This document shows positions 1 through 64,000 of a stretch of DNA of 64,000 nt, piece by piece (the stretch's first letter is position 1; every line of letters starts with the position of its first letter). Source of the stretch: Sulfuricurvum sp. Its GTDB lineage: Bacteria > Campylobacterota > Campylobacteria > Campylobacterales > Sulfurimonadaceae. The translations under genes were made by a program, and so were the position numbers. The stretch spans positions 186,001 through 250,000 of the forward strand of contig JAUYUB010000006.1 in NCBI GenBank assembly GCA_030692765.1, written 5' to 3'. The notes under the pieces were generated by a model that worked only from the letters and a program-made list of their open reading frames with translations, was not told where the DNA came from and ran no database searches.

Positions 1-674
1 TTAGCAAAATGAAAACCTCCAATAGTAGTCAAAATAACATTTTTTCCCTTATAGGCTTTTAATGCATTCAATGTTGATTCGAAAGAAGGATTATTAAGAT
101 ATCGTACACGCAACCCTTGTATCAAGGATTCATGTTGCTGTATATCGGCTTGAATAACATCAGAGGTCGATGAGCCATCACCAACAAGAAGGACTTCACG
201 CTCTGAGGGAAACAACTTGTGAATCAGCTGAAGATTAGGAATGATCTCTTTTTCTTCATAGACACCGGTATACGAATCTTTAGACAGAGTATCTACTACT
301 TTTTGGTTATTGATTCCCGAAAAGACAACGGGGACATTTGGAAAAAGTTCTTTTCTATGATCAATTATAAATTTTAGAGCATTATCATCCGTTACGTAGA
401 TAATATTCGGATGATACCCTTTATATTTACTGCGCATGTAGTGGACAACTTCAGCTTCATAGTCTTGATCAAATGCGCGGCGCTTTGTATCAAGGTATTC
501 TGCCGAATACGCAGGATAAAAATCAGGGATAGAATCCAAAGTTTCTCTGAATCCATTGTTCTGCTCTTTTGTCCATTGATAATCTTCATGATAAGAGTGG
601 ATAGATAGGATAGATGTCTCTTTTGCATATACCACATAAGATAAAAAGGCAACAGCAAATAAAAAAACTTTCAT
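1..674 (-). CDS. ABC-type substrate-binding-like sensor or binding protein, truncated by the window edge
   Basis: An open frame runs from an ATG at 674 leftward off the window without a stop, giving 224 visible residues. The first 17 or so residues (MKVFLFAVAFLSYVVYA) are a signal peptide, and an AAAGGGA ribosome site precedes the start. The visible part has the alternating strand/helix look of the periplasmic-binding fold (SILSIHSYHEDYQWT, IIYVTDDNALKFI, NVPVVFSGIN, EREVLLVGDG), as in the ABC_sub_bind family. In Campylobacterota such domains are often the N-terminal sensor of membrane histidine kinases or GGDEF proteins, so this may be the input half of a larger receptor; the rest lies outside the window. 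The call as an extracytoplasmic binding domain is fairly firm, but the output domain is unknown. Confidence 0.72.
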   Translation of the reverse strand, partial: MKVFLFAVAFLSYVVYAKETSILSIHSYHEDYQWTKEQNNGFRETLDSIPDFYPAYSAEYLDTKRRAFDQDYEAEVVHYMRSKYKGYHPNIIYVTDDNALKFIIDHRKELFPNVPVVFSGINNQKVVDTLSKDSYTGVYEEKEIIPNLQLIHKLFPSEREVLLVGDGSSTSDVIQADIQQHESLIQGLRVRYLNNPSFESTLNALKAYKGKNVILTTIGGFHFA

Positions 675-739
675 AATATTCCCTTTCTCTTGCATTAGAT
701 TATTTATGATAATGGATTTTGACTTTAAGAAGATTAAAA

Positions 740-764
740 AGAAGAATTGCGGAAAAATCCGCAA
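740..764 (-). terminator. Rho-independent terminator of efp
   Basis: Just past the efp stop on the minus strand is a perfect 7-bp hairpin (TTGCGGA / TCCGCAA, loop of four) at 747-764. On the transcribed strand it is followed by a T-rich run. It separates efp from the leftward sensor gene. Confidence 0.75.
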
Positions 765-776
765 AGAAGAGAAGAA

Positions 777-1343
777 TTATTTAACTTTTTCCATGTATTC
801 ACCCTCAACGGTGTTAACGCGGATAATATCACCCTCAAGAACGTGATATGGAACCTGAACAACAGCACCTGTTTCCAATGTTGCCGGTTTTTTAGAGCTG
901 CTTGAGGTATCACCCTTGAAGTTAGGAGGCGTTTCAACGATCTTAAGTTCCATGATCTCAGGAGCATCAACGCTGATCGCTTTTCCATTATGGAAAATCA
1001 TGTCGACATTCGTACCGTCTTTGATCCATTTCATCGCATCGTCACACTGCTCATACGAAAGACCCAACTGCTCGTAACTCTCATTGTCCATAAATTGCAA
1101 CATATCGCCATCATCATACAAAAACTGCATTGTTTTGTGCTCAATATTTGGTACTTCAAATTTGTCACCGGCGTGAATCGTTTTTTCAATTACTTTTCCG
1201 TTCATAAAGCTTTTAACTTTACAACGTACGAAGGCTGCACCTTTACCCGGCTTGACGTGTTGAAAATCTACTACTTTATATGGGACACCTGTGATTTCGA
1301 GGCGTACCCCTTTTTTGATATCGCCCATGCCGATTGTTGCCAT
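777..1343 (-). CDS. efp: Translation elongation factor P
   Basis: The product is 188 residues, the standard length for EF-P, which binds the ribosome between the P and E sites and relieves stalling at polyproline stretches. The N-terminal KOW-like domain carries the loop KPGKGAAF, with Lys34 at the tip; in E. coli this lysine is the one modified by EpmA. Two OB domains follow, including the conserved [15 protein letters not shown] segment and a C-terminal [13 protein letters not shown]-type ending. It stands alone, divergent from the efflux operon to its right, and ends in a clear terminator. Whether Lys34 is modified cannot be told from here, since no epmA-like gene is in the window. Confidence 0.97.
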
Positions 1344-1540
1344 GCATTATTCCTTAAAAGACTATTTAGACGTATTTTACCGCAAACCGCATTTAATTCC
1401 AAACCAATTGTATTTTATGTTAGTATCTATAACTCTCAGAGATATTTGAAAATAACTAATTTTTAGGTAAAATACTAATTCTATATATTACTTATAATAA
1501 CAATAAATATTACAAATATATTACAAAGGACTTTGCAAAC
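1344..1540. promoter_or_regulatory. Divergent intergenic region between efp and the efflux operon
   Basis: This is 197 bases of AT-rich DNA with no gene. A TATAAT at 1493-1498 is a plausible -10 element for the rightward efflux operon, and AAAGGA at 1525-1530 is the ribosome site of the TolC-like gene. No operator-like dyad stood out. Confidence 0.45.
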
Positions 1541-2857
1541 ATGAAACATCTTATCTTTCGTAGTCTTGTTTCGTGTTCTTTACTCGTCAATTTAGGACTG
1601 CAGGCTTCCCCGCTATCACTCAATGATGCCATTGAAGTTCTCAAAACACAAAATCTTGAAATAAAAGCATCAGTATTTGATGCTCTCAATGCTCACCATG
1701 ATCTGAAAATAGCGCAAGGGTACTCATATGGAGCGCTCGATTTCACTCAGACCGCTAGCCGCTCCAATGATGCGCTCAGTGCATTTGGATTTAAACTCAC
1801 ATCCAGAGAAGTAGAAGCTGCTGATTTTGGAATAAAAGACCTCAATTATCCGACCTATCAAAATTTCCATCAATCCAAACTTACCTATACCCTCCCCCTG
1901 TATAGCGGAGGAAAACTAAGCGGATATGAAAAAATCGCAGCTGAGATGGAAAAAATAAAACAGCTTGATACGGCCAGCGTAACGGCAGAAAAAATATACC
2001 AAACCCGTAAAAGCTACTACGATATGGCGCTCATTGAAGATTCAATAACCCACATGAACCTCATCTCAGAAAACATCACCGTATTGGAAAAAACGGTCAC
2101 TGCCATGATCCGCGAAGGATATGCCAAGAAAGTAGATTTACTCGAAGTTCAGGCCAAAAAAGCAAACGTAATCCGCACCCTTCAAGAGCTGAAAAATAAT
2201 CAAAAACTCACCCTGCATTACTTGAGCTTTTTACTCAACCAAGAGGTCACTGAGATTGCCCTTCCGAATTTACAGTCTCTTCAAAGCAATATCAGCGAAG
2301 CGGATGTGATGGCATCCAATATCGATTTACAAAAAGCATCCAGCGCATTGGAAATACGCACACAGATGGTTGACGTTGCCAATGCAGCCTATCTCCCCCA
2401 AGTCGGTGTTTTTGGTGAAGCCACCAGTGCAGACGATACCTTTTTAGGTGATTTTAGCGATCATAAAGCTTATACCATCGGAGCGCGCCTTAGCTGGAAT
2501 CTTTTTAACGGCGGTATAGACACCCATACGGTTGAAAAAGCACGTATTGAACATCTCAAGAGCAAAACACAAACACAGCTTGCCCAAAAGGGTATCTCAC
2601 TGCAATACGATCAAATTCGTACTGAAATCGAAAATGACGATTTTCAAATCCAAAGCTTGTCCAAAGAGCTTGAACTCTCCGAAGCGATCTACCGCAACTA
2701 TGAGGGCCGATACCGTGAGCATCTAGCCTCCATGAGCGATGTGCTCATCAAACACTCGCAGCAAATTGAAAAAATATTAGCCCTTCAAAACATCAAAAAT
2801 AAACGAAATGAGCGTATCTTTGCTCTCGAAAAACTCACTGCAGGAGCACAAAAATGA
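1541..2857 (+). CDS. TolC-family outer membrane efflux protein
   Basis: The 438-residue product begins with a signal peptide ending near LQASPLS. It shows the two long alpha-helical repeats of the outer membrane efflux protein family, with the strand segments YTLPLYSGGKLSGYE and LSWNLFNGGIDTHT that mark the start of each barrel half. Such proteins form a trimeric channel through the outer membrane that docks on an RND or ABC pump. It is the first gene of a four-gene operon, overlapping the next gene by four bases (ATGA), so it is the outlet of the pump encoded downstream. The substrate is not indicated by the sequence. Confidence 0.93.
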   Translation: MKHLIFRSLVSCSLLVNLGLQASPLSLNDAIEVLKTQNLEIKASVFDALNAHHDLKIAQGYSYGALDFTQTASRSNDALSAFGFKLTSREVEAADFGIKDLNYPTYQNFHQSKLTYTLPLYSGGKLSGYEKIAAEMEKIKQLDTASVTAEKIYQTRKSYYDMALIEDSITHMNLISENITVLEKTVTAMIREGYAKKVDLLEVQAKKANVIRTLQELKNNQKLTLHYLSFLLNQEVTEIALPNLQSLQSNISEADVMASNIDLQKASSALEIRTQMVDVANAAYLPQVGVFGEATSADDTFLGDFSDHKAYTIGARLSWNLFNGGIDTHTVEKARIEHLKSKTQTQLAQKGISLQYDQIRTEIENDDFQIQSLSKELELSEAIYRNYEGRYREHLASMSDVLIKHSQQIEKILALQNIKNKRNERIFALEKLTAGAQK

Positions 2858-3636
2858 AATTATGGATACTACTTTTTACCCTAAGCGCAACCTTGAGTGC
2901 GGCAGGAATAAGTCTCTCAGGCAGTGTTTTTAGTGATAACCAAAAAATCATCACCAGCCGAAACATGGGGTTTGTGACTCAAGTCAATGTATCCGAGGGT
3001 TCACGTGTCAAAACGGGTGATCTGCTCTACACCATTGATACTCAAGAGATTGATTCATCGAGAAGCCAAGTCGAATCCGCAATTGCACAAGCCCAATTGT
3101 CTCTTCAGATATACCAAAATCAGTATCAGAATGTTAATATCAATTTAGAGCGAAATAAACGCCTTTTAGAACAAGACATGGTCTCGCGCTATGAGGTTGA
3201 AAATCTTGAGCTTGCACGTACAAACCTACTTAATTCCATAAGCATTTCCAAACATCAAGTAGAACAAGCAAAGGCTCGTCTAAAAGAGGTCCATAATCAA
3301 TACCGCTACTTGCGTATCCTTGCTCCTAACAACGGTGTGATTGTCTCTAAAAGCATCAAGGTAGGTGAGATGGCCATGCCGGGGATGCCTACCATGGTAT
3401 TGGCGGATCTCAGTGACCTTAAGATCAATATCGAGGTTGCCGAAAGCAATCTCAAATTGACCCCGATCGGTAAAAAAGTAAAAATTTCCATCCCCTCAGT
3501 GGGCTTTGTTGGCATTGGGACGATTACTTCCGTTATCCCAAACTCCAACCCTATGACTCATACGTTTAAAGTCAAGATCTCTTTTAAAGCACGCCAAACC
3601 GTTTATCCTGGAATGTATGCTCTCGTCGAAATTTAA
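2854..3636 (+). CDS. RND efflux membrane fusion protein (HlyD/AcrA-like), short form
   Basis: This is the periplasmic adaptor of the pump, 260 residues with a signal peptide (MKLWILLFTLSATLSA). The two lipoyl half-motifs are clear: GFVTQVNVSEGSRVKTGDLL near residue 40, and APNNGVIVSKSIKVGEM near residue 155, separated by a helical hairpin. A beta-barrel domain follows, ending with the family's PGMYALVEI motif. The protein stops there and lacks the membrane-proximal domain of AcrA-type adaptors (about 370-400 residues), so it belongs to a compact class. It overlaps the TolC-like gene by four bases and lies 13 bases before the pump gene. Confidence 0.92.
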   Translation: MKLWILLFTLSATLSAAGISLSGSVFSDNQKIITSRNMGFVTQVNVSEGSRVKTGDLLYTIDTQEIDSSRSQVESAIAQAQLSLQIYQNQYQNVNINLERNKRLLEQDMVSRYEVENLELARTNLLNSISISKHQVEQAKARLKEVHNQYRYLRILAPNNGVIVSKSIKVGEMAMPGMPTMVLADLSDLKINIEVAESNLKLTPIGKKVKISIPSVGFVGIGTITSVIPNSNPMTHTFKVKISFKARQTVYPGMYALVEI

Positions 3637-3649
3637 TTAGGAGTATGAC

Positions 3650-5239
3650 ATGTCTGTTTCTCACAACATAGAGCCTAAAGATATCGCCGGTAAGCTCGCA
3701 AAAGCATTTATTCGCAATCCGCTCACTCCCATACTAGGAGTTTTTTTACTCGTCATCGGATATTTGGCACTGGAACTGATGCCGCGTGAAGAAAATCCTC
3801 AAATGATCGTCAGCGGATCAACCGTCATCATTGCACTGCCTGGAGCTACCAGCCACGAGATCGAAAATGTTATCATCAAACCGTTGGAGCGCAAGCTCAA
3901 GGAGATCAAAGGGATTGAACACGTCCATTCCATCGCCATGGACAATGTCGCGGTATTTAATGCGGCCTTTTACATCGGAGAGGCAAAATCGGATTCCAAT
4001 CTCAAGATCTATGACAAGCTCATGCAAAACATGGACCTGCTTCCAAAAGGTGCCTTACAGCCGATCATAAAACCTCTCGACATTGATATTGATATCCCTA
4101 TCGTCTCCGTTGCTTTTTACGCCAATGACCCCGCTATGGACCCGACACTGCTTTCGGACAGAGTAAAAGAGATTCAGCAGCGTATTAATGCACTCCCTAA
4201 CGTTGCCGTAACCAACCTCAAAGGGGAGATGAGACACCAATACAACGTTACGGTGGATATGCAGCGGCTAAGCGGCTACAACCTCTCACTGGGTCAGATC
4301 GTCCAAAGCGTCCAGTCATTGGCCTACAATGTCCCTGAGATCAAGGGAAAAACGCTTTCCAATGAGATTGTCATGATCGGCGTCAAAAATGCGATTGAAG
4401 ATGTCGAAGATGTTAAAAACATCATCGTTTCCCAAAACATGGGTGCGTCTGTCTACTTGCGCGATATTGCAACAGTGACACAGGGTCAAGAGATACAAAA
4501 CTTCAAATCCGCTCATATCAGCACGCAAAGATCCGATGGCACATTTTTACCGCTGACCCGCCAAGTAACCCTCACCGTATCAAAGCTCCAAGGTGCAAAT
4601 TCCGTTATCATCGCCGATGACGTCAAAGAGGAGTTGTCAAAGTACAAAGAGATACTCAAAAAAGAGGGTATAAACTACGTCATCACCCGAAACGATGGTG
4701 AGCGGGCCAATGAAGCCGTCAATGAACTTGTTTTTCACCTCCTTCTTTCTATTCTAATCATCGCGATCTTGCTGGCACTGGTTCTGGGATGGAGAGAATC
4801 CCTCATCGTTACGTTCACCGTTCCTGCCATTTTGGCCATTACCTTGTTTGTGGCCTATCTCACAGGACAAACGATCAACCGCATCACCCTTTTTGCCTTT
4901 TTACTGAGTCTGGGATTGCTTGTCGATGCCGCGATCATTGTTATCGAAAACATCCATCGCCATTTTCATGCCCCCGGTGCCGCCGATGAGGACATAGACC
5001 AACTGATGACTCAAGCCACCGATGAGATTGGGGCACCTACGAATATCGCGACACTTGCGATCATCCTCACCATGGTTCCAATGGCGTTTGTAGGACAGAT
5101 GATGGGACAGTTTATGAAACCCATCCCTGCCAATGTCCCCGTTGCGCTTATCGCTTCACTGTTTGTAGCCTATATCTTCACGCCGTATCTGGCGGTACGA
5201 CTATTGAAAAAACCCGATCATGATTCCGAGGTTCACTGA
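3650..5239 (+). CDS. RND efflux pump permease, N-terminal half
   Basis: The 529 residues correspond to the first half of an AcrB-type pump, which is usually a single chain of over 1000 residues. TM1 (LTPILGVFLLVIGYLAL) is followed by a large periplasmic loop and TM2-TM6, the last ending in LAVRLLKKP. In TM4 the proton-relay motif reads LLVDAAIIVIEN (around residue 425), so one of the two AcrB aspartates is kept and the second is Ala. The frame ends exactly at the hinge between the two pseudo-repeats. Its TGA shares a base with the ATG of the next gene, which encodes the second half. This may be a genuine two-subunit pump or a frameshifted one. Confidence 0.9.
   Translation: MSVSHNIEPKDIAGKLAKAFIRNPLTPILGVFLLVIGYLALELMPREENPQMIVSGSTVIIALPGATSHEIENVIIKPLERKLKEIKGIEHVHSIAMDNVAVFNAAFYIGEAKSDSNLKIYDKLMQNMDLLPKGALQPIIKPLDIDIDIPIVSVAFYANDPAMDPTLLSDRVKEIQQRINALPNVAVTNLKGEMRHQYNVTVDMQRLSGYNLSLGQIVQSVQSLAYNVPEIKGKTLSNEIVMIGVKNAIEDVEDVKNIIVSQNMGASVYLRDIATVTQGQEIQNFKSAHISTQRSDGTFLPLTRQVTLTVSKLQGANSVIIADDVKEELSKYKEILKKEGINYVITRNDGERANEAVNELVFHLLLSILIIAILLALVLGWRESLIVTFTVPAILAITLFVAYLTGQTINRITLFAFLLSLGLLVDAAIIVIENIHRHFHAPGAADEDIDQLMTQATDEIGAPTNIATLAIILTMVPMAFVGQMMGQFMKPIPANVPVALIASLFVAYIFTPYLAVRLLKKPDHDSEVH
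5228..5231 (+). promoter_or_regulatory. Ribosome binding site for the second pump half
   Basis: GAGG lies inside the last codons of the first half-gene, seven bases before the ATG at 5239. This is ideal spacing and supports independent initiation of the second half with translational coupling. Confidence 0.6.
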
Positions 5240-6918
5240 TGTATCAAAAATTTGAAAACTATTTACGTACGGTCTTAGAGACACCCAAAAAGAAAAAACA
5301 GATCCTTTGGATGACATTTGCTGCGTTTGTGATCGCCGTTGCCCTTATCCCTAGCAAAATCGTATTGGCCAAGATGCTCCCAGGCAAAAACAGCGATACC
5401 TACAGCATCTACCTCGATCTCCCTGTCGGAAGTTCCATAGAACAAACGTCCCGCGTGGGTGAATGCGTCACCCAAATTATCCAAAAAGAGAGCCAAGTCA
5501 TCGACACGGAAGTCTTTTTAGGCAATGGGGCTCCTCTGGATTTTGCAGGACTCATCAAGGGGTCCCATTTTAAGAACGCTGAAAACGTTGCCGAAATCGT
5601 CGTCAATCTGACTAAAAAACATCACCGTGACGAGCCATCCTACAGCATGGTACAACGTCTGCGCCCCAAAATTACCAAGCAATGTGAGACCCTTGTTCCA
5701 CAGACCAGTATCAAATTTACCGAACCTCCTGCAGGGCCGCCTACCATGGCTGCAGTCGTTGCAGAGGTATATGGCGACAATACAAATGGAATACGCCATC
5801 TAAGTCAGCAGGTAAAAGAGGTTTTCAAAAAAACCGAAGGGCTTGTTGATGTCGATATCATGCAAGACGAAATCGTGACCAAATTCGAAGTACACGCCAA
5901 CAGCGCCAAGATCATCCAATCGGGACTTACGGTAAAACAGGTCAATGATATTTTGTATATGGCGTTTGAGGGGATGCCGATCGCTGTCAAAAACAGCCCA
6001 AAGGCAAATGAACAGATTCCTATCTTCCTCACCCTGACACCTGAGAACAAAAGATTTGCCTCCCGTTCACAAGATGCCATTATGTTGAAACTTTCCAGCC
6101 TAAACCTCATGAATACTATGGGGATGATGGTACCCATCACGGAAGTCATCGACATTGTTCCTGTACAATCCAATCCTATGATCATGCACAAAGATCTGCG
6201 AGAGATCTCCAATGTCGTGGCAGAGACCGATATGGTATCTCAAGTGTACCCTCTGATGGCCGCACGCACGATGATATTGAAAGAATTAGCAGATGAATAC
6301 ACGATCCATAAAACAGGATTATTTGATCTAGAACTCATCGATAAAAAAAGCAATCAGCACTATGACCTGAAATGGGATGGAGAGATGAAAGTCACCCTTG
6401 ATACTTTCGTGGATTTAGGAGGAGCGTTTATCGCAGCACTTGTTCTAATCTTTTTACTGATGGTGATCTATTACAAAAGTTTCGCCCTTTCCGGAATTGT
6501 CTTGCTTGGGAGTTTTCTCTCCATTATCGGTGTAATATTTGGGCATTTTATTATGAATCTCTTTACGGCCGATACATTTTTCCTTACTGCCACTTCCTTG
6601 ATCGGATTCATTGCCCTCATCGGTATCAGTTCACGTAATTCACTGCTGCTCATTGATTTTACCAAATCGCTTATGACCCAAAAAGGGATGGCGAAAAAAG
6701 AGGCGATTGCCTATGCCGCCGCGACGCGCGCCAAACCTATCTTTCTGACCGCTGCCGCTATAATTCTCGCCTCTACCCTACTCGCCAGTGATGCGGTTTT
6801 TGGGGGGTTAGGTGTTTCCCTCATTTTCGGTACGATTGCGGCTGTCATTGCTTCATTGATCGTTGTCCCTATTTTGATAGATGATTCCGATTTGGAACGT
6901 CATTTCAACACAAATTGA
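5239..6918 (+). CDS. RND efflux pump permease, C-terminal half
   Basis: The 559 residues make up the second pseudo-repeat of an RND pump: a linker helix, TM7 (QILWMTFAAFVIAVALIPSK), the second periplasmic loop (with NGAPLDFAGLIKGSHF and PPAGPP), then TM8-TM12. In TM10 the usual AKN of AcrB is SRN (GISSRNSLLLIDF, near residue 465), so the relay lysine is replaced by arginine, as in some RND subfamilies. The start overlaps the stop of the first half (TGATG) and has its own GAGG ribosome site. There is no obvious loss of sequence at the junction. A GTTAAT-A-ATTAAC dyad at 6948-6960 followed by T residues may be a weak terminator. Confidence 0.9.
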   Translation: MYQKFENYLRTVLETPKKKKQILWMTFAAFVIAVALIPSKIVLAKMLPGKNSDTYSIYLDLPVGSSIEQTSRVGECVTQIIQKESQVIDTEVFLGNGAPLDFAGLIKGSHFKNAENVAEIVVNLTKKHHRDEPSYSMVQRLRPKITKQCETLVPQTSIKFTEPPAGPPTMAAVVAEVYGDNTNGIRHLSQQVKEVFKKTEGLVDVDIMQDEIVTKFEVHANSAKIIQSGLTVKQVNDILYMAFEGMPIAVKNSPKANEQIPIFLTLTPENKRFASRSQDAIMLKLSSLNLMNTMGMMVPITEVIDIVPVQSNPMIMHKDLREISNVVAETDMVSQVYPLMAARTMILKELADEYTIHKTGLFDLELIDKKSNQHYDLKWDGEMKVTLDTFVDLGGAFIAALVLIFLLMVIYYKSFALSGIVLLGSFLSIIGVIFGHFIMNLFTADTFFLTATSLIGFIALIGISSRNSLLLIDFTKSLMTQKGMAKKEAIAYAAATRAKPIFLTAAAIILASTLLASDAVFGGLGVSLIFGTIAAVIASLIVVPILIDDSDLERHFNTN

Positions 6919-7000
6919 TTCCTTCGATTCTCTCTGCGGGAACGAATGTTAATAATTAACTGTTTTTATAAAGAATAAATCTAAAATTAAGATTTTCTAC

Positions 7001-7006
7001 TATAAT
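7001..7006 (+). promoter_or_regulatory. Probable -10 element of the first FapA-like gene
   Basis: TATAAT lies 46 bases before the TTG start in an otherwise AT-rich gap after the efflux operon. No -35 box is evident, which is usual for sigma-70 promoters in Campylobacterota. Confidence 0.4.
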
Positions 7007-7021
7007 ATAATCTACTTTGAT

Positions 7022-7046
7022 TTGTAATATTTTTGTAATAAATGAG
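7022..7046 (+). repeat. 25-bp leader repeat, copy 1
   Basis: These 25 bases recur exactly at 8903-8927. Each copy lies immediately before a FapA-like gene and ends in the ATGAG of the ribosome-site region, five bases before the TTG start. It may be conserved for expression or be a remnant of the tandem duplication. Confidence 0.85.
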
Positions 7047-7051
7047 AAAAA

Positions 7052-8854
7052 TTGGACACCATTCACATATCTACCTTCAACGTTCTTGACGAACTCAAAA
7101 GAATTGCACAGCAAGAACATCTTCCGCTGGAAGCGATCGATTTTGATCTGCTCTCCTACCAAACCCAATACAAGGGAATCGTTGATGAGGACTGGAAAGC
7201 TCTGGAAGGAGACAACCTCGAAGAGGTTACCACTGAAGTAGAAATACGATCAAAAATATTTTTCCTGCGCCAAGAATACTATATAAAGGTCCATCCTGCT
7301 ATTCAAAACCCGCATTTTGATCTTCGTTTCAGCATGGCTTTTAATAAATATCGAACCAAAATCGTAGCCGTTATTGATCCCGCTTCTAAAATACCTCTCA
7401 AAAAAGGGATACAGGAGTATCTCAAAGAAGCCATTTACCGTAAAAAACTGCGCAATGGCTATTTGGTCGGGATTACCGATCAAACATTGGATCAAGAGAT
7501 CAAGGCTTTACTTCTTAAAATCCAAAAAGAGGGCCCGCTAAAAGAGCCATACCGTTTGCCGATTGCCACTTTTTATTCACCTACTCTTCCAGTCAATGAC
7601 AATATCATCCTTCATTACAAAAAGATTCAACGTGAGAATAATCTTGTTGACGGTGTAGCAATAGACGATCTCATCTTTGAATATATCCTTCCACAAGATG
7701 GAATAGACGGGCGAAATTGTATGGGCGAGCATATTCATGTTGGTGAACCGCTCATACGTTATCAACATGCCATAGGTATCGACTCTCAAAGTATACGAGC
7801 CGAAGAAGATCACCAATCCATACGATTCTATGCCACCAAATCGGGATTCGTCGAGCGCAAGAACGGTCTCTTTACCATCAGTCAGGACCTACATTTAAAA
7901 AGTGCCAGCTTCAAAAGTACCGGTTCTCTCGAAGCAGGTAGCGAGAAAGAGATCAATATTAAAATAGGAGAAGGTGAAGAGGGAGATGACGCCATCGGCG
8001 CGGGTGTTAACATCGATGTCCAAACACTCGATGTCAAAGGAACGGTTGGCAGCAATACAAAGATCCAAGCCTGTGAAGTCACTATCGGAGCGCAAACCCA
8101 TAAAAAATCGTTGATCGAAGTAGAAGAAAATGCGACTATCCATTTGCACCGCGGAAATTTGAAAGCTAAAAATGCCACCATCAATATCCTTGAAGCCGGA
8201 ACGGTAGAAGCCAAGACGATCTATGTGAAAAACATGTCAGGAGGAGAGATCATTGCCGAACGTGTAATCATCGATGTACTGTATTCCAATGCCAAGATTA
8301 CGGCACTGGAATCGATTGAAATCAAAAGCATCGAGGGTAACGGCAACGAATTGATTATCAATCCGCGCGTAATACCGAGTTATTATGACCAAATCAGTGG
8401 TTTGGAAAGTGACTTGGCAAGCAAGCAGTTTGAGTTGCAAAAAAAGGGAAAAGAGTATCTTCAAAAAGAAGTCGCACTTCAAGAACAGTATCGACACATC
8501 GAACCTATCATCCAAAAGGTCAATCAAGCCATCCAGCAAAACCGTATTCCCAATAAAGCCGACAAAGTCAGAGTCATGCAATATAATTATTTTGCAGAAA
8601 CCCTCAAAAATGAAGAAATTATGATCAAAGCGCAAGAAGAGACGATACATGCACTCGAACGCAAACTCGATGGGCTTTATGATGCTGATCTGCATGCGGT
8701 TATAACGCATAGAAAAGAATACAATGGGCATACCCGTGTTCAATTTATATCTCCAAAAACAGGTAAGATTCACGCGGTATCGCCTAATGGAAGCGTAACT
8801 CATATCCGATTACACAAAGAAGGCGATGAAAAAAAATTCTTTTTTGAATCCTAA
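7052..8854 (+). CDS. FapA/DUF342 family protein, copy 1
   Basis: The 600-residue product has the FapA (DUF342) layout: an N-terminal domain with LSYQTQY, the signature DGIDGRNCMGEHI near residue 225, a long stretch of beta-strand repeats that would form a polymerised beta-helix (about residues 250-450), then a charged coiled coil (about 460-550). The start is TTG: a TGA in the same frame lies just upstream, and copy 2 begins at the matching TTG with a similar N-terminus. There is no signal peptide or membrane segment, so it should be cytoplasmic. In Vibrio vulnificus FapA affects flagellation; whether that holds here is unknown. It is followed 78 bases later by a paralogue. Confidence 0.85.
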   Translation: MDTIHISTFNVLDELKRIAQQEHLPLEAIDFDLLSYQTQYKGIVDEDWKALEGDNLEEVTTEVEIRSKIFFLRQEYYIKVHPAIQNPHFDLRFSMAFNKYRTKIVAVIDPASKIPLKKGIQEYLKEAIYRKKLRNGYLVGITDQTLDQEIKALLLKIQKEGPLKEPYRLPIATFYSPTLPVNDNIILHYKKIQRENNLVDGVAIDDLIFEYILPQDGIDGRNCMGEHIHVGEPLIRYQHAIGIDSQSIRAEEDHQSIRFYATKSGFVERKNGLFTISQDLHLKSASFKSTGSLEAGSEKEINIKIGEGEEGDDAIGAGVNIDVQTLDVKGTVGSNTKIQACEVTIGAQTHKKSLIEVEENATIHLHRGNLKAKNATINILEAGTVEAKTIYVKNMSGGEIIAERVIIDVLYSNAKITALESIEIKSIEGNGNELIINPRVIPSYYDQISGLESDLASKQFELQKKGKEYLQKEVALQEQYRHIEPIIQKVNQAIQQNRIPNKADKVRVMQYNYFAETLKNEEIMIKAQEETIHALERKLDGLYDADLHAVITHRKEYNGHTRVQFISPKTGKIHAVSPNGSVTHIRLHKEGDEKKFFFES

Positions 8855-8902
8855 ATAATAGCCTATATTCAAGCATCATCTAATGCTTTACTAGCTATCA
8901 TC

Positions 8903-8927
8903 TTGTAATATTTTTGTAATAAATGAG
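8903..8927 (+). repeat. 25-bp leader repeat, copy 2
   Basis: Exact copy of 7022-7046, placed directly before the second FapA-like gene. The following bases (GAAAA then TTG) differ from copy 1 by a single base, improving the ribosome site to GAGG. Confidence 0.85.
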
Positions 8928-8932
8928 GAAAA

Positions 8933-10738
8933 TTGCATACAATCAAAATAACCACTTTTGCGGTTCCAAATGAGCTTAAAAAACTTGCGCAACAGTGGAA
9001 TCTCCCAGTCGATACTATTGACTTTGATGTACTCTCATATCAGACGCAGTATATAGGAGCTATTGACGAAGATTGGCGGACACTTGATGGTAATGATCTG
9101 GGTGAGATCACCACCGAAGTGGAAATACGCTCGCCCCTGTTGCTGATTCGGCAAGAGTATCAACTCCTGGTACGTCCTTTAGTACCGCATCCACATTTTA
9201 ATCTTCAATTCACTATGGCTTCAGACAAATATAAATCTAAACTGGTAGCCATTGTCGATCCCTCTTCGAGTCTTCCGCTCAAAAAAGGGTTGCAAGAGTA
9301 TTTAAAAGAGACCATTAGCCGTAAAAAACTGCGCAGCGGTTTTATGATTGGAATCACTGATGGTAGTCTTGAAAAAGAGATCAATGCGATGCTTCTCAAA
9401 ATTCAAAAAGAGGGTCCGCTTAAGGAGCCATACCGATTGCCCATCACGCACTTTTATCCGCCTATTACTCCAATCAATGACAACGTAATACTTCACTATA
9501 AAAAAATACAACGTAGTAATAATCTACTTGACGGGGTTGAGATAAATGACCTTATTATTGAATATATTCTTCCAAAAAATGGAGTAGATGGACGAAGCTG
9601 TACAGGAAAACATATCCATGTAGGTGATCCGCTAATTCGTTATGCCAATACAATCAAAACAGACCCCCAAAGTATCAGAGCCGAAGAAGATCACCATTCC
9701 ATACGATTCTATGCCACAAAATCCGGATTCGTCGAGCGCAAGAATGGTCTCTTTACCATCAGCCAAGATCTGTATTTAAAAAGTGCCAGCTTCAAAAGTA
9801 CCGGTTCTCTCGAAGCAGGCAGTGAGAAAGAGATCAATATTAAAATAGGAGCGGGCAGTAAAGCAGGTGATGATGCCATCGGATCAGGTGTCAATATCGA
9901 TGTTCAAACGCTCGATGTCAAAGGAACTGTTGGCAGCAATACAAAAATACAAGCCTGTGAAGTCACCATCGGAGCGCAAACTCATAAAAAATCATTTATC
10001 GAAGTAGAAGGAAATGCGACCATCCATCTGCATCGCGGAAATCTGAAAGCCAAACATGCCATCATTGATATCCTCGAAGCCGGAACCGTAGAAGCCCAAA
10101 CGGTATACGTCAAAACCATGTCAGGAGGAGAGATCATTGCCCAACGTGTCATCATCGATGTTCTCCACTCCAATGCCAAGATCACGGCATTGGAATCGAT
10201 TGAAATCAAACGCATTGCAGGAGATGGGAATGATCTTATCATCAACCCCAGAGCACTTCCAAGCTATTTGGAACAAATTACTGCTCTTGAGGATGAGTTG
10301 GCACGTAAACAACATGAATTGAGTGAAAGAGGCAAAAAATACCTGCAAAAAGAACTCCTCATGAAAGAAGAGCGTACGCGTATTCAGCGAACCATTAACA
10401 ATATTAATATCGCAAGCCGCCAAAATAAAGAACCCATGAAGTCTGATAAAGAACGTCTCACCCAATATAAAAGTGCGGTTGAATCCCTAAAAAACGAAGC
10501 GATTATGATCAAAGCGCAAGAAGAAGCCCTGCACGCATTTGAACGTAAACTCGATCATCTCTATGAAGCCGATCTGCAGGCAGTAGTGACACATCATAAA
10601 ACCTATGACGGAAATACTCGTGTGCAATTTATTGATCCCAAAACGCGCAGAGCCTACACTATCTCACCCAAAGGCAAGATCACTCATATACGATTACACA
10701 AAGAAGGCGACGAGAAAAAACTCTTTTTCGAATCCTAG
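8933..10738 (+). CDS. FapA/DUF342 family protein, copy 2
   Basis: The 601-residue product is a paralogue of the preceding gene with the same domain order: signature DGRSCTGKHIHVGDP near residue 225, beta-helix repeats, then a coiled coil. The central part from about residue 250 to 435 is almost identical to copy 1, while the N-terminal quarter and the coiled coil have clearly drifted. The last residues (HIRLHKEGDEKK then FFES) are again shared. It starts with TTG after GAGGAAAA. No signal peptide or membrane segment is seen. Tandem duplication with later sequence exchange in the middle is the simplest reading. The function is unknown beyond family membership. Confidence 0.85.
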   Translation: MHTIKITTFAVPNELKKLAQQWNLPVDTIDFDVLSYQTQYIGAIDEDWRTLDGNDLGEITTEVEIRSPLLLIRQEYQLLVRPLVPHPHFNLQFTMASDKYKSKLVAIVDPSSSLPLKKGLQEYLKETISRKKLRSGFMIGITDGSLEKEINAMLLKIQKEGPLKEPYRLPITHFYPPITPINDNVILHYKKIQRSNNLLDGVEINDLIIEYILPKNGVDGRSCTGKHIHVGDPLIRYANTIKTDPQSIRAEEDHHSIRFYATKSGFVERKNGLFTISQDLYLKSASFKSTGSLEAGSEKEINIKIGAGSKAGDDAIGSGVNIDVQTLDVKGTVGSNTKIQACEVTIGAQTHKKSFIEVEGNATIHLHRGNLKAKHAIIDILEAGTVEAQTVYVKTMSGGEIIAQRVIIDVLHSNAKITALESIEIKRIAGDGNDLIINPRALPSYLEQITALEDELARKQHELSERGKKYLQKELLMKEERTRIQRTINNINIASRQNKEPMKSDKERLTQYKSAVESLKNEAIMIKAQEEALHAFERKLDHLYEADLQAVVTHHKTYDGNTRVQFIDPKTRRAYTISPKGKITHIRLHKEGDEKKLFFES

Positions 10739-10794
10739 AGTAGAATTTTAAAAAGCTGCAATAAAACATACTCATCTTCAACTCAGCTACTCCC

Positions 10795-10822
10795 AATAAT
10801 AAGACTTTTTAGTCTTATTATT
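10795..10822 (+). terminator. Perfect 12-bp inverted repeat after the FapA pair
   Basis: AATAATAAGACT is followed by a TTTT loop and its exact complement. The stem is AT-rich and is followed by only a short T stretch, so it is either a weak terminator separating the FapA genes from the next operon or another regulatory hairpin. Confidence 0.55.
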
Positions 10823-10918
10823 TGCCTAAATATTAATCAATAGATGCATATTCTGTACTCGACTCTTGCCTATACTGTCATCCTACTTTAAACAAACGTT
10901 TTTATATGAGGAGTGTTT

Positions 10919-13498
10919 ATGCATTATGACCATCTTATCGGCTATATGTCCGATGTACAAAATTTTGAAAAGAACATGAGTTCCCTCTCCGATAAATGGA
11001 ATCTCTTAACCCTACTAGGTTCCATGTCCAATATCGGAATGGACACTAGCGAAACCCGAAAAGCATTTGAAGATTTACTCGATGAGCCTCTTATGCGTCT
11101 TACGCAAGAGACCTTTCATAAAAGCATTGATGAGCTTGAATCAAAAGCCCAATCGGCCATCGATATATTAATTCGCAATCTCTTTGAACGGACTGCCGAT
11201 ATCGGTTTTTTAGCAACCGATGATGATATTCGCCACTACCTTATGTTTCTGGGCACAACCGATACTTCCGTATCAGAAGAACTAAGACAGCTAAAACTAA
11301 CCAAAAAAGAAGCTCTTTCAAAATATTTTCACGAATACGTTGCCAAATACAGTGTTTATGATAACATCATCTTACTTGATACAAAAGGCAAAGTACTCGT
11401 ACAGCTTGATGAAACGAATCCCGTAAGCATCTCAAAAGACCCCCTCATCCAAGAATCATTAAGAACCCATCAAGGGTACGTCGAAACGTTCCGAACCAGT
11501 GATCTGACCCATCATAAGCCCTCTCTCATCTACTCCTATCGCGTTGATCACCCCCAAACCGAAGAACCACTGGGTGTTTTATGTTTAATGTTTAAATTTG
11601 AAGATGAACTCAAAAGTATTTTTCAAAAACTGACCCGTGAAAACCCTTACATCGCATTGGAGCTACTTAACCCGAAAGAGGAAGTTATTGCCTCTTCCTC
11701 TTCCCATCATGTCCCAGTTGGCGCACATTTACAAACACGTGCATGTGAAACACACCAAACCTATTATGCAGGATTTGAATATCTCTACAATGCGGTCAAG
11801 ACCACGGGCTATCAGGGGTATTTTGGGCCTGGATGGATCGGACATGCAATGATTCCTCTGCATCTGGCATTTCGTTCCTCTTCCCGACCTTCCTTTTCCA
11901 AAAATGAATTTTTTGATACCGTAGCCAATGCAACGGTTTTTTTCCCAAAAGAGCTCACCGATATTTTAGACAAAGCCAAAAAAATACAAACCGAACTGGA
12001 TATTACCGTATGGAATGGGAATGTCCAAATCGCCAATGCCTCCAACAATGAGAATCCGTTTACCAAAGCACTGCTCAATGAAATTTCAAAAACAGGGGAA
12101 GAGACCAAACTCATTTTTGACGATACCGTAGCCAATCTCAATACCGCAATGCTTGTGCGATACCTTGAGGATCAGAAATTTCAATCCTCACTGGCGATCG
12201 ACATTATGGATAGAAATCTCTTTGAGCGCGCAAATGATTCACGATGGTGGGCGCTTACAACAACCTTCCGGGAAATTCTTTCTCAAACCAGTATCACCCC
12301 CAACGACCGTGAAAAAATGAATTCGATTTTACTTACCATTAACGATCTTTATACGGTCTATACGTCGATGTTTATCTATGACCGAGATGGATTTATTGTT
12401 GCTGTCTCCAATACCAATGATACCCATTACATCGGTAAACGTGTCGGTTATAACTGGGCTTCCCAAACGCTTCGACTCGAGTCGACTCAAGAATACATTG
12501 TTTCCCCATTTGAACCGAGTATCTTTTATGACAACCGTTCTACCTATATTTACAACGCCTGTATCCAAGATTTTTCAAGGCAAGGAGTCGGAGGAATCGG
12601 TATCGTGTTTGACGCACAGCCTCAATTTGAAGCAATGCTTCACGATGTCCTTCCAAAAGATGAAAATCATGAAATTAAAGACGGCATGTTTGCCCTTTTC
12701 ATTGATCGTCAAGGACACGTTATTTCATCCACCACCAAAGAAATTGCCATTGGATCATCCGTTACGCTTCCGGAATCTATTTTACAGCTGTCAAATGGGC
12801 AAAGTGACGCACAAATGATTGAGTACAACGGAATATACTACACTGTAGGAGCCACCTGCTCCAGCGGCTACCGCGAATACAAACAAAGCGATGGATACAG
12901 CAACGATATTATTGCAATATTGTATCGTCCGATTGGAGAGTGTCAATCTCTCATCTATGAAGAGCCTGCCAGACGAACCTATACTTATCCAATAGCAGCC
13001 GGCGATGAAAAGACCTGTGAAATTTCAACGTTCTTTATTGGTAACTCGGTCTTTGCAATTGAATCCAAAGATGTAGTTTGCTCTTTAGTTCATCAAGAAT
13101 TAACATCAATTCTCCATGCCAGCGAATACAACCTCGGTGTCATCGGATATGATAAGCGGATGGTGAGCGTTATATCACTCGCCAAACTTTTAGGCATTGA
13201 GAAAAACTATGTTAAAGAAAGCGATACCATTATTATCGTAAAGACAGTTATCCAAGAACAGCTTATTTATCTTGCCCTTGCCGTCGATGCTATTTATAGC
13301 AGCCCTGAGATTCCATTACGTTCAATCAGCGAATACAGTAATATTCTGAAAAATGAAAATTCCCTAACCAAAGCAGTTATCATTCCCGACAGAGCTGAAG
13401 ATTTCGGAAACGAGATGATTTCCATCCTCGACATCCAAAAAATCTATACACAGCTTATTCAGCCTTACTCTCGAACATTGTACAAGATGACAATATGA
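10919..13498 (+). CDS. Soluble sensor protein with Cache-like regions and a C-terminal CheW-like domain
   Basis: The product is about 859 residues with no signal peptide and no membrane segment. The region to about residue 690 looks like two Cache/PAS-type sensor units, each preceded by a related helix (RNLFERTADIGFLATD near residue 86, RNLFERANDSRWWAL near 431) and containing core strands such as YDNIILLDTKGKVLVQLDE and MFIYDRDGFIVAVSNTND. From about residue 700 the sequence fits a CheW fold (STFFIGNSVFAIESKDVV, GVIGYDKRMVSVISLAKLLG, LALAVDAI), which in chemotaxis links receptors to CheA. The ATG at 10919 was chosen over GTG at 10913 because GAGGAG (10908-10913) fits it. It overlaps the EAL gene by ATGA. 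It may couple a cytoplasmic signal to CheA or control the EAL protein. Confidence 0.75.
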   Translation: MHYDHLIGYMSDVQNFEKNMSSLSDKWNLLTLLGSMSNIGMDTSETRKAFEDLLDEPLMRLTQETFHKSIDELESKAQSAIDILIRNLFERTADIGFLATDDDIRHYLMFLGTTDTSVSEELRQLKLTKKEALSKYFHEYVAKYSVYDNIILLDTKGKVLVQLDETNPVSISKDPLIQESLRTHQGYVETFRTSDLTHHKPSLIYSYRVDHPQTEEPLGVLCLMFKFEDELKSIFQKLTRENPYIALELLNPKEEVIASSSSHHVPVGAHLQTRACETHQTYYAGFEYLYNAVKTTGYQGYFGPGWIGHAMIPLHLAFRSSSRPSFSKNEFFDTVANATVFFPKELTDILDKAKKIQTELDITVWNGNVQIANASNNENPFTKALLNEISKTGEETKLIFDDTVANLNTAMLVRYLEDQKFQSSLAIDIMDRNLFERANDSRWWALTTTFREILSQTSITPNDREKMNSILLTINDLYTVYTSMFIYDRDGFIVAVSNTNDTHYIGKRVGYNWASQTLRLESTQEYIVSPFEPSIFYDNRSTYIYNACIQDFSRQGVGGIGIVFDAQPQFEAMLHDVLPKDENHEIKDGMFALFIDRQGHVISSTTKEIAIGSSVTLPESILQLSNGQSDAQMIEYNGIYYTVGATCSSGYREYKQSDGYSNDIIAILYRPIGECQSLIYEEPARRTYTYPIAAGDEKTCEISTFFIGNSVFAIESKDVVCSLVHQELTSILHASEYNLGVIGYDKRMVSVISLAKLLGIEKNYVKESDTIIIVKTVIQEQLIYLALAVDAIYSSPEIPLRSISEYSNILKNENSLTKAVIIPDRAEDFGNEMISILDIQKIYTQLIQPYSRTLYKMTI

Positions 13499-14712
13499 GC
13501 GCTTTAGTGCAAGGAATATACACGGAAAATATCACCGATATATTGAAAGAGGAAAGGCTGGTTGTCCATTTACAGCCAATTCTTTCTCTTAGAGGTCGAA
13601 CATTGTTCGGCTTTGAAGCACTCATTAGAGGTGTGGGCAAGGAAGGGGAAATACTTTCCCCTGAATGGCTTTTTTCAGAAGCAAAAAAAGCAGATCTCAG
13701 CTGTGAGCTTGATCGACAAGCAAGACTTTTAGCCATAAATACATTTGTCTCTTTTTGGAGGAAAAATAATAAACTTCTTTTGTTTGTAAATTTTGAATCC
13801 GAATTAATTGATGGGTTTAAACCCGAAAATTATCTTTTTGACGGGTTATTAAAAAACCTTGGAATTCCGTACTTCAATATTGTTTTAGAGATAAAAGAAG
13901 ACGAGATAAACGATGTGAATAAGCTCAATGCATTTTGCAACCATTACCGATCACTTGGATTTACTATTGCATTGGATGATTTCGGTGTAGGTCAACAAAG
14001 TTTTGATCGATTAGCAATCGTTCGTCCTGATATTATCAAAATAGACCGTTCTCTCATCTCAGGGATAGGAAACAACTATATTCATCAAGAAATCGTTCAA
14101 GCAATCTGTAAAATGAGCAGCGGCATCGGCGCCCTGACTTTAGCTGAAGGGGTAGAGACGCTTGAAGAAGCGGTATATTCAAAACATCTTGGGATAACAT
14201 TGGTACAAGGGTTCTGGTTTGCAAAACCTTCCGTAGAGCTCATTGACACAGATTTTGAATTTAAAATCGAGAGGATAAAAATACAGTGTCAAAAAATGAT
14301 GATGAATTTTCAGCATGGGTACGATACCCTTTGTGCCAAAGCAGGAGATTCATGTCAAAAAATTTATAAAGCCATACTTGAAGCCCCCGATTTGTCTCAA
14401 TGGCATATGCATGTGAAGTCTGCATTGGAAAACGAGTCTGACATTGAAGCGCTTTATCTGATTGACACGAATGGCAAACAAGTAGGAGATACCTTTATGC
14501 AGTGTACGGCACGTTCTTTTTACGAACCAACTGCACATGGCAGCGATCACACCTTTGGTGAGTACTATGTTCGTGCCAGAGAATCAGCAAACGGGTATCA
14601 TTTAACAAATAATTATTTATCTTTGGCCTCAGGGAATGTTTGTCTGACGTATTCGTGTACAAGATTAATCAAAGATCAAATTTATGTCCTTTGCATTGAT
14701 TTTACAAAATGA
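13495..14712 (+). CDS. EAL-domain c-di-GMP phosphodiesterase with a C-terminal sensor-like domain
   Basis: Of 405 residues, about the first 255 form an EAL domain. The motifs for an active enzyme are visible: FEALIRG, the metal-ligand Asn in FVNFES, Glu in LEIKED, the ALDDFGVG pair of aspartates, Lys in IIKIDRSLI and Glu in AEGVET, then QGFWFAKP. It should therefore hydrolyse c-di-GMP to pGpG. The C-terminal 145 residues (ALYLIDTNGKQV, then LTNNYLSLASGNVCLTYS) resemble the Cache-like domain at the end of YkuI-type EAL proteins, by inference only. There is no membrane segment. The ATG overlaps the stop of the CheW-like gene (ATGA), implying coupled translation and joint function, and a GGDEF gene follows after 27 bases. 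Confidence 0.9.
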   Translation: MSALVQGIYTENITDILKEERLVVHLQPILSLRGRTLFGFEALIRGVGKEGEILSPEWLFSEAKKADLSCELDRQARLLAINTFVSFWRKNNKLLLFVNFESELIDGFKPENYLFDGLLKNLGIPYFNIVLEIKEDEINDVNKLNAFCNHYRSLGFTIALDDFGVGQQSFDRLAIVRPDIIKIDRSLISGIGNNYIHQEIVQAICKMSSGIGALTLAEGVETLEEAVYSKHLGITLVQGFWFAKPSVELIDTDFEFKIERIKIQCQKMMMNFQHGYDTLCAKAGDSCQKIYKAILEAPDLSQWHMHVKSALENESDIEALYLIDTNGKQVGDTFMQCTARSFYEPTAHGSDHTFGEYYVRARESANGYHLTNNYLSLASGNVCLTYSCTRLIKDQIYVLCIDFTK

Positions 14713-14739
14713 TTTTTTAGAATAAAGGGGTTTGCATCT

Positions 14740-16008
14740 GTGCGAAATGAAGCTATGGAAATAAATTTTACCAAACGCTATGCATTAGCGCTTATGTTAA
14801 TTGCTCTTTTATCTACAGGAACGCTCTACATTGTAGAATTTGCCTTAAAAGCCAGTGATTTTACAGCACTCATTGTCAATAAATCAGCAAAACAAAGAAT
14901 GTACTCTCAACGTATCGCTTCTTTTTCTCAACAATACTATCGATGTACTTATATCAAACAAAATTGTTCAGATCATGCAACGGTACAACTCATCCTCGAA
15001 GAAGCTATACATGAAATGCGTCAGGCCAACAATACGTTATCTTCTGGAAACATAAAAAAAGATGTAGAAATCAACCTCTCCACTACAATGAGCGAAATTT
15101 ACTTTGGAGACATTAATCTTAAAAAGAGAGTCAATGATTATCTCGATCTTGCCAAAAAATTAACGCAAACACAAACACAAGAAGAAGCTCTTGAGATTTT
15201 AGATCATCTTCTTTTGGTTTCAAATCCCCTGCTCGTTGACCTAAATGCAGCTGTCTATCAATATCAAAAAGAAGGGGAAGAAAATATTGCAAATATCAGA
15301 TATCTAGAGATATTTGCGTGGTTATTAACTCTTTTTACATTGCTCATTGAAGTGATCTTTATTTTTCAGCCGATGGCGAATGCAATTAAACTATTTATTC
15401 AAAATGAAAGATCTCACAAAGAACGTCTTGAACAAGAAATTAAAATAAGGACCCACAGTCTTGAACAGGCAAATCAAAAGCTTATCTATAATGCTTCGCA
15501 CGACCCTCTGACTGGGCTAAACAATCGCTTTAATTTTGAGCGGGAACTTGGAAATATACTCTCTAATTATCATCTTAATAATGTCCCATTTTCGGTTTTA
15601 ATGTTGGATATAGACTGGTTTAAAAAAATCAATGATACCTATGGCCATAACGTTGGCGATCATGTTTTAAAAGAGCTATCGACACTTTTAAGTGCAGCGA
15701 TACGAACTGAAGACAGTGCTTACCGTACAGGCGGAGAAGAGTTTGTCATTATTCTAAATCGCATATCCAAATTAGATGCGATTAAAAAAGCTGAAGAAAT
15801 ACGTCATAGTGTCGAAAATTATACATTTAGCTGCGATGGGTATATCTTTAACATTACGATTAGTTGTGGAGTATATCATTCACAATGCATTGAAGCGCAA
15901 GATGTTCATGAAGTCATGAAGTTAGTAGATGATGCACTCTATAAGGCTAAACATTTAGGCCGAAATCGCATTGTCTTGGGAGAATTATATGTCCCAACCG
16001 TATTATAA
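14740..16008 (+). CDS. Membrane diguanylate cyclase with PilJ-type sensor domain
   Basis: The 422-residue product has TM1 (about 14-32), a periplasmic domain starting with SAKQRMYSQRIASFSQQYY, which is the PilJ/NarX-like type IV pilus transducer motif, TM2 (about 190-210), a short coiled coil and a GGDEF domain. The active-site motif is GGEEF (near residue 331), with an RTED allosteric I-site five residues before it, so it should make c-di-GMP and be product-inhibited. GTG at 14740 is chosen because AAAGGGG ends nine bases upstream; the ATG at 14755 is too far from it. It closes the operon with the EAL gene, so cyclase and phosphodiesterase are made together. A decayed relative lies at 60958-61436. 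Confidence 0.92.
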   Translation: MRNEAMEINFTKRYALALMLIALLSTGTLYIVEFALKASDFTALIVNKSAKQRMYSQRIASFSQQYYRCTYIKQNCSDHATVQLILEEAIHEMRQANNTLSSGNIKKDVEINLSTTMSEIYFGDINLKKRVNDYLDLAKKLTQTQTQEEALEILDHLLLVSNPLLVDLNAAVYQYQKEGEENIANIRYLEIFAWLLTLFTLLIEVIFIFQPMANAIKLFIQNERSHKERLEQEIKIRTHSLEQANQKLIYNASHDPLTGLNNRFNFERELGNILSNYHLNNVPFSVLMLDIDWFKKINDTYGHNVGDHVLKELSTLLSAAIRTEDSAYRTGGEEFVIILNRISKLDAIKKAEEIRHSVENYTFSCDGYIFNITISCGVYHSQCIEAQDVHEVMKLVDDALYKAKHLGRNRIVLGELYVPTVL

Positions 16009-16125
16009 AAATGAGGTTGCCGATTGCAGGGTTTTAAAGAAAGGGATCTGTTTTCCTCTCAAATAGCACTGTGCATCTTCCATCTCATGCCCACCCAAAA
16101 GAATCGGATAAATTTTTTCTCTTCT

Positions 16126-19053
16126 TTACGCTTCTGAATAGCTCAACCTCAAACCATCCTCGCTCATAACAAACCCATGAATGGCAATTTTGCCCTCATG
16201 CACCAAGCGATGGTGCTTTGAACAAAGCGGGATTAAATTGTAGCGGTGGTTCATTCCAAAATGACCGATCGATCCCCCCTCATCCGCATTGGCCTGAGGA
16301 ATGATGTGATGCACTTCGTCCACCGCCTCATCGCACAATGCGCATTTCGTCAGATACAGCTTACTGTTATAACGGCTTTTTTTCTCCCGTTTGAGCTGTG
16401 CGATCTCACCCTTGGTATCGCCGATACGCCCTCGTATCTCATACGCTTTTTGGATAAAGGTCTCATCCATGTGCAGCGATTTGGCAAACTCCAATCCGTA
16501 GAGGGTGCTTCCGCTCCCATTTTTAAGCTTACGATCATAGACGAGCTTATCCGTGGCCTCATCGTAATAGACTCCTAAATGCAGTAATACAATATTCTGT
16601 GCTTTTTGGATTTCGCTCAAAGAGGAGAGCTGATGCAAATGGGTGGCAAAGATAAACAAACTGCCAATCTCCCGTAATTTTAAAATCGCACTCGCCACAA
16701 TCGCCAATGCCGACTCGGTCTCCGTACCGTGACTGATCTCATCCCCTAAAATCAAACTGTTAGGTGTTGCACGGTTGAAAATATTACGCAGTTCCAACAT
16801 CTCTACAGCAAACGTGGAAAGTCCCTTATACAAATTATCTTTGGAAACGATACGCGTTAGCAGTTTATCCACGGGAGAAAATCGCATCATCGCACAGGGG
16901 ACAAAAAATCCTGCTTGTGCCATTACCACTGCAATACCGATACTTTTCATCAGCGACGACTTACCGCTGGAGTTGATACCGTACAGCAAGACACCATTGA
17001 CCTCTTTGGCATCTTCAAGTGTCGTGTGTTCTGCGTAGGTGTGATTGGCCCCGTCCCCCAAAAACAGATCATTTGGAATAAAGATACCGTTTTCTTCACG
17101 CGACTCTATCAACGGATGACGCAATCCCACTGCCTCGATAAATGTCTTTGGCTCATTATCCACCAAGGCGGGACGGACATAGCGGTATTGTTTCGCTACC
17201 TTTGCTGAACTCAAAGATACATCGATAACCGCTAAAAAAGAGATCAAATGCTCTATCGCATGGGAAAACCGTTTTTCGATGATTTCCATATGCTCGCGGT
17301 AGCGTTCTTTGACCATCGCCAGCATTCTGGATTTTGCCCCTGCATTTTCGATGGAAAGCTCATCCAACAGTGTAGAGGTGAGCTTCACCGTCGTCTTGAG
17401 TTTACGTATCTGAAAATCACGGAAAAAATAGTGTGTCCCCTCAATCGTGAAAAAGCTGTTGTACAGTACTTCCTCCACATTGACATAGCGGTTACGGGTC
17501 ATTAGCAGATGATACCCCTCACTCTCCAACCAGCCGATTGCAGCATACGGACCGCTTCCCCCTTCAAAATGCTGATCTATATGATCAATAATCAGCTGCA
17601 GCTTCGACTCATTGGTCTCTTGCAGTTTCTCCAATGCATCAATAGCAGGGTCAATCCCCTCATTAAAGAGGTTTTCATTCACCTGATCACGCCGATATTT
17701 CGCACACGAATCAATATCAAAAATACGTTTCAACTCACTGGCACACAACCCTGCTTCGACAGCACTGTTTTTGTCATAATCGATCCCTAGACGCTTTGCA
17801 TCCGCGAACAAGCTCTCAGCAGCACTCAACGATGCATGAAAATACGCCAATTCATAGGGGTGCAACTTACCCAGTTTCAGACGGCGCAGAATCCGTTCAA
17901 GATCATAGACCTCTTTGAGTTTGGTTTCCAGTGGTGCGATATGATCTTGCATTTTCTCAATCAGATCATAGCGTTCATTTAATAAGCTTGAATCGCAGAT
18001 AGGGTTAAGCAAGCGTTCGCGCAGCAGCCTTTTCCCCATCGCCGTCGATGTTTTATCGATAAGTTTGAGCAGTGTCATCTCATCATTATCTCTGGAAATG
18101 ATCCCCAGTTGTTCCGCCGCATTATTGCCCAGATACATATAGCGGTTAGTTCCCAAGAAGGTTGGACGGTTCATCTTTTCGATGATAGCGGGATCATGAT
18201 CAATGATTGTATGGATTAACAGTGCCAGCGACTCCGAAGCATACGCAAAGCGCTCCAAATCCAAATACTCGATCGGGCTTAACAAAGAGCGTATTTGATA
18301 GATACGTTCAAACAGTTCATTTTGATAGTCAATACGCAATCTCTTCTCATTACGGTTGCTACGGTGATGGCTTTTGAGTTCTAAATAGCGATTGACCTCT
18401 TCAACATCAATACTGCTATCACAAAAGGTCACCACCACTTCAGAAGTGAGATAACTTTGCAACAGGGTAAAGATCTCATCTAGGGCATATGTTTTGTCCT
18501 CACGCGTCCCATGTATCTCATTGATCAGTGTTTTACCCGTCCCAACATCGATGGCGGCATACCCTACCGAATAGACACCGTTATTTTGATCTATCAAAAG
18601 AGAGGCAATGTAGTTCTCACTCACTTCAGCAATGTAATCAAAATTCGTACCCGGAGAGATGATATTGGAAATGTAACGTTTGATATGAGGCGGTTCGCCC
18701 TGCTGACGTACCAGGACAATGGTGTATTTTTTGGATTGTACCAAACGGCTGAGATAACGTTCGATAGAGACCGCAGGAACCCCTGCTAAAAGGGGATTTT
18801 GGACAGAGTTTTCAAGTATCGTTTTGTTTTTTCGAGTGAGCTGAATGTTCAGAAATTCGGCAACCTCTTTGGCCTTACCAATTTTCATCGTTTCATTGTT
18901 GACTTCATAGATCTCGAAAAAAGTCCCAATTTCGATAATAACGAGAGCATCGGGACCATATTTAGCTTGACACGCACGCTGAAGGTCAAAATAAACTTCC
19001 GAGAGGAGCTTGTTTTTACTTTGTAACAATGCCCCTATCTCTTCGATATTCAT
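16126..19053 (-). CDS. MutS-family mismatch repair protein with C-terminal HNH endonuclease (MutS7-like)
   Basis: About 975 residues. The N-terminal mismatch-recognition domain has GTFFEIYE (Phe45 and Glu47 match the Phe-x-Glu of MutS1). Core and clamp regions follow, then the ATPase with Walker [14 protein letters not shown] near residue 690 and [16 protein letters not shown] as Walker B. The last 80 residues are an HNH nuclease: [16 protein letters not shown], then [16 protein letters not shown]. MutS plus HNH is the MutS7 arrangement known from octocoral mitochondria, giant viruses and Campylobacterota. It may recognise and nick mismatched DNA by itself, since this phylum generally lacks MutL and MutH. 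ATG 19053 is preferred because a weak GGGTGAG site precedes it; ATG 19071 is the alternative. Confidence 0.88.
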
Positions 19054-19141
19054 CCACTCACCCACAGTCATAAAAGTAAAAGATTATAACAAAGAGGGGC
19101 TAAAAGAAGACAGTTTGGAAGAAGAATTAAAAGGAAAAGCA

Positions 19142-19164
19142 TTCTTGCGCTAAAGGCGCAAGAA
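19142..19164 (-). terminator. Rho-independent terminator of serA
   Basis: A perfect 9-bp hairpin (TTCTTGCGC / GCGCAAGAA, five-base loop) follows the serA stop on the minus strand and is followed there by TGCTTTTCCTTTT. It closes the pheS-to-serA operon. Confidence 0.8.
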
Positions 19165-19178
19165 ACGAAGAGAAAATA

Positions 19179-20768
19179 TTATAAACGTGCGTAAGAGACG
19201 CTGATGCACGCTTCTAAAGAGGCAAGCTCTTTGAGGGTTGTTTCACTCACAGCAGAATCAACGATAATAACCGCCAATGCCTGACCGCTCTTGTTGCGAC
19301 CTAAACGGAAATCGGCAATATTAACAGCGTGTGCTGCCAATGTTGTTCCAACTTTACCAATGACACCCGGCACATCGGTATTTTTGAACAAAATCATGTT
19401 CCCTTTTGGCTCAACATCAACACCAAAACCGTTGATATCCACAATACGCTGTACGTCATCGTTGAACATTGTGGCACTGAGTTCGATCACGTCTTTATCC
19501 GTAGTCAATCTAACGGTAACCAAGTTTTTATACACAGGGCTGCCAGGAAGCTCTTCTGTCTCAATCTTGATACCCCGCTGTGCAGCTACGAAATCGGCAT
19601 TAACGTAATTGATTGTTTCGCCTGACATCTCAGCCAATGCGCCCACTGTTACGAAAGTAGCAAGAGAGCTAACATATTGAGCGATATCTCCACGCCCGCT
19701 TATTTTGATAGAAATAATCGGTGCTTTGTTCATTTGAGAGGCTAAAAATCCAATTTTTTGACTCATCTCTAAAAATGGCTTAACAAAAGAAGGGATCTTT
19801 GTCTCATCAATTGGAAGGTTCAGTGCATGCGGATACGCAATTCCCTTTGCTGCTTCAATTGCTTGCTGTGCCGCTTCTAGCCCGATATTAAGCTGAGATT
19901 CAAACGTATTGGCACCCAAATGCGGAGAAACACAGATGTTATCCAAATCCAAAAGCTTATGATCGGTTGCCGGTTCTTTGTTGAAAACATCGATCCCCGC
20001 AAAACGGATTTTACGTGATTTAAGCCCCTCATAAAGAGCCTCTTCATCGTACAATCCACCGCGCGCACAGTTAATGAGGACAACACCGTCTTTCATCTTA
20101 GCAATTTCATCTGCACCGATCATTCCCACGGTTTCTTTGTTTTTAGGCGTATGAATGGTAATGATGTCACAGTCCAAAATATCTTGGAAATTCGTCGTAT
20201 ACTTAGCACCCACATCCGTCGCTTTTGATGAATGAATGTACGGGTCATAGGCAATAACTTCCATCTCAAAGGCTTTGGAACGGATACCGACACGGCTTCC
20301 GATATTACCAAAACCGATGACGCCCAGTTTTTTACCTTTGAGTTCATACCCATACCATTTTTCACGTTTCCAGACACGCTGGTTTTTCAAATGATCATGA
20401 GAATACGGAAACATGCGCATACAAGACAGCATGTGCGTCATGGTCAATTCTACTGCAGCAATCGTATTGGCAGTAGGGACATTCATGACAATAATTCCCT
20501 CTTTTGAACATCCAGGAATATCGACATTATCAACACCGACACCGGCACGGACAACTGCTTTTAGCTTTGAACGTGCTGCTTGAATAAACTTCTCATCAAC
20601 ATCCGTTGAGCTACGGGTAATAGCGACATCTGCTGTTGCAACAACATCCAACAAAGCTGTTTTATCCATATCAGCCGCAAAAATCATCTCGATTTGATCA
20701 TCAGCACGTAGAAGATTGAGACCCTCTTCATGAATATGATCACATACAACGATTTTAAATTTTTCCAT
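19179..20768 (-). CDS. serA: D-3-phosphoglycerate dehydrogenase
   Basis: This is the first enzyme of serine biosynthesis, oxidising 3-phosphoglycerate with NAD. At 529 residues it is the long form. The catalytic domain has the Rossmann motif GKKLGVIGFGNIGSRVG (near 145-161) and the active-site region INCARGGLYDEEAL through SPHLGANTFESQ. An intervening domain (about 320-450) and a C-terminal ACT domain (GMGM-type start NMILFKNTDVPGVIGKVGT, to the end) follow, suggesting regulation by serine. It lies four bases after a small membrane protein gene and ends in a strong terminator. In C. jejuni the same gene follows rpsA and a small hypothetical gene. Confidence 0.97.
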   Translation of the reverse strand: MEKFKIVVCDHIHEEGLNLLRADDQIEMIFAADMDKTALLDVVATADVAITRSSTDVDEKFIQAARSKLKAVVRAGVGVDNVDIPGCSKEGIIVMNVPTANTIAAVELTMTHMLSCMRMFPYSHDHLKNQRVWKREKWYGYELKGKKLGVIGFGNIGSRVGIRSKAFEMEVIAYDPYIHSSKATDVGAKYTTNFQDILDCDIITIHTPKNKETVGMIGADEIAKMKDGVVLINCARGGLYDEEALYEGLKSRKIRFAGIDVFNKEPATDHKLLDLDNICVSPHLGANTFESQLNIGLEAAQQAIEAAKGIAYPHALNLPIDETKIPSFVKPFLEMSQKIGFLASQMNKAPIISIKISGRGDIAQYVSSLATFVTVGALAEMSGETINYVNADFVAAQRGIKIETEELPGSPVYKNLVTVRLTTDKDVIELSATMFNDDVQRIVDINGFGVDVEPKGNMILFKNTDVPGVIGKVGTTLAAHAVNIADFRLGRNKSGQALAVIIVDSAVSETTLKELASLEACISVSYARL

Positions 20769-20772
20769 GGGT

Positions 20773-21255
20773 TTAATCCTCTTTAAACGACGAGAAAGTC
20801 GCCGAAATTTGATAAGTTTTTAGTTTTTCTACAAGGGCTGTAAGCTTGGCTTGATCGGATGAATCAATCAATGCAGTCATCCCTTCCCCCTCTTGATTTA
20901 ACAGATAAGGAAGATTGTTTTTTTCAAGTTCTTGCTTCAGGCAAAAGAACTCATATGAATCTTTTAAAGGAACAACCAAACGATGCAATCTGCTCTTCGT
21001 ACCACTCTCACCATCGTCTAATACGATGGTAACTTCATTGACAGGATAAAAATACTCTTTTTCATTATTGATATTAAAATGCTTAATCCACCCGACTGCG
21101 TCATCATTCGTAACCATAGGTTTTGAACTATCATCCGAAGCAGTATCCTGCCCCATGGTAGGAATGGCAGGATTAATGTCAATCATGAATACGACGATAA
21201 AGACAGCTACAAGAATGGCTATAATCGGGAAGAGCCAATAAGCGAATCGTCGCAT
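20773..21255 (-). CDS. Conserved membrane-anchored protein of unknown function between rpsA and serA
   Basis: The 160-residue product has one N-terminal membrane helix (YWLFPIIAILVAVFIVVFMI) and a soluble, probably periplasmic, remainder. It contains a Ser/Asp-rich linker and two segments reminiscent of a small alpha/beta domain (VTIVLDDGESGTKSRLHRLV, and KLTALVEKLKTYQISATF). I do not recognise a family. Its position, six bases after rpsA and four before serA, matches a small hypothetical gene in the same place in C. jejuni, so it is probably a conserved part of this operon. Its role is unknown. Confidence 0.8.
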   Translation of the reverse strand: MRRFAYWLFPIIAILVAVFIVVFMIDINPAIPTMGQDTASDDSSKPMVTNDDAVGWIKHFNINNEKEYFYPVNEVTIVLDDGESGTKSRLHRLVVPLKDSYEFFCLKQELEKNNLPYLLNQEGEGMTALIDSSDQAKLTALVEKLKTYQISATFSSFKED

Positions 21256-21261
21256 CAGAAA

Positions 21262-22917
21262 TTATTTAAATTTATCTTTGATCAAATCACCGAGACTGTG
21301 CGCATCGTTATCGTTAATTTCATTAAGCATCTCTTGGTCTTTGATACGTTCTAGCTTACGTACGGAAAGACGGATACGGTCACGTTTTGCATCGATAACC
21401 ATGATAACCGCATCAATCACTTGACCGATTTGAAGCTCTTCAGGCTCCATAGGTGCTAGATCCTCATTACGGATCAAGGCGTCAACTCCGCCTTCTAGAG
21501 AAACGAATACACCAAACTCTTTAATGTCGCGAATAGTTGCACTAACCACTTCATTCATCTTATGGTTAAGAGCGAATTTGTCAATTGGACTCTCTTCCAA
21601 TGATTTACGGTTCAATGAGATTTTTTCATCATCCACATTGATTTTCGCTACTTTAACTTCGATCTCATCACCGGATTTTAATGTCTCTTTACATTTAGCA
21701 TTTTTATCCCATGAAAGATCTTGATTATGCAGCAATCCTTCTACACCGTTAATTCTGATAAAAGCACCAAAATCAGTCAATGATGTTACAGTACCTGTAA
21801 GAACATCACCTTCACGTGTTTTTTTCATAAACTCTTCAAACGGTTTTGGTTGAAGACGCTTGTAAGATACACGTAGCTTATGTGTATCAGAATTGATCTC
21901 GATGACTTCAACGTCAATCTCTTGACCCATAGTCAAATAATCTTTAGGATGCTTGATATTTTTATCCCATGTGATTTCAGAGATATGCAAGAAACCTTCG
22001 ATGTCATTACCCAAATCAACAAAAACACCATACGGCTCGATGTTACTGACAGTAACGGTGATCGTATCACCCTCGTCCAATGCTTCTTCTACTTCTTTCC
22101 ATGGATCAGACTGAACCGCTTTGATAGAGAGAGAAAGATGACGTTTTTCTTTATCGTATGCAATTGCTTTTACGTTAACGATGTCGCCTTCTTTGTACAG
22201 CTTTGATGGATTAACAGGACCTTTATAGCTGATTTCATTGTAATGAACCAAACCATCAATCCCGCCAGCATCGACAAACATACCGTAGCTAGTAATCTTT
22301 TTGATGGTACCTTGGATAACTTTACCCTCTTCCATCAATGCGTCGATCACTTCTTTTTTACGCTTACGCTCATCATTGAAAAGCTTACGACGAGAAACAA
22401 CGATAGATGCTTCAGCTGCGTCTACTTTTACAACTTGCGCTTTGATTGTCTTACCGACAACCTGATCCGTGTCTTTGAACGCTGCAAGTGAGCGAGGAAG
22501 GAAGAAATGGACATCGTCTGCTTCAAGAAGATAGCCGCCCTTGTTCTTCTTAGTAACCAATGCTTCGATTATAACAGACTCAAAGTCTTCTTTGTGAGCA
22601 TTAATAAATGCCAATGTTTTTTCTTGCTCAAGTACTTTTTTGTACGAAATCTTTGGACGCTCATTGTAGTGTCCGATTACCATAACAGTAATTTTATCGC
22701 CAACGTTAAAAAGAAGATTGCCGGATGCATCACGGATTTCATCCAATGAAAGGATACCCTCAAGTTTTTCACCAACGCCTACCAACGCACGGTTATCACC
22801 CTCTTGTATCTCTACTACTTCACCTTCTGTAATGCGTGTGGATTCTTGCTCTTTGAACGATGCCTCCAGCATTTCAGCAAAATTTTCTTCTTCAAATGCT
22901 TCGTTATCGAAAGCCAT
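21262..22917 (-). CDS. rpsA: 30S ribosomal protein S1
   Basis: The 551-residue product contains six S1 RNA-binding repeats. The central and later ones are clear, for example EGKVIQGTIKKITSYGMFVD, EGDTITVTVSNIEPYGVFVD, EGDVLTGTVTSLTDFGAFI and NEVVSATIRDIKEFGVFVS. The first two repeats are more divergent, as usual in S1. It helps the ribosome bind and unwind mRNA. AAGGGAATAGGC precedes the ATG. The gene lies 73 bases downstream of ispH, an association also known in Firmicutes where the two are sometimes fused. It sits in the pheS–serA housekeeping operon. Confidence 0.97.
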   Translation of the reverse strand: MAFDNEAFEEENFAEMLEASFKEQESTRITEGEVVEIQEGDNRALVGVGEKLEGILSLDEIRDASGNLLFNVGDKITVMVIGHYNERPKISYKKVLEQEKTLAFINAHKEDFESVIIEALVTKKNKGGYLLEADDVHFFLPRSLAAFKDTDQVVGKTIKAQVVKVDAAEASIVVSRRKLFNDERKRKKEVIDALMEEGKVIQGTIKKITSYGMFVDAGGIDGLVHYNEISYKGPVNPSKLYKEGDIVNVKAIAYDKEKRHLSLSIKAVQSDPWKEVEEALDEGDTITVTVSNIEPYGVFVDLGNDIEGFLHISEITWDKNIKHPKDYLTMGQEIDVEVIEINSDTHKLRVSYKRLQPKPFEEFMKKTREGDVLTGTVTSLTDFGAFIRINGVEGLLHNQDLSWDKNAKCKETLKSGDEIEVKVAKINVDDEKISLNRKSLEESPIDKFALNHKMNEVVSATIRDIKEFGVFVSLEGGVDALIRNEDLAPMEPEELQIGQVIDAVIMVIDAKRDRIRLSVRKLERIKDQEMLNEINDNDAHSLGDLIKDKFK

Positions 22918-22990
22918 GCCTATTCCCTTGTAACTAAAATTGGCTGATTATAGCGTAAAAATGCTTTTCTTTTGATTAGGAAATAGGAGA

Positions 22991-23824
22991 TTAAGAGTTG
23001 GTTAAGGCTTTGATTTTTTCAATAACCCCTTGAATAATCCAATCGGGTGTAGAAGCGCCTGCACTGATGCCGCACAGGTTTTTATTCACAAACCATTCGG
23101 GTTTTACATCAACATCACTCTCAATATAGTAACTGTCCGCACATTCGCCAAGTGCAATAGAGTGCAACTGCTTGGTATTGGACGAATTTTTTCCCCCTAT
23201 GACGATCATGACATCTGCTTCTTTTGCCAATTTAGCAATAGCATCTTGATTTTCAAGAGTTGCATTACAGATGGTATTAAAGACACGTACTTCTTTATGG
23301 CTCATCATCAGTTTTGCTACAATTTGCTGATACTCTTCAATTTTTCGTGTAGTTTGCGCAACTACAGCTACTTTTTCACGTAAATGAAGTGCATCTACTT
23401 CTTCAACCGAATTAACCACATAAGCTGATCCTGAAGCGTAACTTTTTACCCCTTTGATTTCCGGATGGGATTCGTCCCCAAAAATCAAAATATCGTATCC
23501 CTGCTCGCTCATCTCTTCACATATTTGCTGAGGCTTGGTCACATACGGGCAGGTTGCATCAACAACATTGACATGTCGCTCGTGTAAAAGTGAAAGTTCC
23601 TCTTTCGGAATGCCATGCGTACGGATAACTGCTGTATCGCCTGATTTAAAACTATTCAAATTGTCACTCAACGCCACATTAAAATCACGTTTAAGGCGAT
23701 CTATTTCATTTGCATTATGAATTAGTGGTCCATAGGTTGCCGAATCTTTATTCTCTTCCGCAATTTTTATCGCACGTTTGACACCAAAACAAAATCCGTA
23801 ATTCTCTGCTAATTGTATTTTCAT
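22991..23824 (-). CDS. ispH: 4-hydroxy-3-methylbut-2-enyl diphosphate reductase
   Basis: This is the last enzyme of the MEP isoprenoid pathway, producing IPP and DMAPP with a [4Fe-4S] cluster. At 277 residues it has the three conserved cluster cysteines: Cys12 in [12 protein letters not shown], Cys92 in [10 protein letters not shown] and Cys186 in [13 protein letters not shown]. It also has the IRTHGIP and NSSNTKQL substrate motifs. Its start overlaps the aroA stop by four bases (ATGA), so the two are translated together. rpsA follows. Confidence 0.97.
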
Positions 23825-25098
23825 CGTGTCACCTTAGTACATTGTCCTAAAAGATCAAAAAAGTTAGGAAATGAGGTATTAATACACTCGATATCTTCAA
23901 CTTCCATTCCGCATCGTAATCCCGCCACCAAAAAACTCATAGCAATGCGATGATCGCCATAGCTGTTAACGCATGCTTTTTGCAAAGTACCGCCATTTAC
24001 GGCATATCCGTCAGGATATTCTTCTGTCGAAATGCCGCACAAGTTAAGATTATCAACCACGGTCTTTATGCGATCTGACTCTTTAACCCGTAATTCTTCC
24101 GCATTTTTAATGATGCTTTGTCCGCTCGCACACGCCATGGCAATCGAAAGTGCAGGAAGTTCGTCAATGAGCCATGATATATTTTCTTCTACAACTACCG
24201 CATTAAGTGCAGCATGCTTAACCGTAATCGTACCGATAGGTTCATACCGCTCATCCGTAATATCGTATGCGATGTCCGCACCCATACGCTCCAACACTTT
24301 AAACGCTTCAATACGGGTAGGATTGAGAGTTACCCCCTCTAAGATAGCAGTTGAATTTGGAGTAATCGCGGCCGCAACCGCGAAGAAAAAGGCACTGGAA
24401 GGATCAGCAGGAACACGTATATTTAACGGCTTCAACGCTTTTTCAAACGGCCAAACTTTCGTTATTAAGCCGTTTACTTCAATATGCGCACCCATTCCCT
24501 TTAGCATCCGTTCTGTATGATCACGGCTAAGTTCAGGCTCATAATAGGTACACACACCATCCGAACGCAAAGCCGCCAGAATCATCGCACTTTTTACTTG
24601 CGCCGAAGCTATCTTGGATTCATAATTAAAAGCCTGGAGAGAGGCGCCACGTATTGAGAGAGGAGCTAAATCCCCGTTATTGCGTCCATCAAGTTTCGCA
24701 CCGATATTACGAAGCGGCTGAGTAACCCGTTTCATCGGACGACGTTTTAGGTATTCATCCCCAGTAAGGATAAAATGTCCCTGTGCAGAAGAAAGAAGTC
24801 CGCAAAAAAGACGCATTCCTGTCCCTGAATTGCCGCAGTCCAATATTTCAGCAGTCTCTTGGATTCCATTAGAGGTAATGGTGATCACGGAGCCGTCATC
24901 GTGTATGTCTGCTCCAAGTTGCCCTACGATTTTTAACGTATTGAGTGTATCTTCCGCACGTAAAAAATTCTCAATACGGCTTTGTCCTTCTGCTAAAACA
25001 GCAAACATCGCGGAACGATGTGAAATCGATTTATCAGGAGCAATCGCAGCACTTTGGAAGCTAAATGAATCTGCAGGTTCAACACATACGCGCATCAT
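23821..25098 (-). CDS. aroA: 3-phosphoshikimate 1-carboxyvinyltransferase (EPSP synthase)
   Basis: The 425-residue enzyme joins shikimate-3-phosphate and phosphoenolpyruvate in aromatic amino acid synthesis. Family motifs are clear: [16 protein letters not shown] near the start, [16 protein letters not shown], the [15 protein letters not shown] loop near residue 120, and [14 protein letters not shown] plus [10 protein letters not shown] in the second domain. The start may be the second of two adjacent Met codons. It overlaps both pheT upstream and ispH downstream by four bases. Aromatic synthesis and Phe-tRNA charging are thus in one operon. Confidence 0.97.
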
Positions 25099-27428
25099 CT
25101 CAAGCTCACTCCCAATTCTTCTTTAAGACCTGTCAAAATCCACTCGATCGCTGCTGTTATTTCTTCTTCTTCCAGTGTTTTTTCTTCCGATTGCAAAACA
25201 AAACGCAAACTAAGACTCACTTGGTCTCCCAAGCTTTCTGAGGCGTATCGGTCAACCGGATAAAAACGCTTTATGTCTGCACTTGCGTGCTTGGCAATAA
25301 CTTCTTTAATGGCTTCATACGTCAATGATTTAGGAATTAAAATACTCAAATCTCTAAAAGATGCCTGATACTTTGAATACGGCTTGGCTTGTATTAATCC
25401 ATACGGAAGCTGATCCATATCAAGTTCACATACATATGTGTGTCCAAGATCAAGTTCCTCTTCCACATGCGGATGAACTCTAAACAGTTCTCCGGCTTCA
25501 CGACCGTTTATCATGACTTTGGCACACATATACGGATGAGACAAACTATGTGTCGTTGTGTGAGCCGTCAGTTCAAAGCTTCCTACAATATCGCTAATGC
25601 GCTGAGTAAACGTCGTAAAGTCGATGCTTGGTGCTTTTCCAGCATTGGAAAGCTTATCCATCTGGGATGCACCGCTGATGATAAAAGAAATACGCTTGCT
25701 CTCATTACGATTAGTATCAAAAACCATCCCGCATTCAAATAAGGCTATTTTCTTCTGATTTACTTTGACATTGGCACTTGCTGAAAGCAACAATCCCATC
25801 AGTAAAGTCGGACGGAGTGTATCCATCGTTGCCGTGATCGGATTGAGAAGTTCTTTGCTCTCATCCGTACATGCAAATCCAAAACGCTCTAATGTAGCGC
25901 GTTCATTGAAGACAAAATGGACACTCTCAAAAAAGCCGGTAGCAGCAGCACGCTGTCGGTACATTCGTGTTTTACGGTATTCCTCAAAATCAGCTGTATT
26001 TTGATTGTTCTCTGCAAAAACAAGCGGTTTTGATGGGATATTATCAATACCGACAATACGGACGATTTCTTCAATAATATCTTGACGATTGATGATATCA
26101 TGTCTAAAATGAGGGATTGTGATCGCAAAGATCGATGCCTTTGGCTTACTGATAAGCATTCCCAAGTTTTTTAAGATATGCGTTAGTGTTGTTTTATCAA
26201 CTTTCATTCCGATAAAAGATTCAAATTCACTCTCATTCATAGTGATGACACGCGCTTCTCTTGGAGTTTGAAGTTCTAAGTGACCCGCATAAACAGTCGA
26301 TTCAGAATATTTTTCAAACAACTCCATAGCATGGCGCATCCCAAAATTGAGTTTTGGCTCACTTCCTCTGGAGGTACGGTAATAGTGAGGGCAGCTATCA
26401 ATCTTTTTTTCACCCATAATTTGGGAGATAATTTCAGGAGGAATGTAGCTGGCTTCAATGATTGCTAGTCCTTCATTGTCGCTAAAGCGGGCTTCTTTTT
26501 GCTGTGAAACCCCGATCACTGAAAGTTTTTCTTTACCATACAATGATGCATAGCCATTGTCATCTTTTACAAGTGAAATAATGGATTTGGCATTCGAAGT
26601 TTCTTCTAAGCACGAAAATGGATATGCACGTAAGATAACTCCTGTATTGTGCGTTGCGTACTGCAACAATGCGTCCAGAACGGTTTCATAGCTCTCTTCA
26701 ATAATGGCCATGCGTAATGCTACGAGAAAAGGAACCTGAAGTTCTTTGATATCCACTGCCCCAAAAAGAAGTTCCGTATCAAATGTTTCTGTATGTTGAA
26801 GCTGTAAAATACGTCCGATACCTAATCGCCCTTCCTGCTCCTCTTTTTGATTCAGCTCTTTTAGATCTTTGTTAAAAGCAGCACTCAAATCACGTGCAAT
26901 ACCGTGAACGCTTAGACAATCTCCGCGGTTAGCAGTTAATTCGATTTCAATGATATCATCACAAAATGACGGATAATCCTTAAGCTCTTTACCGATAACA
27001 AGCTTGCCGATACTCTCATCGAGGATCATAATCCCCTCACCCATAGCAGGCAGTCCGATCTCTTTTGCCGAGCAGATCATTCCCAGCGATTCAACACCGC
27101 GCAGCTTTGCTGCTTTGATTTTTAATCCATCAGGCAGTACAGCATCCACCATCGCAACCGCAACATGAATACCGGCACGCACATTGGATGCCCCGCACAC
27201 GATTTGACGTACATCATTGCCTGTATTTACTTGGCACACATTGAGTTTGTCCGCATCAGGATGACGCTCACAACTCTCTACATAACCGATTACAATTTTA
27301 TCCGGAACGCGGACAGTGTCGTGGCGATCTACTTCCAATCCAATTGCATTTAATGTTTTAAGAAGCAGTTGGGTTTCAACCCCGCTTAGATCAATCCACT
27401 CATCTAACCAATTTTTAGTAACGATCAT
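25095..27428 (-). CDS. pheT: Phenylalanyl-tRNA synthetase beta subunit
   Basis: At 777 residues it has the bacterial beta-subunit layout: an N-terminal start ([16 protein letters not shown]), a tRNA-binding EMAP-like domain at about 40-150 ([23 protein letters not shown]), the B3/B4 editing region, the B5 domain near 400-475, the catalytic-like core, and the C-terminal anticodon-binding domain ([21 protein letters not shown]). It pairs with PheS as an alpha2-beta2 enzyme that charges tRNA-Phe. It overlaps pheS by four bases and aroA by four bases. Nothing is missing. Confidence 0.97.
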
Positions 27429-28438
27429 CTAAACTGCTCCAATAATCTAACATCACCCTCAAATAAAGATCTCAAATCTCCAATACGATGTATCAGCATC
27501 GCAAAACGTTCAACCCCAAGACCGAAGGCATAACCGCTGACATTTTCATAACCTACTGCTTTAAAGACATTCGGATCGACAATGCCGCACCCTAAAACTT
27601 CTAACCAACCTGTCTTTGAACAGACACGGCTTCCCTCACCTGCACAAAAAATACAGCTGATATCCACTTCGGCTGACGGTTCTGTAAAAGGGAAAAAGCT
27701 CGGACGGAAACGCACATCGATATCTCCGAACATCGTTTTCAGGAAATCTTCAAGAATATACTTTAGATTGGAAAAAGAGACTTTATCAGCTTCTTCTACG
27801 ACTAATCCCTCGACTTGATGAAACATTGGGGTATGCGTTAAATCATAGTCACGGCGAAATACGGCTCCCGGCGCGATCATGCGGATCGGAGGTTGAGTAC
27901 TTAACATCGTACGAATCTGTACCGGCGACGTATGCGTTCGCAAAAGCATCGCATCTTTAAAATAAAAAGTGTCTTGCATGTCACGTGCCGGATGATATTT
28001 CGGAAGATTCAATGCCTCAAAGTTATGAAAATCATCTTCGACCATAGGCCCTGTTTGAACCGAGAAGTTCATCGCCGTGAAATACTCGACAATGCGATCC
28101 ATGGTTTCGAGTACCGGATGCAAACTTCCGCGCTCGCTTTGAGGAGAAAAAAGGCTGACATCAATCGCTTCTTCTTTCATCGTCTGCTCAAGATGAGCAA
28201 GTGCCAAGACCAGTTTACGTTCCAAAAGAAGTGCATTAAGAGCCTCTTTATGGATATTAAGTTCTTTTGCAAACGTCCCTTTTTCGGCATCGGGAACATC
28301 TTTCATGCGGGCGAACTCAGCGTTCATTATCCCTTTTTTGCCAAAGACAGAAATACGAATTTCTTCAATTTTATCAATTGTATCGGCCGATTTTATAGCG
28401 TTGTACCACTCTTCCAAAGCTAAATCTCCATCATTCAT
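27425..28438 (-). CDS. pheS: Phenylalanyl-tRNA synthetase alpha subunit
   Basis: The 337-residue catalytic subunit has an N-terminal coiled coil (about 1-90), motif 1 around [14 protein letters not shown], motif 2 near [12 protein letters not shown] and [20 protein letters not shown], and motif 3 [18 protein letters not shown]. It is the first gene of the leftward pheS–pheT–aroA–ispH–rpsA–(small protein)–serA operon and is divergent from the HIT gene. The 90-base gap to that gene should hold both promoters. Confidence 0.97.
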
Positions 28439-28528
28439 TATAGTTAGGCAATTGTAATCAAATCTCTTTTACAATAAGCTTCAAGGCTTCATCTGTATGA
28501 TACAATGAGGATAAAAAAAAGGTGTAAC

Positions 28529-28885
28529 ATGTGTATTTTTTGTAAAATCGTCACGAAAGAAATCCCTTCAAACATGGTTGCTGAAAATGAAAGCTTCTAT
28601 GCATTTCACGATATCAACCCAAAAGCACCTGTTCATGTCCTAATTATTCCCAAAGCACACTACGATAGTTTTAATGATATCCCGGGCGAGGTTATGGGGA
28701 AAATGACAACTTTTATTCAAGAAGTAGCCAAAGAAGTAGGGATTAATGAAAGCGGTTACCGTATTATCAGCAACATTGGCGAAGATGGCGCGCAAGAAGT
28801 AAAACATCTCCACTTTCATCTTCTAGGCGGTGCTCATCTGAAATGGGGTCATTTTGCTGACGCCAATTCGAAAGATTTTTTATAA
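28529..28885 (+). CDS. HIT-family nucleotide-binding protein (histidine triad)
   Basis: The 118-residue product is a classic HinT-type protein: CIFCKIV near the N-terminus, YAFHDINPKAPVHVLIIPKAHY, and the histidine triad HLHFHLLGG near residue 100. These enzymes hydrolyse AMP-N-linked substrates such as aminoacyl-adenylates. An in-frame ATG lies 24 bases upstream, but AAAAGGTG seven bases before the ATG at 28529 and the family's usual MCIFCKI start favour the latter. C. jejuni has a HIT gene divergent from pheS in the same place. It converges on the globin-cyclase gene, leaving only four bases between them. Confidence 0.94.
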   Translation: MCIFCKIVTKEIPSNMVAENESFYAFHDINPKAPVHVLIIPKAHYDSFNDIPGEVMGKMTTFIQEVAKEVGINESGYRIISNIGEDGAQEVKHLHFHLLGGAHLKWGHFADANSKDFL

Positions 28886-28889
28886 AGGC

Positions 28890-29963
28890 TTAGACGTTTT
28901 TCTTGGCTTTATGCACCTTTTTGTCTAGGTACATTTTCTGGTCGCCTTCATGGATAAACACTTCAGCTTCGGGATATTCATCAGTCCCCGCCTGAGCAAC
29001 ACCTACACTGATGGTGACCTTTTCCATTTTTTTGTTAATCTCGGCTCTTAACCTGTTAATATAGATTTCTTTTGCTTTTGATTCAGTACAATTAGGAAGA
29101 ATCAAACAAAATTCATCGCCGCCGTAACGGAAACAGCTGTCTTCTGCTCTTGAAACTTTTTTGATGGAAGCACCCACTACTCTTAAAATTTCATCTCCGG
29201 CTTGATGCCCCTGCGTGTCATTAACAATTTTAAAATCGTTGATGTCGATATAAACAAGACAAACAGGCTCAGAACGGCGCTGAGCTGCACGAAGTACCCG
29301 TGTCAGAGTATCATTGAGCCCCCGTACATTAAGCAATCCCGTCAAAGGATCATTTCTCGAGAGTTCTTCAAGCTGTACCGTTCTTTCTTTTACTTTCTCT
29401 TCTAGTGTAGTCGCGTACCGCTCAGATTTTTCCTTGGAGGATTCTATTTCAGAGACGAGGCTTCGAATATACGTTTCAAATACCAATGTGACATCAAACG
29501 TAATCAGTTTATCAAGGGCAGCAAGGGTGTTCACACGTACCGATTCATCTTCTATTGATTCGCTGACCGCCTTTATGAGAAGTCCCTTTAGCGTATTAAT
29601 GGCAGAAAGATAAAGCTTCGGTTCTACTCCGATACGCTTGTGCACCAGACCAATACGCAAACGGTTATTCACATATTCCAAATCATACAACCCGCTAAAG
29701 AGATCAAGGACATATCGCCGCTGTGCGCTTTGCAGACGTGCCAAGGTATCTGCGTCTCCGATTAGAAGAGAAATTTCAGGGATGCTGGTTTGCAATTCAT
29801 AAAATACCGCTACCAATGAATCTATCGTTGCCTCGATACAATTTTTGCATTTTTTTAAAAGATCACAATCATTTTGTGTCAAAGCAAGCAGTAGCTTACG
29901 ATTGGAAATGTCAAATTCAGTAATTCGCATCTGCTCAAGTAGTGTTTGATCCGTCTGTTTCAT
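28890..29963 (-). CDS. Globin-coupled diguanylate cyclase
   Basis: The product is about 357 residues. Residues 1-165 fit the protoglobin sensor family: helical, with the signature IGLVHKRIGVEPKLYLSAI, whose His matches the heme-binding proximal ligand. A coiled-coil linker (SSKEKSERYATTLEEKVKERT) joins it to a GGDEF domain with RYGGDEF near residue 281, preceded by an RAED I-site. This makes it a soluble, probably oxygen-sensing, c-di-GMP synthase, comparable to DosC. ATG 29963 is preferred to the ATG at 30038, because the extra 25 residues do not belong to the globin fold. It is divergent from the soluble PAS receptor gene. Confidence 0.88.
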   Translation of the reverse strand: MKQTDQTLLEQMRITEFDISNRKLLLALTQNDCDLLKKCKNCIEATIDSLVAVFYELQTSIPEISLLIGDADTLARLQSAQRRYVLDLFSGLYDLEYVNNRLRIGLVHKRIGVEPKLYLSAINTLKGLLIKAVSESIEDESVRVNTLAALDKLITFDVTLVFETYIRSLVSEIESSKEKSERYATTLEEKVKERTVQLEELSRNDPLTGLLNVRGLNDTLTRVLRAAQRRSEPVCLVYIDINDFKIVNDTQGHQAGDEILRVVGASIKKVSRAEDSCFRYGGDEFCLILPNCTESKAKEIYINRLRAEINKKMEKVTISVGVAQAGTDEYPEAEVFIHEGDQKMYLDKKVHKAKKNV

Positions 29964-30094
29964 AGTTATACTCACATATATTAAACTGTAACAGTATATC
30001 GGTAATTTGTCTGTTAAAGTATATTGTCCTTGCATCAAAATATTATTGATTATTATTTAATCAGACTTTTACCTCTTCAAATAGGATGCTCCGT

Positions 30095-30100
30095 TATAAT
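30095..30100 (+). promoter_or_regulatory. Probable -10 element of the PAS receptor gene
   Basis: TATAAT lies 32 bases before the ATG at 30133, in the divergent gap between the globin-cyclase and the receptor gene. Confidence 0.4.
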
Positions 30101-30132
30101 TTTCAAAAAATAGGTGCTTAGGAACATAATCA

Positions 30133-31347
30133 ATGTTTAAAAATAAATATAAAGAAGAGTTACAAAGTCTTGCTAATGTGATTGCAAATGAGATTCACAA
30201 AACAGAACTGTTTTTATTTCATGAAAAAAAATACTCTTTCGACGCGATACGTCCCGTGCAAGAAGATCTTGAATATTTAATGAAACTCAAAGATCAGGAA
30301 CGCTCTTTTTGGTCTGGTTTCGTCGAATTTTTTCCAAGTGCGGTTGCTGTTTTAGATTCATCTCAAAAAATTATCAATGCAAATACAATGCTTCAAGACT
30401 TTTTGCAAGTAACAGACAGTGAACTAAAATCAAATCCATCATTTTCATCACTTGTTACTAAAAATGGTGCATGTTCTCTTTGTGACTTCATCAAAAACCA
30501 TACCGATCATCAAAAGTCATCTGGATTTAGTGCTAAAGAGATCATCTATATCTCCACACGCAAAGAGGAAAATATCCCTATCTTCGTTTTTGTTGTCCCA
30601 GTTTTTGATTCTAAACAGCGCTTGTTGCATACTTTTATCATTATGCGTGATCGACGTGTAGAGTTTAAATTACGAAAAGAGTATATGCTCGATCAATCCA
30701 ATCCTATTATTGCGATGCTAGAAGCTATATCCAGCGGTGATATTTCATCAGCACTGGATTTACCTCCATCAAATGATCTGCAGCACTACAAGCTGCCTAT
30801 CAATCACATCATTAATAACTTTAATATCGTCATTGGTCAAATTCACACTGCATTAAAAATATCTGAAGCTGCATCGGATGATACCAAACAACAACTCCAT
30901 TCTCTCAATACCTGGAGTAATGAGCAATTTATTCCAACATTAGCCGATATCGGAGATGATGCCATCACATTAGAAAGCTCTATTAAAGAAATCTCTAGCA
31001 TAATCGGTCTTATCAAAGATATCTCAGATCAAACAAACCTCTTGGCACTCAATGCAGCAATCGAAGCGGCACGTGCCGGTGAACATGGTCGCGGTTTTGC
31101 TGTTGTGGCAGATGAAGTACGAAAATTGGCGGAAAAAAGTCAAAAATCAACCAGTGACATCGAAGGAATTATTATGAGAATCCAGCAAGATGCCGGTCAA
31201 ATGGGTGACAATGTCAAAGGATTTATGAAGGAATCTGCAAGCGTTCTCGAGATTTCAGGCAATCTTGAGAATCGTTTTTCAACTATTGTTGATCAATTGC
31301 ATACACTCAGAGAAAGTGCCCAAAAGTTTAAAGTGCAATCCAACTAA
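30133..31347 (+). CDS. Soluble PAS-domain chemoreceptor (methyl-accepting protein type)
   Basis: The 404-residue protein has no membrane segment. Residues about 1-60 are helical and 60-180 form a PAS domain ([21 protein letters not shown]), which contains a Cys pair, CSLC, inside it. A helical region leads to the receptor signalling tip ([20 protein letters not shown], then [20 protein letters not shown]) at about 290-335. The tip sequence is the CheA/CheW-contacting hairpin, so it should join chemoreceptor arrays. The C-terminal helix is short and no CheR-docking pentapeptide is seen. The cysteines might bind a cofactor or sense redox state, but this is inference. Confidence 0.88.
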
Positions 31348-31359
31348 TGTACAAAAAGA

Positions 31360-31824
31360 TTATGCATTACATCCTTGAAGAGTGCCGAAATCAACGGTAC
31401 TTCCGCCGCCGCTGATCATCTTTTCATTTTCACGGATCGTTTTACCGTTATGTTTGATCGTGTAGGTTATCTCAGTCGTATCGCGAATCGTATTGATCGT
31501 TGAACAATAGGTCTCCAAACTCGCCATCACCCAGCGTGCTGCGAGGGTATCATCCGCATTCGAGTCAAAACGATACTCCAAATGAAGTGCATTAAACTTT
31601 TTCGGAGCATCTTCATTGCGTACGACTTCTCCATCTACTTGCAAATTGGTTACTTCATACCCCTGTTGTTTTGGGAGCATGACAACATCGGTTGCACTGC
31701 ACGTAATAATACCGCTTAAAAAGTACTCAATCGGGGAAATTTGAGGGCAATCGATGATAAAACTGCTTTTTTCAGTTTTTGCCTCAAAGCGCATTGCATC
31801 CTGGTGGCTTACGGTAATTTTCAT
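31360..31824 (-). CDS. OsmC/Ohr-family peroxide-reducing protein
   Basis: The 154-residue product fits the OsmC family. It has the two conserved cysteines in typical contexts, [12 protein letters not shown] (near residue 57) and [11 protein letters not shown] (near 112), which act together to reduce organic hydroperoxides. The N-terminal strands ([16 protein letters not shown]) also match. Its start overlaps the argH stop by four bases, so both are co-translated. Which peroxide it prefers, and whether it is OsmC, Ohr or a YhfA-like relative, cannot be told from sequence alone. Confidence 0.88.
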
Positions 31825-33206
31825 TTGGTCTCCTGTAAATAATGATCGAAATAAATAATCTGTTCCAACGTACGCACTTCGGCCGTACCGCCTTGGGATG
31901 TACGGGCATTCATAGAGTGTTCGATGCTCAAATAGCGGATCACATCCTCTTTGATACGTTCATCGATTGCGTGAAGTTCTTTGTATTCAATCTCACTTAG
32001 ATCAATGCCTAATGCCTCAGCACGGGCAACTGCTTTTCCGGTAATAAAATGTGCTTCACGAAACGGTACACCGCAATGCTCTACCAAATAATCAGCCAAG
32101 TCGGTTGCACTTAAATGACCGAGTTTGCAGGCATTTGCCATATTTTCTTTTTTCACAGTCATCGTCTTGAGCGCTTCACGCAAGATTTCCAATGATATCT
32201 CGGCAGTTTCTACACTGTCAAACACCCCTTCTTTATCCTCTTGGGTATCTTTATTATAGGCTAAAGGCAATCCCTTCATAACCGTCAGAAGCCCCATCAG
32301 ATTTCCATACACACGCCCTGTTTTTCCGCGCAGTAACTCTGGAACATCGGGATTTTTTTTCTGAGGCATAATGGATGAACCTGTCGAATATTCATCCGAG
32401 AGTTCCACAAAACGAAACTCATAGCTTGACCACAGAATAATTTCCTCCGAAAGACGTGAAATATGCATCATCAATGTAGAAATATTAAAAAGGATTTCGA
32501 GTGCAAAATCACGGTCACTGACGGTATCCAGACAGTTGATACTGACGCTGTCAAAATCTAGCAGTTTTGCTGTCATTTCGCGATTGATATTATGCGGCGT
32601 ACCTGCAAGTGCGGCACATCCGATCGGAGAAACATTGTTACGTGCATACGAACTCTCAAAACGCTCAATATCGCGTTTAAACATCGTTGCATACGCCAAC
32701 ATGTGAAATCCAAAATTAATCGGTTGAGCATGCTGTAAATGAGTCATACCCGGCAACAGCGTTGTGGCGTGTTCACGAGCGATATCCACAACAGCAACCA
32801 TTAGTTCTTTAATGAGCATGACAACTTCATTGTTTTTACGCAGAACATACCGTCTAAAATCCAAAGCTACCTGATCATTTCGGCTGCGTGCGGTATGAAG
32901 TTTTTTGCCGGCATCCCCAATGATCATCGTAAGACGTTTTTCAATGGCCATGTGCAAATCTTCATCACCGATTTTCCACTCAAAATGACCCGATTCGATC
33001 TCACTCAAAACTTGTGCCATCCCCTCTTCGATTGAAGCCAATTCTTGAGAGGTCAATATTCCTTGAGCACAAAGCATTTGGGCATGGGCAATGGAGCCTT
33101 CGATGTCCTCACGGTACAATTTTTGATCAAACATAATAGAGGCATTAAAGTGTTCTAATAGTGACGATGCATCCTGTGCAAACCGTCCGGACCACATTTT
33201 TTCCAT
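31821..33206 (-). CDS. argH: Argininosuccinate lyase
   Basis: The 461-residue enzyme releases arginine and fumarate in the last step of arginine synthesis. The superfamily signature [15 protein letters not shown] is near residue 275, with [20 protein letters not shown] at the start, [14 protein letters not shown] near 110 and [14 protein letters not shown] near 155, all typical of ArgH. It is the first gene of a short operon with the OsmC-like gene. The 99 bases to its right hold no gene. Confidence 0.97.
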
Positions 33207-33305
33207 GATCTCTCCGTATAGTATAAAAAGTTAAAGGATTTTAGCGGAATTTGGTTGAGAAAAAAGCATCATCGCCCGGATGACGCCATAGGGCAGAGTG
33301 TTGTA

Positions 33306-33644
33306 TTAGTTACAGGCGGGGACGTTACCGCTGTCTCTGGCATACTCAACGAGAAAATCTTCAAGATGTCTAGAATCTTTGGTAAATTTACGGCTTTCAA
33401 AATATTCCCATGAGCCTTGCGCTCTTTTAGAAGAGATATGAATATCAGCGAGTTTCTCACCCTTTTTATCCATATATTTCTCCCATGTCGACATTTTTTT
33501 AGAAGCCGCCAATTCCTGCCCTCCACCGTGACACTCTTTGCAGCTTTCAATGTAAACTTTTTGACCTTTATAGGTCGCACTACTGAGGACTGAAGCAGCC
33601 AATAACATAGAAAGAGCCGTGAATTTATTAAATTTTGTCATCAA
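33306..33644 (-). CDS. Small c-type cytochrome
   Basis: The 112-residue product has a signal peptide (about 1-23) and one heme-attachment motif, CKECHGGG, near residue 35. The likely axial Met is in KKMSTWEKYMDKKG, by inference. It should be a periplasmic electron carrier or a subunit of a redox complex. No cytochrome assembly or oxidase gene is adjacent. It stands alone between argH and the ubiD/hemC group, so its partner is unknown. Confidence 0.85.
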   Translation of the reverse strand: MMTKFNKFTALSMLLAASVLSSATYKGQKVYIESCKECHGGGQELAASKKMSTWEKYMDKKGEKLADIHISSKRAQGSWEYFESRKFTKDSRHLEDFLVEYARDSGNVPACN

Positions 33645-33756
33645 AATAGTAGTTCCTGTTATAAAAAATGTAAATTGATGTTACATCAGTAATTCTAATA
33701 AATTGCTTAATATACTTCTCATGACACCCAAAGGCAAACAAGAATGTAGCAATTGG

Positions 33757-35577
33757 TTAAAGTTGATATTTTTTCTCTAAATTACTATCCAAATCCCAGA
33801 GTGAAAGTGATTTAAGTTTTTCAATAACAGCAGGAGTACAGTTTACATCTCCGGGCCATTGGCGCTCAAAACCGTCATAGTGGTTTTTAGATGTTCCATC
33901 GATAGAAACGATAGAGTTATGAATCATAATATCACGTCCGGCATCCATATTGTTCGTCACACGCCACAAAAGCATGTACGGGTTATGAATGTCATTATTT
34001 TGAGCATCGACAACAATAACGATTCTCAAATATTTTTCTATCGATGAGAGCATCTGGGCTACGTGTGCAAGTGAGCGTTTTTTCGTAACACTGATAATGG
34101 TAATAGGGTTAGCCGTATGACGCATGTATTGCGTCACATCTTCTACTTCGTTCATTAAAGGTCGTATCAATCCAAGAAGCTCACTGCTGTCAATCACTTC
34201 GGGTCGAGTCACAGAATAAGAAGCTGTCAGGTCAATACCAAGTTTTCCTCCAACTAACGCTTCGGGACTGGAGTGATCCAATGCATCCGTGATCCCCTCG
34301 GAGATAAAAATACATTTTGGCAAGAAACGATTGAGCGCATAGGTTGTCAATGCGTCGTAATTCGTTAATTTCGGAGCATCTTCAGGAAAGAAAAGAGCAT
34401 GTTTGACAAAACTCATTTGCCCTGATCCCCAAAAAAGATGCATAAACTGTCTTGCATGTCCTTTGTAAAGGGTACGCATTTTTGCCAAAATAAGATTGTG
34501 AAATACTCCGTTTTCCGGCATATGGTAATCAATCAAATCGGATGCATTGGTTTGAAGTAGCGGTAAGAAAACACGTTCAGTTGCCCAGCCCATGTATTTA
34601 TCTTCCAATGGCGGTTTGCCGACAACCGTTGCCAAATAATGAGGATTTTTTCGGCTGGTAATGGCGCTGACTTCCAGTGCTGGATAGTGTTCTTCCAATG
34701 TGTAATAACCTGTATGATCTCCAAAAGGGCCTTCAAGTACCATTTTCTCAGGATCGACCCATCCCTCGATGACAAAATCAAGATCTTCAGGAACATACAA
34801 TGGCGTTGTGATCGATTGGACTAGCTTTACGGTCTCTTTTTTAATAAGACCGTATAAAAGCAATTCATTTACACCGTATGGCAATGGGGCCGTAGCGCAC
34901 CAAGTATACAGTGGATCACCGCCAATACCGATTGAAACAGGCATTTTTTTACCTGCGCGTTGATACTGGTCAAAAAAATGCGAAGAGTCTTTATGGATTT
35001 GCCAGTGCATTCCTAAATGATTTTTATCATACACTTGCAGGCGATACATCCCAAGATTAACGACTTCTCCTTCTAAGCTCTGCGTATACACCTGCCCCAT
35101 GGTAATAAAAGGGCCGCCGTCTTCTTCCCATGTGGTGAGAATTGGCAAATCATACAAATTGATATCTTCACCTTGAAAAACAATTTCCTGACAAGCCCCA
35201 CGTGTTTTGAGCTTTTTGGGAAACATATCTTTCATACTGAAAAGATCACCCAGCATCCCCACTTTTTCTTTGAAACCTTGTGGCGGTTTCATGTGTAATA
35301 ACTTTTCAATCTCGACTGCCACACCCTCAACATCGCGTCCAAATAAAAACTCGGTTCGTGCATAGGATCCAAAAAGATTCATGACAACAGGAGTCGAAAA
35401 CTCTTTATTACTTTTCGAATCAAGCGGATGGGTAAACAAAAGCGCTTTACCCCCCCCTTCTTTTTTGACTTCGGCATACGCCAAATGCGGAATCTCAAGA
35501 TGTATGTCTAAAGGGGTATCAATCACACACAGTTCATTACGTCCTTTTAATAGTTCTAGCGTTTTGGCTAATGTCAT
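33757..35577 (-). CDS. ubiD: UbiD-family decarboxylase, probably for menaquinone synthesis by the futalosine route
   Basis: At 606 residues it is the long UbiD subtype, longer than E. coli UbiD (about 490). That long form is linked to the futalosine menaquinone pathway (MqnL type) used by Campylobacterota. Visible family features are MNLFGSYARTEFLFG near residue 65, PILTTWEEDGGPFITMG near 145 and SIGIGGDPLYTWCATAPLP near 215; such enzymes use prenylated FMN. It overlaps hemC by four bases, as in the hemC–ubiD pair of C. jejuni. The assignment to a particular step is inference. Confidence 0.92.
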   Translation of the reverse strand: MTLAKTLELLKGRNELCVIDTPLDIHLEIPHLAYAEVKKEGGGKALLFTHPLDSKSNKEFSTPVVMNLFGSYARTEFLFGRDVEGVAVEIEKLLHMKPPQGFKEKVGMLGDLFSMKDMFPKKLKTRGACQEIVFQGEDINLYDLPILTTWEEDGGPFITMGQVYTQSLEGEVVNLGMYRLQVYDKNHLGMHWQIHKDSSHFFDQYQRAGKKMPVSIGIGGDPLYTWCATAPLPYGVNELLLYGLIKKETVKLVQSITTPLYVPEDLDFVIEGWVDPEKMVLEGPFGDHTGYYTLEEHYPALEVSAITSRKNPHYLATVVGKPPLEDKYMGWATERVFLPLLQTNASDLIDYHMPENGVFHNLILAKMRTLYKGHARQFMHLFWGSGQMSFVKHALFFPEDAPKLTNYDALTTYALNRFLPKCIFISEGITDALDHSSPEALVGGKLGIDLTASYSVTRPEVIDSSELLGLIRPLMNEVEDVTQYMRHTANPITIISVTKKRSLAHVAQMLSSIEKYLRIVIVVDAQNNDIHNPYMLLWRVTNNMDAGRDIMIHNSIVSIDGTSKNHYDGFERQWPGDVNCTPAVIEKLKSLSLWDLDSNLEKKYQL

Positions 35578-36524
35578 ACTTTATGTCCATCAGCCATGAT
35601 CTCGGCACGACGTAAAAGCTCCATAGCTCCCTGATCAATCAAACGCTGTGCCATCGCTTCACCGACACTCATTATGGCATCGCGAGCAACATTGAGTTCT
35701 TCACCCATCATCTCACTGCCATCTGGAAGACCCAGAATACTACGAACATCTACGGTTCCATCAGGTTGTACACGTGCACTGACTCCGATGGGAACTTGGC
35801 AACCGCCTTGTAATGTATCTATAAATCCACGTTCAATCGTTGTTTCCAAGCGGCTGTCTGCATCTTCAAGTCCACGTGCGATCTCTAGCACCCATGGCTC
35901 ATTAACCGTTTCGATTCCCAAAGCTCCCTGCCCCATTGCCGGAAGCATCTCGTCCATAGAGATCGGGTGAAAATACTTAACACTGTCATTGAGTCCCAAG
36001 CGATTAATCCCGGCAGCCGCTAATATAATCGCGTCAAATTCGCCCTCTTTGAGTTTACGGATACGGGTATCTACATTGCCGCGTAAATCTTTGATAATCA
36101 AATCAGGGCGTTGCTGAAGTAACTGCATTCGTCTGCGCAGCGAGGATGTTCCTACAACAGCACCTTGTGGCAATGCTTCGATATCAGCGTATTTTTCGCT
36201 CAGCATCGCATCACGTACATCTTCACGCTTTGTAATTGCCGAGAGTAAAAGTCCCTTTGGCATTACAGTGGGAACGTCTTTAAGCGAATGGACCGCCATT
36301 TGTGCCTCACCTGCCAACATCGCTTCTTCAATCTCTTTTAGAAAAAGCCCCTTACCCCCGATTTTCGCTAATGGAACATCCAGAATCTTATCCCCTGAGG
36401 TAATAACGATTTTAAGTTCTACTTCCACATCAGAATGATTGGATTCGATCACCGATTTGATGTATTTGGACTGCCAAAGAGCGAGTTTACTGCCGCGGGT
36501 TGCGATGGTGAGCTTTTTCATCAA
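35574..36524 (-). CDS. hemC: Porphobilinogen deaminase (hydroxymethylbilane synthase)
   Basis: The 316-residue enzyme assembles four porphobilinogen units in heme synthesis. It has the substrate-binding start LTIATRGSKLALWQS, AVHSLKDVPT near 80, GTSSLRRRMQL near 130 and the cofactor-carrying cysteine in LQGGCQVPIG near 240. The true start may be the second of two Met codons. It overlaps ubiD downstream and directly abuts the thiol-disulfide gene upstream. It belongs to a leftward group with hemA and proS. Confidence 0.97.
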   Translation of the reverse strand: MMKKLTIATRGSKLALWQSKYIKSVIESNHSDVEVELKIVITSGDKILDVPLAKIGGKGLFLKEIEEAMLAGEAQMAVHSLKDVPTVMPKGLLLSAITKREDVRDAMLSEKYADIEALPQGAVVGTSSLRRRMQLLQQRPDLIIKDLRGNVDTRIRKLKEGEFDAIILAAAGINRLGLNDSVKYFHPISMDEMLPAMGQGALGIETVNEPWVLEIARGLEDADSRLETTIERGFIDTLQGGCQVPIGVSARVQPDGTVDVRSILGLPDGSEMMGEELNVARDAIMSVGEAMAQRLIDQGAMELLRRAEIMADGHKV

Positions 36525-37361
36525 TTACTTAACCTTTACTTCTTTATACTTATTTTTACTAGAGTCTTTTTTTCCATCAAAGAATACAGTAGGTGTTCCC
36601 GACACCATCGCCATTTGCGCCACTTTTTGATCTAATTCATACTGTTTTAGTACCGATGGACGACGAATATCTGCAAGAGAAAACTTCGTTTTGAATGTTT
36701 TATTAAACGCATCTAAAATTTTACTTTCATCTTTTTCATTGGCATTCACTTCAACGGTATACAAACGCATTGTCACATTGTCCATCCCCGCTTGCTCTGC
36801 TGCAATAGCGGCTTTTGTCAATGTGACTGCTGCAGGGTGTAGTGTCGGAAGAGGATAATGGAAATAATAGACTCCAAATACAGCCGGATATTTTGTCATA
36901 TATGAAAGTGTTTCAGGAACGTAACGGTGGCAAAATGGGCACAAAGGATCGGAAAAAATAGCTACTTTGTGCTTCGAATTTGCATTGCCGCTGACAAGAT
37001 TATTTTTCGTATAAAACTGCTTTGGAAAATCAGGCGCTAGAGTATCATTGTAACGCTCATTGGTCTTGATATTGACCAATTCGGTTGCCATGCTATCACC
37101 GCTGATAAAATAGGTACCGTTTTGGTTAACATGGCGGATTTCAGCACCTTGCTTCACATCTGCATCAATGGCAACAAAATAGGCTTGCCAGCCATTCATA
37201 TTAGGTACGGGCTTTTTTCCATTAAGAGTTACTTCTACATTGCTTACGTTTGCATTCGAAGCAATCCCTTTTTTTACATAGGCTAATACTTCCGCATCGC
37301 TTGCGGCAAATACATTAGCGCAAAGCAGGAGAATCGTTGATAATTTCTGCATCAATAACAT
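36525..37361 (-). CDS. Periplasmic thiol-disulfide oxidoreductase (DsbC/DsbG-like)
   Basis: About 278 residues with a signal peptide ([18 protein letters not shown]). An N-terminal dimerisation-like region of about 110 residues is followed by a thioredoxin fold with the active site CPFCHRYVPETL near residue 135 and the cis-Pro loop SGTPTVFFDG near the end. This resembles DsbC/DsbG-type isomerases or reductases. AAAGGA lies five bases before the ATG at 37361. Earlier Met codons would extend it further into the upstream gene, which it overlaps by 47 bases. From memory this gene is not between hemC and the fxsA-like gene in C. jejuni, so it looks like an insertion into that operon. Confidence 0.86.
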   Translation of the reverse strand: MLLMQKLSTILLLCANVFAASDAEVLAYVKKGIASNANVSNVEVTLNGKKPVPNMNGWQAYFVAIDADVKQGAEIRHVNQNGTYFISGDSMATELVNIKTNERYNDTLAPDFPKQFYTKNNLVSGNANSKHKVAIFSDPLCPFCHRYVPETLSYMTKYPAVFGVYYFHYPLPTLHPAAVTLTKAAIAAEQAGMDNVTMRLYTVEVNANEKDESKILDAFNKTFKTKFSLADIRRPSVLKQYELDQKVAQMAMVSGTPTVFFDGKKDSSKNKYKEVKVK

Positions 37362-37731
37362 TGTCATCCTTTTGTTGGTGTGATTGGTTTTGTTGGGGAT
37401 ATTTTGGCATAAAACGACTAACAATGAGTGAACCCAATAATACGATGTGTATTATTACTGCCATTATATCTGTAAAAATACCCGGTAAAATAAGCAATAT
37501 CGCTCCCAAAAGGGAAAGAAGATTGCGCTTATAAAATCCATTTGCGCTAATACGCCGTTCTTTAAGTTCCATAACATTAGCAAGCAATGTGGTTCTAAAA
37601 TTAAAAAGAATTGCGATACCGACCAATGCGCTCACCATAATTTCGGTAAACATCATCAAGCCACCGATTTTTGAGGCAATGTTTACGCTGATAATGACCT
37701 CTAAAAAAAGATAGATCAGAAAATAGATCAT
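37315..37731 (-). CDS. FxsA-family membrane protein
   Basis: The 138-residue product is hydrophobic, with about three to four membrane helices, and carries the FxsA hallmark region ([20 protein letters not shown]). The tail ([18 protein letters not shown]) is polar and probably cytoplasmic. E. coli FxsA suppresses phage F exclusion, but the general role is unknown. The gene overlaps proS by four bases at its start, and its 3' end overlaps the thiol-disulfide gene. C. jejuni has a membrane protein gene at the same place after proS. Confidence 0.82.
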
Positions 37732-39431
37732 CCGATAAGTTCCTTAATTTTTGAAAGTACATCATCCGCATTCACCGTTAGCATCTCACGAGTACTTCGA
37801 ATCATAATTTGCACCGAACCGTTTTCCATCTCTTTACCGATAATCACGGTAAATGGGAAACCGATGAGCTCTGCATCGGACATTTTAAATCCAAAACGTT
37901 CTTTACGATCATCCAAAATGGTTTCAATCCCTGCTTTACCCAACGCTTCATACAATGTTTCTGCGTAGGCTACATGCGTTTCTTCTTTGATATTGGAGAT
38001 CATTACATCCACCATATACGGTGCAGTAGCACTCGTCCAAATACACCCTTTGTCATCATGGTGCTGTTCGATGACGGCAGCAACGAGACGGCTCACTCCC
38101 ATCCCGTACGTACCCATGATAAACGGGGTAGAACGTCCGTTTTCATCCAAATATTCCGCTTTAAGAGGGGCGGAGTACGTCGTACCCAATTTAAAAATAT
38201 GCCCTACTTCGATCCCTTTGGTGTGCAGGAGTTTGCCGTTACAGTGAGGGCATCCATCCCCTTCTTGGACTTCGACAAGATCAGCGAACACCGCTTCGTT
38301 CATAACGCTCAAATCAACACCTACAAAATGGTAATCGCACTCATTGGCTCCACAAATCATTGCCGTTGCATTTTTTGTATCATTGTCCATTACCAAACGA
38401 ATTTTATCTTGATCCAACGGTCCTACAAAACCGGGAATCAATCCAAGCTCTTTGAGTTCTTCTTCACTAGCATCCACCAAATCAATAGCACCTACACTGT
38501 TACATGCCTTGACCTCTTGAAGCTCATCGCATCCACGGATAAAGAAACAGACTAATTCGCTTCCCTCAACATACATTGCACGTTTTATCACTGCTTTTAG
38601 CGTGTAATACGGATCTACTTTGAAAAACTGGCTCAAATCTTCGATTGACTTGATATCCGGTGTTTTAAAACGGGCAAAATCAGCATTCGGCGCTTCAGGG
38701 ATATTTTTACGCGGTGCGCGACGTGCCGCTTCGACATTGGCACCGTATTCACACGTATCACACACTGCAAGGGTATCTTCACCGCTTTGTGCCAAGACCA
38801 TCAGTTCTTTTGAACCCGTCCCGCCAATCGCTCCACTGTCAGCTTCAACAACACGATAATCAAGACCTAAACGCTCTAATATCCGCTTATAAGATGCTTC
38901 CATCGCATCAAATTCACGATCCAGATCTTCCGTGCTTGAGTGAAAACTGTATCCATCTTTCATCACGAACTCACGTCCGCGCATCAATCCAAAACGGGGA
39001 CGTGCTTCATCACGGAATTTGGTCTTGATCTGATAAAGATTGATAGGGAGCTGCTTGTAACTTGTTACACGATTACGCACGATACTGACCATCATCTCTT
39101 CATGCGTCGGCCCAAGAACAAAAAGGTTCTCTTTACGGTCACGAAAACGCAGTAACTCTTTACCAAACTTCTCGATACGTCCGCTTTCTTGCCACAGTTC
39201 AGCCGGTGTAACGAAGCTTAGATCCACTTCCAGTGCTCCCGCATGCTCCATCTCTTCATTAATAATCGTCTCGATTTTACGCAATACACGCTTTCCTAAA
39301 GGAAGAAAATTGTACAAACCACTCGCAACCTGTGTTACAAATCCACCGCGAGATAGATAGATATGGCTGGGAAGCTGTGCATCTTTAGGGGACTCTTTGG
39401 TGGTAGGAATATAGGCTTTGGAAAAACGCAT
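37728..39431 (-). CDS. proS: Prolyl-tRNA synthetase
   Basis: The 567-residue bacterial-type enzyme has motif 1 ([19 protein letters not shown]), motif 2 ([20 protein letters not shown] near 135-155), a YbaK-like editing insertion at about 230-390, motif 3 ([17 protein letters not shown]) and the C-terminal anticodon domain. It charges tRNA-Pro, and the insertion clears Ala-tRNA-Pro. It overlaps fxsA by four bases and hemA by one base. Confidence 0.97.
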
Positions 39432-40714
39432 TAGGAACCTTTATAAGATTTTTGGGTTGGTGAAGTTTGATCATCATTTTGATTGGTTAAAAAGCTCATT
39501 GCCCCGATCAATGAATCTGCTCTAAGCGGATCAGAGGCATCACGCATCCGCTGTGCAAATGGGTGGAGAAAACGTTTGAGCGCTTGCTGTGTCGCTTTTT
39601 GGACCGCCGCTTCACATTCTTTGGGAACAAAACCCTTATCGATAACTCGCTTGGTTTCCGTGTCAGCACAACGATAAGCTGCTTCATACATCGTTTTAAT
39701 CAATGGCTCGATCGTGAGGGCTTTGAGCCATTCAAAAAAAGCGGCACTTTGACGACCGACAATGACAAAGGAAGTACGTGCTTCATCTTCGCGTAACGCT
39801 ATGTTTGTCGATACAATTTCTTTGAGATCATCAATACGATACACGTGAATTCCAAACGATCCATTTTCGTACTCTATATCTCTAGGAACCGCCATATCAA
39901 ACCAATAACGATCAAACGTACAGGTTTCCATCATCTCTTCATCAATAATAGGCGCAATAGAACCTGTTGCGGTAAAGAGAAGCTGGTACTCATTCACAGC
40001 CATAGCAAGTTCTGCAAAGGATCGAACCCTTACCTTGCATTCCTCTGCGATCTCTTGCGCTTTGCTAAACGTCCGATTCATAATCGTGACATCAGCCCCT
40101 TGCGCGACAAGATGCTTACACGTGATGACCGACATCTCTCCCGATCCGATCACAAGAGCCCTCATCCCCTCCAAAGAGCCGCAGCATTCACGTGCTTTGC
40201 TCACCGCAACACTTGCCACTGAAACCGGTTTGGAAGAGATCCCGGTTGCATTGCGTATTTCAGCCGCACATTTTTGGGCAAACTGCATGGCTCTTGAGAT
40301 TTTAAGTCCGCAAAACTCATGTTCCAATGAGAGCTTGAAAGCATCTTTGATCTGCCCTGCTATTTGCGTTTCGCCTACTACCATTGAGTCAAGCGAACTG
40401 GCAACACTGAAGAGGTGATGTATCGCACCGTAATCATCCAGAATATCTCCACGCATTTTCAACTCATCCAATCCAAAATGGGAATGCGCTGATAGCAGAG
40501 AGAGAAGATAATCGCTTGCCTCTTCAATCTGACTGCAACTGCAAAAGATTTCGATTCTATTGCACGTTGAAAGAATCATGGATTCGCTGATATGTGGATG
40601 GTTGTTTATTTTTCGCATCATCTCTATTTTTGCCGCATCATCCACAAAAGCCAACTTCTCACGCTGGGAAAGTGTTGAGTTTTTATGCGAAAAACTGATG
40701 ACGAGATAATGCAT
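39431..40714 (-). CDS. hemA: Glutamyl-tRNA reductase
   Basis: The 427-residue enzyme reduces Glu-tRNA to glutamate-1-semialdehyde, the committed step of the C5 heme route. The catalytic Cys is in [15 protein letters not shown] near residue 50, [13 protein letters not shown] is near 110, and the NADPH-binding [13 protein letters not shown] near 190. A C-terminal dimerisation helix follows. It overlaps the polyprenyl synthase gene by one base. With hemC in the same leftward group, two steps of heme synthesis are together. Confidence 0.96.
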
Positions 40715-41616
40715 TAATGACTTCTTTGAATCACAGAGGTAATAATCGCACGCAGTGCCGCTTCATCGCCAATAACGCTCAACGCTTCATCGCAAAGTTC
40801 CTGTGCTCGTGCATAGGAACGTGCAATGATCCCATGCACACTCATCGCATTGGAAAGCCATTGTTTTTCTGAAGCCTCAAGCACTCTGCCATGGCATCCC
40901 ATAAGCTTCTCTTGGTCTGAGCTATCCAAAACATCATACAAATCCATGTAAGGTAATGTTGTCTTCCCCTCCACAAAATCATTCAATGCAGGTTTTCCCA
41001 AAGTTTCTTCATTTCCGATAATATCTAAAATATCATCCACAATTTGAAATGCCAACCCCAGATTTTTACCGTATAAACCATAAACGTGAGCATCTTTGCC
41101 TTCAAGTAACGCGGCACAATAGGCACAAGACTCAATGAGTGTCGCTGTTTTTAAATACAGCATTTTGAGATAAAGGTCACGATCCAGATTAAACGCTCTC
41201 CCCATCTCAACATCCATCATCTCGCCCACCGAGAGCTGGGTGACCGACTGTGATATCGTTCGGGCAATCTCAGGATCAAAAGCAGTCAAGGCACTGAAAG
41301 CTTTGGAATACAAAATATCCCCCAGCATGATCGCAACCTTACTGCCATGCGTTGCATTCACCGATTCTACACCACGGCGCAGCATCGCATCATCGATGAC
41401 ATCATCGTGCAATAAACTCGCCGCATGAATCAGCTCAACAATCGCACCCAATCGCGCGGCGTCAGGATGGGCAGGAGCAATGGTCAAAATTAACCTCGCA
41501 CGCAGACGCTTTCCACCTGATAGCTTTGAGAACAGCTGTGTTGCTTGCGGGAAATCAACTTCCTCTACAAGTTCACGAATAATGGTTTCGACACTTTCTA
41601 ACATCACAACAATCAC
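40714..41616 (-). CDS. Polyprenyl diphosphate synthase
   Basis: The 300-residue trans-prenyltransferase has both aspartate motifs: LLHDDVIDDAMLRRG near residue 70 and AFQIVDDILDIIG near 200, which bind Mg-diphosphate. KLSGGKRLRARL near residue 30 is the IPP-binding region. It most likely makes the long side chain of menaquinone, as an octaprenyl-type synthase (IspB-like), consistent with ubiD nearby. Chain length cannot be read with certainty. The start overlaps the small secreted-protein gene by four bases. Confidence 0.93.
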   Translation of the reverse strand: MIVVMLESVETIIRELVEEVDFPQATQLFSKLSGGKRLRARLILTIAPAHPDAARLGAIVELIHAASLLHDDVIDDAMLRRGVESVNATHGSKVAIMLGDILYSKAFSALTAFDPEIARTISQSVTQLSVGEMMDVEMGRAFNLDRDLYLKMLYLKTATLIESCAYCAALLEGKDAHVYGLYGKNLGLAFQIVDDILDIIGNEETLGKPALNDFVEGKTTLPYMDLYDVLDSSDQEKLMGCHGRVLEASEKQWLSNAMSVHGIIARSYARAQELCDEALSVIGDEAALRAIITSVIQRSH

Positions 41617-42017
41617 TTCTCCGTTAAATAATCCAACACTATTCGTTTCTCTTTGTCAAAGACCAAGAAATCAAACTGCGCTTTTTTGGCACCTTCGTCA
41701 AACTTTTTAAAAACAACAATCGCATACGCGGCATCTCTCTGGCTCTTCACTGCGGGAAGAAGCTGTTTTCGAAAACTTTGATTGCTGTATCCGGCATACA
41801 ACACATGCTGTCCCACAAACCGATCAAAGCTTTCATGAACGATCAAAGCTTTATCCGTATAAAGCGTCCATCGCCAAGAGAGCATTCGCTCCTGCCCTTC
41901 GCTTTTGATCATAATTTTGACCATCTCATCTTTTGCCACGTTAAACGTTTTCATTTCCCGCCATGGAGCCCCATGTAAAGTGAGAAATGCCATACAGAGC
42001 AAAAGTGCTTTAAACAT
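41613..42017 (-). CDS. Small exported protein of unknown function
   Basis: The 134-residue product has a signal peptide (MFKALLLCMAFLTLHGAP) and a compact beta-rich remainder (MLSWRWTLYTDKALIVHESFDRFV, in parts; YAIVVFKKFD; FDFLVFDKEK). I do not recognise a family. It is the first gene before the polyprenyl synthase, overlapping it by four bases. From memory C. jejuni has an exported hypothetical gene at the same position, so it may be conserved in the phylum. Its function is unknown. Confidence 0.78.
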   Translation of the reverse strand: MFKALLLCMAFLTLHGAPWREMKTFNVAKDEMVKIMIKSEGQERMLSWRWTLYTDKALIVHESFDRFVGQHVLYAGYSNQSFRKQLLPAVKSQRDAAYAIVVFKKFDEGAKKAQFDFLVFDKEKRIVLDYLTEK

Positions 42018-42089
42018 AATGGCGCAAGTATCCTCAATAGAGAAAATTAAAGGGGGATTATACCATCAGAAATCTTATTCCTTATTGGA

Positions 42090-42368
42090 CTAATACAACG
42101 TATCCAATATTTTGCTTTTGTACAACATCGTTTCTACTTTGGAATGGATGATGCGGTTTTCTTCTTTGAGGGCATCGTGTTCGCGGTTGAGGGTTGAAAT
42201 TTCTCTGCTTTTAAAATAGATTTGCGTCTGTATAAATATTTTAGGAAAAACAAAGATTAAAACAAGAAAAACCCCTACAAAGACATTGCGTAAAAAATGA
42301 ATCCCCATCGTATCATCGGGTACGATAATCTCCTGAGTCGCATCTAAAATATCGTATTTGTCACTCAT
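42090..42368 (-). CDS. FtsL-like bitopic membrane protein
   Basis: The 92-residue product has a short cytoplasmic N-terminus, one membrane helix (RNVFVGVFLVLIFVFPKIFI) at about 27-46 and a coiled coil after it (STLNREHDALKEENRIIHSK). This shape matches FtsL, which links FtsQ and FtsB at the division site. It sits ten bases after rsmH, the position of ftsL in the division and cell wall cluster of many bacteria. FtsL sequences diverge fast, so the call rests on shape and position rather than on motif identity. Confidence 0.68.
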   Translation of the reverse strand: MSDKYDILDATQEIIVPDDTMGIHFLRNVFVGVFLVLIFVFPKIFIQTQIYFKSREISTLNREHDALKEENRIIHSKVETMLYKSKILDTLY

Positions 42369-42377
42369 CTGTAAAAC

Positions 42378-43325
42378 CTATCTGTTTATCTGAAAAATTC
42401 GTAATTTTGCACTTCGGCTTCGCGAGTTTGCACGTAGTTCATCCTCTTGCGCACTCAAAGGCTTCTTGGTCATGACTTTGCCGATCGCATTGTTATTGCC
42501 GCACGTGCATCGCATCGCATCATCGGGGCAAATACAGTTTTTAGCCCATGTCGAAAAACGCTGTTTTACAATCCGATCTTCCAAAGAATGGAAAGTAATA
42601 ATCGCCACGCAAAGACGCTTTTGAGGTGCTTTATCAATCGCGTCCAGTAATCGTGTCAATTCACCTAGTTCATCATTGACTTCGATACGAATCGCTTGCA
42701 TCACCAAGGTCGATGGATGAATTTTCTTACCCCTTGGCATCAAATGAAAAATAGCATCGGAAAGCTGTTTTGCCGATTCAAACGGACGTTTTTGAACAAT
42801 GGTTTGCGCTACTTGTTTCGCATTGGTCACTTCACCATATTCGCGTAAAATATATTCTAAAGCACTTCGCGAATACTCATTGACCACTTCACTGGCACAC
42901 AAAGACGCGTCAGGGTTCATCCGCATGTCAAGCGTATCGCTTTCATACGAAAACCCGCGCTCTCTCACATCAAGCTGAAGTGATGATACCCCTATATCGG
43001 CCAAAATCCCACAAACTTGATCCCCATACTCATTCAAAAGACTCTGGGCAACCGCTGAAAAACGCCCCTGCCGAATGCTAACACGATCTCCATAGGACTC
43101 CAAACGCTGGGTTGAAAAAGCAATCGCCGTAGGGTCTTGGTCAATCCCTATTAAATGCCGTTTTTCATTGGCATCCAATAACAAAGAGGTATGTCCGCCA
43201 TATCCAAGCGTACAGTCAATAATAATCCCCTCATCACACGCACTAAATGCTTCTGTCACTTCGCGATACAAAACAGGAATATGAGGGGATTTTTGCACAG
43301 GTCTGCCTTCTGGATTTAGTGCCAT
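42378..43325 (-). CDS. rsmH: 16S rRNA (cytosine-1402-N4) methyltransferase
   Basis: The 315-residue enzyme has the N-terminal HIPVLYREV motif, the SAM-binding DCTLGYGGHTSLLLD near residue 38, ADIGVSSLQLD near 110 and the family-specific RGFSYESDTLDMRMN. The insertion domain and C-terminal ITFHSLEDRIVKQRF are present. It modifies the decoding centre of the ribosome. It lies between bioA and the FtsL-like gene. In C. jejuni the same gene is near ftsA and ftsZ. Confidence 0.97.
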   Translation of the reverse strand: MALNPEGRPVQKSPHIPVLYREVTEAFSACDEGIIIDCTLGYGGHTSLLLDANEKRHLIGIDQDPTAIAFSTQRLESYGDRVSIRQGRFSAVAQSLLNEYGDQVCGILADIGVSSLQLDVRERGFSYESDTLDMRMNPDASLCASEVVNEYSRSALEYILREYGEVTNAKQVAQTIVQKRPFESAKQLSDAIFHLMPRGKKIHPSTLVMQAIRIEVNDELGELTRLLDAIDKAPQKRLCVAIITFHSLEDRIVKQRFSTWAKNCICPDDAMRCTCGNNNAIGKVMTKKPLSAQEDELRANSRSRSAKLRIFQINR

Positions 43326-43327
43326 TA

Positions 43328-44629
43328 TTATAACGTCAACTCGTTTAAAGCGCTCTCTATCGCATCAAAAATACAACCCAGTTCTTCCACAGTAATAATA
43401 TAAGGGGGCATCACGTAAATCACACTTCCCAAAGGACGTATCAATATTCCGTTCGCCAGACAATGGCGATGGATTTGCACACCAATACGTTTAGCAGCGT
43501 CAAATCCTTGTAACTCAATAACACCGATCATACCGCACTGGCGTATCTCTTTGACTTCTTTACGTGAAACAAACCGTTTCAGCCCATCATTAATTGCTGA
43601 TGCAAGCCGATGATTGGCTTCAATGACCTTATCTTTTTCAAACAGATCCAGCGTTGCGTTAGCGGCCGCGCATGCCAATGCATTTCCCGTGTAACTGTGT
43701 GAATGTAAAAAAGAGCGATACGGATTGTAATCGCAATAGAATTCGCCGTAAATTGACTCAGTCGTCATAACAACCGACAGAGGTAAATAACCGCCGGTAA
43801 GCCCTTTTGAGAGAACTAGAAAGTCAGGTGTTATATCCGCTTGCTCACATGCGAACAAGGTGCCGGTGCGTCCAAATCCGACCATTACTTCATCGGCAAT
43901 AAAATGAATTCCATACTCTGTGCATAAACGTTTGGCTTGAGTCAGATACGAAGGATGGTACATCACCATCCCCCCTGCTCCTTGTACTAACGGTTCCACA
44001 ATCAGCGCCGCTATTTCATGACTTTTCTCTTTTAACAATTTTTCAAAATGAGAAACAGCTTCTTGTGCGGCTTGAATTGATTGATCAATCGGACAAGGTG
44101 TTTGAACGGAACGAATCAATAATGGCTCATATGTCTCCTTATAGAGTGCAACATCCCCTACCGAAAGAGCTCCCAGAGTTTCACCATGGTAACTGTTTGA
44201 CAATGAAACAAACAGCCCTTTCTCCTTGCCTTGATTTCGATGCGCGTGATAACTCATTTTAAGGGCAACTTCAACAGCACTGGAACCATTATCGGCATAA
44301 AAACAACGCGTTAACCCCTCAGGTGCCAATCCCACCAATCGCTCAGAAAGATCAACAATACCTTCATGTGTAAATCCGGCTAAAATCACATGTTCCAGCG
44401 TATCCAGCTGTTCTTTGACTTTATTATTTATATAAGGATTTGAATGACCAAAAAGATTGACCCACCAACTGCTAATACCATCAATATAGTAATTTCCTTC
44501 AAAATCTTCTAAATAAACACCCTTTCCTTTTGCAATAGGAATAATGGGAAACGTTTCATGATCCTTCATCTGCGTGCACGGATGCCACAATACGTTCATA
44601 TCTCGATTTGAAATGTGCTGATTTGTCAT
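43328..44629 (-). CDS. bioA: Adenosylmethionine-8-amino-7-oxononanoate aminotransferase
   Basis: The 433-residue PLP enzyme makes 7,8-diaminopelargonate in biotin synthesis. It has the BioA-type start (WHPCTQMKDHE), YIDGISSWWVNLFGHSNP near 48, ADEVMVGFGRTGTLFACE near 245, and the PLP lysine in LVLSKGLTGGYLPLS near 275. It is divergent from the PpiD-like gene and two bases from rsmH, which suggests co-transcription with rsmH. No other bio gene is in the window. Confidence 0.96.
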   Translation of the reverse strand: MTNQHISNRDMNVLWHPCTQMKDHETFPIIPIAKGKGVYLEDFEGNYYIDGISSWWVNLFGHSNPYINNKVKEQLDTLEHVILAGFTHEGIVDLSERLVGLAPEGLTRCFYADNGSSAVEVALKMSYHAHRNQGKEKGLFVSLSNSYHGETLGALSVGDVALYKETYEPLLIRSVQTPCPIDQSIQAAQEAVSHFEKLLKEKSHEIAALIVEPLVQGAGGMVMYHPSYLTQAKRLCTEYGIHFIADEVMVGFGRTGTLFACEQADITPDFLVLSKGLTGGYLPLSVVMTTESIYGEFYCDYNPYRSFLHSHSYTGNALACAAANATLDLFEKDKVIEANHRLASAINDGLKRFVSRKEVKEIRQCGMIGVIELQGFDAAKRIGVQIHRHCLANGILIRPLGSVIYVMPPYIITVEELGCIFDAIESALNELTL

Positions 44630-44770
44630 ATTTTTCCTTATTGACTACAAATTTAGGCTTTAATACGCTAACAACCGTTATAGTAGTTCACTATTCATCG
44701 AAGTTTAATGGTAAAAGCAATAAAATATCCAAATTCTACACTATTAAATGAATTAAAGGCCCACATAATC

Positions 44771-46105
44771 ATGATTACTTGGATGCAACACCACCGCAAA
44801 TACCTCGTTGTTACAATTTGGATTTCTACAATCGCCTTTATTGGGGCTGGATTTGTGGGATGGGGTCAATACAGTTATGGAGACAAAGCCAGTGCCGTTG
44901 CGCAAGTTGGCGATGTCGCCATCACGACAGAAGAACTTCAAAAGACTTATTCCAATCTCTTCAACCAATACAATCAGCTTTTCCAAGGAAAACTGGATGA
45001 AAAGCAAGCGCAACAATTCGGATTACAGCGTCAAGCGCTAAAGACCCTTGTCGATCAGGCATTAATAATAAATCTTGCCCAAAGCTACCGTATCACAGTT
45101 AGTGACAAAGAACTTTTCGATGTCATTAAAAATCAACAAGCTTTTTATAAAGGCGGTTCATTTGACAAAGAGACGTATGCAGCTGTACTGGGACAAAACC
45201 GTTTGACGATCAAAGAGTATGAAACCGCTATGCGCAAAGAGCTTCTCATCCAAAAAACTCTTTACCTTTTTACTCCGGCTGCCAGAACATTTGAAACTGA
45301 CACCATTGCATCAGCACAGGGTGTTGCCGATAAAATCGAATACAAACTGTTGACTCCTGATGCTGTTACAATCGCTTCTGATGAAGCAGGCACTAAAGCC
45401 TATTGGGTAAAACACCAAAGTGAATTTAAAAAAGAGGCTTCTTACAATCTCTCCATTATCCACATGGGAGCACAAGCCAGTCAAAATGATGCCCTTCGTC
45501 GTTACATTGATTTCAAAAAAGGGACGCTTACCCCTTCTGAAAATCTCACCAAGACAACCGTATCAGCTCCAAACAACCTTTTTGCTCCTGAAATATTCAA
45601 AGAAATCACCGAATTGACAACTCAAAAACCTTTCTTGAAACCACGTAAGATAGGTGACGAGTTCGTAATTGTGAAATTGGATGCTTTTAATCCTGCTGCG
45701 AGTAAAACTTATGAAGAAGCAAAAGCAGAAGCTAACGCAGGTTATATTAATGAGATGAAGAAAAGCAAACTTCAAGAGTTAGCTCAAAACAGTTATAAAA
45801 CATTTAGCGGGAATGTAAGTGATTTCATCATGCACACGCAAACAACAGCTTTAAGCGGGTTGTCGGCTGCTGAATCCGCTGAATTTATTGACAAATTGTT
45901 TGCCAGCAAACAAAAACAAGGGTTTTTGACATTGAAAAGCGGAAATGCAATTCTCTATAACGTTTTGGAACAAAAGTTGCTTCAAGATAAGACAGTAGCT
46001 GAAGAGAATACCGCGATGAAGCTAAAAGGAAATTTGCTCAATCAAAAGCTGATGAAAATGCTTGAGACTAAATATCCAGTAAAAATTTATGCAGAGGGGA
46101 TCTGA
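44771..46105 (+). CDS. PpiD/SurA-like membrane-anchored periplasmic chaperone
   Basis: The product is about 444 residues. It has one N-terminal membrane helix (KYLVVTIWISTIAFIGAGFVG) and a SurA_N-type helical domain (AITTEELQKTYSNLFNQYNQ, then LVDQALIINLAQSY). The later part (about 215-330) matches the divergent rotamase region of PpiD only weakly, so isomerase activity is uncertain. It probably helps fold exported proteins. Earlier in-frame starts from 44708 give a hydrophilic extension before the membrane helix, so ATG 44771 is preferred. It lies two bases before ftsA, as in C. jejuni. Confidence 0.85.
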   Translation: MITWMQHHRKYLVVTIWISTIAFIGAGFVGWGQYSYGDKASAVAQVGDVAITTEELQKTYSNLFNQYNQLFQGKLDEKQAQQFGLQRQALKTLVDQALIINLAQSYRITVSDKELFDVIKNQQAFYKGGSFDKETYAAVLGQNRLTIKEYETAMRKELLIQKTLYLFTPAARTFETDTIASAQGVADKIEYKLLTPDAVTIASDEAGTKAYWVKHQSEFKKEASYNLSIIHMGAQASQNDALRRYIDFKKGTLTPSENLTKTTVSAPNNLFAPEIFKEITELTTQKPFLKPRKIGDEFVIVKLDAFNPAASKTYEEAKAEANAGYINEMKKSKLQELAQNSYKTFSGNVSDFIMHTQTTALSGLSAAESAEFIDKLFASKQKQGFLTLKSGNAILYNVLEQKLLQDKTVAEENTAMKLKGNLLNQKLMKMLETKYPVKIYAEGI

Positions 46106-46107
46106 TT

Positions 46108-47523
46108 TTGAAACGAACGGTTTTAGCTATCGATATCGGTTCGACAAAAGTCTGTGCCATAATCGCCGAAATAGACGATGACAACAGCGCTCAGATAATC
46201 GGTGCAGGTATTTCAAAAGCACAAGGACTTCGTAAAGGAAGTATCACTAATATCGAGCTTGCTTCCAAATCGATCAAAAGTGCTCTTAATGATGCCAGAC
46301 GTGTTGCCGGAACAGACATTAAAACAGCCATTGTTACGATCTCGGGAGCCTACACCAAGAGCATCAATTCAAGCGGAATCGTTAATGTCCCAAATAAAGA
46401 AATAACGCTCAAAGAGATTAACCGTGTTATGCACACCTCTTTGTACAATGCCAATATTCCCAATGAGTTTGAAGTACTTCATGCGCTTCCTTATAATTTC
46501 AAAGTTGACGATCAAGATTTTATCGAAGATCCTCTTGGTATGAATGCTGCCCGTTTAGAAGTAGAAACGCATATTATTACCACCCAAAAATCAAACCTCA
46601 ATAATTTACGCAAAGCGGTAAAAGCTGCAGGTGTCGATGTGGAGAGCGTAGTACTCAGCGGATACGCATCTGCAATCGCTGTGTTAAATCTGGATGAAAA
46701 AGAACTCGGTGCCGCTGTTGTCGATATGGGCGGAAATACGAGTAACATTGTTATTCATGCAGGACATGCTATCCGCTATAACGACTTTTTAGGTGTGGGT
46801 TCAAATCACATCACGAATGATCTATCCATGGCTCTGCACACTCCGTTACAAACAGCAGATAATGTCAAAATGAACTACGGTTCTCTTTATGCCCCAAGCA
46901 ATGACCTTATCGAACTTCCGGTTATCGGTGATGAAACATCTACGCATGAAGTGTCTCTGGAAGTAGTACATAACGTCATCTATGCACGTGTTGAAGAGAC
47001 CCTTATGATCATTGCTCAATCGATTGAGAAAAGCGGTCTAAAAGATCAAATGGGTGCCGGTATCGTTCTCACCGGAGGCTTTACTAAAATCGAAGGCTTA
47101 CGTGAGCTCGCAGTTGCCATTCTCGACAACATGCCTGTACGACTCGCAAAGCCATCTGATATGGGAGGATTGTTTGATACCCTTCGTGATCCTTCCTATT
47201 CGGGTGCTGTTGGACTAATCAAATATTCAGCCGGCGAATATACACCGTATGAAATTGATGTCAACAAAAAAATGCGTCATGCCGGTGAAGAGGCAGCTCC
47301 TTATGAAGCACCAATCATGGAAGAAGAGCTCGAAGATCTAGAATCAACTGCGTTTCCTTCAACGCCTTCTTCTACAGCATCCAAAATTACTGTTCCAAAA
47401 AGTGACCCTAAAGCGAAATCTGAACCATCCAAGATGGTCAATATCGCTTCAAACTCACACCCAAAAGACCAAGAACCCAATCCAATTTCCAAGTTTTGGA
47501 ATTGGGCAACCCAATTATTTTAA
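46108..47523 (+). CDS. ftsA: Cell division protein FtsA
   Basis: The 471-residue actin-like protein anchors the Z-ring to the membrane. It has the phosphate-1 motif LAIDIGSTKVCAIIAEID at the start, the SHS2-type 1C insertion (about 85-165), phosphate-2 VVDMGGNTSNIVIH near 210 and GIVLTGGFTKIEGL near 320. After an acidic, Ser/Pro-rich linker (about 390-455) it ends with an amphipathic helix (KFWNWATQLF) that would bind the membrane. The start is TTG with GAGGGGA eight bases upstream, and no other start fits. FtsZ follows after 18 bases. Confidence 0.96.
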   Translation: MKRTVLAIDIGSTKVCAIIAEIDDDNSAQIIGAGISKAQGLRKGSITNIELASKSIKSALNDARRVAGTDIKTAIVTISGAYTKSINSSGIVNVPNKEITLKEINRVMHTSLYNANIPNEFEVLHALPYNFKVDDQDFIEDPLGMNAARLEVETHIITTQKSNLNNLRKAVKAAGVDVESVVLSGYASAIAVLNLDEKELGAAVVDMGGNTSNIVIHAGHAIRYNDFLGVGSNHITNDLSMALHTPLQTADNVKMNYGSLYAPSNDLIELPVIGDETSTHEVSLEVVHNVIYARVEETLMIIAQSIEKSGLKDQMGAGIVLTGGFTKIEGLRELAVAILDNMPVRLAKPSDMGGLFDTLRDPSYSGAVGLIKYSAGEYTPYEIDVNKKMRHAGEEAAPYEAPIMEEELEDLESTAFPSTPSSTASKITVPKSDPKAKSEPSKMVNIASNSHPKDQEPNPISKFWNWATQLF

Positions 47524-47541
47524 ACACATCAAGGAGCAAGC

Positions 47542-48672
47542 ATGGAACCATTTTCAATCAATGAATCATCAACATTAACCGGAGCAAGAATCGTAGCAGT
47601 CGGTGTCGGCGGCGGCGGCGGAAACATGATCGGCTATATGCTAAAAGAGGAAATTCCTGGAATTGAACTCATTATAGCAAACACTGATGCGCAAGTATTA
47701 GAGCAAGGGTCTGCTGCAATCAAGATTCAATTAGGTGCAAAACTCACAAAGGGCTTGGGTGCAGGGATGAAGCCTGAAGTCGGTAAAGAATCAGCGATTG
47801 AAAGTTACGAAGACTTACGTCGTGCACTTGAGGGTGCGGATATCGTTTTTGTTGCTGCCGGTTTGGGCGGTGGTACAGGAACAGGTGCTGCACCTATTAT
47901 CGCTAAGATTGCAAAAGAAGTCGGTGCATTGACCATTGCTGTTGTCACCAAGCCTTTCTCTTTTGAAGGTCGTAAACGTCTTAAACTTGCTGAAGAGGGT
48001 CTTGAAGAACTCAAAAATGAGTCCGATTCTATCGTTGTTATTCCAAACGATAAACTTCTTTCTATTATTGATCCGAAACTTGGGATCAAAGACAGTTTTA
48101 AAATCGTTGACAGTGTACTTGCTCGTGCTGTTAGCGGTACATCGGGTGTAATCTTAGCCAGCGGTGAAAATGACATCAACCTTGACTTTGCTGACTTGCG
48201 TACTGTTATGAGTCACCGTGGCCTTGCGCTCATGGGTGTTGGTGAGTATAAAGGGGACAATGCTGCCTACGAAGCGATCAAAAATGCTATCGAGTCTCCA
48301 TTGTTGGATAATATGTCTATCAACGGTGCCCTTGGCGTATTGGTACACTTCAATATGCACCCTGAGTTTCCGTTTATGGAACTTAGTGCTGCGATGGAAG
48401 TCGTTCAAAAAAGTGTGGATGAAAGTGCTGAAGTTATTTTCGGTACGACAACGGATGAAACTCTTGCCCTTGATTTTATCCGTATCACCCTTGTAGCTAC
48501 TGGTTTTGAGAAAAAAGCCGCGCAAGGTATCAATAACTGCGAATTTGAAAACAAAGAGGCAGCTTCTGCTAAACCACGTGTTGTTGTTCGTGCTGCAGCT
48601 ATGGTATCTAATGGTGATTACAGTGAAGACTTCTTGGATGTTCCGACGTTTATGCGTCAGCAAAAAGACTAA
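47542..48672 (+). CDS. ftsZ: Cell division protein FtsZ
   Basis: The 376-residue tubulin-like GTPase forms the Z-ring. It has the N-terminal nucleotide-binding GVGGGGGNMIGYM, the tubulin signature GLGGGTGTGAAPIIA near residue 110, the T7-loop region with NDINLDFADLRTVM, and the C-terminal FtsA-binding peptide LDVPTFMRQQ. The glycine-rich start with five Gly in a row and the short linker are typical of Campylobacterota. AAGGAGC precedes the ATG. Confidence 0.98.
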   Translation: MEPFSINESSTLTGARIVAVGVGGGGGNMIGYMLKEEIPGIELIIANTDAQVLEQGSAAIKIQLGAKLTKGLGAGMKPEVGKESAIESYEDLRRALEGADIVFVAAGLGGGTGTGAAPIIAKIAKEVGALTIAVVTKPFSFEGRKRLKLAEEGLEELKNESDSIVVIPNDKLLSIIDPKLGIKDSFKIVDSVLARAVSGTSGVILASGENDINLDFADLRTVMSHRGLALMGVGEYKGDNAAYEAIKNAIESPLLDNMSINGALGVLVHFNMHPEFPFMELSAAMEVVQKSVDESAEVIFGTTTDETLALDFIRITLVATGFEKKAAQGINNCEFENKEAASAKPRVVVRAAAMVSNGDYSEDFLDVPTFMRQQKD

Positions 48673-48684
48673 TTCCACATTTAC

Positions 48685-48975
48685 ATGCTCTCCTTTGACA
48701 CGCTCATAAAGGCCAAAACGCTCCTTGGCCTAAGTGATCGAGTCACCCTTTCCGAAATAAAATCCCGTTATAAAATGATGATGAAACAATGGCATCCTGA
48801 CAAACACCCTGATGATCTGCAAACCGCTCACGCAATGAGCACACAGATCAATGAAGCGTATGCCATCATCCTCGAGTACTGCTCCAAATACGAATTTAAT
48901 TTTGATGAGAATCATTTAAAAGAGAAAACCATCACCCCGCAAGAGTGGTGGGCAAAACGGTTTGGGGGAAGATAG
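48685..48975 (+). CDS. Small J-domain protein
   Basis: The 96-residue product is almost only a J domain: LSEIKSRYKMMMKQWHPDKHPD with the HPD motif near residue 38 (given in part), and helix III MSTQINEAYAIILEY. It should stimulate the ATPase of a DnaK-type chaperone. There is no Gly/Phe-rich or zinc region, so it is not DnaJ itself. The C-terminal tail (TPQEWWAKRFGGR) is conserved-looking. It starts 12 bases after ftsZ and may be co-transcribed with it. Confidence 0.85.
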   Translation: MLSFDTLIKAKTLLGLSDRVTLSEIKSRYKMMMKQWHPDKHPDDLQTAHAMSTQINEAYAIILEYCSKYEFNFDENHLKEKTITPQEWWAKRFGGR

Positions 48976-49072
48976 TATATGTAAAAGTGCAGTTAACTGC
49001 ACACGAGCATTGCGCTGAGCAAAACCCAGTGTTAACGTAGCCAAAATGGAACGTGTTCTATTGGCGTTAGGA
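48976..49072. other. Unexplained intergenic segment with a perfect palindrome
   Basis: Between the convergent J-domain and ABC genes lies a 16-base perfect palindrome (GTGCAGTTAACTGCAC, 48987-49002), followed by a second GTTAAC at about 49033. No T-run follows the palindrome in either direction, so it is not a typical terminator. It may be a bidirectional terminator of another type or a protein site. Confidence 0.4.
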
Positions 49073-49825
49073 TCAATGAAATGCTATAGGACCATTTGAA
49101 CGTGCATTAATAAACTGTTGTACTACTTCGTTGGGTGAGTTAAGAAAAGACTCTTTATCCCCTGCCGCAACGATCACTCCATCAAATAACATCGCATAGT
49201 TATCCCCTGCTTTGAAACTCTCTGCAATATCATGACTGATGAGTACGGAGGTCATACCAATCTCATCACGCAAGCGGCAAATCATCTGGGTAATAAAGTC
49301 ACTCGTTACAGGATCAAGCCCGGAAGTAGGCTCATCGTACAAAATTATCTCCGGTTCCAGTGCAAGGGTACGAGCAAGTCCTACACGCTTGCGCATCCCT
49401 CCGCTGAGTTCTTCGGGATACAAGGATTTTACAATGCTAGGATCCAAACCAACCATTGTGAGTTTTTCATCAATTTTATAATCAAGTTCTTTTTGAATCA
49501 GCTGCTGATGCTCAACCATTGGGAATGCAACATTATCCCGAATATTCATACTGTCAAACAATGCACCACTTTGAAATAAAAAACCGATTTTTTTGCGAAT
49601 TTCGCGTAACGTCGCCTCATCTGCATGATCAATACGGGTCCCTTTATAACTGATCGTTCCACTATCAGCTCTTAGCAACCCTACCATATGTTTGATAATC
49701 GTTGATTTTCCACCGCCCGATACGCCGAAAATCACCGTTGTTTTCCCCTGCTCTATCTCTAGATTAACCCCGCGCAAGATCTCCCGTTTTCCAAAACTTT
49801 TGGTGACATTTTCAAAACGAATCAT
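49073..49825 (-). CDS. ABC transporter ATP-binding protein, MlaF-like
   Basis: The product is about 250 residues, starting MIRFENVTKSFGKREIL. Walker A is GVSGGGKSTIIKHM near residue 37, the signature LSGGMRKRVGLARTLALEP near 138, and Walker B EIILYDEPTSGLDPV near 158. The wording of these motifs is that of MlaF, the ATPase of lipid-transporting MCE systems, but no MlaE permease or MlaD gene is next to it. ATG 49825 is used because it overlaps the stop of the upstream membrane-protein gene by four bases. The call as an ABC ATPase is firm; the lipid role is inference. Confidence 0.9.
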   Translation of the reverse strand: MIRFENVTKSFGKREILRGVNLEIEQGKTTVIFGVSGGGKSTIIKHMVGLLRADSGTISYKGTRIDHADEATLREIRKKIGFLFQSGALFDSMNIRDNVAFPMVEHQQLIQKELDYKIDEKLTMVGLDPSIVKSLYPEELSGGMRKRVGLARTLALEPEIILYDEPTSGLDPVTSDFITQMICRLRDEIGMTSVLISHDIAESFKAGDNYAMLFDGVIVAAGDKESFLNSPNEVVQQFINARSNGPIAFH

Positions 49826-50304
49826 CGCTTGACCGCCACAAGATAAGCACGACGGCAAAAAAGAACGAGTAACATCACTAACAAGATTTTAAAATCTATC
49901 TCGCTTGCTTTGTGTAATGATTCAAACGAATTATTCATCATTGCCACTTCGCCAAGCTGTTGAAACTCCAACATTTTAGGGGTATAGATACCGCTGAAAA
50001 GCAGCAATGTACCAATGGCTCCCAATGATGCCATAATCGAAACCTTATCAATTTGCATTGCTTTAAAACGAGCAGCTTCATACACGGCGATGATGGCGGC
50101 CATCACGTATCCCCAATAACTGAAGCGGCGAAAAATTTCGCCCATAATTTTTCCCTCTTCATAGCGTGAGAGCAAGGGAATGGTTAAAAATATTTCAGAA
50201 TGAAAGACCACTGCTGCGACGAATGCCCCTAACACGAAAACCGCACCGATCGTCATAGCTATTGTAAGCAAATAAAACACATCAATTAGAGCTTTTTTAT
50301 TCAT
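49822..50304 (-). CDS. DUF4149-like integral membrane protein
   Basis: The 160-residue product has about four membrane helices: LIDVFYLLTIAMTIGAVFVL near the start, GYVMAAIIAVYEAARF near 65, SLGAIGTLLLFSGIYTPKM near 95 and KILLVMLLVLFCRRAYL near the end. The charged loop EEGKIMGEIFRRF and the spacing are like the DUF4149/TMEM205 group, which has no firm function. It overlaps prmC by eight bases and the ABC gene by four, so all three are co-translated. Confidence 0.75.
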   Translation of the reverse strand: MNKKALIDVFYLLTIAMTIGAVFVLGAFVAAVVFHSEIFLTIPLLSRYEEGKIMGEIFRRFSYWGYVMAAIIAVYEAARFKAMQIDKVSIMASLGAIGTLLLFSGIYTPKMLEFQQLGEVAMMNNSFESLHKASEIDFKILLVMLLVLFCRRAYLVAVKR

Positions 50305-51130
50305 GATTCACCTTTAAACTAAATCCTCGGTCAAACGAGGCAAAATCTTTGTAAAATGCTAATGATTGTACCGCAAAAGATTTTAGATATTCCTGCACTT
50401 TGACCCGTTGATCGTATCCCATTTCACACATAAAAATTGGAATTTTTCGATCAAGCACTTCATCCAAAAGACGCTGTATGATTTCATCGCCAACGCTTCC
50501 TCCAAAAAGTGCATTTTGCGGTTCATACGATAAATTGCTCTCCAAAGAGACCTCGTGAGCGATATATGGAGGGTTAGATACGAGTAGATCGATTTTTTCA
50601 CTCACACAACTCAGTAAATCACCCTCACGCAGTTCAATACGCTCACACAATCCAAAGGCCTCAATGTTGCGGCGTGCTACGCTCAGTGCTCTTGGAGAGA
50701 TGTCTACAGCGATAAAATGGGCATGGGGCAGATGCAGGGCGAGCATTATCGAGATAATACCGCTTCCCACCCCTACTTCGACGATCGTAAGATGTTTATT
50801 AGGATTCACACGTGCCAATACTTCATCAATCAACAGCTCCGTCTCAGGACGAGGGATCAGTGCCCCCTCATCAATGTAAAACTCTCTGCTGTAAAAACTG
50901 ACACGATTGGTCAAATATTCGAGAGGTTCATTGCGTTTTCTGCGTTCAATCCACTCCAAAAGACGGGGTTCCTGATCGTCTATCAACGTCTCTTGATGGG
51001 TAATGAAATAGAGTTGATCACGCTGTAAATAGGCAATCAAAAGCAGTTCTGACTCGCGACGGGGAGATTCAACGACTCCCGATAGTGCCTCGGAAATCTC
51101 GCTGTGGAGTTCTTTTAGAGTACGGGGCAT
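50297..51130 (-). CDS. prmC: Peptide chain release factor N5-glutamine methyltransferase
   Basis: The 277-residue enzyme methylates the Gln of the GGQ motif in release factors. It has an N-terminal helical domain (about 1-75), the Rossmann SAM site VEVGVGSGIISIMLALH near 118, and the substrate motif LLVSNPPYIAHEV near 183. LIPRPETELLIDEV near 95 is the family-specific segment. Its start overlaps the end of the M48 protease gene by 16 bases. Downstream it overlaps the DUF4149-like gene. Confidence 0.96.
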   Translation of the reverse strand: MPRTLKELHSEISEALSGVVESPRRESELLLIAYLQRDQLYFITHQETLIDDQEPRLLEWIERRKRNEPLEYLTNRVSFYSREFYIDEGALIPRPETELLIDEVLARVNPNKHLTIVEVGVGSGIISIMLALHLPHAHFIAVDISPRALSVARRNIEAFGLCERIELREGDLLSCVSEKIDLLVSNPPYIAHEVSLESNLSYEPQNALFGGSVGDEIIQRLLDEVLDRKIPIFMCEMGYDQRVKVQEYLKSFAVQSLAFYKDFASFDRGFSLKVNHE

Positions 51131-52359
51131 GGATCAACAAAATCTTCGGTGACGTCTGCAACAATATCTGAACCCAAAGCACGAAGGCGCTCGATAACCG
51201 GCGGATGGGTTGTATGAAAAAATCGGTACAGCGGATGAGATAGGGGAAAGCTTTTGTTTTCACTTACCAATTTCGTCAGTGCCGAAATCAAGTGCTCTGC
51301 ACCACCAAGTTCTGAACCCGTACGATCAGCCTCATATTCGTTGTGTCGGCTAACAAGTCCCATAAGAGGCATCATAACAAAACTCACCATCGGCATGAGG
51401 AGAATAAACAGCATCATCATTATGTGTGGGGACGAAGAAACCCCCAGCTCAACATACAGCGATTGAGGAAGATTGCCAAACGCCGCAAACATACCAAATA
51501 GCATTGCTCCCACCATCCCAATATTTTTATACAAATCCCCGTGAGCAAAATGGCCCAGTTCGTGACCCAATACGGCAATCAGCTCTTGCGGTGTTAGTTT
51601 TTGCAATAACGTGTCAAACAGCACTACCCGTTTGGATTTTCCCAAACCGCCGAAGTAGGCATTAAGCCTTGCATCACGTTTACTCGCATCACTCACAAAC
51701 ACGCCACTGCTAACAAAGCCTGTTTTCTCCATCAGATCTGCTATTTGTTCTTGCAGTTGCGGGTTATCCAAAGGTGTCACTTTATCAAAAAAGAGTGCTC
51801 TCACGGTAGGAAAAAACATGTTCATCAGCACTACTACACCAAATATAAAACAAAAACTCCACAACCACCACAACTCGCTTGCGTTGATAATCGAAGCAAT
51901 TCCCCACACTATCAAACCGCCGATTATTATCGTCAATATGGTAGAGATCAGGGTGTCTTTAATATATTGTGCCGTACTTGAACGGTTAAATCCGTACTGC
52001 TCATCGATTTTAAACTTGGCATACCATCCAAAAGGCAGCATAACGGCGCTGTTGATCAAAATCAGTCCCAGTACGGCAAATATAGTATGTAAAAGCGGAC
52101 TTTGCATCACAAAGAGTTGATCCAGCCATACCAGCGCTCCCGCCATCCATACAAAGAAAAGCGCGTATTCCACCATCGCCTCTACCAGCGAAAGTTTCTC
52201 TTTGGCTACCGCATAATTAGCGGCATAAAGATATTCGCTCTCACCCAACAGCACTGCTTGTTTACGTTTAACCTGATTGATAAATCCTATTTGCATCACA
52301 CTCACATACATGCGCATCAAAATATAAAAAGTATAAAGTCCGACAATCGTCATCAACAT
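51115..52359 (-). CDS. M48-family membrane zinc metalloprotease (Ste24/CAAX-type)
   Basis: The 414-residue product has several membrane helices and the zinc site VLGHELGHFAHGD near residue 270; the third ligand Glu is in NEYEADRTGSELGG near 340. N-terminal helices and the FNRSSTAQYIKDT region match Ste24-type proteases rather than HtpX, which is shorter. In bacteria these act on membrane or misfolded proteins; the CAAX substrate of yeast is absent. It starts the leftward group with prmC, the DUF4149-like protein and the ABC ATPase. Confidence 0.92.
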   Translation of the reverse strand: MLMTIVGLYTFYILMRMYVSVMQIGFINQVKRKQAVLLGESEYLYAANYAVAKEKLSLVEAMVEYALFFVWMAGALVWLDQLFVMQSPLLHTIFAVLGLILINSAVMLPFGWYAKFKIDEQYGFNRSSTAQYIKDTLISTILTIIIGGLIVWGIASIINASELWWLWSFCFIFGVVVLMNMFFPTVRALFFDKVTPLDNPQLQEQIADLMEKTGFVSSGVFVSDASKRDARLNAYFGGLGKSKRVVLFDTLLQKLTPQELIAVLGHELGHFAHGDLYKNIGMVGAMLFGMFAAFGNLPQSLYVELGVSSSPHIMMMLFILLMPMVSFVMMPLMGLVSRHNEYEADRTGSELGGAEHLISALTKLVSENKSFPLSHPLYRFFHTTHPPVIERLRALGSDIVADVTEDFVDPCPVL

Positions 52360-52416
52360 AAAATTCCTTTAATAAAGTGTAATTATCGACTATGGATCAT
52401 TAAAATGCTCTATGCT

Positions 52417-54465
52417 TTACCATTTACCATCAAGAGTCAATAATACGCTGGAACGTGAGCTCTCTTTGTCTCTCTGGATTTGGATCAGACTTCCTGAGGT
52501 ATCGTAACGTGAAGAGGTTGTTTCAATCGGTTCGCGCGTAATGTTTTTTAGGTTTAGGGAGAGTTTAAACGTCGAATCAAGCCGTTTGGTCACATAGACA
52601 TCCAATACTCCATACCGATTTTGAGATTTGACGATAAAACTTTGATCAATAGGATCATCAAAACCGCCGTTATAGCGATACGCTGCGCCATAGCCCAACC
52701 CGTAAGGAGCATAGGTGTAATCTGCTCCGAAATTCAAAAGGTACAACGGTGTTTGGGCTATCACCCCGCTAAAACCACTCGCCGTGTTTTGCAATGCTGT
52801 CTTTTGAACCGTTGCATTTCCCCATATTCCTAATCCCTCTACCCATTCGCCAAGCTGCTTTTTCACTTCCAGCTCAGTACCCCACAGCTGTGCCTCACCG
52901 CTGTTTTCAGGTTTTTGAACATAGCGGGTGCCCTCAAACCGTGTCCATTTTTCTATTTTATTTTTCATATCACGATAAAACGTATTAAGACTCACGATCC
53001 CTTTGTCCGAAAAATAATGTTCCAATCGCATCTCATACCCAATGGCCGTCTCTTCTTTAAGATTTGGGTTACCCGTGATATCGGGATTGTTAATATCATT
53101 GTCCCCCAGTGAGCTGTCAACCGTTGAACTGATCTCATCCAATCTGGGAAGTTTGACACTCTTGGCGACACTCAAACGCAGCTGATCATCGGGGGTGATT
53201 TTGTACAGCATATGCAGCGAAGGGGCGACATAATCAATGGAATCGATATTCCCAACATCCCGAGAAGTCTTTTCATAGCGCACTCCAGAGGTAAGAATGA
53301 CCGTGTCTCCCAAACTCATCTCATCTTGGACATAAAGAGCATATCTGTCTTGATCCATACTTACGCTGTTTGACGTTTGGGTTGCATTTACATCATTGCG
53401 AATATCATCCCTTTGGCTCATATGACGATATTCCACCCCTCCTTTGAAGAAATGCTGATCATATAAGTACGAAAGATTGGTATTTACTCCATACACCCGA
53501 AACAGGGAATCATCTTTTTGATGCAAGGTATTCAAACTGACAGCGTCCCGTGAATTTTTTTCACCCTCTTGCTCTCTTCCGTGTAAAATGAGTTTCCAAT
53601 CGGCCAATGTACTTTGAGAAATATGGTGTTCACCCAAAGCCTTTGCCATGTAAAAAATTCCGTCATTCTTGTCCGTTTCATTAATATTTTTGGACACGGT
53701 ACCCGATGCGGTTGTCACATCATGGATCGTACTGTTCTCCTTGCTGGTCCCTAATACTGTATCAAAAGTATATTTATTTTTAGTGTCTGCCGTATAGATG
53801 AGTTTGGTATTGAGATTCAAGAAGCGAAATCTTCCCTCTTCATCACTGGACTGAATGGTCCCATTGCTGTCATTGGTATAGGCATCATCTCTTTGGGTAT
53901 CACTGGAAGTGGTACTAACGAGATAACTGAGTTTCCCCTCTTTTTTTTCATAGGAAGCGAAAGCGGTGCCCATAGGTGAATCATGATACATCCCTCCTGT
54001 AAGTCTGATAACCGCTTTGCCATCGCTTTTTGGTTTTTTGAGGATAATATTGACAATCCCTCCCATCGCTTCCGCCGTGTATTCTGCTGAACCGTTGCTC
54101 ATCACTTCCATACGCTCAATCATATCGGGGCTGATTTGCTCCAGCACACTGCCACGATGTCTTGAACTCGTGGATACTTCTTCACCGTCAACAAGAACTT
54201 TTGTGTACCCTTTTCCCACAGCCCCTTTTTTAGTTCCGTCAGGAATAGTGACCCCTGCGGTACGTTTAAGTATCTCCAGTACATTTAAATCACCATACTG
54301 CGTCAACTGACTGCCCGTTACGATCCGTTTTGAAATCGAATTTTCTTTGCGTGATTCAATCGCGGCAGTAGCATTGGCTTCCACTTGGATTGTTTCCATT
54401 GAAACCGTTTCTTGCGCGTACGAAAAAGAGAGAAGGAGAGAGGGGATGAAAAGTCGGTAAATCAA
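52417..54465 (-). CDS. TonB-dependent outer membrane receptor A
   Basis: The product is about 682 residues with a signal peptide (LFIPSLLLSFSYA), a TonB-box-like ETVSMETIQVEA, a plug domain (about 45-150, with GGIVNIILKKP) and a beta-barrel ending in LLTLDGKW. The plug and barrel resemble FepA/CirA-type siderophore receptors, but the ligand is unknown. The start is TTG at 54465 with GAGGA seven bases upstream; the ATG at 54525 would add 20 residues that do not look like a signal peptide and would include the promoter region. It is divergent from receptor B. Confidence 0.9.
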   Translation of the reverse strand: MIYRLFIPSLLLSFSYAQETVSMETIQVEANATAAIESRKENSISKRIVTGSQLTQYGDLNVLEILKRTAGVTIPDGTKKGAVGKGYTKVLVDGEEVSTSSRHRGSVLEQISPDMIERMEVMSNGSAEYTAEAMGGIVNIILKKPKSDGKAVIRLTGGMYHDSPMGTAFASYEKKEGKLSYLVSTTSSDTQRDDAYTNDSNGTIQSSDEEGRFRFLNLNTKLIYTADTKNKYTFDTVLGTSKENSTIHDVTTASGTVSKNINETDKNDGIFYMAKALGEHHISQSTLADWKLILHGREQEGEKNSRDAVSLNTLHQKDDSLFRVYGVNTNLSYLYDQHFFKGGVEYRHMSQRDDIRNDVNATQTSNSVSMDQDRYALYVQDEMSLGDTVILTSGVRYEKTSRDVGNIDSIDYVAPSLHMLYKITPDDQLRLSVAKSVKLPRLDEISSTVDSSLGDNDINNPDITGNPNLKEETAIGYEMRLEHYFSDKGIVSLNTFYRDMKNKIEKWTRFEGTRYVQKPENSGEAQLWGTELEVKKQLGEWVEGLGIWGNATVQKTALQNTASGFSGVIAQTPLYLLNFGADYTYAPYGLGYGAAYRYNGGFDDPIDQSFIVKSQNRYGVLDVYVTKRLDSTFKLSLNLKNITREPIETTSSRYDTSGSLIQIQRDKESSRSSVLLTLDGKW

Positions 54466-54493
54466 AAAATATTCCTCTGTATGTTTAAGGGAA

Positions 54494-54508
54494 AATTGTA
54501 CTACAATT
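54494..54508 (-). promoter_or_regulatory. Inverted repeat over the probable promoter of receptor A
   Basis: AATTGTA-C-TACAATT is a near-perfect dyad 29 bases upstream of the TTG start. On the transcribed strand it contains TACAAT, a plausible -10 hexamer, so a repressor bound here would block transcription. The regulator cannot be named. Confidence 0.4.
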
Positions 54509-54633
54509 AAACTATGAAATCGCAAAGTGGCATCTCAATCCCATCGATGCTTTAAGACATGAATAGAGTCATTAACGGTAAATTTCATTTCACTGTTGAA
54601 TGGAACTTGCTATTATTAAGTTGTATAAGCTAT

Positions 54634-54639
54634 TATAAT
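54634..54639 (+). promoter_or_regulatory. Probable -10 element of receptor B
   Basis: TATAAT lies 26 bases before the ATG at 54665 in the divergent gap between receptors A and B. The rest of the gap (54509-54633) shows no further feature. Confidence 0.4.
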
Positions 54640-54664
54640 AAAATTTTAACCCTTGGGTAACTCT

Positions 54665-56689
54665 ATGAAACATTTGCCATTTTTATTTATATCGCTATTG
54701 CTAACACAATCACTGATCTTGGCTGAAGACAGTAATGATCTCGATAAAGTCCTGGAAGAGATGACCGCTATTGCGACAAAGACTAAGCTGAATGCCGATT
54801 ACGTACCCGGAACCGTAACCGTCATTAGCGGTGAAAAATTAAAATCGCTGGGTATCACAAATCTTGCGGAACAAAACGCATTTGATACGATTGTTGGATT
54901 TGATTCATCAACCCTCTCACTTAGGGGAGCGGGTGCAACATATGGAGCGCAAGGCAATAAAATCAAATGGATGATAAATGACAAGCCGATCAGTGCCGAA
55001 ATATGGGGACTTCCGAAACTTGGTGCTGGGCAGGTTGTTTATCCAATACCAACCGATGCCATTGAGCGAATCGAAATTGTCAGAGGTCCAGGCTCAGCGA
55101 TTTATGGCGGTAATGCAATTTACGGCGTTGTTAATATCGTTACGAAAAAAGGGGCCGATAGCTTATTTACAACCCTATCCCGGATGGAAAGCAATAAGTT
55201 TGGCAAAAGCCTAGGCGCTTACGGATCTTTTGAAAAAAATGATTTGAAAGTTTCCACTATTGTCTCGGTTGACGAAAGTGATGGCTGGGATTTAACAGCA
55301 ACCAGCCAATCTCGTGCCCAACAAGGCAATCTCCCCAATGCAAGCGGCAGTAACCTTTTTATGGCTGATGCATCGTATAAAAATATTGATTTCTGGGCAT
55401 ACAGACTGGAAGCCAAAAATAACTATGCCCGTTTACAATGGGACCCAACAAACTATTTGCCCGCAGACAATACCAAACCCGTTCAATCCAATACCTATAC
55501 GATTTTGGGTGTGCAAGGAAAGTATAATGTCCTATCCGATGTTTTACTAACTGCAAAAACCGGTATCAATTACTATACAAATCGTGCCGAAGTTGTCTTC
55601 TTCCCTGCCATTAGCGGTATCAGAAACATAGATTACGCTGAAAGCACAAAGTATGCCGAGGGGACAGTAGAAACAACCTTCGGTTCTCATAGGCTGCTAG
55701 GGGGGCTCTATGCCGGATATCTTTCGGTGGATCAAGATGATGTTAGGCAAACATGGAACAATGTTCGTCATTTATTAACGGCAAATAATCCAAAAAGAAT
55801 AAACAAAGCACTCTATGTGCAAGATGAAATACAGTTTGATGACAAAAGCACAGCAACCATCGGAGCGCGTTATGACACTTACAGTGACGGGCGAAAGGCT
55901 TTATCTCCAAGATTGGCTTTTGTGTATCTTTACGATGATTCAAATATTTTCAAGGCTCAATATTCAAGAGCGTTTAGACCTCCTAGCCTTTCAGAGCAAT
56001 ACTCGCCTAACAATACAGATTCGAATAAAATGTATGAATCGGAAACTGCCGATACCTTTGAATTGTCCTACATTTTTAAAACGAACGATTCTTCCCTCAA
56101 AACAACTGCGTTTCATTCAAAAACCCATAATATGATTTCCTATCATGATTTTACCTACGAAACGATCAATCTTGAAAGCCCAACTACCATAAACGGGCTG
56201 GAGATTGAGTTGACAAAAAATTATGAAAAGATAAATCTTGGTGCCAATATGGCGTTTTATAAATCGTACAGGGGAGATGTTAAGCTGAGCAGAAATGGTT
56301 TGGCTTTGAACTATAACGCCAGCGAGTTTGCACTGTCCGCCAAGTTTATAGGAAACGTATTTGCTACCCTAAACAGCGATACGTCCTATCCAACCACATT
56401 ATGGTATCACTATACAGGAAGTAAAAATAGAATTAGCAATGACTTGCTGGACGACAATGGTAACATCATAAGAATCTACACTACAAACGGTTCTACCCCC
56501 GCTCAAGATTATGTGAATATCACCCAAAAGATTAATGGAATAGCAAAAGATCTTGATTTAGAATTCGGTGTAAAGAATCTCTTCGGAAAAACACTGAGAA
56601 CACTCTACTACCCGCTAAATCCACCAAACACATATGACGTACCCTATATGGGACAAACTTTCTGGGTTAATTTGCTTTATAAGTTCTAA
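54665..56689 (+). CDS. TonB-dependent outer membrane receptor B
   Basis: The product is 674 residues with a signal peptide (MKHLPFLFISLLLTQSLILA). A short acidic segment is followed by MTAIATKTKLNADYVPGTVT, then a plug (IERIEIVRGPGSAIYGGNAI near 138) and a barrel ending in FWVNLLYKF. The plug motif is that of BtuB/siderophore-type receptors. The N-terminal segment resembles that of receptor C, which is linked to a YfiR-like protein. A TTG at 54653 is possible, but the ATG at 54665 begins the signal peptide. It converges on receptor C; the ligand is unknown. Confidence 0.9.
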   Translation: MKHLPFLFISLLLTQSLILAEDSNDLDKVLEEMTAIATKTKLNADYVPGTVTVISGEKLKSLGITNLAEQNAFDTIVGFDSSTLSLRGAGATYGAQGNKIKWMINDKPISAEIWGLPKLGAGQVVYPIPTDAIERIEIVRGPGSAIYGGNAIYGVVNIVTKKGADSLFTTLSRMESNKFGKSLGAYGSFEKNDLKVSTIVSVDESDGWDLTATSQSRAQQGNLPNASGSNLFMADASYKNIDFWAYRLEAKNNYARLQWDPTNYLPADNTKPVQSNTYTILGVQGKYNVLSDVLLTAKTGINYYTNRAEVVFFPAISGIRNIDYAESTKYAEGTVETTFGSHRLLGGLYAGYLSVDQDDVRQTWNNVRHLLTANNPKRINKALYVQDEIQFDDKSTATIGARYDTYSDGRKALSPRLAFVYLYDDSNIFKAQYSRAFRPPSLSEQYSPNNTDSNKMYESETADTFELSYIFKTNDSSLKTTAFHSKTHNMISYHDFTYETINLESPTTINGLEIELTKNYEKINLGANMAFYKSYRGDVKLSRNGLALNYNASEFALSAKFIGNVFATLNSDTSYPTTLWYHYTGSKNRISNDLLDDNGNIIRIYTTNGSTPAQDYVNITQKINGIAKDLDLEFGVKNLFGKTLRTLYYPLNPPNTYDVPYMGQTFWVNLLYKF

Positions 56690-56827
56690 GTATAAATCAT
56701 ATACTAAGTGCAAACAATTATGTGATTAACATGTAATTAACAAATGATGTAATAGCCTTAAATTTCAAGAAATTTACACTAGATAGAATTTAATCCTGCT
56801 ACACTTTACGGAACGAGTAAAGCAAAA
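56690..56827. other. Convergent gap between receptors B and C
   Basis: 138 AT-rich bases without a gene. A 6-bp hairpin (CTTTAC / GTAAAG) at about 56803-56821 lies beside the receptor C stop but lacks a T-run, so it is at best a weak terminator. Confidence 0.35.
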
Positions 56828-59008
56828 TTAAAAGTTATAAACGTAACTTAAAAAGTAGTTCCGCCCTTCTCTAACTATCCCGCCATCAGTAGAGTAATAA
56901 TAGCTTGGAAGGGTGACTTCCCTGTTAAAAAGATTTTTAGCGGTGAATCGAAGTTCGCTGGAAGATGAGAATCGGTACGTCACTGTTTCATCAAAAATAT
57001 GCGCCGAATCACAGGTTGCGTCATTGCTTACCCATGAGAGCTCTGTTTTGGTCGTCTCTGAAAAATATCTCCAGGTGGTTCCAAAAGAGAGTGCTTCCGT
57101 CGGACGGTAAACATACATCGCTTTAAGCATCACCTTGGAGATGTCCGGCATGCTTTGATTAACACTTCCTCCACCACTATTAATCGATGAACCAATACCA
57201 AAATCACGGGTGCTAGGTTCATCTGGTATAGTGTAAAGTGTATCCAAATACGTTGCATTGAAATAGAGGTTGTGCTCTATCGACGTATGGAAAAAATATT
57301 CAAACTCTACCCCTTTGCTGGATCGCTCTTTGAAGTTTTGGTAGCCTGGGTCAGTGTTTGGAAACTCTTCGAGGTCGATAACATTCTTGAGCTTTGAATA
57401 AAAAAGATTCAATGAGAGCTTATGGTTTAAATTCGGCATATAGATAGCCACTGCCTCATAGGTATCGGTCTCTTCTGGGACGATCGTGCTGTCCCCTGCT
57501 CGGGTATTGATATGTCCATTTTGATACGATTCAATCAGCGTCGGAGCACGAAAGGCGGAGCCATAGAGAAGCTTTAAAATGGTCGTGTCACTGGCCCGGT
57601 AAACCAATCCAGCTCGTTTGCTCCACTGCGGCCCATAATCAGAATAGTTATCTACCCTCAAACCAAGGACCAGATCCACATCATCGGTAAGCGATATTAA
57701 ATCTTGTAGATAAGCATATCCAATCGTTCTCTTTGTATTTTCCGGCAGCAACGTAGTCGTAGGATTCGCCCAGAATGCAGACTCTTTTGATTCTCGATAT
57801 CGAAAATTATTGTAATCTGGATGATTTAAAATCGCATCCATATTTTGAATAATCGTATTTTCAATACTGCTGTAAAACTCATCCTTAGTGATGTTAACCT
57901 GGCGTACACCAGCCCCCATCAAGATATCGTTTGATTGCATAGAAGGGAGAGTCAATAGGGCCTCGGCTTCGAAATTCTCTTCCATTGATTTTTCATGGGT
58001 GTAAAAGCCCTCCTGCATATCGATATTGACGTCGGCAAACCTGCCGGCAATCTCCCCAACAGGACCCATATTGTTTTTGACGTCAAGCTCTCTATGCGAA
58101 AAACTTGCTTTGGCTTCCAGCTTATAATCCTCCAATGCTGTTTTGTAGGAGAGTTGCGAGAAAAAATAGTTGTTCTTATGATCTTCATCTCTTTGCGGGA
58201 TAGGATTTAAATATCCCTCATAACTGTAAAAATTTCCATAGGTGTTTTGTTTTAAACGGGTGAGAAATTCAAAACTTCCATTGACGGCTTTGAATCCAAC
58301 CGAAAAATCTTTCATGGCTTCATCCGTTTTTCGAACCTCACCTTTTACGTCGAGCGCTTTGCCATTTTGCTTGTAATACCCATCGGTAAACAGTTTCCAA
58401 TCCCCAGAAGAGCTATGTAAATTTACCCCTGCTGTACGGTATTGATAACTTCCTGCCCCCGCAAAAAGCTGATTCTCTTTTGTGTTATTCCCCAATTTGG
58501 TAATAATATTAATCGTACCGTAAAATGCACCGGCTCCATAAAGCGTAGAATTTGGCCCCCGTAATACTTCTATTTTATCAACCAGTTGCATCGGAAAATC
58601 CATGTAAAAATGACTGCTACCTAGCACTTCATTATTGATAGCCACCCCATCAATCATAATTTTGATCTTATCAGAGAGATATGCATTGGGATTTTTCAAA
58701 CCACGTACCGTAGTCATGGTGTAACCCGTTGGGCTCAATTGCATTTGAATACCCGGCAGCATATCTAACGCTTCCCCAATCGTTTGAATCCCTGCGCCGA
58801 GATAAGTATGCGCATTAATAACCGTCACAACTGAGGGGAGATAATCCACATTGAGCGATTTTTTGGTCGCGAGTTCGCTCGCATTTTCTAGTAATGATTC
58901 CAAATCTTTATTACTATCCAGCTCATTCGCATGGGCCAAAAACAACATTGATAATACAACACTGTGCAGCAAAATACTTTTTTGCAATCTAACTATCCAC
59001 TCTTTCAA
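56828..59008 (-). CDS. TonB-dependent outer membrane receptor C, partner of the YfiR-like/cyclase pair
   Basis: The 726-residue product has a signal peptide (about 1-28), an acidic stretch, then ASELATKKSLNVDYLPSVVT, a plug domain (VDKIEVLRGPNSTLYGAGAF near 140), and a beta-barrel ending in NYFLSYVYNF. The N-terminal segment is of the kind seen in receptors encoded next to DUF4154/YfiR-like proteins. It is divergent from just such a gene at 59113, sharing a 104-base control region. A joint sensory unit is therefore likely, although the ligand is unknown. Confidence 0.9.
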   Translation of the reverse strand: MKEWIVRLQKSILLHSVVLSMLFLAHANELDSNKDLESLLENASELATKKSLNVDYLPSVVTVINAHTYLGAGIQTIGEALDMLPGIQMQLSPTGYTMTTVRGLKNPNAYLSDKIKIMIDGVAINNEVLGSSHFYMDFPMQLVDKIEVLRGPNSTLYGAGAFYGTINIITKLGNNTKENQLFAGAGSYQYRTAGVNLHSSSGDWKLFTDGYYKQNGKALDVKGEVRKTDEAMKDFSVGFKAVNGSFEFLTRLKQNTYGNFYSYEGYLNPIPQRDEDHKNNYFFSQLSYKTALEDYKLEAKASFSHRELDVKNNMGPVGEIAGRFADVNIDMQEGFYTHEKSMEENFEAEALLTLPSMQSNDILMGAGVRQVNITKDEFYSSIENTIIQNMDAILNHPDYNNFRYRESKESAFWANPTTTLLPENTKRTIGYAYLQDLISLTDDVDLVLGLRVDNYSDYGPQWSKRAGLVYRASDTTILKLLYGSAFRAPTLIESYQNGHINTRAGDSTIVPEETDTYEAVAIYMPNLNHKLSLNLFYSKLKNVIDLEEFPNTDPGYQNFKERSSKGVEFEYFFHTSIEHNLYFNATYLDTLYTIPDEPSTRDFGIGSSINSGGGSVNQSMPDISKVMLKAMYVYRPTEALSFGTTWRYFSETTKTELSWVSNDATCDSAHIFDETVTYRFSSSSELRFTAKNLFNREVTLPSYYYSTDGGIVREGRNYFLSYVYNF

Positions 59009-59112
59009 TTATTTTTTATTATAAATAATTATAATTTTTGATAAAATATCTTATTAAAATATATGATATAATTATAGCCTTAAGTTTTAATAAATTACGA
59101 GGGGATCATGCA
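59009..59112. promoter_or_regulatory. Divergent control region of receptor C and the YfiR-like operon
   Basis: A 104-base, extremely AT-rich segment that must hold the promoters of both units. Several TATAAT-like words and short dyads occur on both strands. They are too numerous in such AT-rich DNA to assign. GAGGGG at 59099-59104 is the ribosome site of the YfiR-like gene. Confidence 0.5.
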
Positions 59113-59670
59113 TTGTTGTTTTTAACTAAACTTTTCACTCTTCTTTGCCTCGCTACTGCAACCATTCATGCATCCGTATATGATGATGAAACATTAACCA
59201 TTTTTGCAAAAATTGCCCCTCGTATGATTTTAATGAGCAGTCAAAAAGAAAAAATCAATGAAAGTATTCAGATATGTGTTGTCAATGACAAGATTGATGA
59301 ACGCAGCGCGATCTCTTTGATTGGTAAAGTACAGGATGCGTATCCCAATGGGATTTCAAATCATCCCCTTGTATTAACCAACACTACCTATGCCTCTATG
59401 GATAAATGCCAAGACAACCAACTCATGTTCCTATTCAATTCAAACAATAAAAATATCGAAAAAGCACTCCAATATTCTCATAATCATCACCTAATGAGCA
59501 TCTCTTATGATCCAAAATACCTCGAAAATGGGGTTGAAACTTCCCTCTTCCTTGGAAGAAAAGTAACCCCGTATATCAATATTAATGCACTGCGTAAAAA
59601 TGGGATCGAGATGGATAACCTCTTAATCAGAATTTCAAAAATATACCTATATGAAGATGGAAAACAATGA
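59113..59670 (+). CDS. YfiR-like (DUF4154) periplasmic regulator
   Basis: The 185-residue product has a signal peptide (LFLTKLFTLLCLATATIHA) and the DUF4154 hallmark near the end: MSISYDPKYLENGVETSLFL, then TPYININALRKNGIEMDNLL. In Pseudomonas, YfiR binds and represses the membrane cyclase YfiN from the periplasm. Here the next gene is a membrane cyclase, joined by an ATGA overlap, which fits that model. TTG 59113 is chosen because GAGGGG lies eight bases upstream and the signal peptide then begins at residue 1; the longer TTG at 59038 has no ribosome site. It diverges from TonB receptor C. Confidence 0.84.
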   Translation: MLFLTKLFTLLCLATATIHASVYDDETLTIFAKIAPRMILMSSQKEKINESIQICVVNDKIDERSAISLIGKVQDAYPNGISNHPLVLTNTTYASMDKCQDNQLMFLFNSNNKNIEKALQYSHNHHLMSISYDPKYLENGVETSLFLGRKVTPYININALRKNGIEMDNLLIRISKIYLYEDGKQ

Positions 59671-60929
59671 GCAATATTCGCATAGAACATAAAATTATTA
59701 TCAGTATTGTTCTCTTCACGCTGTTGCTGGTTGGCTTACAGCGATATGAAGTATCTCAAGACATTGCACAACAATTTATTGCATCAAAAAAAGATAAAAA
59801 TACCTTATTACTCAACACGATTGCCCCAATCTTAGGAGTTAACTATTCCCTTGGCCTCGACGATGCCAACAAGGAGTACCTAGACCAGATCGTAAACCAA
59901 AACAGCGATATGGAGGGGCTAACCATTACTTCGGCTAACGGTAAAATCCTCTACCATTATTATAAAAAACAAGATAAAGAGACCGAAAAAGACTTTTCTG
60001 AAATCGATTCCTCATTCAAATCGGTTACCGATCCCATCACAGGTGAAATACTGGCAACAGCAGAAGCCCATTTTGATGATCACGAATACCAAACGATGTT
60101 AGAAAACAACCAAACCACCACATTCAAACTTTTCGGGATTACTTTTGTTTTACTTGCCTTGTTTGTCATTTTACTCAAACGAGAATTCCGATCTTTAAAA
60201 GAACTCACCCTCAATGTCTTGCAATACGATCCAAAAATCAACAATTTCACCCTCGTCAAATCCACCCGAAGCGATGAAGTAGGGATTATTCACAATGCCA
60301 TCATCGCTATGGTCGAAAAAATACAGTCCTATGCAGAAACACTGGATAGAACGAACCACATACTGGAGCTGCGAGTCCAAGAGAGAACCAAGGAGCTCGC
60401 AGAGGCAAATCAAAAACTCAGAGAGGAGACCCTCACTGATCCACTTACAGGGTTATCCAACCGAAGAGCATTTGAAAGCCATTTCAAAGACATCAGCCAA
60501 CTCGCACAGCGCAATGGTGTTGAAGTGTCGGTTATTATGTGTGACATTGATCACTTTAAAAGTATCAACGATACCTTCGGGCACGCTGCAGGAGATGATA
60601 TCCTGCGCGAGCTAGGCGGCATTATGAAAAACGCGATCAAACGAAGCAGCGATTTTATTGCACGCTATGGAGGGGAAGAGTTTGTCCTTGTCTTGTACGA
60701 TACCGATATGAACGATGCAACACAGGTGTGCATGAGAATCCAAGAAAATATCAAAAGCCTCGATGGTTTTGAATCCCAATGGGGCAAAATTGGCGTGATC
60801 ACGATGAGCTTTGGGATCGCCAGCATTGTACCTAGCGCAGAGTCTAACTACGAAAACCTAATAATCTCTGCTGATTTGGCCTTGTACAGAGCAAAATATG
60901 AGGGTAGAAATCGGATTGTTTCGGCATAA
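59667..60929 (+). CDS. YfiN-like membrane diguanylate cyclase
   Basis: The 420-residue product has TM1 (about 9-26), a periplasmic domain of about 120 residues (MEGLTITSANGKILYHY), TM2 (FKLFGITFVLLALFVILL), a HAMP-like linker with coiled coil, and a GGDEF domain. The active site is ARYGGEEFVLV near residue 333, with an RSSD I-site before it. This is the YfiN/TpbB layout. Its ATG overlaps the YfiR-like stop by four bases, so regulator and cyclase are translated together. A cyclase pseudogene follows after 28 bases. Confidence 0.92.
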   Translation: MSNIRIEHKIIISIVLFTLLLVGLQRYEVSQDIAQQFIASKKDKNTLLLNTIAPILGVNYSLGLDDANKEYLDQIVNQNSDMEGLTITSANGKILYHYYKKQDKETEKDFSEIDSSFKSVTDPITGEILATAEAHFDDHEYQTMLENNQTTTFKLFGITFVLLALFVILLKREFRSLKELTLNVLQYDPKINNFTLVKSTRSDEVGIIHNAIIAMVEKIQSYAETLDRTNHILELRVQERTKELAEANQKLREETLTDPLTGLSNRRAFESHFKDISQLAQRNGVEVSVIMCDIDHFKSINDTFGHAAGDDILRELGGIMKNAIKRSSDFIARYGGEEFVLVLYDTDMNDATQVCMRIQENIKSLDGFESQWGKIGVITMSFGIASIVPSAESNYENLIISADLALYRAKYEGRNRIVSA

Positions 60930-60957
60930 TATTACAACTTTCAACTAGGATGCATCC

Positions 60958-61436
60958 ATGCGACCTGAAGATATTACGTCCAGTTTAACAAAACATTATT
61001 TCATTGCTGTTTCCATTTTGGCACTGCTATCCACACTGACTTATTTTTCTCTCTACATGGGGATTAAAACCAGTGAAACAACCGCCCATATAGTCAATCT
61101 ATCCGGTCAACAAAGAATGCTCTCCCAACGTATAGCCTCTTTCGCACAGCAATATTATCTTAGAATGTATACCGCTCAGGCGGCGAAGAGTTTGTTGTCA
61201 TATTTAACCGTATCACAGAAGAAGAAGCCACCAATAGAACCAATAAAATACGCCTAACCATCCAAGAACATCTTTTTGTTTTCAATTCTCTTGAAATACG
61301 CATCACTATAAGCGGTGGGTTCTATCATCCTGATATTATCCCACTAGATAGTGTACAGGAAATTTTAAAATCTGCAGACGTCGCGTTGTATGAAGCAAAA
61401 CATCTTGGGCGCAACCAAATTCGCCAATTTAAGTAG
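60958..61436 (+). pseudogene. Decayed PilJ-sensor diguanylate cyclase (internal deletion)
   Basis: The first 60 or so codons from ATG 60958 encode a membrane helix and the PilJ-type motif (NLSGQQRMLSQRIASFAQQYY), as in the cyclase at 14740. After that point the next codons, in the +2 frame, encode the end of a GGDEF domain: YRSGGEEFVVIFNRI, then ALYEAKHLGRNQI, ending at TAG 61436. Compared with the intact gene, roughly 250 codons are missing and the frame is shifted, so the translated product ends at 61257 with a nonsense tail. It is best read as a recent deletion, placed right after the YfiN-like gene. A ribosome-site-like AGGA remains before the start. Confidence 0.88.
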
Positions 61437-61492
61437 TAAGTACAAAAAACTTAAAGTAGGCGGTATACTGTCAAAAAAACTTGAGAGAAATT

Positions 61493-62179
61493 GTGAAATC
61501 CATCGTCGAAACAAGGGCAACCTGCTATCACTGTTACCGCCCTATGAATCAGTGCATGTGTAGCGCTATCAAAGCGATACCTACCCAAACAAAATTTATC
61601 ATTTTGATGCATCCAAAAGAGTTTAAAAAAACTAAAAATGGGACCGGAAGGCTCACCCATCTCTCATTACCCAATTCGCAGCTTTATATTGATGTTGATT
61701 TTACCCAGAATAAAGCGATCAACGCTCTCATAGACGATCCAAAAAACCTATGTTATGTTCTCTATCCTGGAAAAGAGAGTATTCATCTCAACACCCAAAA
61801 AATAGAACTTGAAAATCGTCAACTCGTGATTTTCATCATCGACTCCACATGGCCGTGTTCGGTGAAAATACTTCGCTTGAGTCATAACCTGCAGCGCTTG
61901 CCTAAACTCAGTTTCACCCATTCCAAAATATCGCAGTTTCAAATCAAAGAACAGCCAAAAGAGTTTTGCCTCTCTACGATGGAATCAACCTTGAGTATTT
62001 TAGAACTGCTCACCTATCATGGGATCGAGATAATCGAGGAAACGGCTTTAGCCTCATTCTTGGACCCTTTTTTATCGATGGTTGACTATCAAATTCAATG
62101 TATTTCAAAAAGTAATATTCCGCAAAAAAATACAAAAAGATTTAGGGTTAGGGAAAAACAAAAGATTTTAGCGGTATAA
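61493..62179 (+). CDS. DTW-domain tRNA-uridine aminocarboxypropyltransferase
   Basis: The product is about 228 residues. Near the start a cysteine cluster (CYHCYRPMNQCMC) would bind zinc. The family motif DxTW appears as FIIDSTWPCS near residue 115, and MHPKEFKKTKNGTGRL near 40 is the other hallmark. Enzymes of this family (TapT/YfiP in E. coli) add an acp group to a tRNA uridine using SAM. GTG 61493 is used because GAGAG lies five bases upstream; a TTG at 61481 has no such site. It is not clearly part of an operon. Confidence 0.86.
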   Translation: MKSIVETRATCYHCYRPMNQCMCSAIKAIPTQTKFIILMHPKEFKKTKNGTGRLTHLSLPNSQLYIDVDFTQNKAINALIDDPKNLCYVLYPGKESIHLNTQKIELENRQLVIFIIDSTWPCSVKILRLSHNLQRLPKLSFTHSKISQFQIKEQPKEFCLSTMESTLSILELLTYHGIEIIEETALASFLDPFLSMVDYQIQCISKSNIPQKNTKRFRVREKQKILAV

Positions 62180-62214
62180 TATTTTCAGATACAGTTAACT
62201 ACGGGGTTGGCACA

Positions 62215-63159
62215 ATGAATAAAGATGATTTTGACACCAAAAGCTGGGAACTTTCCACCCAGGCTTTGAGTAATATACGCACCAAAAAACTTTCCCCCTT
62301 ACCCAACAATTATCAAGCAGAATTTTACGAGTTACTTGAGAATCAAATGTCTGCTGAACTCACCGGCGAGATGTATACACAAGAATCCGTCTCCAATCAT
62401 GTCAACAAATATCTAGAAATTGCCCAAATAGCTCTCCAAGCATTCATCCAAAGCCATCAGGACATCAGCCAGGTGATGCAGGAACATTCCCAGCGCATAA
62501 GCCCATCCCATGCCTACACCGATGATTATCTCAGCAAAAACTGTACTAATATTGTTGAGAATTTGGCCCAGCTGGATACAGATATGTCCCACGCACTGAT
62601 TAAAGCGCACGATCAGATCAAACACTTGACGCAAAGCATCGAACTCCTGAATGAAGAGAATCGTATCGATCCACTCACAAAGTTTTACAATCGTAAAGAG
62701 CTTTTCAGGGATTTAGTCTCTATTGGAGATAATCTACAAAATGAGGGTGTGCCAGAGTGCTATTTGCTCATGATTGACATGGATGATTTCAAAGCCATCA
62801 ACGACACCTATTCACATCTAGCCGGAGATAAAACGCTCGTCTTTGTCGCACGGACAATCGCTTCTTTGATTCGAAGCAGTGATAAGGCCTACCGTTTTGG
62901 AGGTGATGAGTTCATTATTGTTCTCAATCGCTCAACTTTGGATGTCGCTCAAACCATCGCCGAAAAAATCCGTGCACATATTGAGAAAGCACGACTCTTT
63001 TACGAAAACAATGAGATGCGTATTACAGTAAGTATCGGTGTGTCAAAACTCAGAGGAAAAGAAGTCGAAACTTCTTTACTAAGCGCGGATAGAGCCCTTT
63101 ATGAAGCTAAAAATAAAAATAAAAACCAAGTGTTTATCATCTCTTCCGAAGAAGGATGA
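62215..63159 (+). CDS. Soluble diguanylate cyclase
   Basis: The 314-residue product has no membrane segment. The N-terminal 145 residues are helical and not recognised (SWELSTQALSNIRTKKLSPL), ending in a coiled coil. The GGDEF domain begins at DPLTKFYNRKELF, with active site FGGDEFIIV near residue 228 and an RSSD I-site five residues before. It should be an active, product-inhibited c-di-GMP synthase. What the N-terminal region senses is unknown. It converges on the glycine-zipper gene with only six bases between. Confidence 0.9.
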   Translation: MNKDDFDTKSWELSTQALSNIRTKKLSPLPNNYQAEFYELLENQMSAELTGEMYTQESVSNHVNKYLEIAQIALQAFIQSHQDISQVMQEHSQRISPSHAYTDDYLSKNCTNIVENLAQLDTDMSHALIKAHDQIKHLTQSIELLNEENRIDPLTKFYNRKELFRDLVSIGDNLQNEGVPECYLLMIDMDDFKAINDTYSHLAGDKTLVFVARTIASLIRSSDKAYRFGGDEFIIVLNRSTLDVAQTIAEKIRAHIEKARLFYENNEMRITVSIGVSKLRGKEVETSLLSADRALYEAKNKNKNQVFIISSEEG

Positions 63160-63165
63160 TCTTCT

Positions 63166-63507
63166 TTAGTCGCGATCGTGACCTTTGTGCTGTTTCTTGT
63201 AATGTCCCTTGTGCTTGCCATGGTCATGATGATCTCTGTCATCGTCCACATAAATCACTTTTTGCGCAACAGCTGTATTTGTTGTACGCGTTTGAGTTGA
63301 TGTTTTACTACTTCCCGCAGCAGCACCCAACGCACCACCGGCACCGCCGCCGATAATCGCACCCTCTTTACCACCGATAGCTGAACCCACAGCTGAACCG
63401 ACGCCCGCACCCACCATACTGCCCAATACTGCATTGCCATCAACATTCGCAGCATTTACCGATACGGTCATTGCCAAAGAAACCATTGCTAATACTATTG
63501 ACTTCAT
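63166..63507 (-). CDS. Glycine-zipper envelope protein with His/Asp-rich tail
   Basis: The 113-residue product has a signal peptide (about 1-20), then a glycine-zipper region (LGSMVGAGVGSAVGSAIGG, and following Gly/Ala repeats) that would insert into or span a membrane. The C-terminal third is very rich in His, Asp and Lys (DDDRDHHDHGKHKGHYKKQ), which could bind metal ions. Proteins of this type are usually outer-membrane associated. No specific function can be given. Confidence 0.8.
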   Translation of the reverse strand: MKSIVLAMVSLAMTVSVNAANVDGNAVLGSMVGAGVGSAVGSAIGGKEGAIIGGGAGGALGAAAGSSKTSTQTRTTNTAVAQKVIYVDDDRDHHDHGKHKGHYKKQHKGHDRD

Positions 63508-63660
63508 GTTACTCCTTTAAATAATACCACTATTATAACTCAGATAGGAAAAACTGACTAAAAAACCTCATGTGATTAAAATATAACCAATAGACTGAGT
63601 ATAAAGCACTGCATGATACTGTACACTTTTGAGATAAAAAAATCTTAATTAGGAGAAAGT

Positions 63661-64000
63661 ATGAAATTCGCCGATTTAAAAAAAGAGGGACACTGGCCAA
63701 CGCTGTTTTCTGCCTTCTTATATTTTGACTTTAGTTTTATGATGTGGACGATGTTGGGACCACTGGCTACCGAAATTGGAGAGAGCCTCTCCTCTCGCGG
63801 GTTTACGATGAGTGATGATCAGCAAGCAACCCTGCTTGCCATCCCTGTTTTAGCGGGAGCAATTTTGCGTCTCGTACTGGGGATTTTTGTTGATAAAATT
63901 GGACCTAAAAAAACAGCTATTGCAGCACAGATCATTGTTATCGCAACACTGTTTTTAGCTTATATGAGCGCCAATACTATCACGTATGATCAGTTGCTGC
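63661..64000 (+). CDS. NarK-type nitrate/nitrite transporter, 5' part
   Basis: The gene starts at ATG 63661 with TTAGGAGA before it and runs off the window, so only 113 residues are visible. They match the start of the NarK branch of the MFS: FSAFLYFDFSFMMWTMLGPL (TM1), then LAIPVLAGAILRLVLGIFVD (TM2) and the MFS loop DKIGPKKTA. The likely role is nitrate uptake or nitrate/nitrite exchange, which would fit denitrifying or nitrate-respiring relatives. Confidence 0.85.
   Translation, partial: MKFADLKKEGHWPTLFSAFLYFDFSFMMWTMLGPLATEIGESLSSRGFTMSDDQQATLLAIPVLAGAILRLVLGIFVDKIGPKKTAIAAQIIVIATLFLAYMSANTITYDQLL

Follow-up and report, generated by a model that had tools for sequence, protein, structure and literature searches.

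This locus raises the question of whether three adjacent genes of a Sulfuricurvum sp., encoding a CheW-bearing protein (p1), an EAL phosphodiesterase (p2) and a GGDEF protein (p3), form a unit through which one signal acts on both the chemotaxis array and c-di-GMP turnover, as an initial annotation had proposed. The window, i.e. the whole stretch of 64,000 nucleotides that was analysed, covers positions 186001-250000 of contig C7, in a genome of 2.15 Mb that is 99.9% complete. It contains the following features:

10919..13498, + strand: p1, soluble dCache-dCache-CheW protein of 859 aa (Pfam CheW; no TM; phylum-wide orthologues)
11096..11953, + strand: first dCache-like module of p1, residues ~60-345 (Pfam in orthologue L024, similarity to the second module, low-confidence fold match)
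12128..12940, + strand: second dCache module of p1, residues 404-674 (AF2 model, VIA fold matches, sequence identity to soluble-MCP dCache)
13028..13447, + strand: CheW-like domain of p1, residues 704-843 (PF01584)
13490..16006, + strand: insert of the two genes p2 and p3, as compared with sister locus L009 (junction comparison, blastn)
13495..14712, + strand: p2, EAL phosphodiesterase with a YkuI-like C-terminal PAS/Cache-type domain, 405 aa (PF00563, YkuI alignment)
14242..14709, + strand: C-terminal sensor-like domain of p2 (14 family members conserve it, and it aligns with the C-terminal domain of YkuI)
14740..16008, + strand: p3, membrane diguanylate cyclase, TM-(PilJ-like)-TM-GGDEF (GGDEF profile, hydrophobic segment at 189-210)
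16003..16132, - strand: remnant of an acetate-CoA-ligase/acyl-CoA-synthetase-like gene (blastn matches L009 10628-10758 at 87% over 131 nt, after which the alignment jumps to the MutS gene)

An AGGAG-like sequence lies directly 5' of the p1 ATG. No 19-residue window of p1 exceeds a Kyte-Doolittle value of 1.77, and this maximum falls within the CheW fold; p1 is therefore considered to have neither a membrane segment nor a signal peptide, in line with the initial description of an 859-residue protein free of membrane segments. A Pfam search gave no match in p1 to the MCP signalling hairpin (PF00015, MCPsignal), so p1 is not an MCP chemoreceptor. Its CheW-like C-terminal end, first read from the letters only, was recovered by the profile PF01584 with 51.4 bits (cut-off 23.5), and an independent genome search gave 55.9 bits at the same place. 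Since the CheW part is poorly modelled by AF2, its identity rests on these profiles. The initial Cache reading was right as well; that two dCache modules precede the CheW domain had been overlooked, as had the YkuI-like C-terminal domain of p2.

Residues 404-674 have AF2 pLDDT values of mostly 65-89 and show the two PAS-like subdomains on a long helix that define a dCache. VIA matched them to DctB and further dCache sensors at Z scores of about 20-21, with an rmsd of 2.4-3.1 for most of the best dCache structures over about 215-240 residues. The first module reached a fold-match Z of about 14, from a low-confidence model. Mean pLDDT is 53 for the whole of p1 and 46 for residues 1-404, with low confidence outside the Cache cores, so the evidence for the first dCache comes from sequence together with that model. 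The dCache_1 profile scores 40.6 bits in p1 itself, under the cut-off of 45, and 55.2 bits, over the cut-off, in orthologue L024 (residues 62-271). The first and second modules resemble each other (E=1e-6, in a single comparison), and the tandem is best read as an internal duplication.

A canonical CheW is a single-domain protein with conserved Glu38, Gly57, Arg62 and Gly63 (E. coli numbering). Aligned to the genome's own CheW, CheV and CheA domains, the multidomain p1 retains only the Gly57 equivalent (G740), with C721 at the position of Glu38, D745 at that of Arg62 and K746 at that of Gly63; p1 is thus not a canonical CheW coupling protein. In the E. coli class, Glu38 and Arg62 form a conserved salt bridge joining the receptor- and kinase-binding sites (PMC3828127). 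Because p1 lacks this pair as well as Gly63, its CheW domain may deviate from the standard mode of coupling. Some distant p1 paralogues retain Glu at the first of these positions, and two more CheW proteins of the same genome, L006 and L008, are also without the Arg. Across the p1 family, identity is about 53-54% for the Cache modules and 38% for CheW, a pattern suggesting that the intracellular input is conserved and that the coupling interface has relaxed or changed. Among the Sulfuricurvum orthologues, CheW is the better conserved (84% identical, against 74% for the second Cache).

A translated search of plasmids retrieved distant relatives in Alpha- and Betaproteobacteria. The three that were analysed are short proteins without TM, in which an MCP signalling segment is followed by one dCache, and their dCache has the motif NL[YF]ER..D.RWWA in common with the p1 Cache. 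MCPsignal lies over the Pfam cut-off in two of the three (74 and 58 bits); the third, a Rhizobium ORF that may be truncated, scores 22.9 bits, under the cut-off. The second dCache of p1 shares 29-30% identity with the C-terminal dCache found in soluble MCPs such as WP_060148510.1 of Burkholderia stagnalis and a Tistrella mobilis ORF, which resemble p1 in being soluble, chemosensory and equipped with a homologous cytoplasmic dCache. Based on this shared motif and homology, the Cache part of p1 belongs to a cytoplasmic dCache type that already serves soluble chemoreceptors. Soluble MCPs carry one dCache behind the MCP hairpin, whereas p1 has the dCache doubled, ahead of a CheW domain that takes the place of the hairpin. 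MtpA of Methylobacterium, also considered as a relative of p1, is a cytosolic MCP for which the MCP domain alone was reported (PMC10613068). In Methylobacterium currus, L161:1558-3706 holds an annotated MCP matching the p1 Cache region, then a GGDEF gene.

As its dCache modules are homologous to those of soluble, membrane-free MCPs, p1 is most likely a cytoplasmic CheW-fused chemosensor, with a logic similar, by analogy, to that of Treponema CheWS. CheWS of Treponema denticola binds CheA and SAM, and its authors describe it as the first chemotaxis sensor fused to CheW to have been characterised (PMC10653840). Both would be soluble, CheW-fused intracellular sensors without an MCP signalling hairpin, but the p1 sensor is a tandem dCache N-terminal to CheW, while that of CheWS is a CheR-like SAM domain C-terminal to it; CheA binding and a ligand are established for CheWS only. 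CheV and CheW-CZB also join a CheW domain to an extra regulatory domain, a receiver domain and a zinc-binding domain respectively; unlike p1, neither has Cache modules. The domain order of p1 had been noted initially as not known to be characterised, and the literature searched, apart from the architectures in Fig. S10 of PMC10653840, indeed gave no match to a cytoplasmic dCache-CheW protein. That figure holds 30 undescribed CheW architectures, and the p1 type may be among them. What appears to be new is the joining of a tandem dCache to CheW, together with how widely this architecture is distributed; it is a variant within the class of CheW-fused sensors, which is already known (PMC10653840).

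Among named relatives, those nearest to p1 come from Sulfuricurvum MAGs. Relatives were found in 71 of the 228 genomes of the family (E<=0.001, the weakest among them matching in the CheW part only) and, at E<=1e-30, in 58 of 397 genomes sampled from Campylobacterota (20 of 68 genera). Each of the 50 genomes in which a CheW-bearing p1 is readable also has CheA; overall, 27 of the 228 are without it. Independence predicts about six CheA-less p1 carriers (hypergeometric P about 8e-4, a value confounded by ancestry). G065, in which p1 is split over contig ends, gave no CheA match. Most p1 genes sit away from chemotaxis genes, and family members of about 620-640 aa without CheW exist, implying that the dCache pair can function in the absence of an array. 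Loci L097-L104 hold such paralogues (about 624-639 aa), with the Cache modules kept and the CheW domain absent. A second chemosensory cluster of the genome (L152, G000:C6:44000-63000) encodes a PAS protein, a soluble MCP, a triple-CheW protein, CheB, CheR, CheY-like proteins, CheA (its frame apparently broken in this assembly), two CheW and a ParA-like ATPase. A dependence of p1 on this C6 cluster was ruled out, as many p1 genomes lack the triple-CheW protein.

Turning to p2, its EAL domain (PF00563) scores 171.8 bits, and its start at 13495 overlaps the end of p1 at 13498 by ATGA, as annotated before. The catalytic residues, earlier described as all visible, form a full set (E41, N99, E132, D161/D162, K182, E218 and Q238) that is nearly invariant in 14 relatives, and by these residues p2 is predicted to be a catalytically competent EAL phosphodiesterase. 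Residues 21-399, nearly the full length, align to YkuI (2bas; E=1.5e-21, phmmer), which places p2 in the YkuI family. YkuI of Bacillus subtilis (PDB 2bas, 2w27) has the same combination of EAL and a C-terminal PAS/Cache-type domain; p2 differs in retaining the DDFG aspartates, where YkuI has DN, and in adjoining a chemosensory gene.

The p3 gene has a GTG start at 14740, 27 nt past the end of p2. Its GGDEF domain (PF00990) scores 149.9 bits, and the GGEEF motif and RxxD inhibitory site are readable, identifying p3 as a diguanylate cyclase. Of the PilJ-sensor cyclase first described 27 bases after p2, the cyclase and the spacing thus stand; PilJ (PF13675) matches with 24.8 bits, below the Pfam cut-off of 26.6, which makes the PilJ type only suggestive. 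Homologues of p3 occur in 19 of 41 genus members, adjoining p1 only in the window's genome and in G059, the closest EAL-bearing relative of the window locus. In other genomes, p2 and p3 homologues lie at unrelated sites.

Sister locus L009, whose p1 is 95% identical, has an empty p2-p3 site: p1 joins directly to the gene beyond p3. The p1 tree groups L009 with L010 (support 84), which makes a loss of the pair in L009 and its original absence there both compatible with the data. The acetate-CoA-ligase/acyl-CoA-synthetase-like gene is full-length in L009, L010 and L011 and has decayed beside the insert in the window. The neighbouring minus-strand gene at 16126-19071 encodes a MutS-type protein with MutS I, III and V domains and a C-terminal HNH endonuclease domain, which corresponds to the MutS7 type, a relative of the mitochondrial MutS of octocorals. 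Elsewhere in the window, tandem FapA_N/DUF342-type genes (7052-8854 and 8933-10738) are 71% identical; several relatives have a single copy and, where the second would be, a SelO gene.

Gene neighbourhoods were counted for the 66 CheW-bearing p1 loci with a readable downstream neighbour. In five of them (the window, L010, L079, L084 and L088), an EAL-YkuI_C gene comes next after p1 in the same orientation; in the other 61, no EAL gene of any kind follows p1 on its strand. Most p1 genes have a gap of 60-200 bp before them and a convergent gene after them. A conserved p1-p2-p3 or CheW-EAL operon was therefore ruled out, also in view of L009, and p2-p3 is, as judged from these comparisons, a recent, lineage-specific add-on beside p1 that is missing in most relatives. 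The initial annotation had proposed profile searches for CheW and a count of how often the two genes stay adjacent; the CheW similarity was found, while for most of the family the p1 homologues are scattered without the EAL gene. Its unit of array and c-di-GMP signalling is thereby weakened as a general rule and retained as a lineage-specific possibility, since the adjacency recurs. In three genomes of another genus (G216, G151 and G189), EAL-YkuI_C genes lie 15-30 bp behind p1 paralogues, so the adjacency needs at least two origins, the EAL tree requiring a minimum of two changes in p1-adjacency; the recurrence falls in two distinct p1 clades. By a rough post hoc estimate, with about two of six independent EAL-YkuI_C contexts beside p1 and p1 at 1-2 copies per ~2200 genes, the chance of this is of the order of 1e-4. 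A loose, recurrent association of EAL-YkuI_C with chemosensory genes is plausible. In two genomes, a CZB-domain MCP has an EAL-YkuI_C gene immediately downstream of it (L105:4645-7415 and L108:4953-7576). Elsewhere, the family lies beside groEL, a molybdopterin oxidoreductase or pilC, and G036 has EAL-YkuI_C without CheA.

The reading we favour, and regard as reasonably probable, is that p1 is a cytoplasmic tandem-dCache CheW chemosensor behind which p2-p3 was added as a lineage-specific pair. The chemosensor part draws on the CheW score over cut-off, solubility, the fold of the second dCache, the soluble-MCP homology, CheA co-occurrence, the conserved sensor modules and the known precedents; the lost Glu38/Arg62/Gly63, the distance from chemotaxis genes, the CheW-less paralogues, the phylogenetic confounding of CheA and G065 count against it. 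Two rivals concern p1 itself. With its E38, R62 and G63 equivalents lost, p1 could be a decoy or adaptor scaffold whose degenerate CheW binds CheA P5 or CheW rings and not receptors, so that arrays are diluted or remodelled; we consider this improbable, as sensor modules more conserved than CheW suggest that sensing matters. A vestigial CheW, with the tandem dCache acting on a non-chemotactic target, would suit the CheW-less paralogues and the lower conservation of CheW across the family, but is slightly more improbable still: the domain is kept phylum-wide, exceeds the second Cache in identity among the Sulfuricurvum orthologues, and p1 co-occurs with CheA.

The other rivals concern the pair. 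That p2-p3 came to lie behind p1 by chance, sharing read-through transcription only, is a serious possibility, given that the 27 EAL matches and many GGDEF genes in 2.15 Mb make such neighbours unremarkable, that p2 and p3 homologues occupy unrelated sites, and that unrelated GGDEF-EAL genes are convergent neighbours of several p1 loci; the return of one specific EAL family behind p1 in two distinct clades speaks against it. Conversely, p1 might recruit p2 to the array in a dedicated bipartite complex, one signal setting both CheA activity and local c-di-GMP breakdown. The ATGA overlap, a sign of translational coupling, the recurrence 15-30 bp behind p1 paralogues in G216, G151 and G189, the minimum of two origins and the CZB-MCP neighbours are consistent with this. 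By analogy, so is the Pch phosphodiesterase of Pseudomonas aeruginosa, which has been shown experimentally to depend on CheA for its localisation and activity (PMC3861689); should p1 and p2 interact, p2 would be a comparable phosphodiesterase linked to the chemotaxis machinery, the experimental CheA link being that of Pch. With 61 of 66 p1 loci and L009 lacking the gene, and EAL-YkuI_C also found in non-chemosensory contexts and without CheA, such a complex is nevertheless unlikely.

Under the favoured reading of a chemosensor with an added pair, p1 would sense a ligand or metabolic state inside the cell via its two dCache modules and alter CheA activity or array composition by taking a CheW-like site, without being an MCP. 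In this lineage, the soluble YkuI-like p2, with its own sensor-like tail, and the membrane cyclase p3 are probably co-expressed with p1, by which motility signalling and c-di-GMP turnover would be regulated together transcriptionally; direct p1-p2 contact is possible. Of this picture, the domains, the solubility of p1, the homology, the distribution and the insert were established here, and ligand sensing, binding to CheA or the array, operon co-expression and any effect on c-di-GMP were inferred. A bolder proposal, that soluble tandem-dCache CheW sensors are a second array-input class throughout Campylobacterota and that one and the same YkuI-like EAL phosphodiesterase was captured by them in at least two lineages to give a ligand-controlled array/c-di-GMP complex, is held here as speculative and doubtful. 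If p1 does join the array, signals would enter chemotaxis via the coupling ring itself and not via receptors, and such entry would then be widespread in a phylum of environmental importance. With its recurrent EAL neighbour, p1 offers a way to test for a link between chemotaxis and c-di-GMP in sister strains with and without the insert.

Follow-up and report, generated by a model that had tools for sequence, protein, structure and literature searches.

A TonB-family receptor recurrently linked to a YfiR-like protein and an exchangeable output in Campylobacterota, a possible outer-membrane sensory relay

Results

Genes for YfiR-like (DUF4154) proteins in Campylobacterota lie beside genes for TonB-family receptors and signalling outputs in an arrangement that is far beyond chance. 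One such locus is found in the window, the 64,000-nucleotide stretch of Sulfuricurvum sp. DNA analyzed here, where a receptor (receptor C), a YfiR-like protein and a membrane diguanylate cyclase may together form an outside-in relay. The features of the locus and its surroundings are as follows.

54653..56689, plus strand: receptor B, bearing the same N-terminal signature as receptor C (profile score 51.0)
56828..59008, minus strand: TonB-family outer-membrane receptor C, 726 aa (Pfam Plug and barrel)
58841..58927, minus strand: N-terminal segment of receptor C, predicted to face the periplasm, residues 28-56, NELDSNKDLESLLENASELATKKSLNVDY (N-terminal profile; common to YfiR-linked receptors)
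59009..59112, no strand: intergenic region between the divergent genes, read from the sequence as the presumed home of both promoters
59113..59670, plus strand: YfiR-like (DUF4154) protein, predicted periplasmic (PF13689; N-terminal hydrophobic signal)
59667..60929, plus strand: membrane diguanylate cyclase, 420 aa, two predicted transmembrane segments (GGDEF, GGEEF, hydropathy)
59739..60119, plus strand: predicted periplasmic input region of the cyclase, approximately residues 25-151 (alignment A5)
60958..61436, plus strand: PilJ-GGDEF pseudogene, outside the three-gene unit (Pfam, sequence; intact 427-aa relative in L039)

The preliminary description of this DNA had reported three genes, their divergence and an ATGA overlap, and sequence and Pfam searches confirm all of these at the positions given. 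At 59667-59670 the YfiR-like gene ends and the cyclase gene begins in one shared ATGA, while receptor C is transcribed divergently from both and does not belong to one operon with them. The final part of the span then assigned to the unit (60958-61436) proved to be no part of the cyclase, but the pseudogene with its internal deletion. The frame of the YfiR-like gene is open from 59038, but the TTG at 59113, which follows GAGGGG, is the likely start.

Recurrence of the locus

The preliminary description had proposed a survey of DUF4154 genes beside TonB receptors and held that a lack of recurrence would refute its reading; recurrence is what we found. Among 131 DUF4154 places in 91 Campylobacterota genomes (131 of the 143 known were examined), many of them close relatives and hence not independent, 115 had a receptor of the TonB family no more than 3 kb away, and a cyclase, kinase or fused output was likewise present at 115. 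The places left out were G011:C25, G011:C186, G025:C127, G007:C70, G380:C224, G393:C6:10186 and six near contig ends. TonB, GGDEF and kinase labels were assigned with profiles built from window and locus proteins, with Pfam spot-checks. Sixteen places lacked a receptor within 3 kb, six of them at contig ends and ten not; a signature receptor lies about 5-6 kb away in L112 and L133, and in L036 the YfiR-cyclase pair is kept and the receptor gone. The receptor is divergent from the YfiR gene at 29 places, upstream on the same strand at 49 and downstream on the same strand at 37, and at 68 of the 131 a same-strand receptor lies less than 50 bp from the YfiR gene. In eight genomes every YfiR-like locus (29/29) lies within 4.5 kb of a receptor where about 4% would be expected, a count made with an alignment (A1) that contains seven of the nine neighbors described below.

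The output is variously a cyclase, a kinase or a SpoIIE (PP2C) phosphatase, and at seven places DUF4154 is itself fused to GGDEF, kinase or SpoIIE with a receptor adjoining. Control of c-di-GMP, as originally proposed, is too narrow a description, since elsewhere the place of the cyclase is taken by a kinase or a SpoIIE phosphatase. Distances among receptors and among their YfiR-like partners co-vary (Spearman 0.52, reached by none of 2000 within-genome re-pairings), a pattern that gene linkage also produces by itself. Linked receptors span branch lengths greater than 1. Outside the phylum we examined plasmid records and E. coli, and the same gene order was seen on all five plasmid hits, from two proteobacterial classes; plasmid searches with the window's YfiR-like protein and with the DNA of the cyclase N-terminus returned no match.

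Receptor C and its N-terminal segment

Receptor C matches the Pfam Plug (1.3e-17) and barrel (1.2e-32) domains, and its closest solved relatives are the colicin I receptor CirA and, second, BtuB. There was no Pfam match to an STN domain, the mark of FecA-type receptors. The eight genomes gave 90 Plug matches, 86 of them with loci, of which 85 were scored (one N-terminus could not be located) and 83 entered a receptor tree, three rows having been dropped. In this tree the YfiR-linked receptors, receptor C included, form one clade (SH-aLRT 94). An N-terminal profile trained on 79 receptors from other genomes told 31 linked from 54 unlinked receptors with an AUC of 0.999, the training set containing same-genus relatives of the test receptors and some 9-12 plug residues; the linked group includes receptor B and a second receptor near the G031 YfiR gene. 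Receptor C scored 61.8, ranking third of the 85. Unlinked receptors have plain TonB boxes, to which residues 42-49 of receptor C (NASELATK) are, by eye, a poor fit.

The signature also has predictive use. Nine signature receptors without a PF13689 match nearby were chosen by eye, and all nine had an unrecognized YfiR-like neighbor, detected with a profile built without those neighbors. Judging from these sequence patterns the N-terminal segment may dock the YfiR-like protein; the signature is also expected from shared ancestry within one clade.

The YfiR-like protein and the cyclase

The small window protein belongs to PF13689, scoring 33.2 bits where the curated cut-off is 24.9. A profile of the divergent set to which it belongs (A1) matched one of canonical proteins including E. 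coli YfiR (A2) with probability 98.8 and E 6e-17, and A2 in turn matched the solved P. aeruginosa YfiR at 1e-15; A1 alone did not find YfiR among solved structures. Against the NCBIfam YfiR equivalog NF053586 (cut-off 85) the window protein gave no match at E 0.001, where E. coli YfiR scores 168, nor did it match any model in NCBIfam as a whole. Of the seven positions lining the YfiB pocket of YfiR, six are still hydrophobic in the window protein when mapped by hand. AlphaFold2, given the window sequence and that of L032, reached a pLDDT of 45.7. The second disulfide pair of PAO1 YfiR, reported as essential for folding in the accessible part of PMC4655355, is absent from the window protein. 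One Cys pair is kept, which prompted a redox-switch reading, but that pair occurs in just 21 of 45 relatives.

The cyclase carries a GGDEF domain (Pfam 2.3e-46) with the active-site motif GGEEF at residues 335-339 and, five residues upstream, RSSD, an RxxD that we take to be the I-site; by domain and motif its sequence is that of a diguanylate cyclase. A segment of about 127 residues lies between two hydropathy peaks, one at residues 6-24 and the other at 152-170. In architecture the protein is YfiN-like, as had been suggested, and there the likeness ends: CHASE8 was not matched at E values up to 10 (E. coli DgcN scores 1.3e-33), and the score of 132 bits against the NCBIfam YfiN equivalog falls below the cut-off of 325. 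Profile comparison of input regions gave a probability of 39, while SpoIIE partners at other loci do bear CHASE8. The input half is homologous between cyclase partners and the histidine-kinase partners of other loci (alignment A5).

Discussion

We suggest that receptor C, the YfiR-like protein and the cyclase constitute a YfiBNR-like outside-in relay in which a TonB-family receptor takes the place of YfiB, a reading whose chances we consider evenly balanced. Binding of an external ligand to receptor C would alter how far its N-terminal segment is exposed in the periplasm. Directly or with help from TonB, this segment would bind or release the YfiR-like protein, which in turn would contact the periplasmic region of the cyclase and change its activity, probably by relief of repression as in Pseudomonas. 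Physical contact, the direction and sign of control and the ligand are all parts of the relay that we infer. The conserved core would be receptor, DUF4154 and periplasmic input region, with an exchangeable cytoplasmic output (cyclase, kinase or PP2C phosphatase). Several observations count against the relay: a repressor that is sequestered freely is at odds with DUF4154 being fused to an output, ten places away from contig ends have no receptor within 3 kb, the YfiR-cyclase pair outlasts the receptor in L036, and the second disulfide pair of PAO1 YfiR is missing. That the genes form one sensory unit, as originally claimed, is well supported on genomic grounds by the recurrence, gene overlaps, fusions, receptor clade and N-terminus, the nine correct predictions and the receptor/YfiR co-variation.

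It is also conceivable that the receptor simply imports a ligand to the periplasm by TonB-driven uptake, where the YfiR-like protein binds it and acts on the cyclase with no receptor/YfiR contact. We think this unlikely though far from negligible. According to the parts of the papers available, the YfiR fold resembles half a periplasmic binding protein (PMC4655355) and in P. aeruginosa the partner pocket of YfiR accommodates vitamin B6 or L-Trp (PMC4887326), and DUF4154 fused to an output could be a simple ligand-binding input domain. Import, however, explains the distinctive receptor N-terminus only by clade inheritance and leaves the consistent pairing of one receptor clade unexplained.

In a different reading the receptor is target and not sensor, c-di-GMP or a kinase controlling its expression while YfiR and the cyclase answer envelope redox or stress. 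The divergent position of the window receptor, outside the YfiR-cyclase operon, would suit this, as would the retained Cys pair and the redox response of YfiR/HmsC proteins in other bacteria (PMC4655355, PMC5550408, in the parts available). We nevertheless judge it improbable, given how often receptor and YfiR genes are tightly spaced on one strand, the receptor-specific N-terminus and clade, the kinases and PP2C phosphatases swapped in for the cyclase, and the presence of the Cys pair in only a minority of the aligned relatives. Least probable by far, and in our estimation very remote, is a cassette co-inherited by descent or selfish clustering with no shared function; the close kinship of many loci speaks for it, but the linkage persists across the long receptor branches, in three arrangements and in fusions, and it extends to two further classes of Proteobacteria.

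Several known systems come close to the proposed receptor-headed relay. Like YfiBNR/TpbB of P. aeruginosa and YfiR-DgcN-YfiB of E. coli, the locus places a small periplasmic DUF4154 protein beside a two-TM membrane cyclase with an outer-membrane partner, and a YfiB-YfiR-YfiN relay model is set out for Pseudomonas in the available parts of PMC2837407 and PMC4655355. Their partner, however, is the OmpA-type lipoprotein YfiB and ours a TonB-family receptor, and here the output is exchangeable and neither equivalog model, YfiR or YfiN, takes in the corresponding window protein. No OmpA-type YfiB was seen at the window locus, and a query with E. coli YfiB turned up OmpA-like ORFs at just two of the searched loci, neither adjacent. 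In the excerpts drawn on here, Yersinia HmsC likewise acts in a tripartite c-di-GMP system (HmsCDE), described without a receptor; we count HmsC as DUF4154 from the Pfam name YfiR/HmsC-like.

FecA/FpvA-type receptors signal to a periplasmic regulator through an extra N-terminal segment (PMC11658791, in part). Receptor C resembles them in having such a segment, but at about 29 residues against a folded signaling domain of about 79, and its partner is DUF4154 instead of FecR, with no sigma factor as output. A further counterpart is the pair of TOL_0243, a periplasmic YfiR-like protein (NF053591), and TOL_0244, a TonB-dependent receptor (NF053590). Their locus numbers adjoin and their names come from NCBI curators, so the pairing has already been named once by NCBIfam. 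Receptor C matches NF053590 at 1.2e-29 with 103.4 bits, below the cut-off of 645, none of 151 relatives passes that model, and the window YfiR-like protein, again, has no NCBIfam counterpart. Our literature search found no mechanism for the TOL pair. In the available part of PMC6304351, OmpS of Alcanivorax dieselolei, 40.3% similar to TOL_0244, is reported as a TonB receptor that detects alkanes and sets off the expression of chemotaxis genes. The preliminary remark that such wiring is not well characterized stands for mechanism in the searchable literature, and gives way where the NCBIfam names and the OmpS report are concerned.

More broadly, and tentatively, as rather less than an even prospect, the whole receptor lineage might consist mainly of outer-membrane sensors, each with a dedicated YfiR-like adaptor that it engages through a short N-terminal segment, docking at or ahead of where a TonB box would lie, and with a plug-in cyclase, histidine kinase or PP2C phosphatase output. 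This would be a general route beside FecA-FecR-sigma, occurring in several copies per genome across Campylobacterota and two or more proteobacterial classes. To our knowledge YfiBNR-type systems have so far had no clear external ligand; were a TonB receptor to head them, each locus would sense a ligand that could be identified. Many of the receptors now labeled as transporters would then serve as sensors, and outer-membrane receptor-to-cytoplasm signaling would widen beyond FecR-sigma. The N-terminal signature picks out such receptors and their unrecognized YfiR-like partners from sequence alone.

Other features

An Rfam scan of 50000-64000 gave no matches. At two other loci with a receptor, a small ORF and a GGDEF-EAL gene (L255, L256), a YfiR-like identity of the small ORFs was not supported, their profile matches being limited to the signal-peptide end. 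Receptor B is possibly a second receptor of the cluster, and relatives of it adjoin HK-YfiR in L043 and L050. The pseudogene retains a PilJ-type N-terminus and a C-terminal GGDEF part, between which the large deletion falls.

The three-gene locus

The preliminary description had joined receptor C (a TonB-family outer-membrane receptor), a YfiR-like gene and a membrane cyclase into one unit; all three genes are real, and the last two overlap by ATGA.

56828-59008, minus strand: receptor C
59113-59670, plus strand: DUF4154 (YfiR-like) protein
59667-60929, plus strand: membrane GGDEF protein

The stretch to 61436, which the span first described had included, is a decayed PilJ-GGDEF gene (60958-61436). 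Another locus (L039) has an intact 427-aa protein in this position; the N-terminal and C-terminal pieces of the decayed gene are 57% and 68% identical to it, and a large internal part is missing. The genome of the window is close to Sulfuricurvum: a Sulfuricurvum MAG (L032) has the same gene order and a YfiR-like protein 86% identical to that of the window.

Elsewhere in the window, by eye, an RND-type efflux pump (3650-6918) is apparently split into two ORFs of 529 and 559 aa that meet at 5239, with outer-membrane-factor-like and adaptor-like genes upstream, and two similar FapA/DUF342-like genes of ~600 aa each stand in tandem at 7052-10738.

Recurrence of the unit

Within the genus, 23 of 41 genomes have a PF13689 (DUF4154) match; for the family the figure is 81 of 200, and for a phylum sample 22 of 298. 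The genome-context survey proposed in the preliminary description was run on 131 of the 143 matched places, with neighbours labelled with profiles. Of the 131, 115 had a TonB-family receptor within 3 kb and 115 an output (GGDEF, kinase or a fusion); both were present at 100, so the predicted co-occurrence does recur. Receptor and YfiR genes shared a strand at a spacing of no more than 50 bp at 68 places, YfiR and output were separated by 20 bp or less at 98, and in L062, L064 and L068 receptor, YfiR and cyclase are joined by 4-base overlaps in series.

Six of the 16 receptor-less places are at contig ends, and in the clusters of L112 and L133 a receptor with the N-terminal signature described below stands ~5-6 kb away. 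A profile-labelled output was lacking at 16 places, and Pfam scans of the candidate gene at six of these gave a SpoIIE-type phosphatase whose periplasmic domain is CHASE8 (L080, L084, L136, L264), SpoIIE fused to DUF4154 (L139), and a clostripain-type peptidase where the output was expected (L262; receptor, YfiR gene and peptidase at 3885-8756, with no signalling enzyme there). In L112 (5322-13501), L133 and L153 an expanded cluster around YfiR and cyclase adds a PAS-HD protein, a PAS protein, a response regulator and a second protein that starts with the same input; at the far end of the L112 and L133 clusters lies the signature receptor, in divergent orientation.

An unbiased count was made in eight genomes (G000, G003, G031, G177, G066, G411, G027 and G023; ~20.5 Mb, 90 Plug matches). 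Forty-five divergent YfiR-like proteins were aligned and the alignment was used to search these genomes, which together with the PF13689 matches gave 29 YfiR-like loci; one extra 47-residue match (E 6e-4) was treated as noise and left outside this number. A receptor lay within 4.5 kb of 29/29, against a chance expectation of ~4% by simple arithmetic (90 x 9 kb / 20.5 Mb), a comparison that is not a formal probability because the loci are related.

Outside the phylum, searches with two canonical YfiR proteins matched five plasmid records, from Indioceanicola (1), Sphingobium (2) and Pseudoalteromonas (2). All five carry receptor, YfiR and output in order, the receptors with a similar N-terminal segment (one Pseudoalteromonas receptor is annotated as two pieces). 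The E. coli YfiR-DgcN-YfiB locus is without a receptor.

A receptor signature that predicts the partner

Receptors adjoining a YfiR-like gene (linked receptors) carry an L/E-rich segment ahead of the plug, e.g. DLESLLENASELATKKS, LSLEDLLNIQVTSTSRR and PLEELLQTEYIPASH, whereas most unlinked receptors have a plain TonB box there (LDPIVVTATK). We do not claim that linked receptors lack a TonB box, since the segment of canonical members may retain a usable one (IQVTSTSR). An N-terminal profile trained on 79 linked receptors, all from other genomes, separated 31 linked from 54 unlinked receptors with an AUC of 0.999, one linked receptor ranking under two unlinked ones. Nine receptors had the segment yet no PF13689 neighbour; a profile built without those nine found a YfiR-like neighbour for every one, at E 1.3e-30 or better. 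Receptor B, another TonB-family receptor of the window (54653-56689), also has the signature but lacks an adjacent YfiR gene of its own; its relatives in L043 and L050 sit ahead of a kinase-YfiR pair.

In a receptor tree made without the N-terminus, by a quick method and with several long branches, all 31 linked receptors fell inside one clade of 33 (SH-aLRT 94), so the signature may reflect inheritance within that clade. The point that matters is that the receptor-YfiR pairing has outlasted deep divergence. Over 29 pairs, receptor and YfiR distances correlated at 0.52, whereas 2000 within-genome re-pairings averaged 0.04 and reached 0.35 at most. Such co-variation is possible without contact because the genes are linked. 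The two unlinked members of the clade, from L255 and L256, show weaker likeness to the signature, and each is followed by a small ORF and then GGDEF-EAL, the three overlapping in a row (L255 5902-10194; L256 5656-9931). The small ORFs (149-156 aa) matched no Pfam family; each trio may represent the unit in a more diverged form, its small ORF only a candidate YfiR.

Outputs and possible mechanism

The input half of the cyclase is common to the kinase partners of L107, L122 and L130 (46-54% identity) and to those of L050 and L047 (15-17%), so a single type of input is used with several outputs. DUF4154 is also fused directly to GGDEF (L070-L072), to a kinase (L100, L104, L105) and, in L139, to SpoIIE, with a receptor adjoining in each case (that of L100 truncated by the contig end). 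These fusions argue that DUF4154 can act as a fixed input domain, a role compatible with binding a ligand or with the receptor docking onto it; sequestration fits less.

In the P. aeruginosa system (PMC2837407, PMC4655355), YfiR represses YfiN and outer-membrane YfiB draws YfiR off. By analogy, the unit would be a YfiBNR relay in which a TonB-family receptor replaces YfiB. The lining of the YfiR partner pocket, mapped by hand onto the window protein (numbered from a start at 59128), reads A164 to I150, L166 to I152, I169 to L155, V176 to M162, V180 to L166 and L181 to I167, with P178 becoming N164. Alternatively, the receptor would import a ligand that the YfiR-like protein binds before acting on the cyclase, and the fusions fit such binding by a fixed input domain as they fit docking. 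For testing the relay, L036 (G005; 6497-8394) should be useful as a natural receptor loss, with the usual YfiR and cyclase retained and the divergent receptor gone.

Relation to earlier work

Our literature search, in the portions of text it returned, found no paper joining YfiR with TonB receptors, and NCBIfam models exist for TOL_0243 (YfiR-like) and TOL_0244 (TonB receptor). PMC6304351 gives TOL_0244 as up sevenfold on C28 alkane and as resembling OmpS, reported as an alkane detector that triggers chemotaxis expression; these data are the closest experimental indication of a sensing role for such receptors.

A small gene stands directly ahead of the receptor-YfiR pair in L038, L040, L046, L048, L246, L250 and L253; close by is a gene that by eye resembles one for a flagellar hook protein, and in most of these loci a divergent GGDEF protein lies upstream. 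That of L040 is acyltransferase-like (Pfam Acetyltransf_5, weak FeeM), and the small gene is possibly a signal-making enzyme adjoining its sensor.
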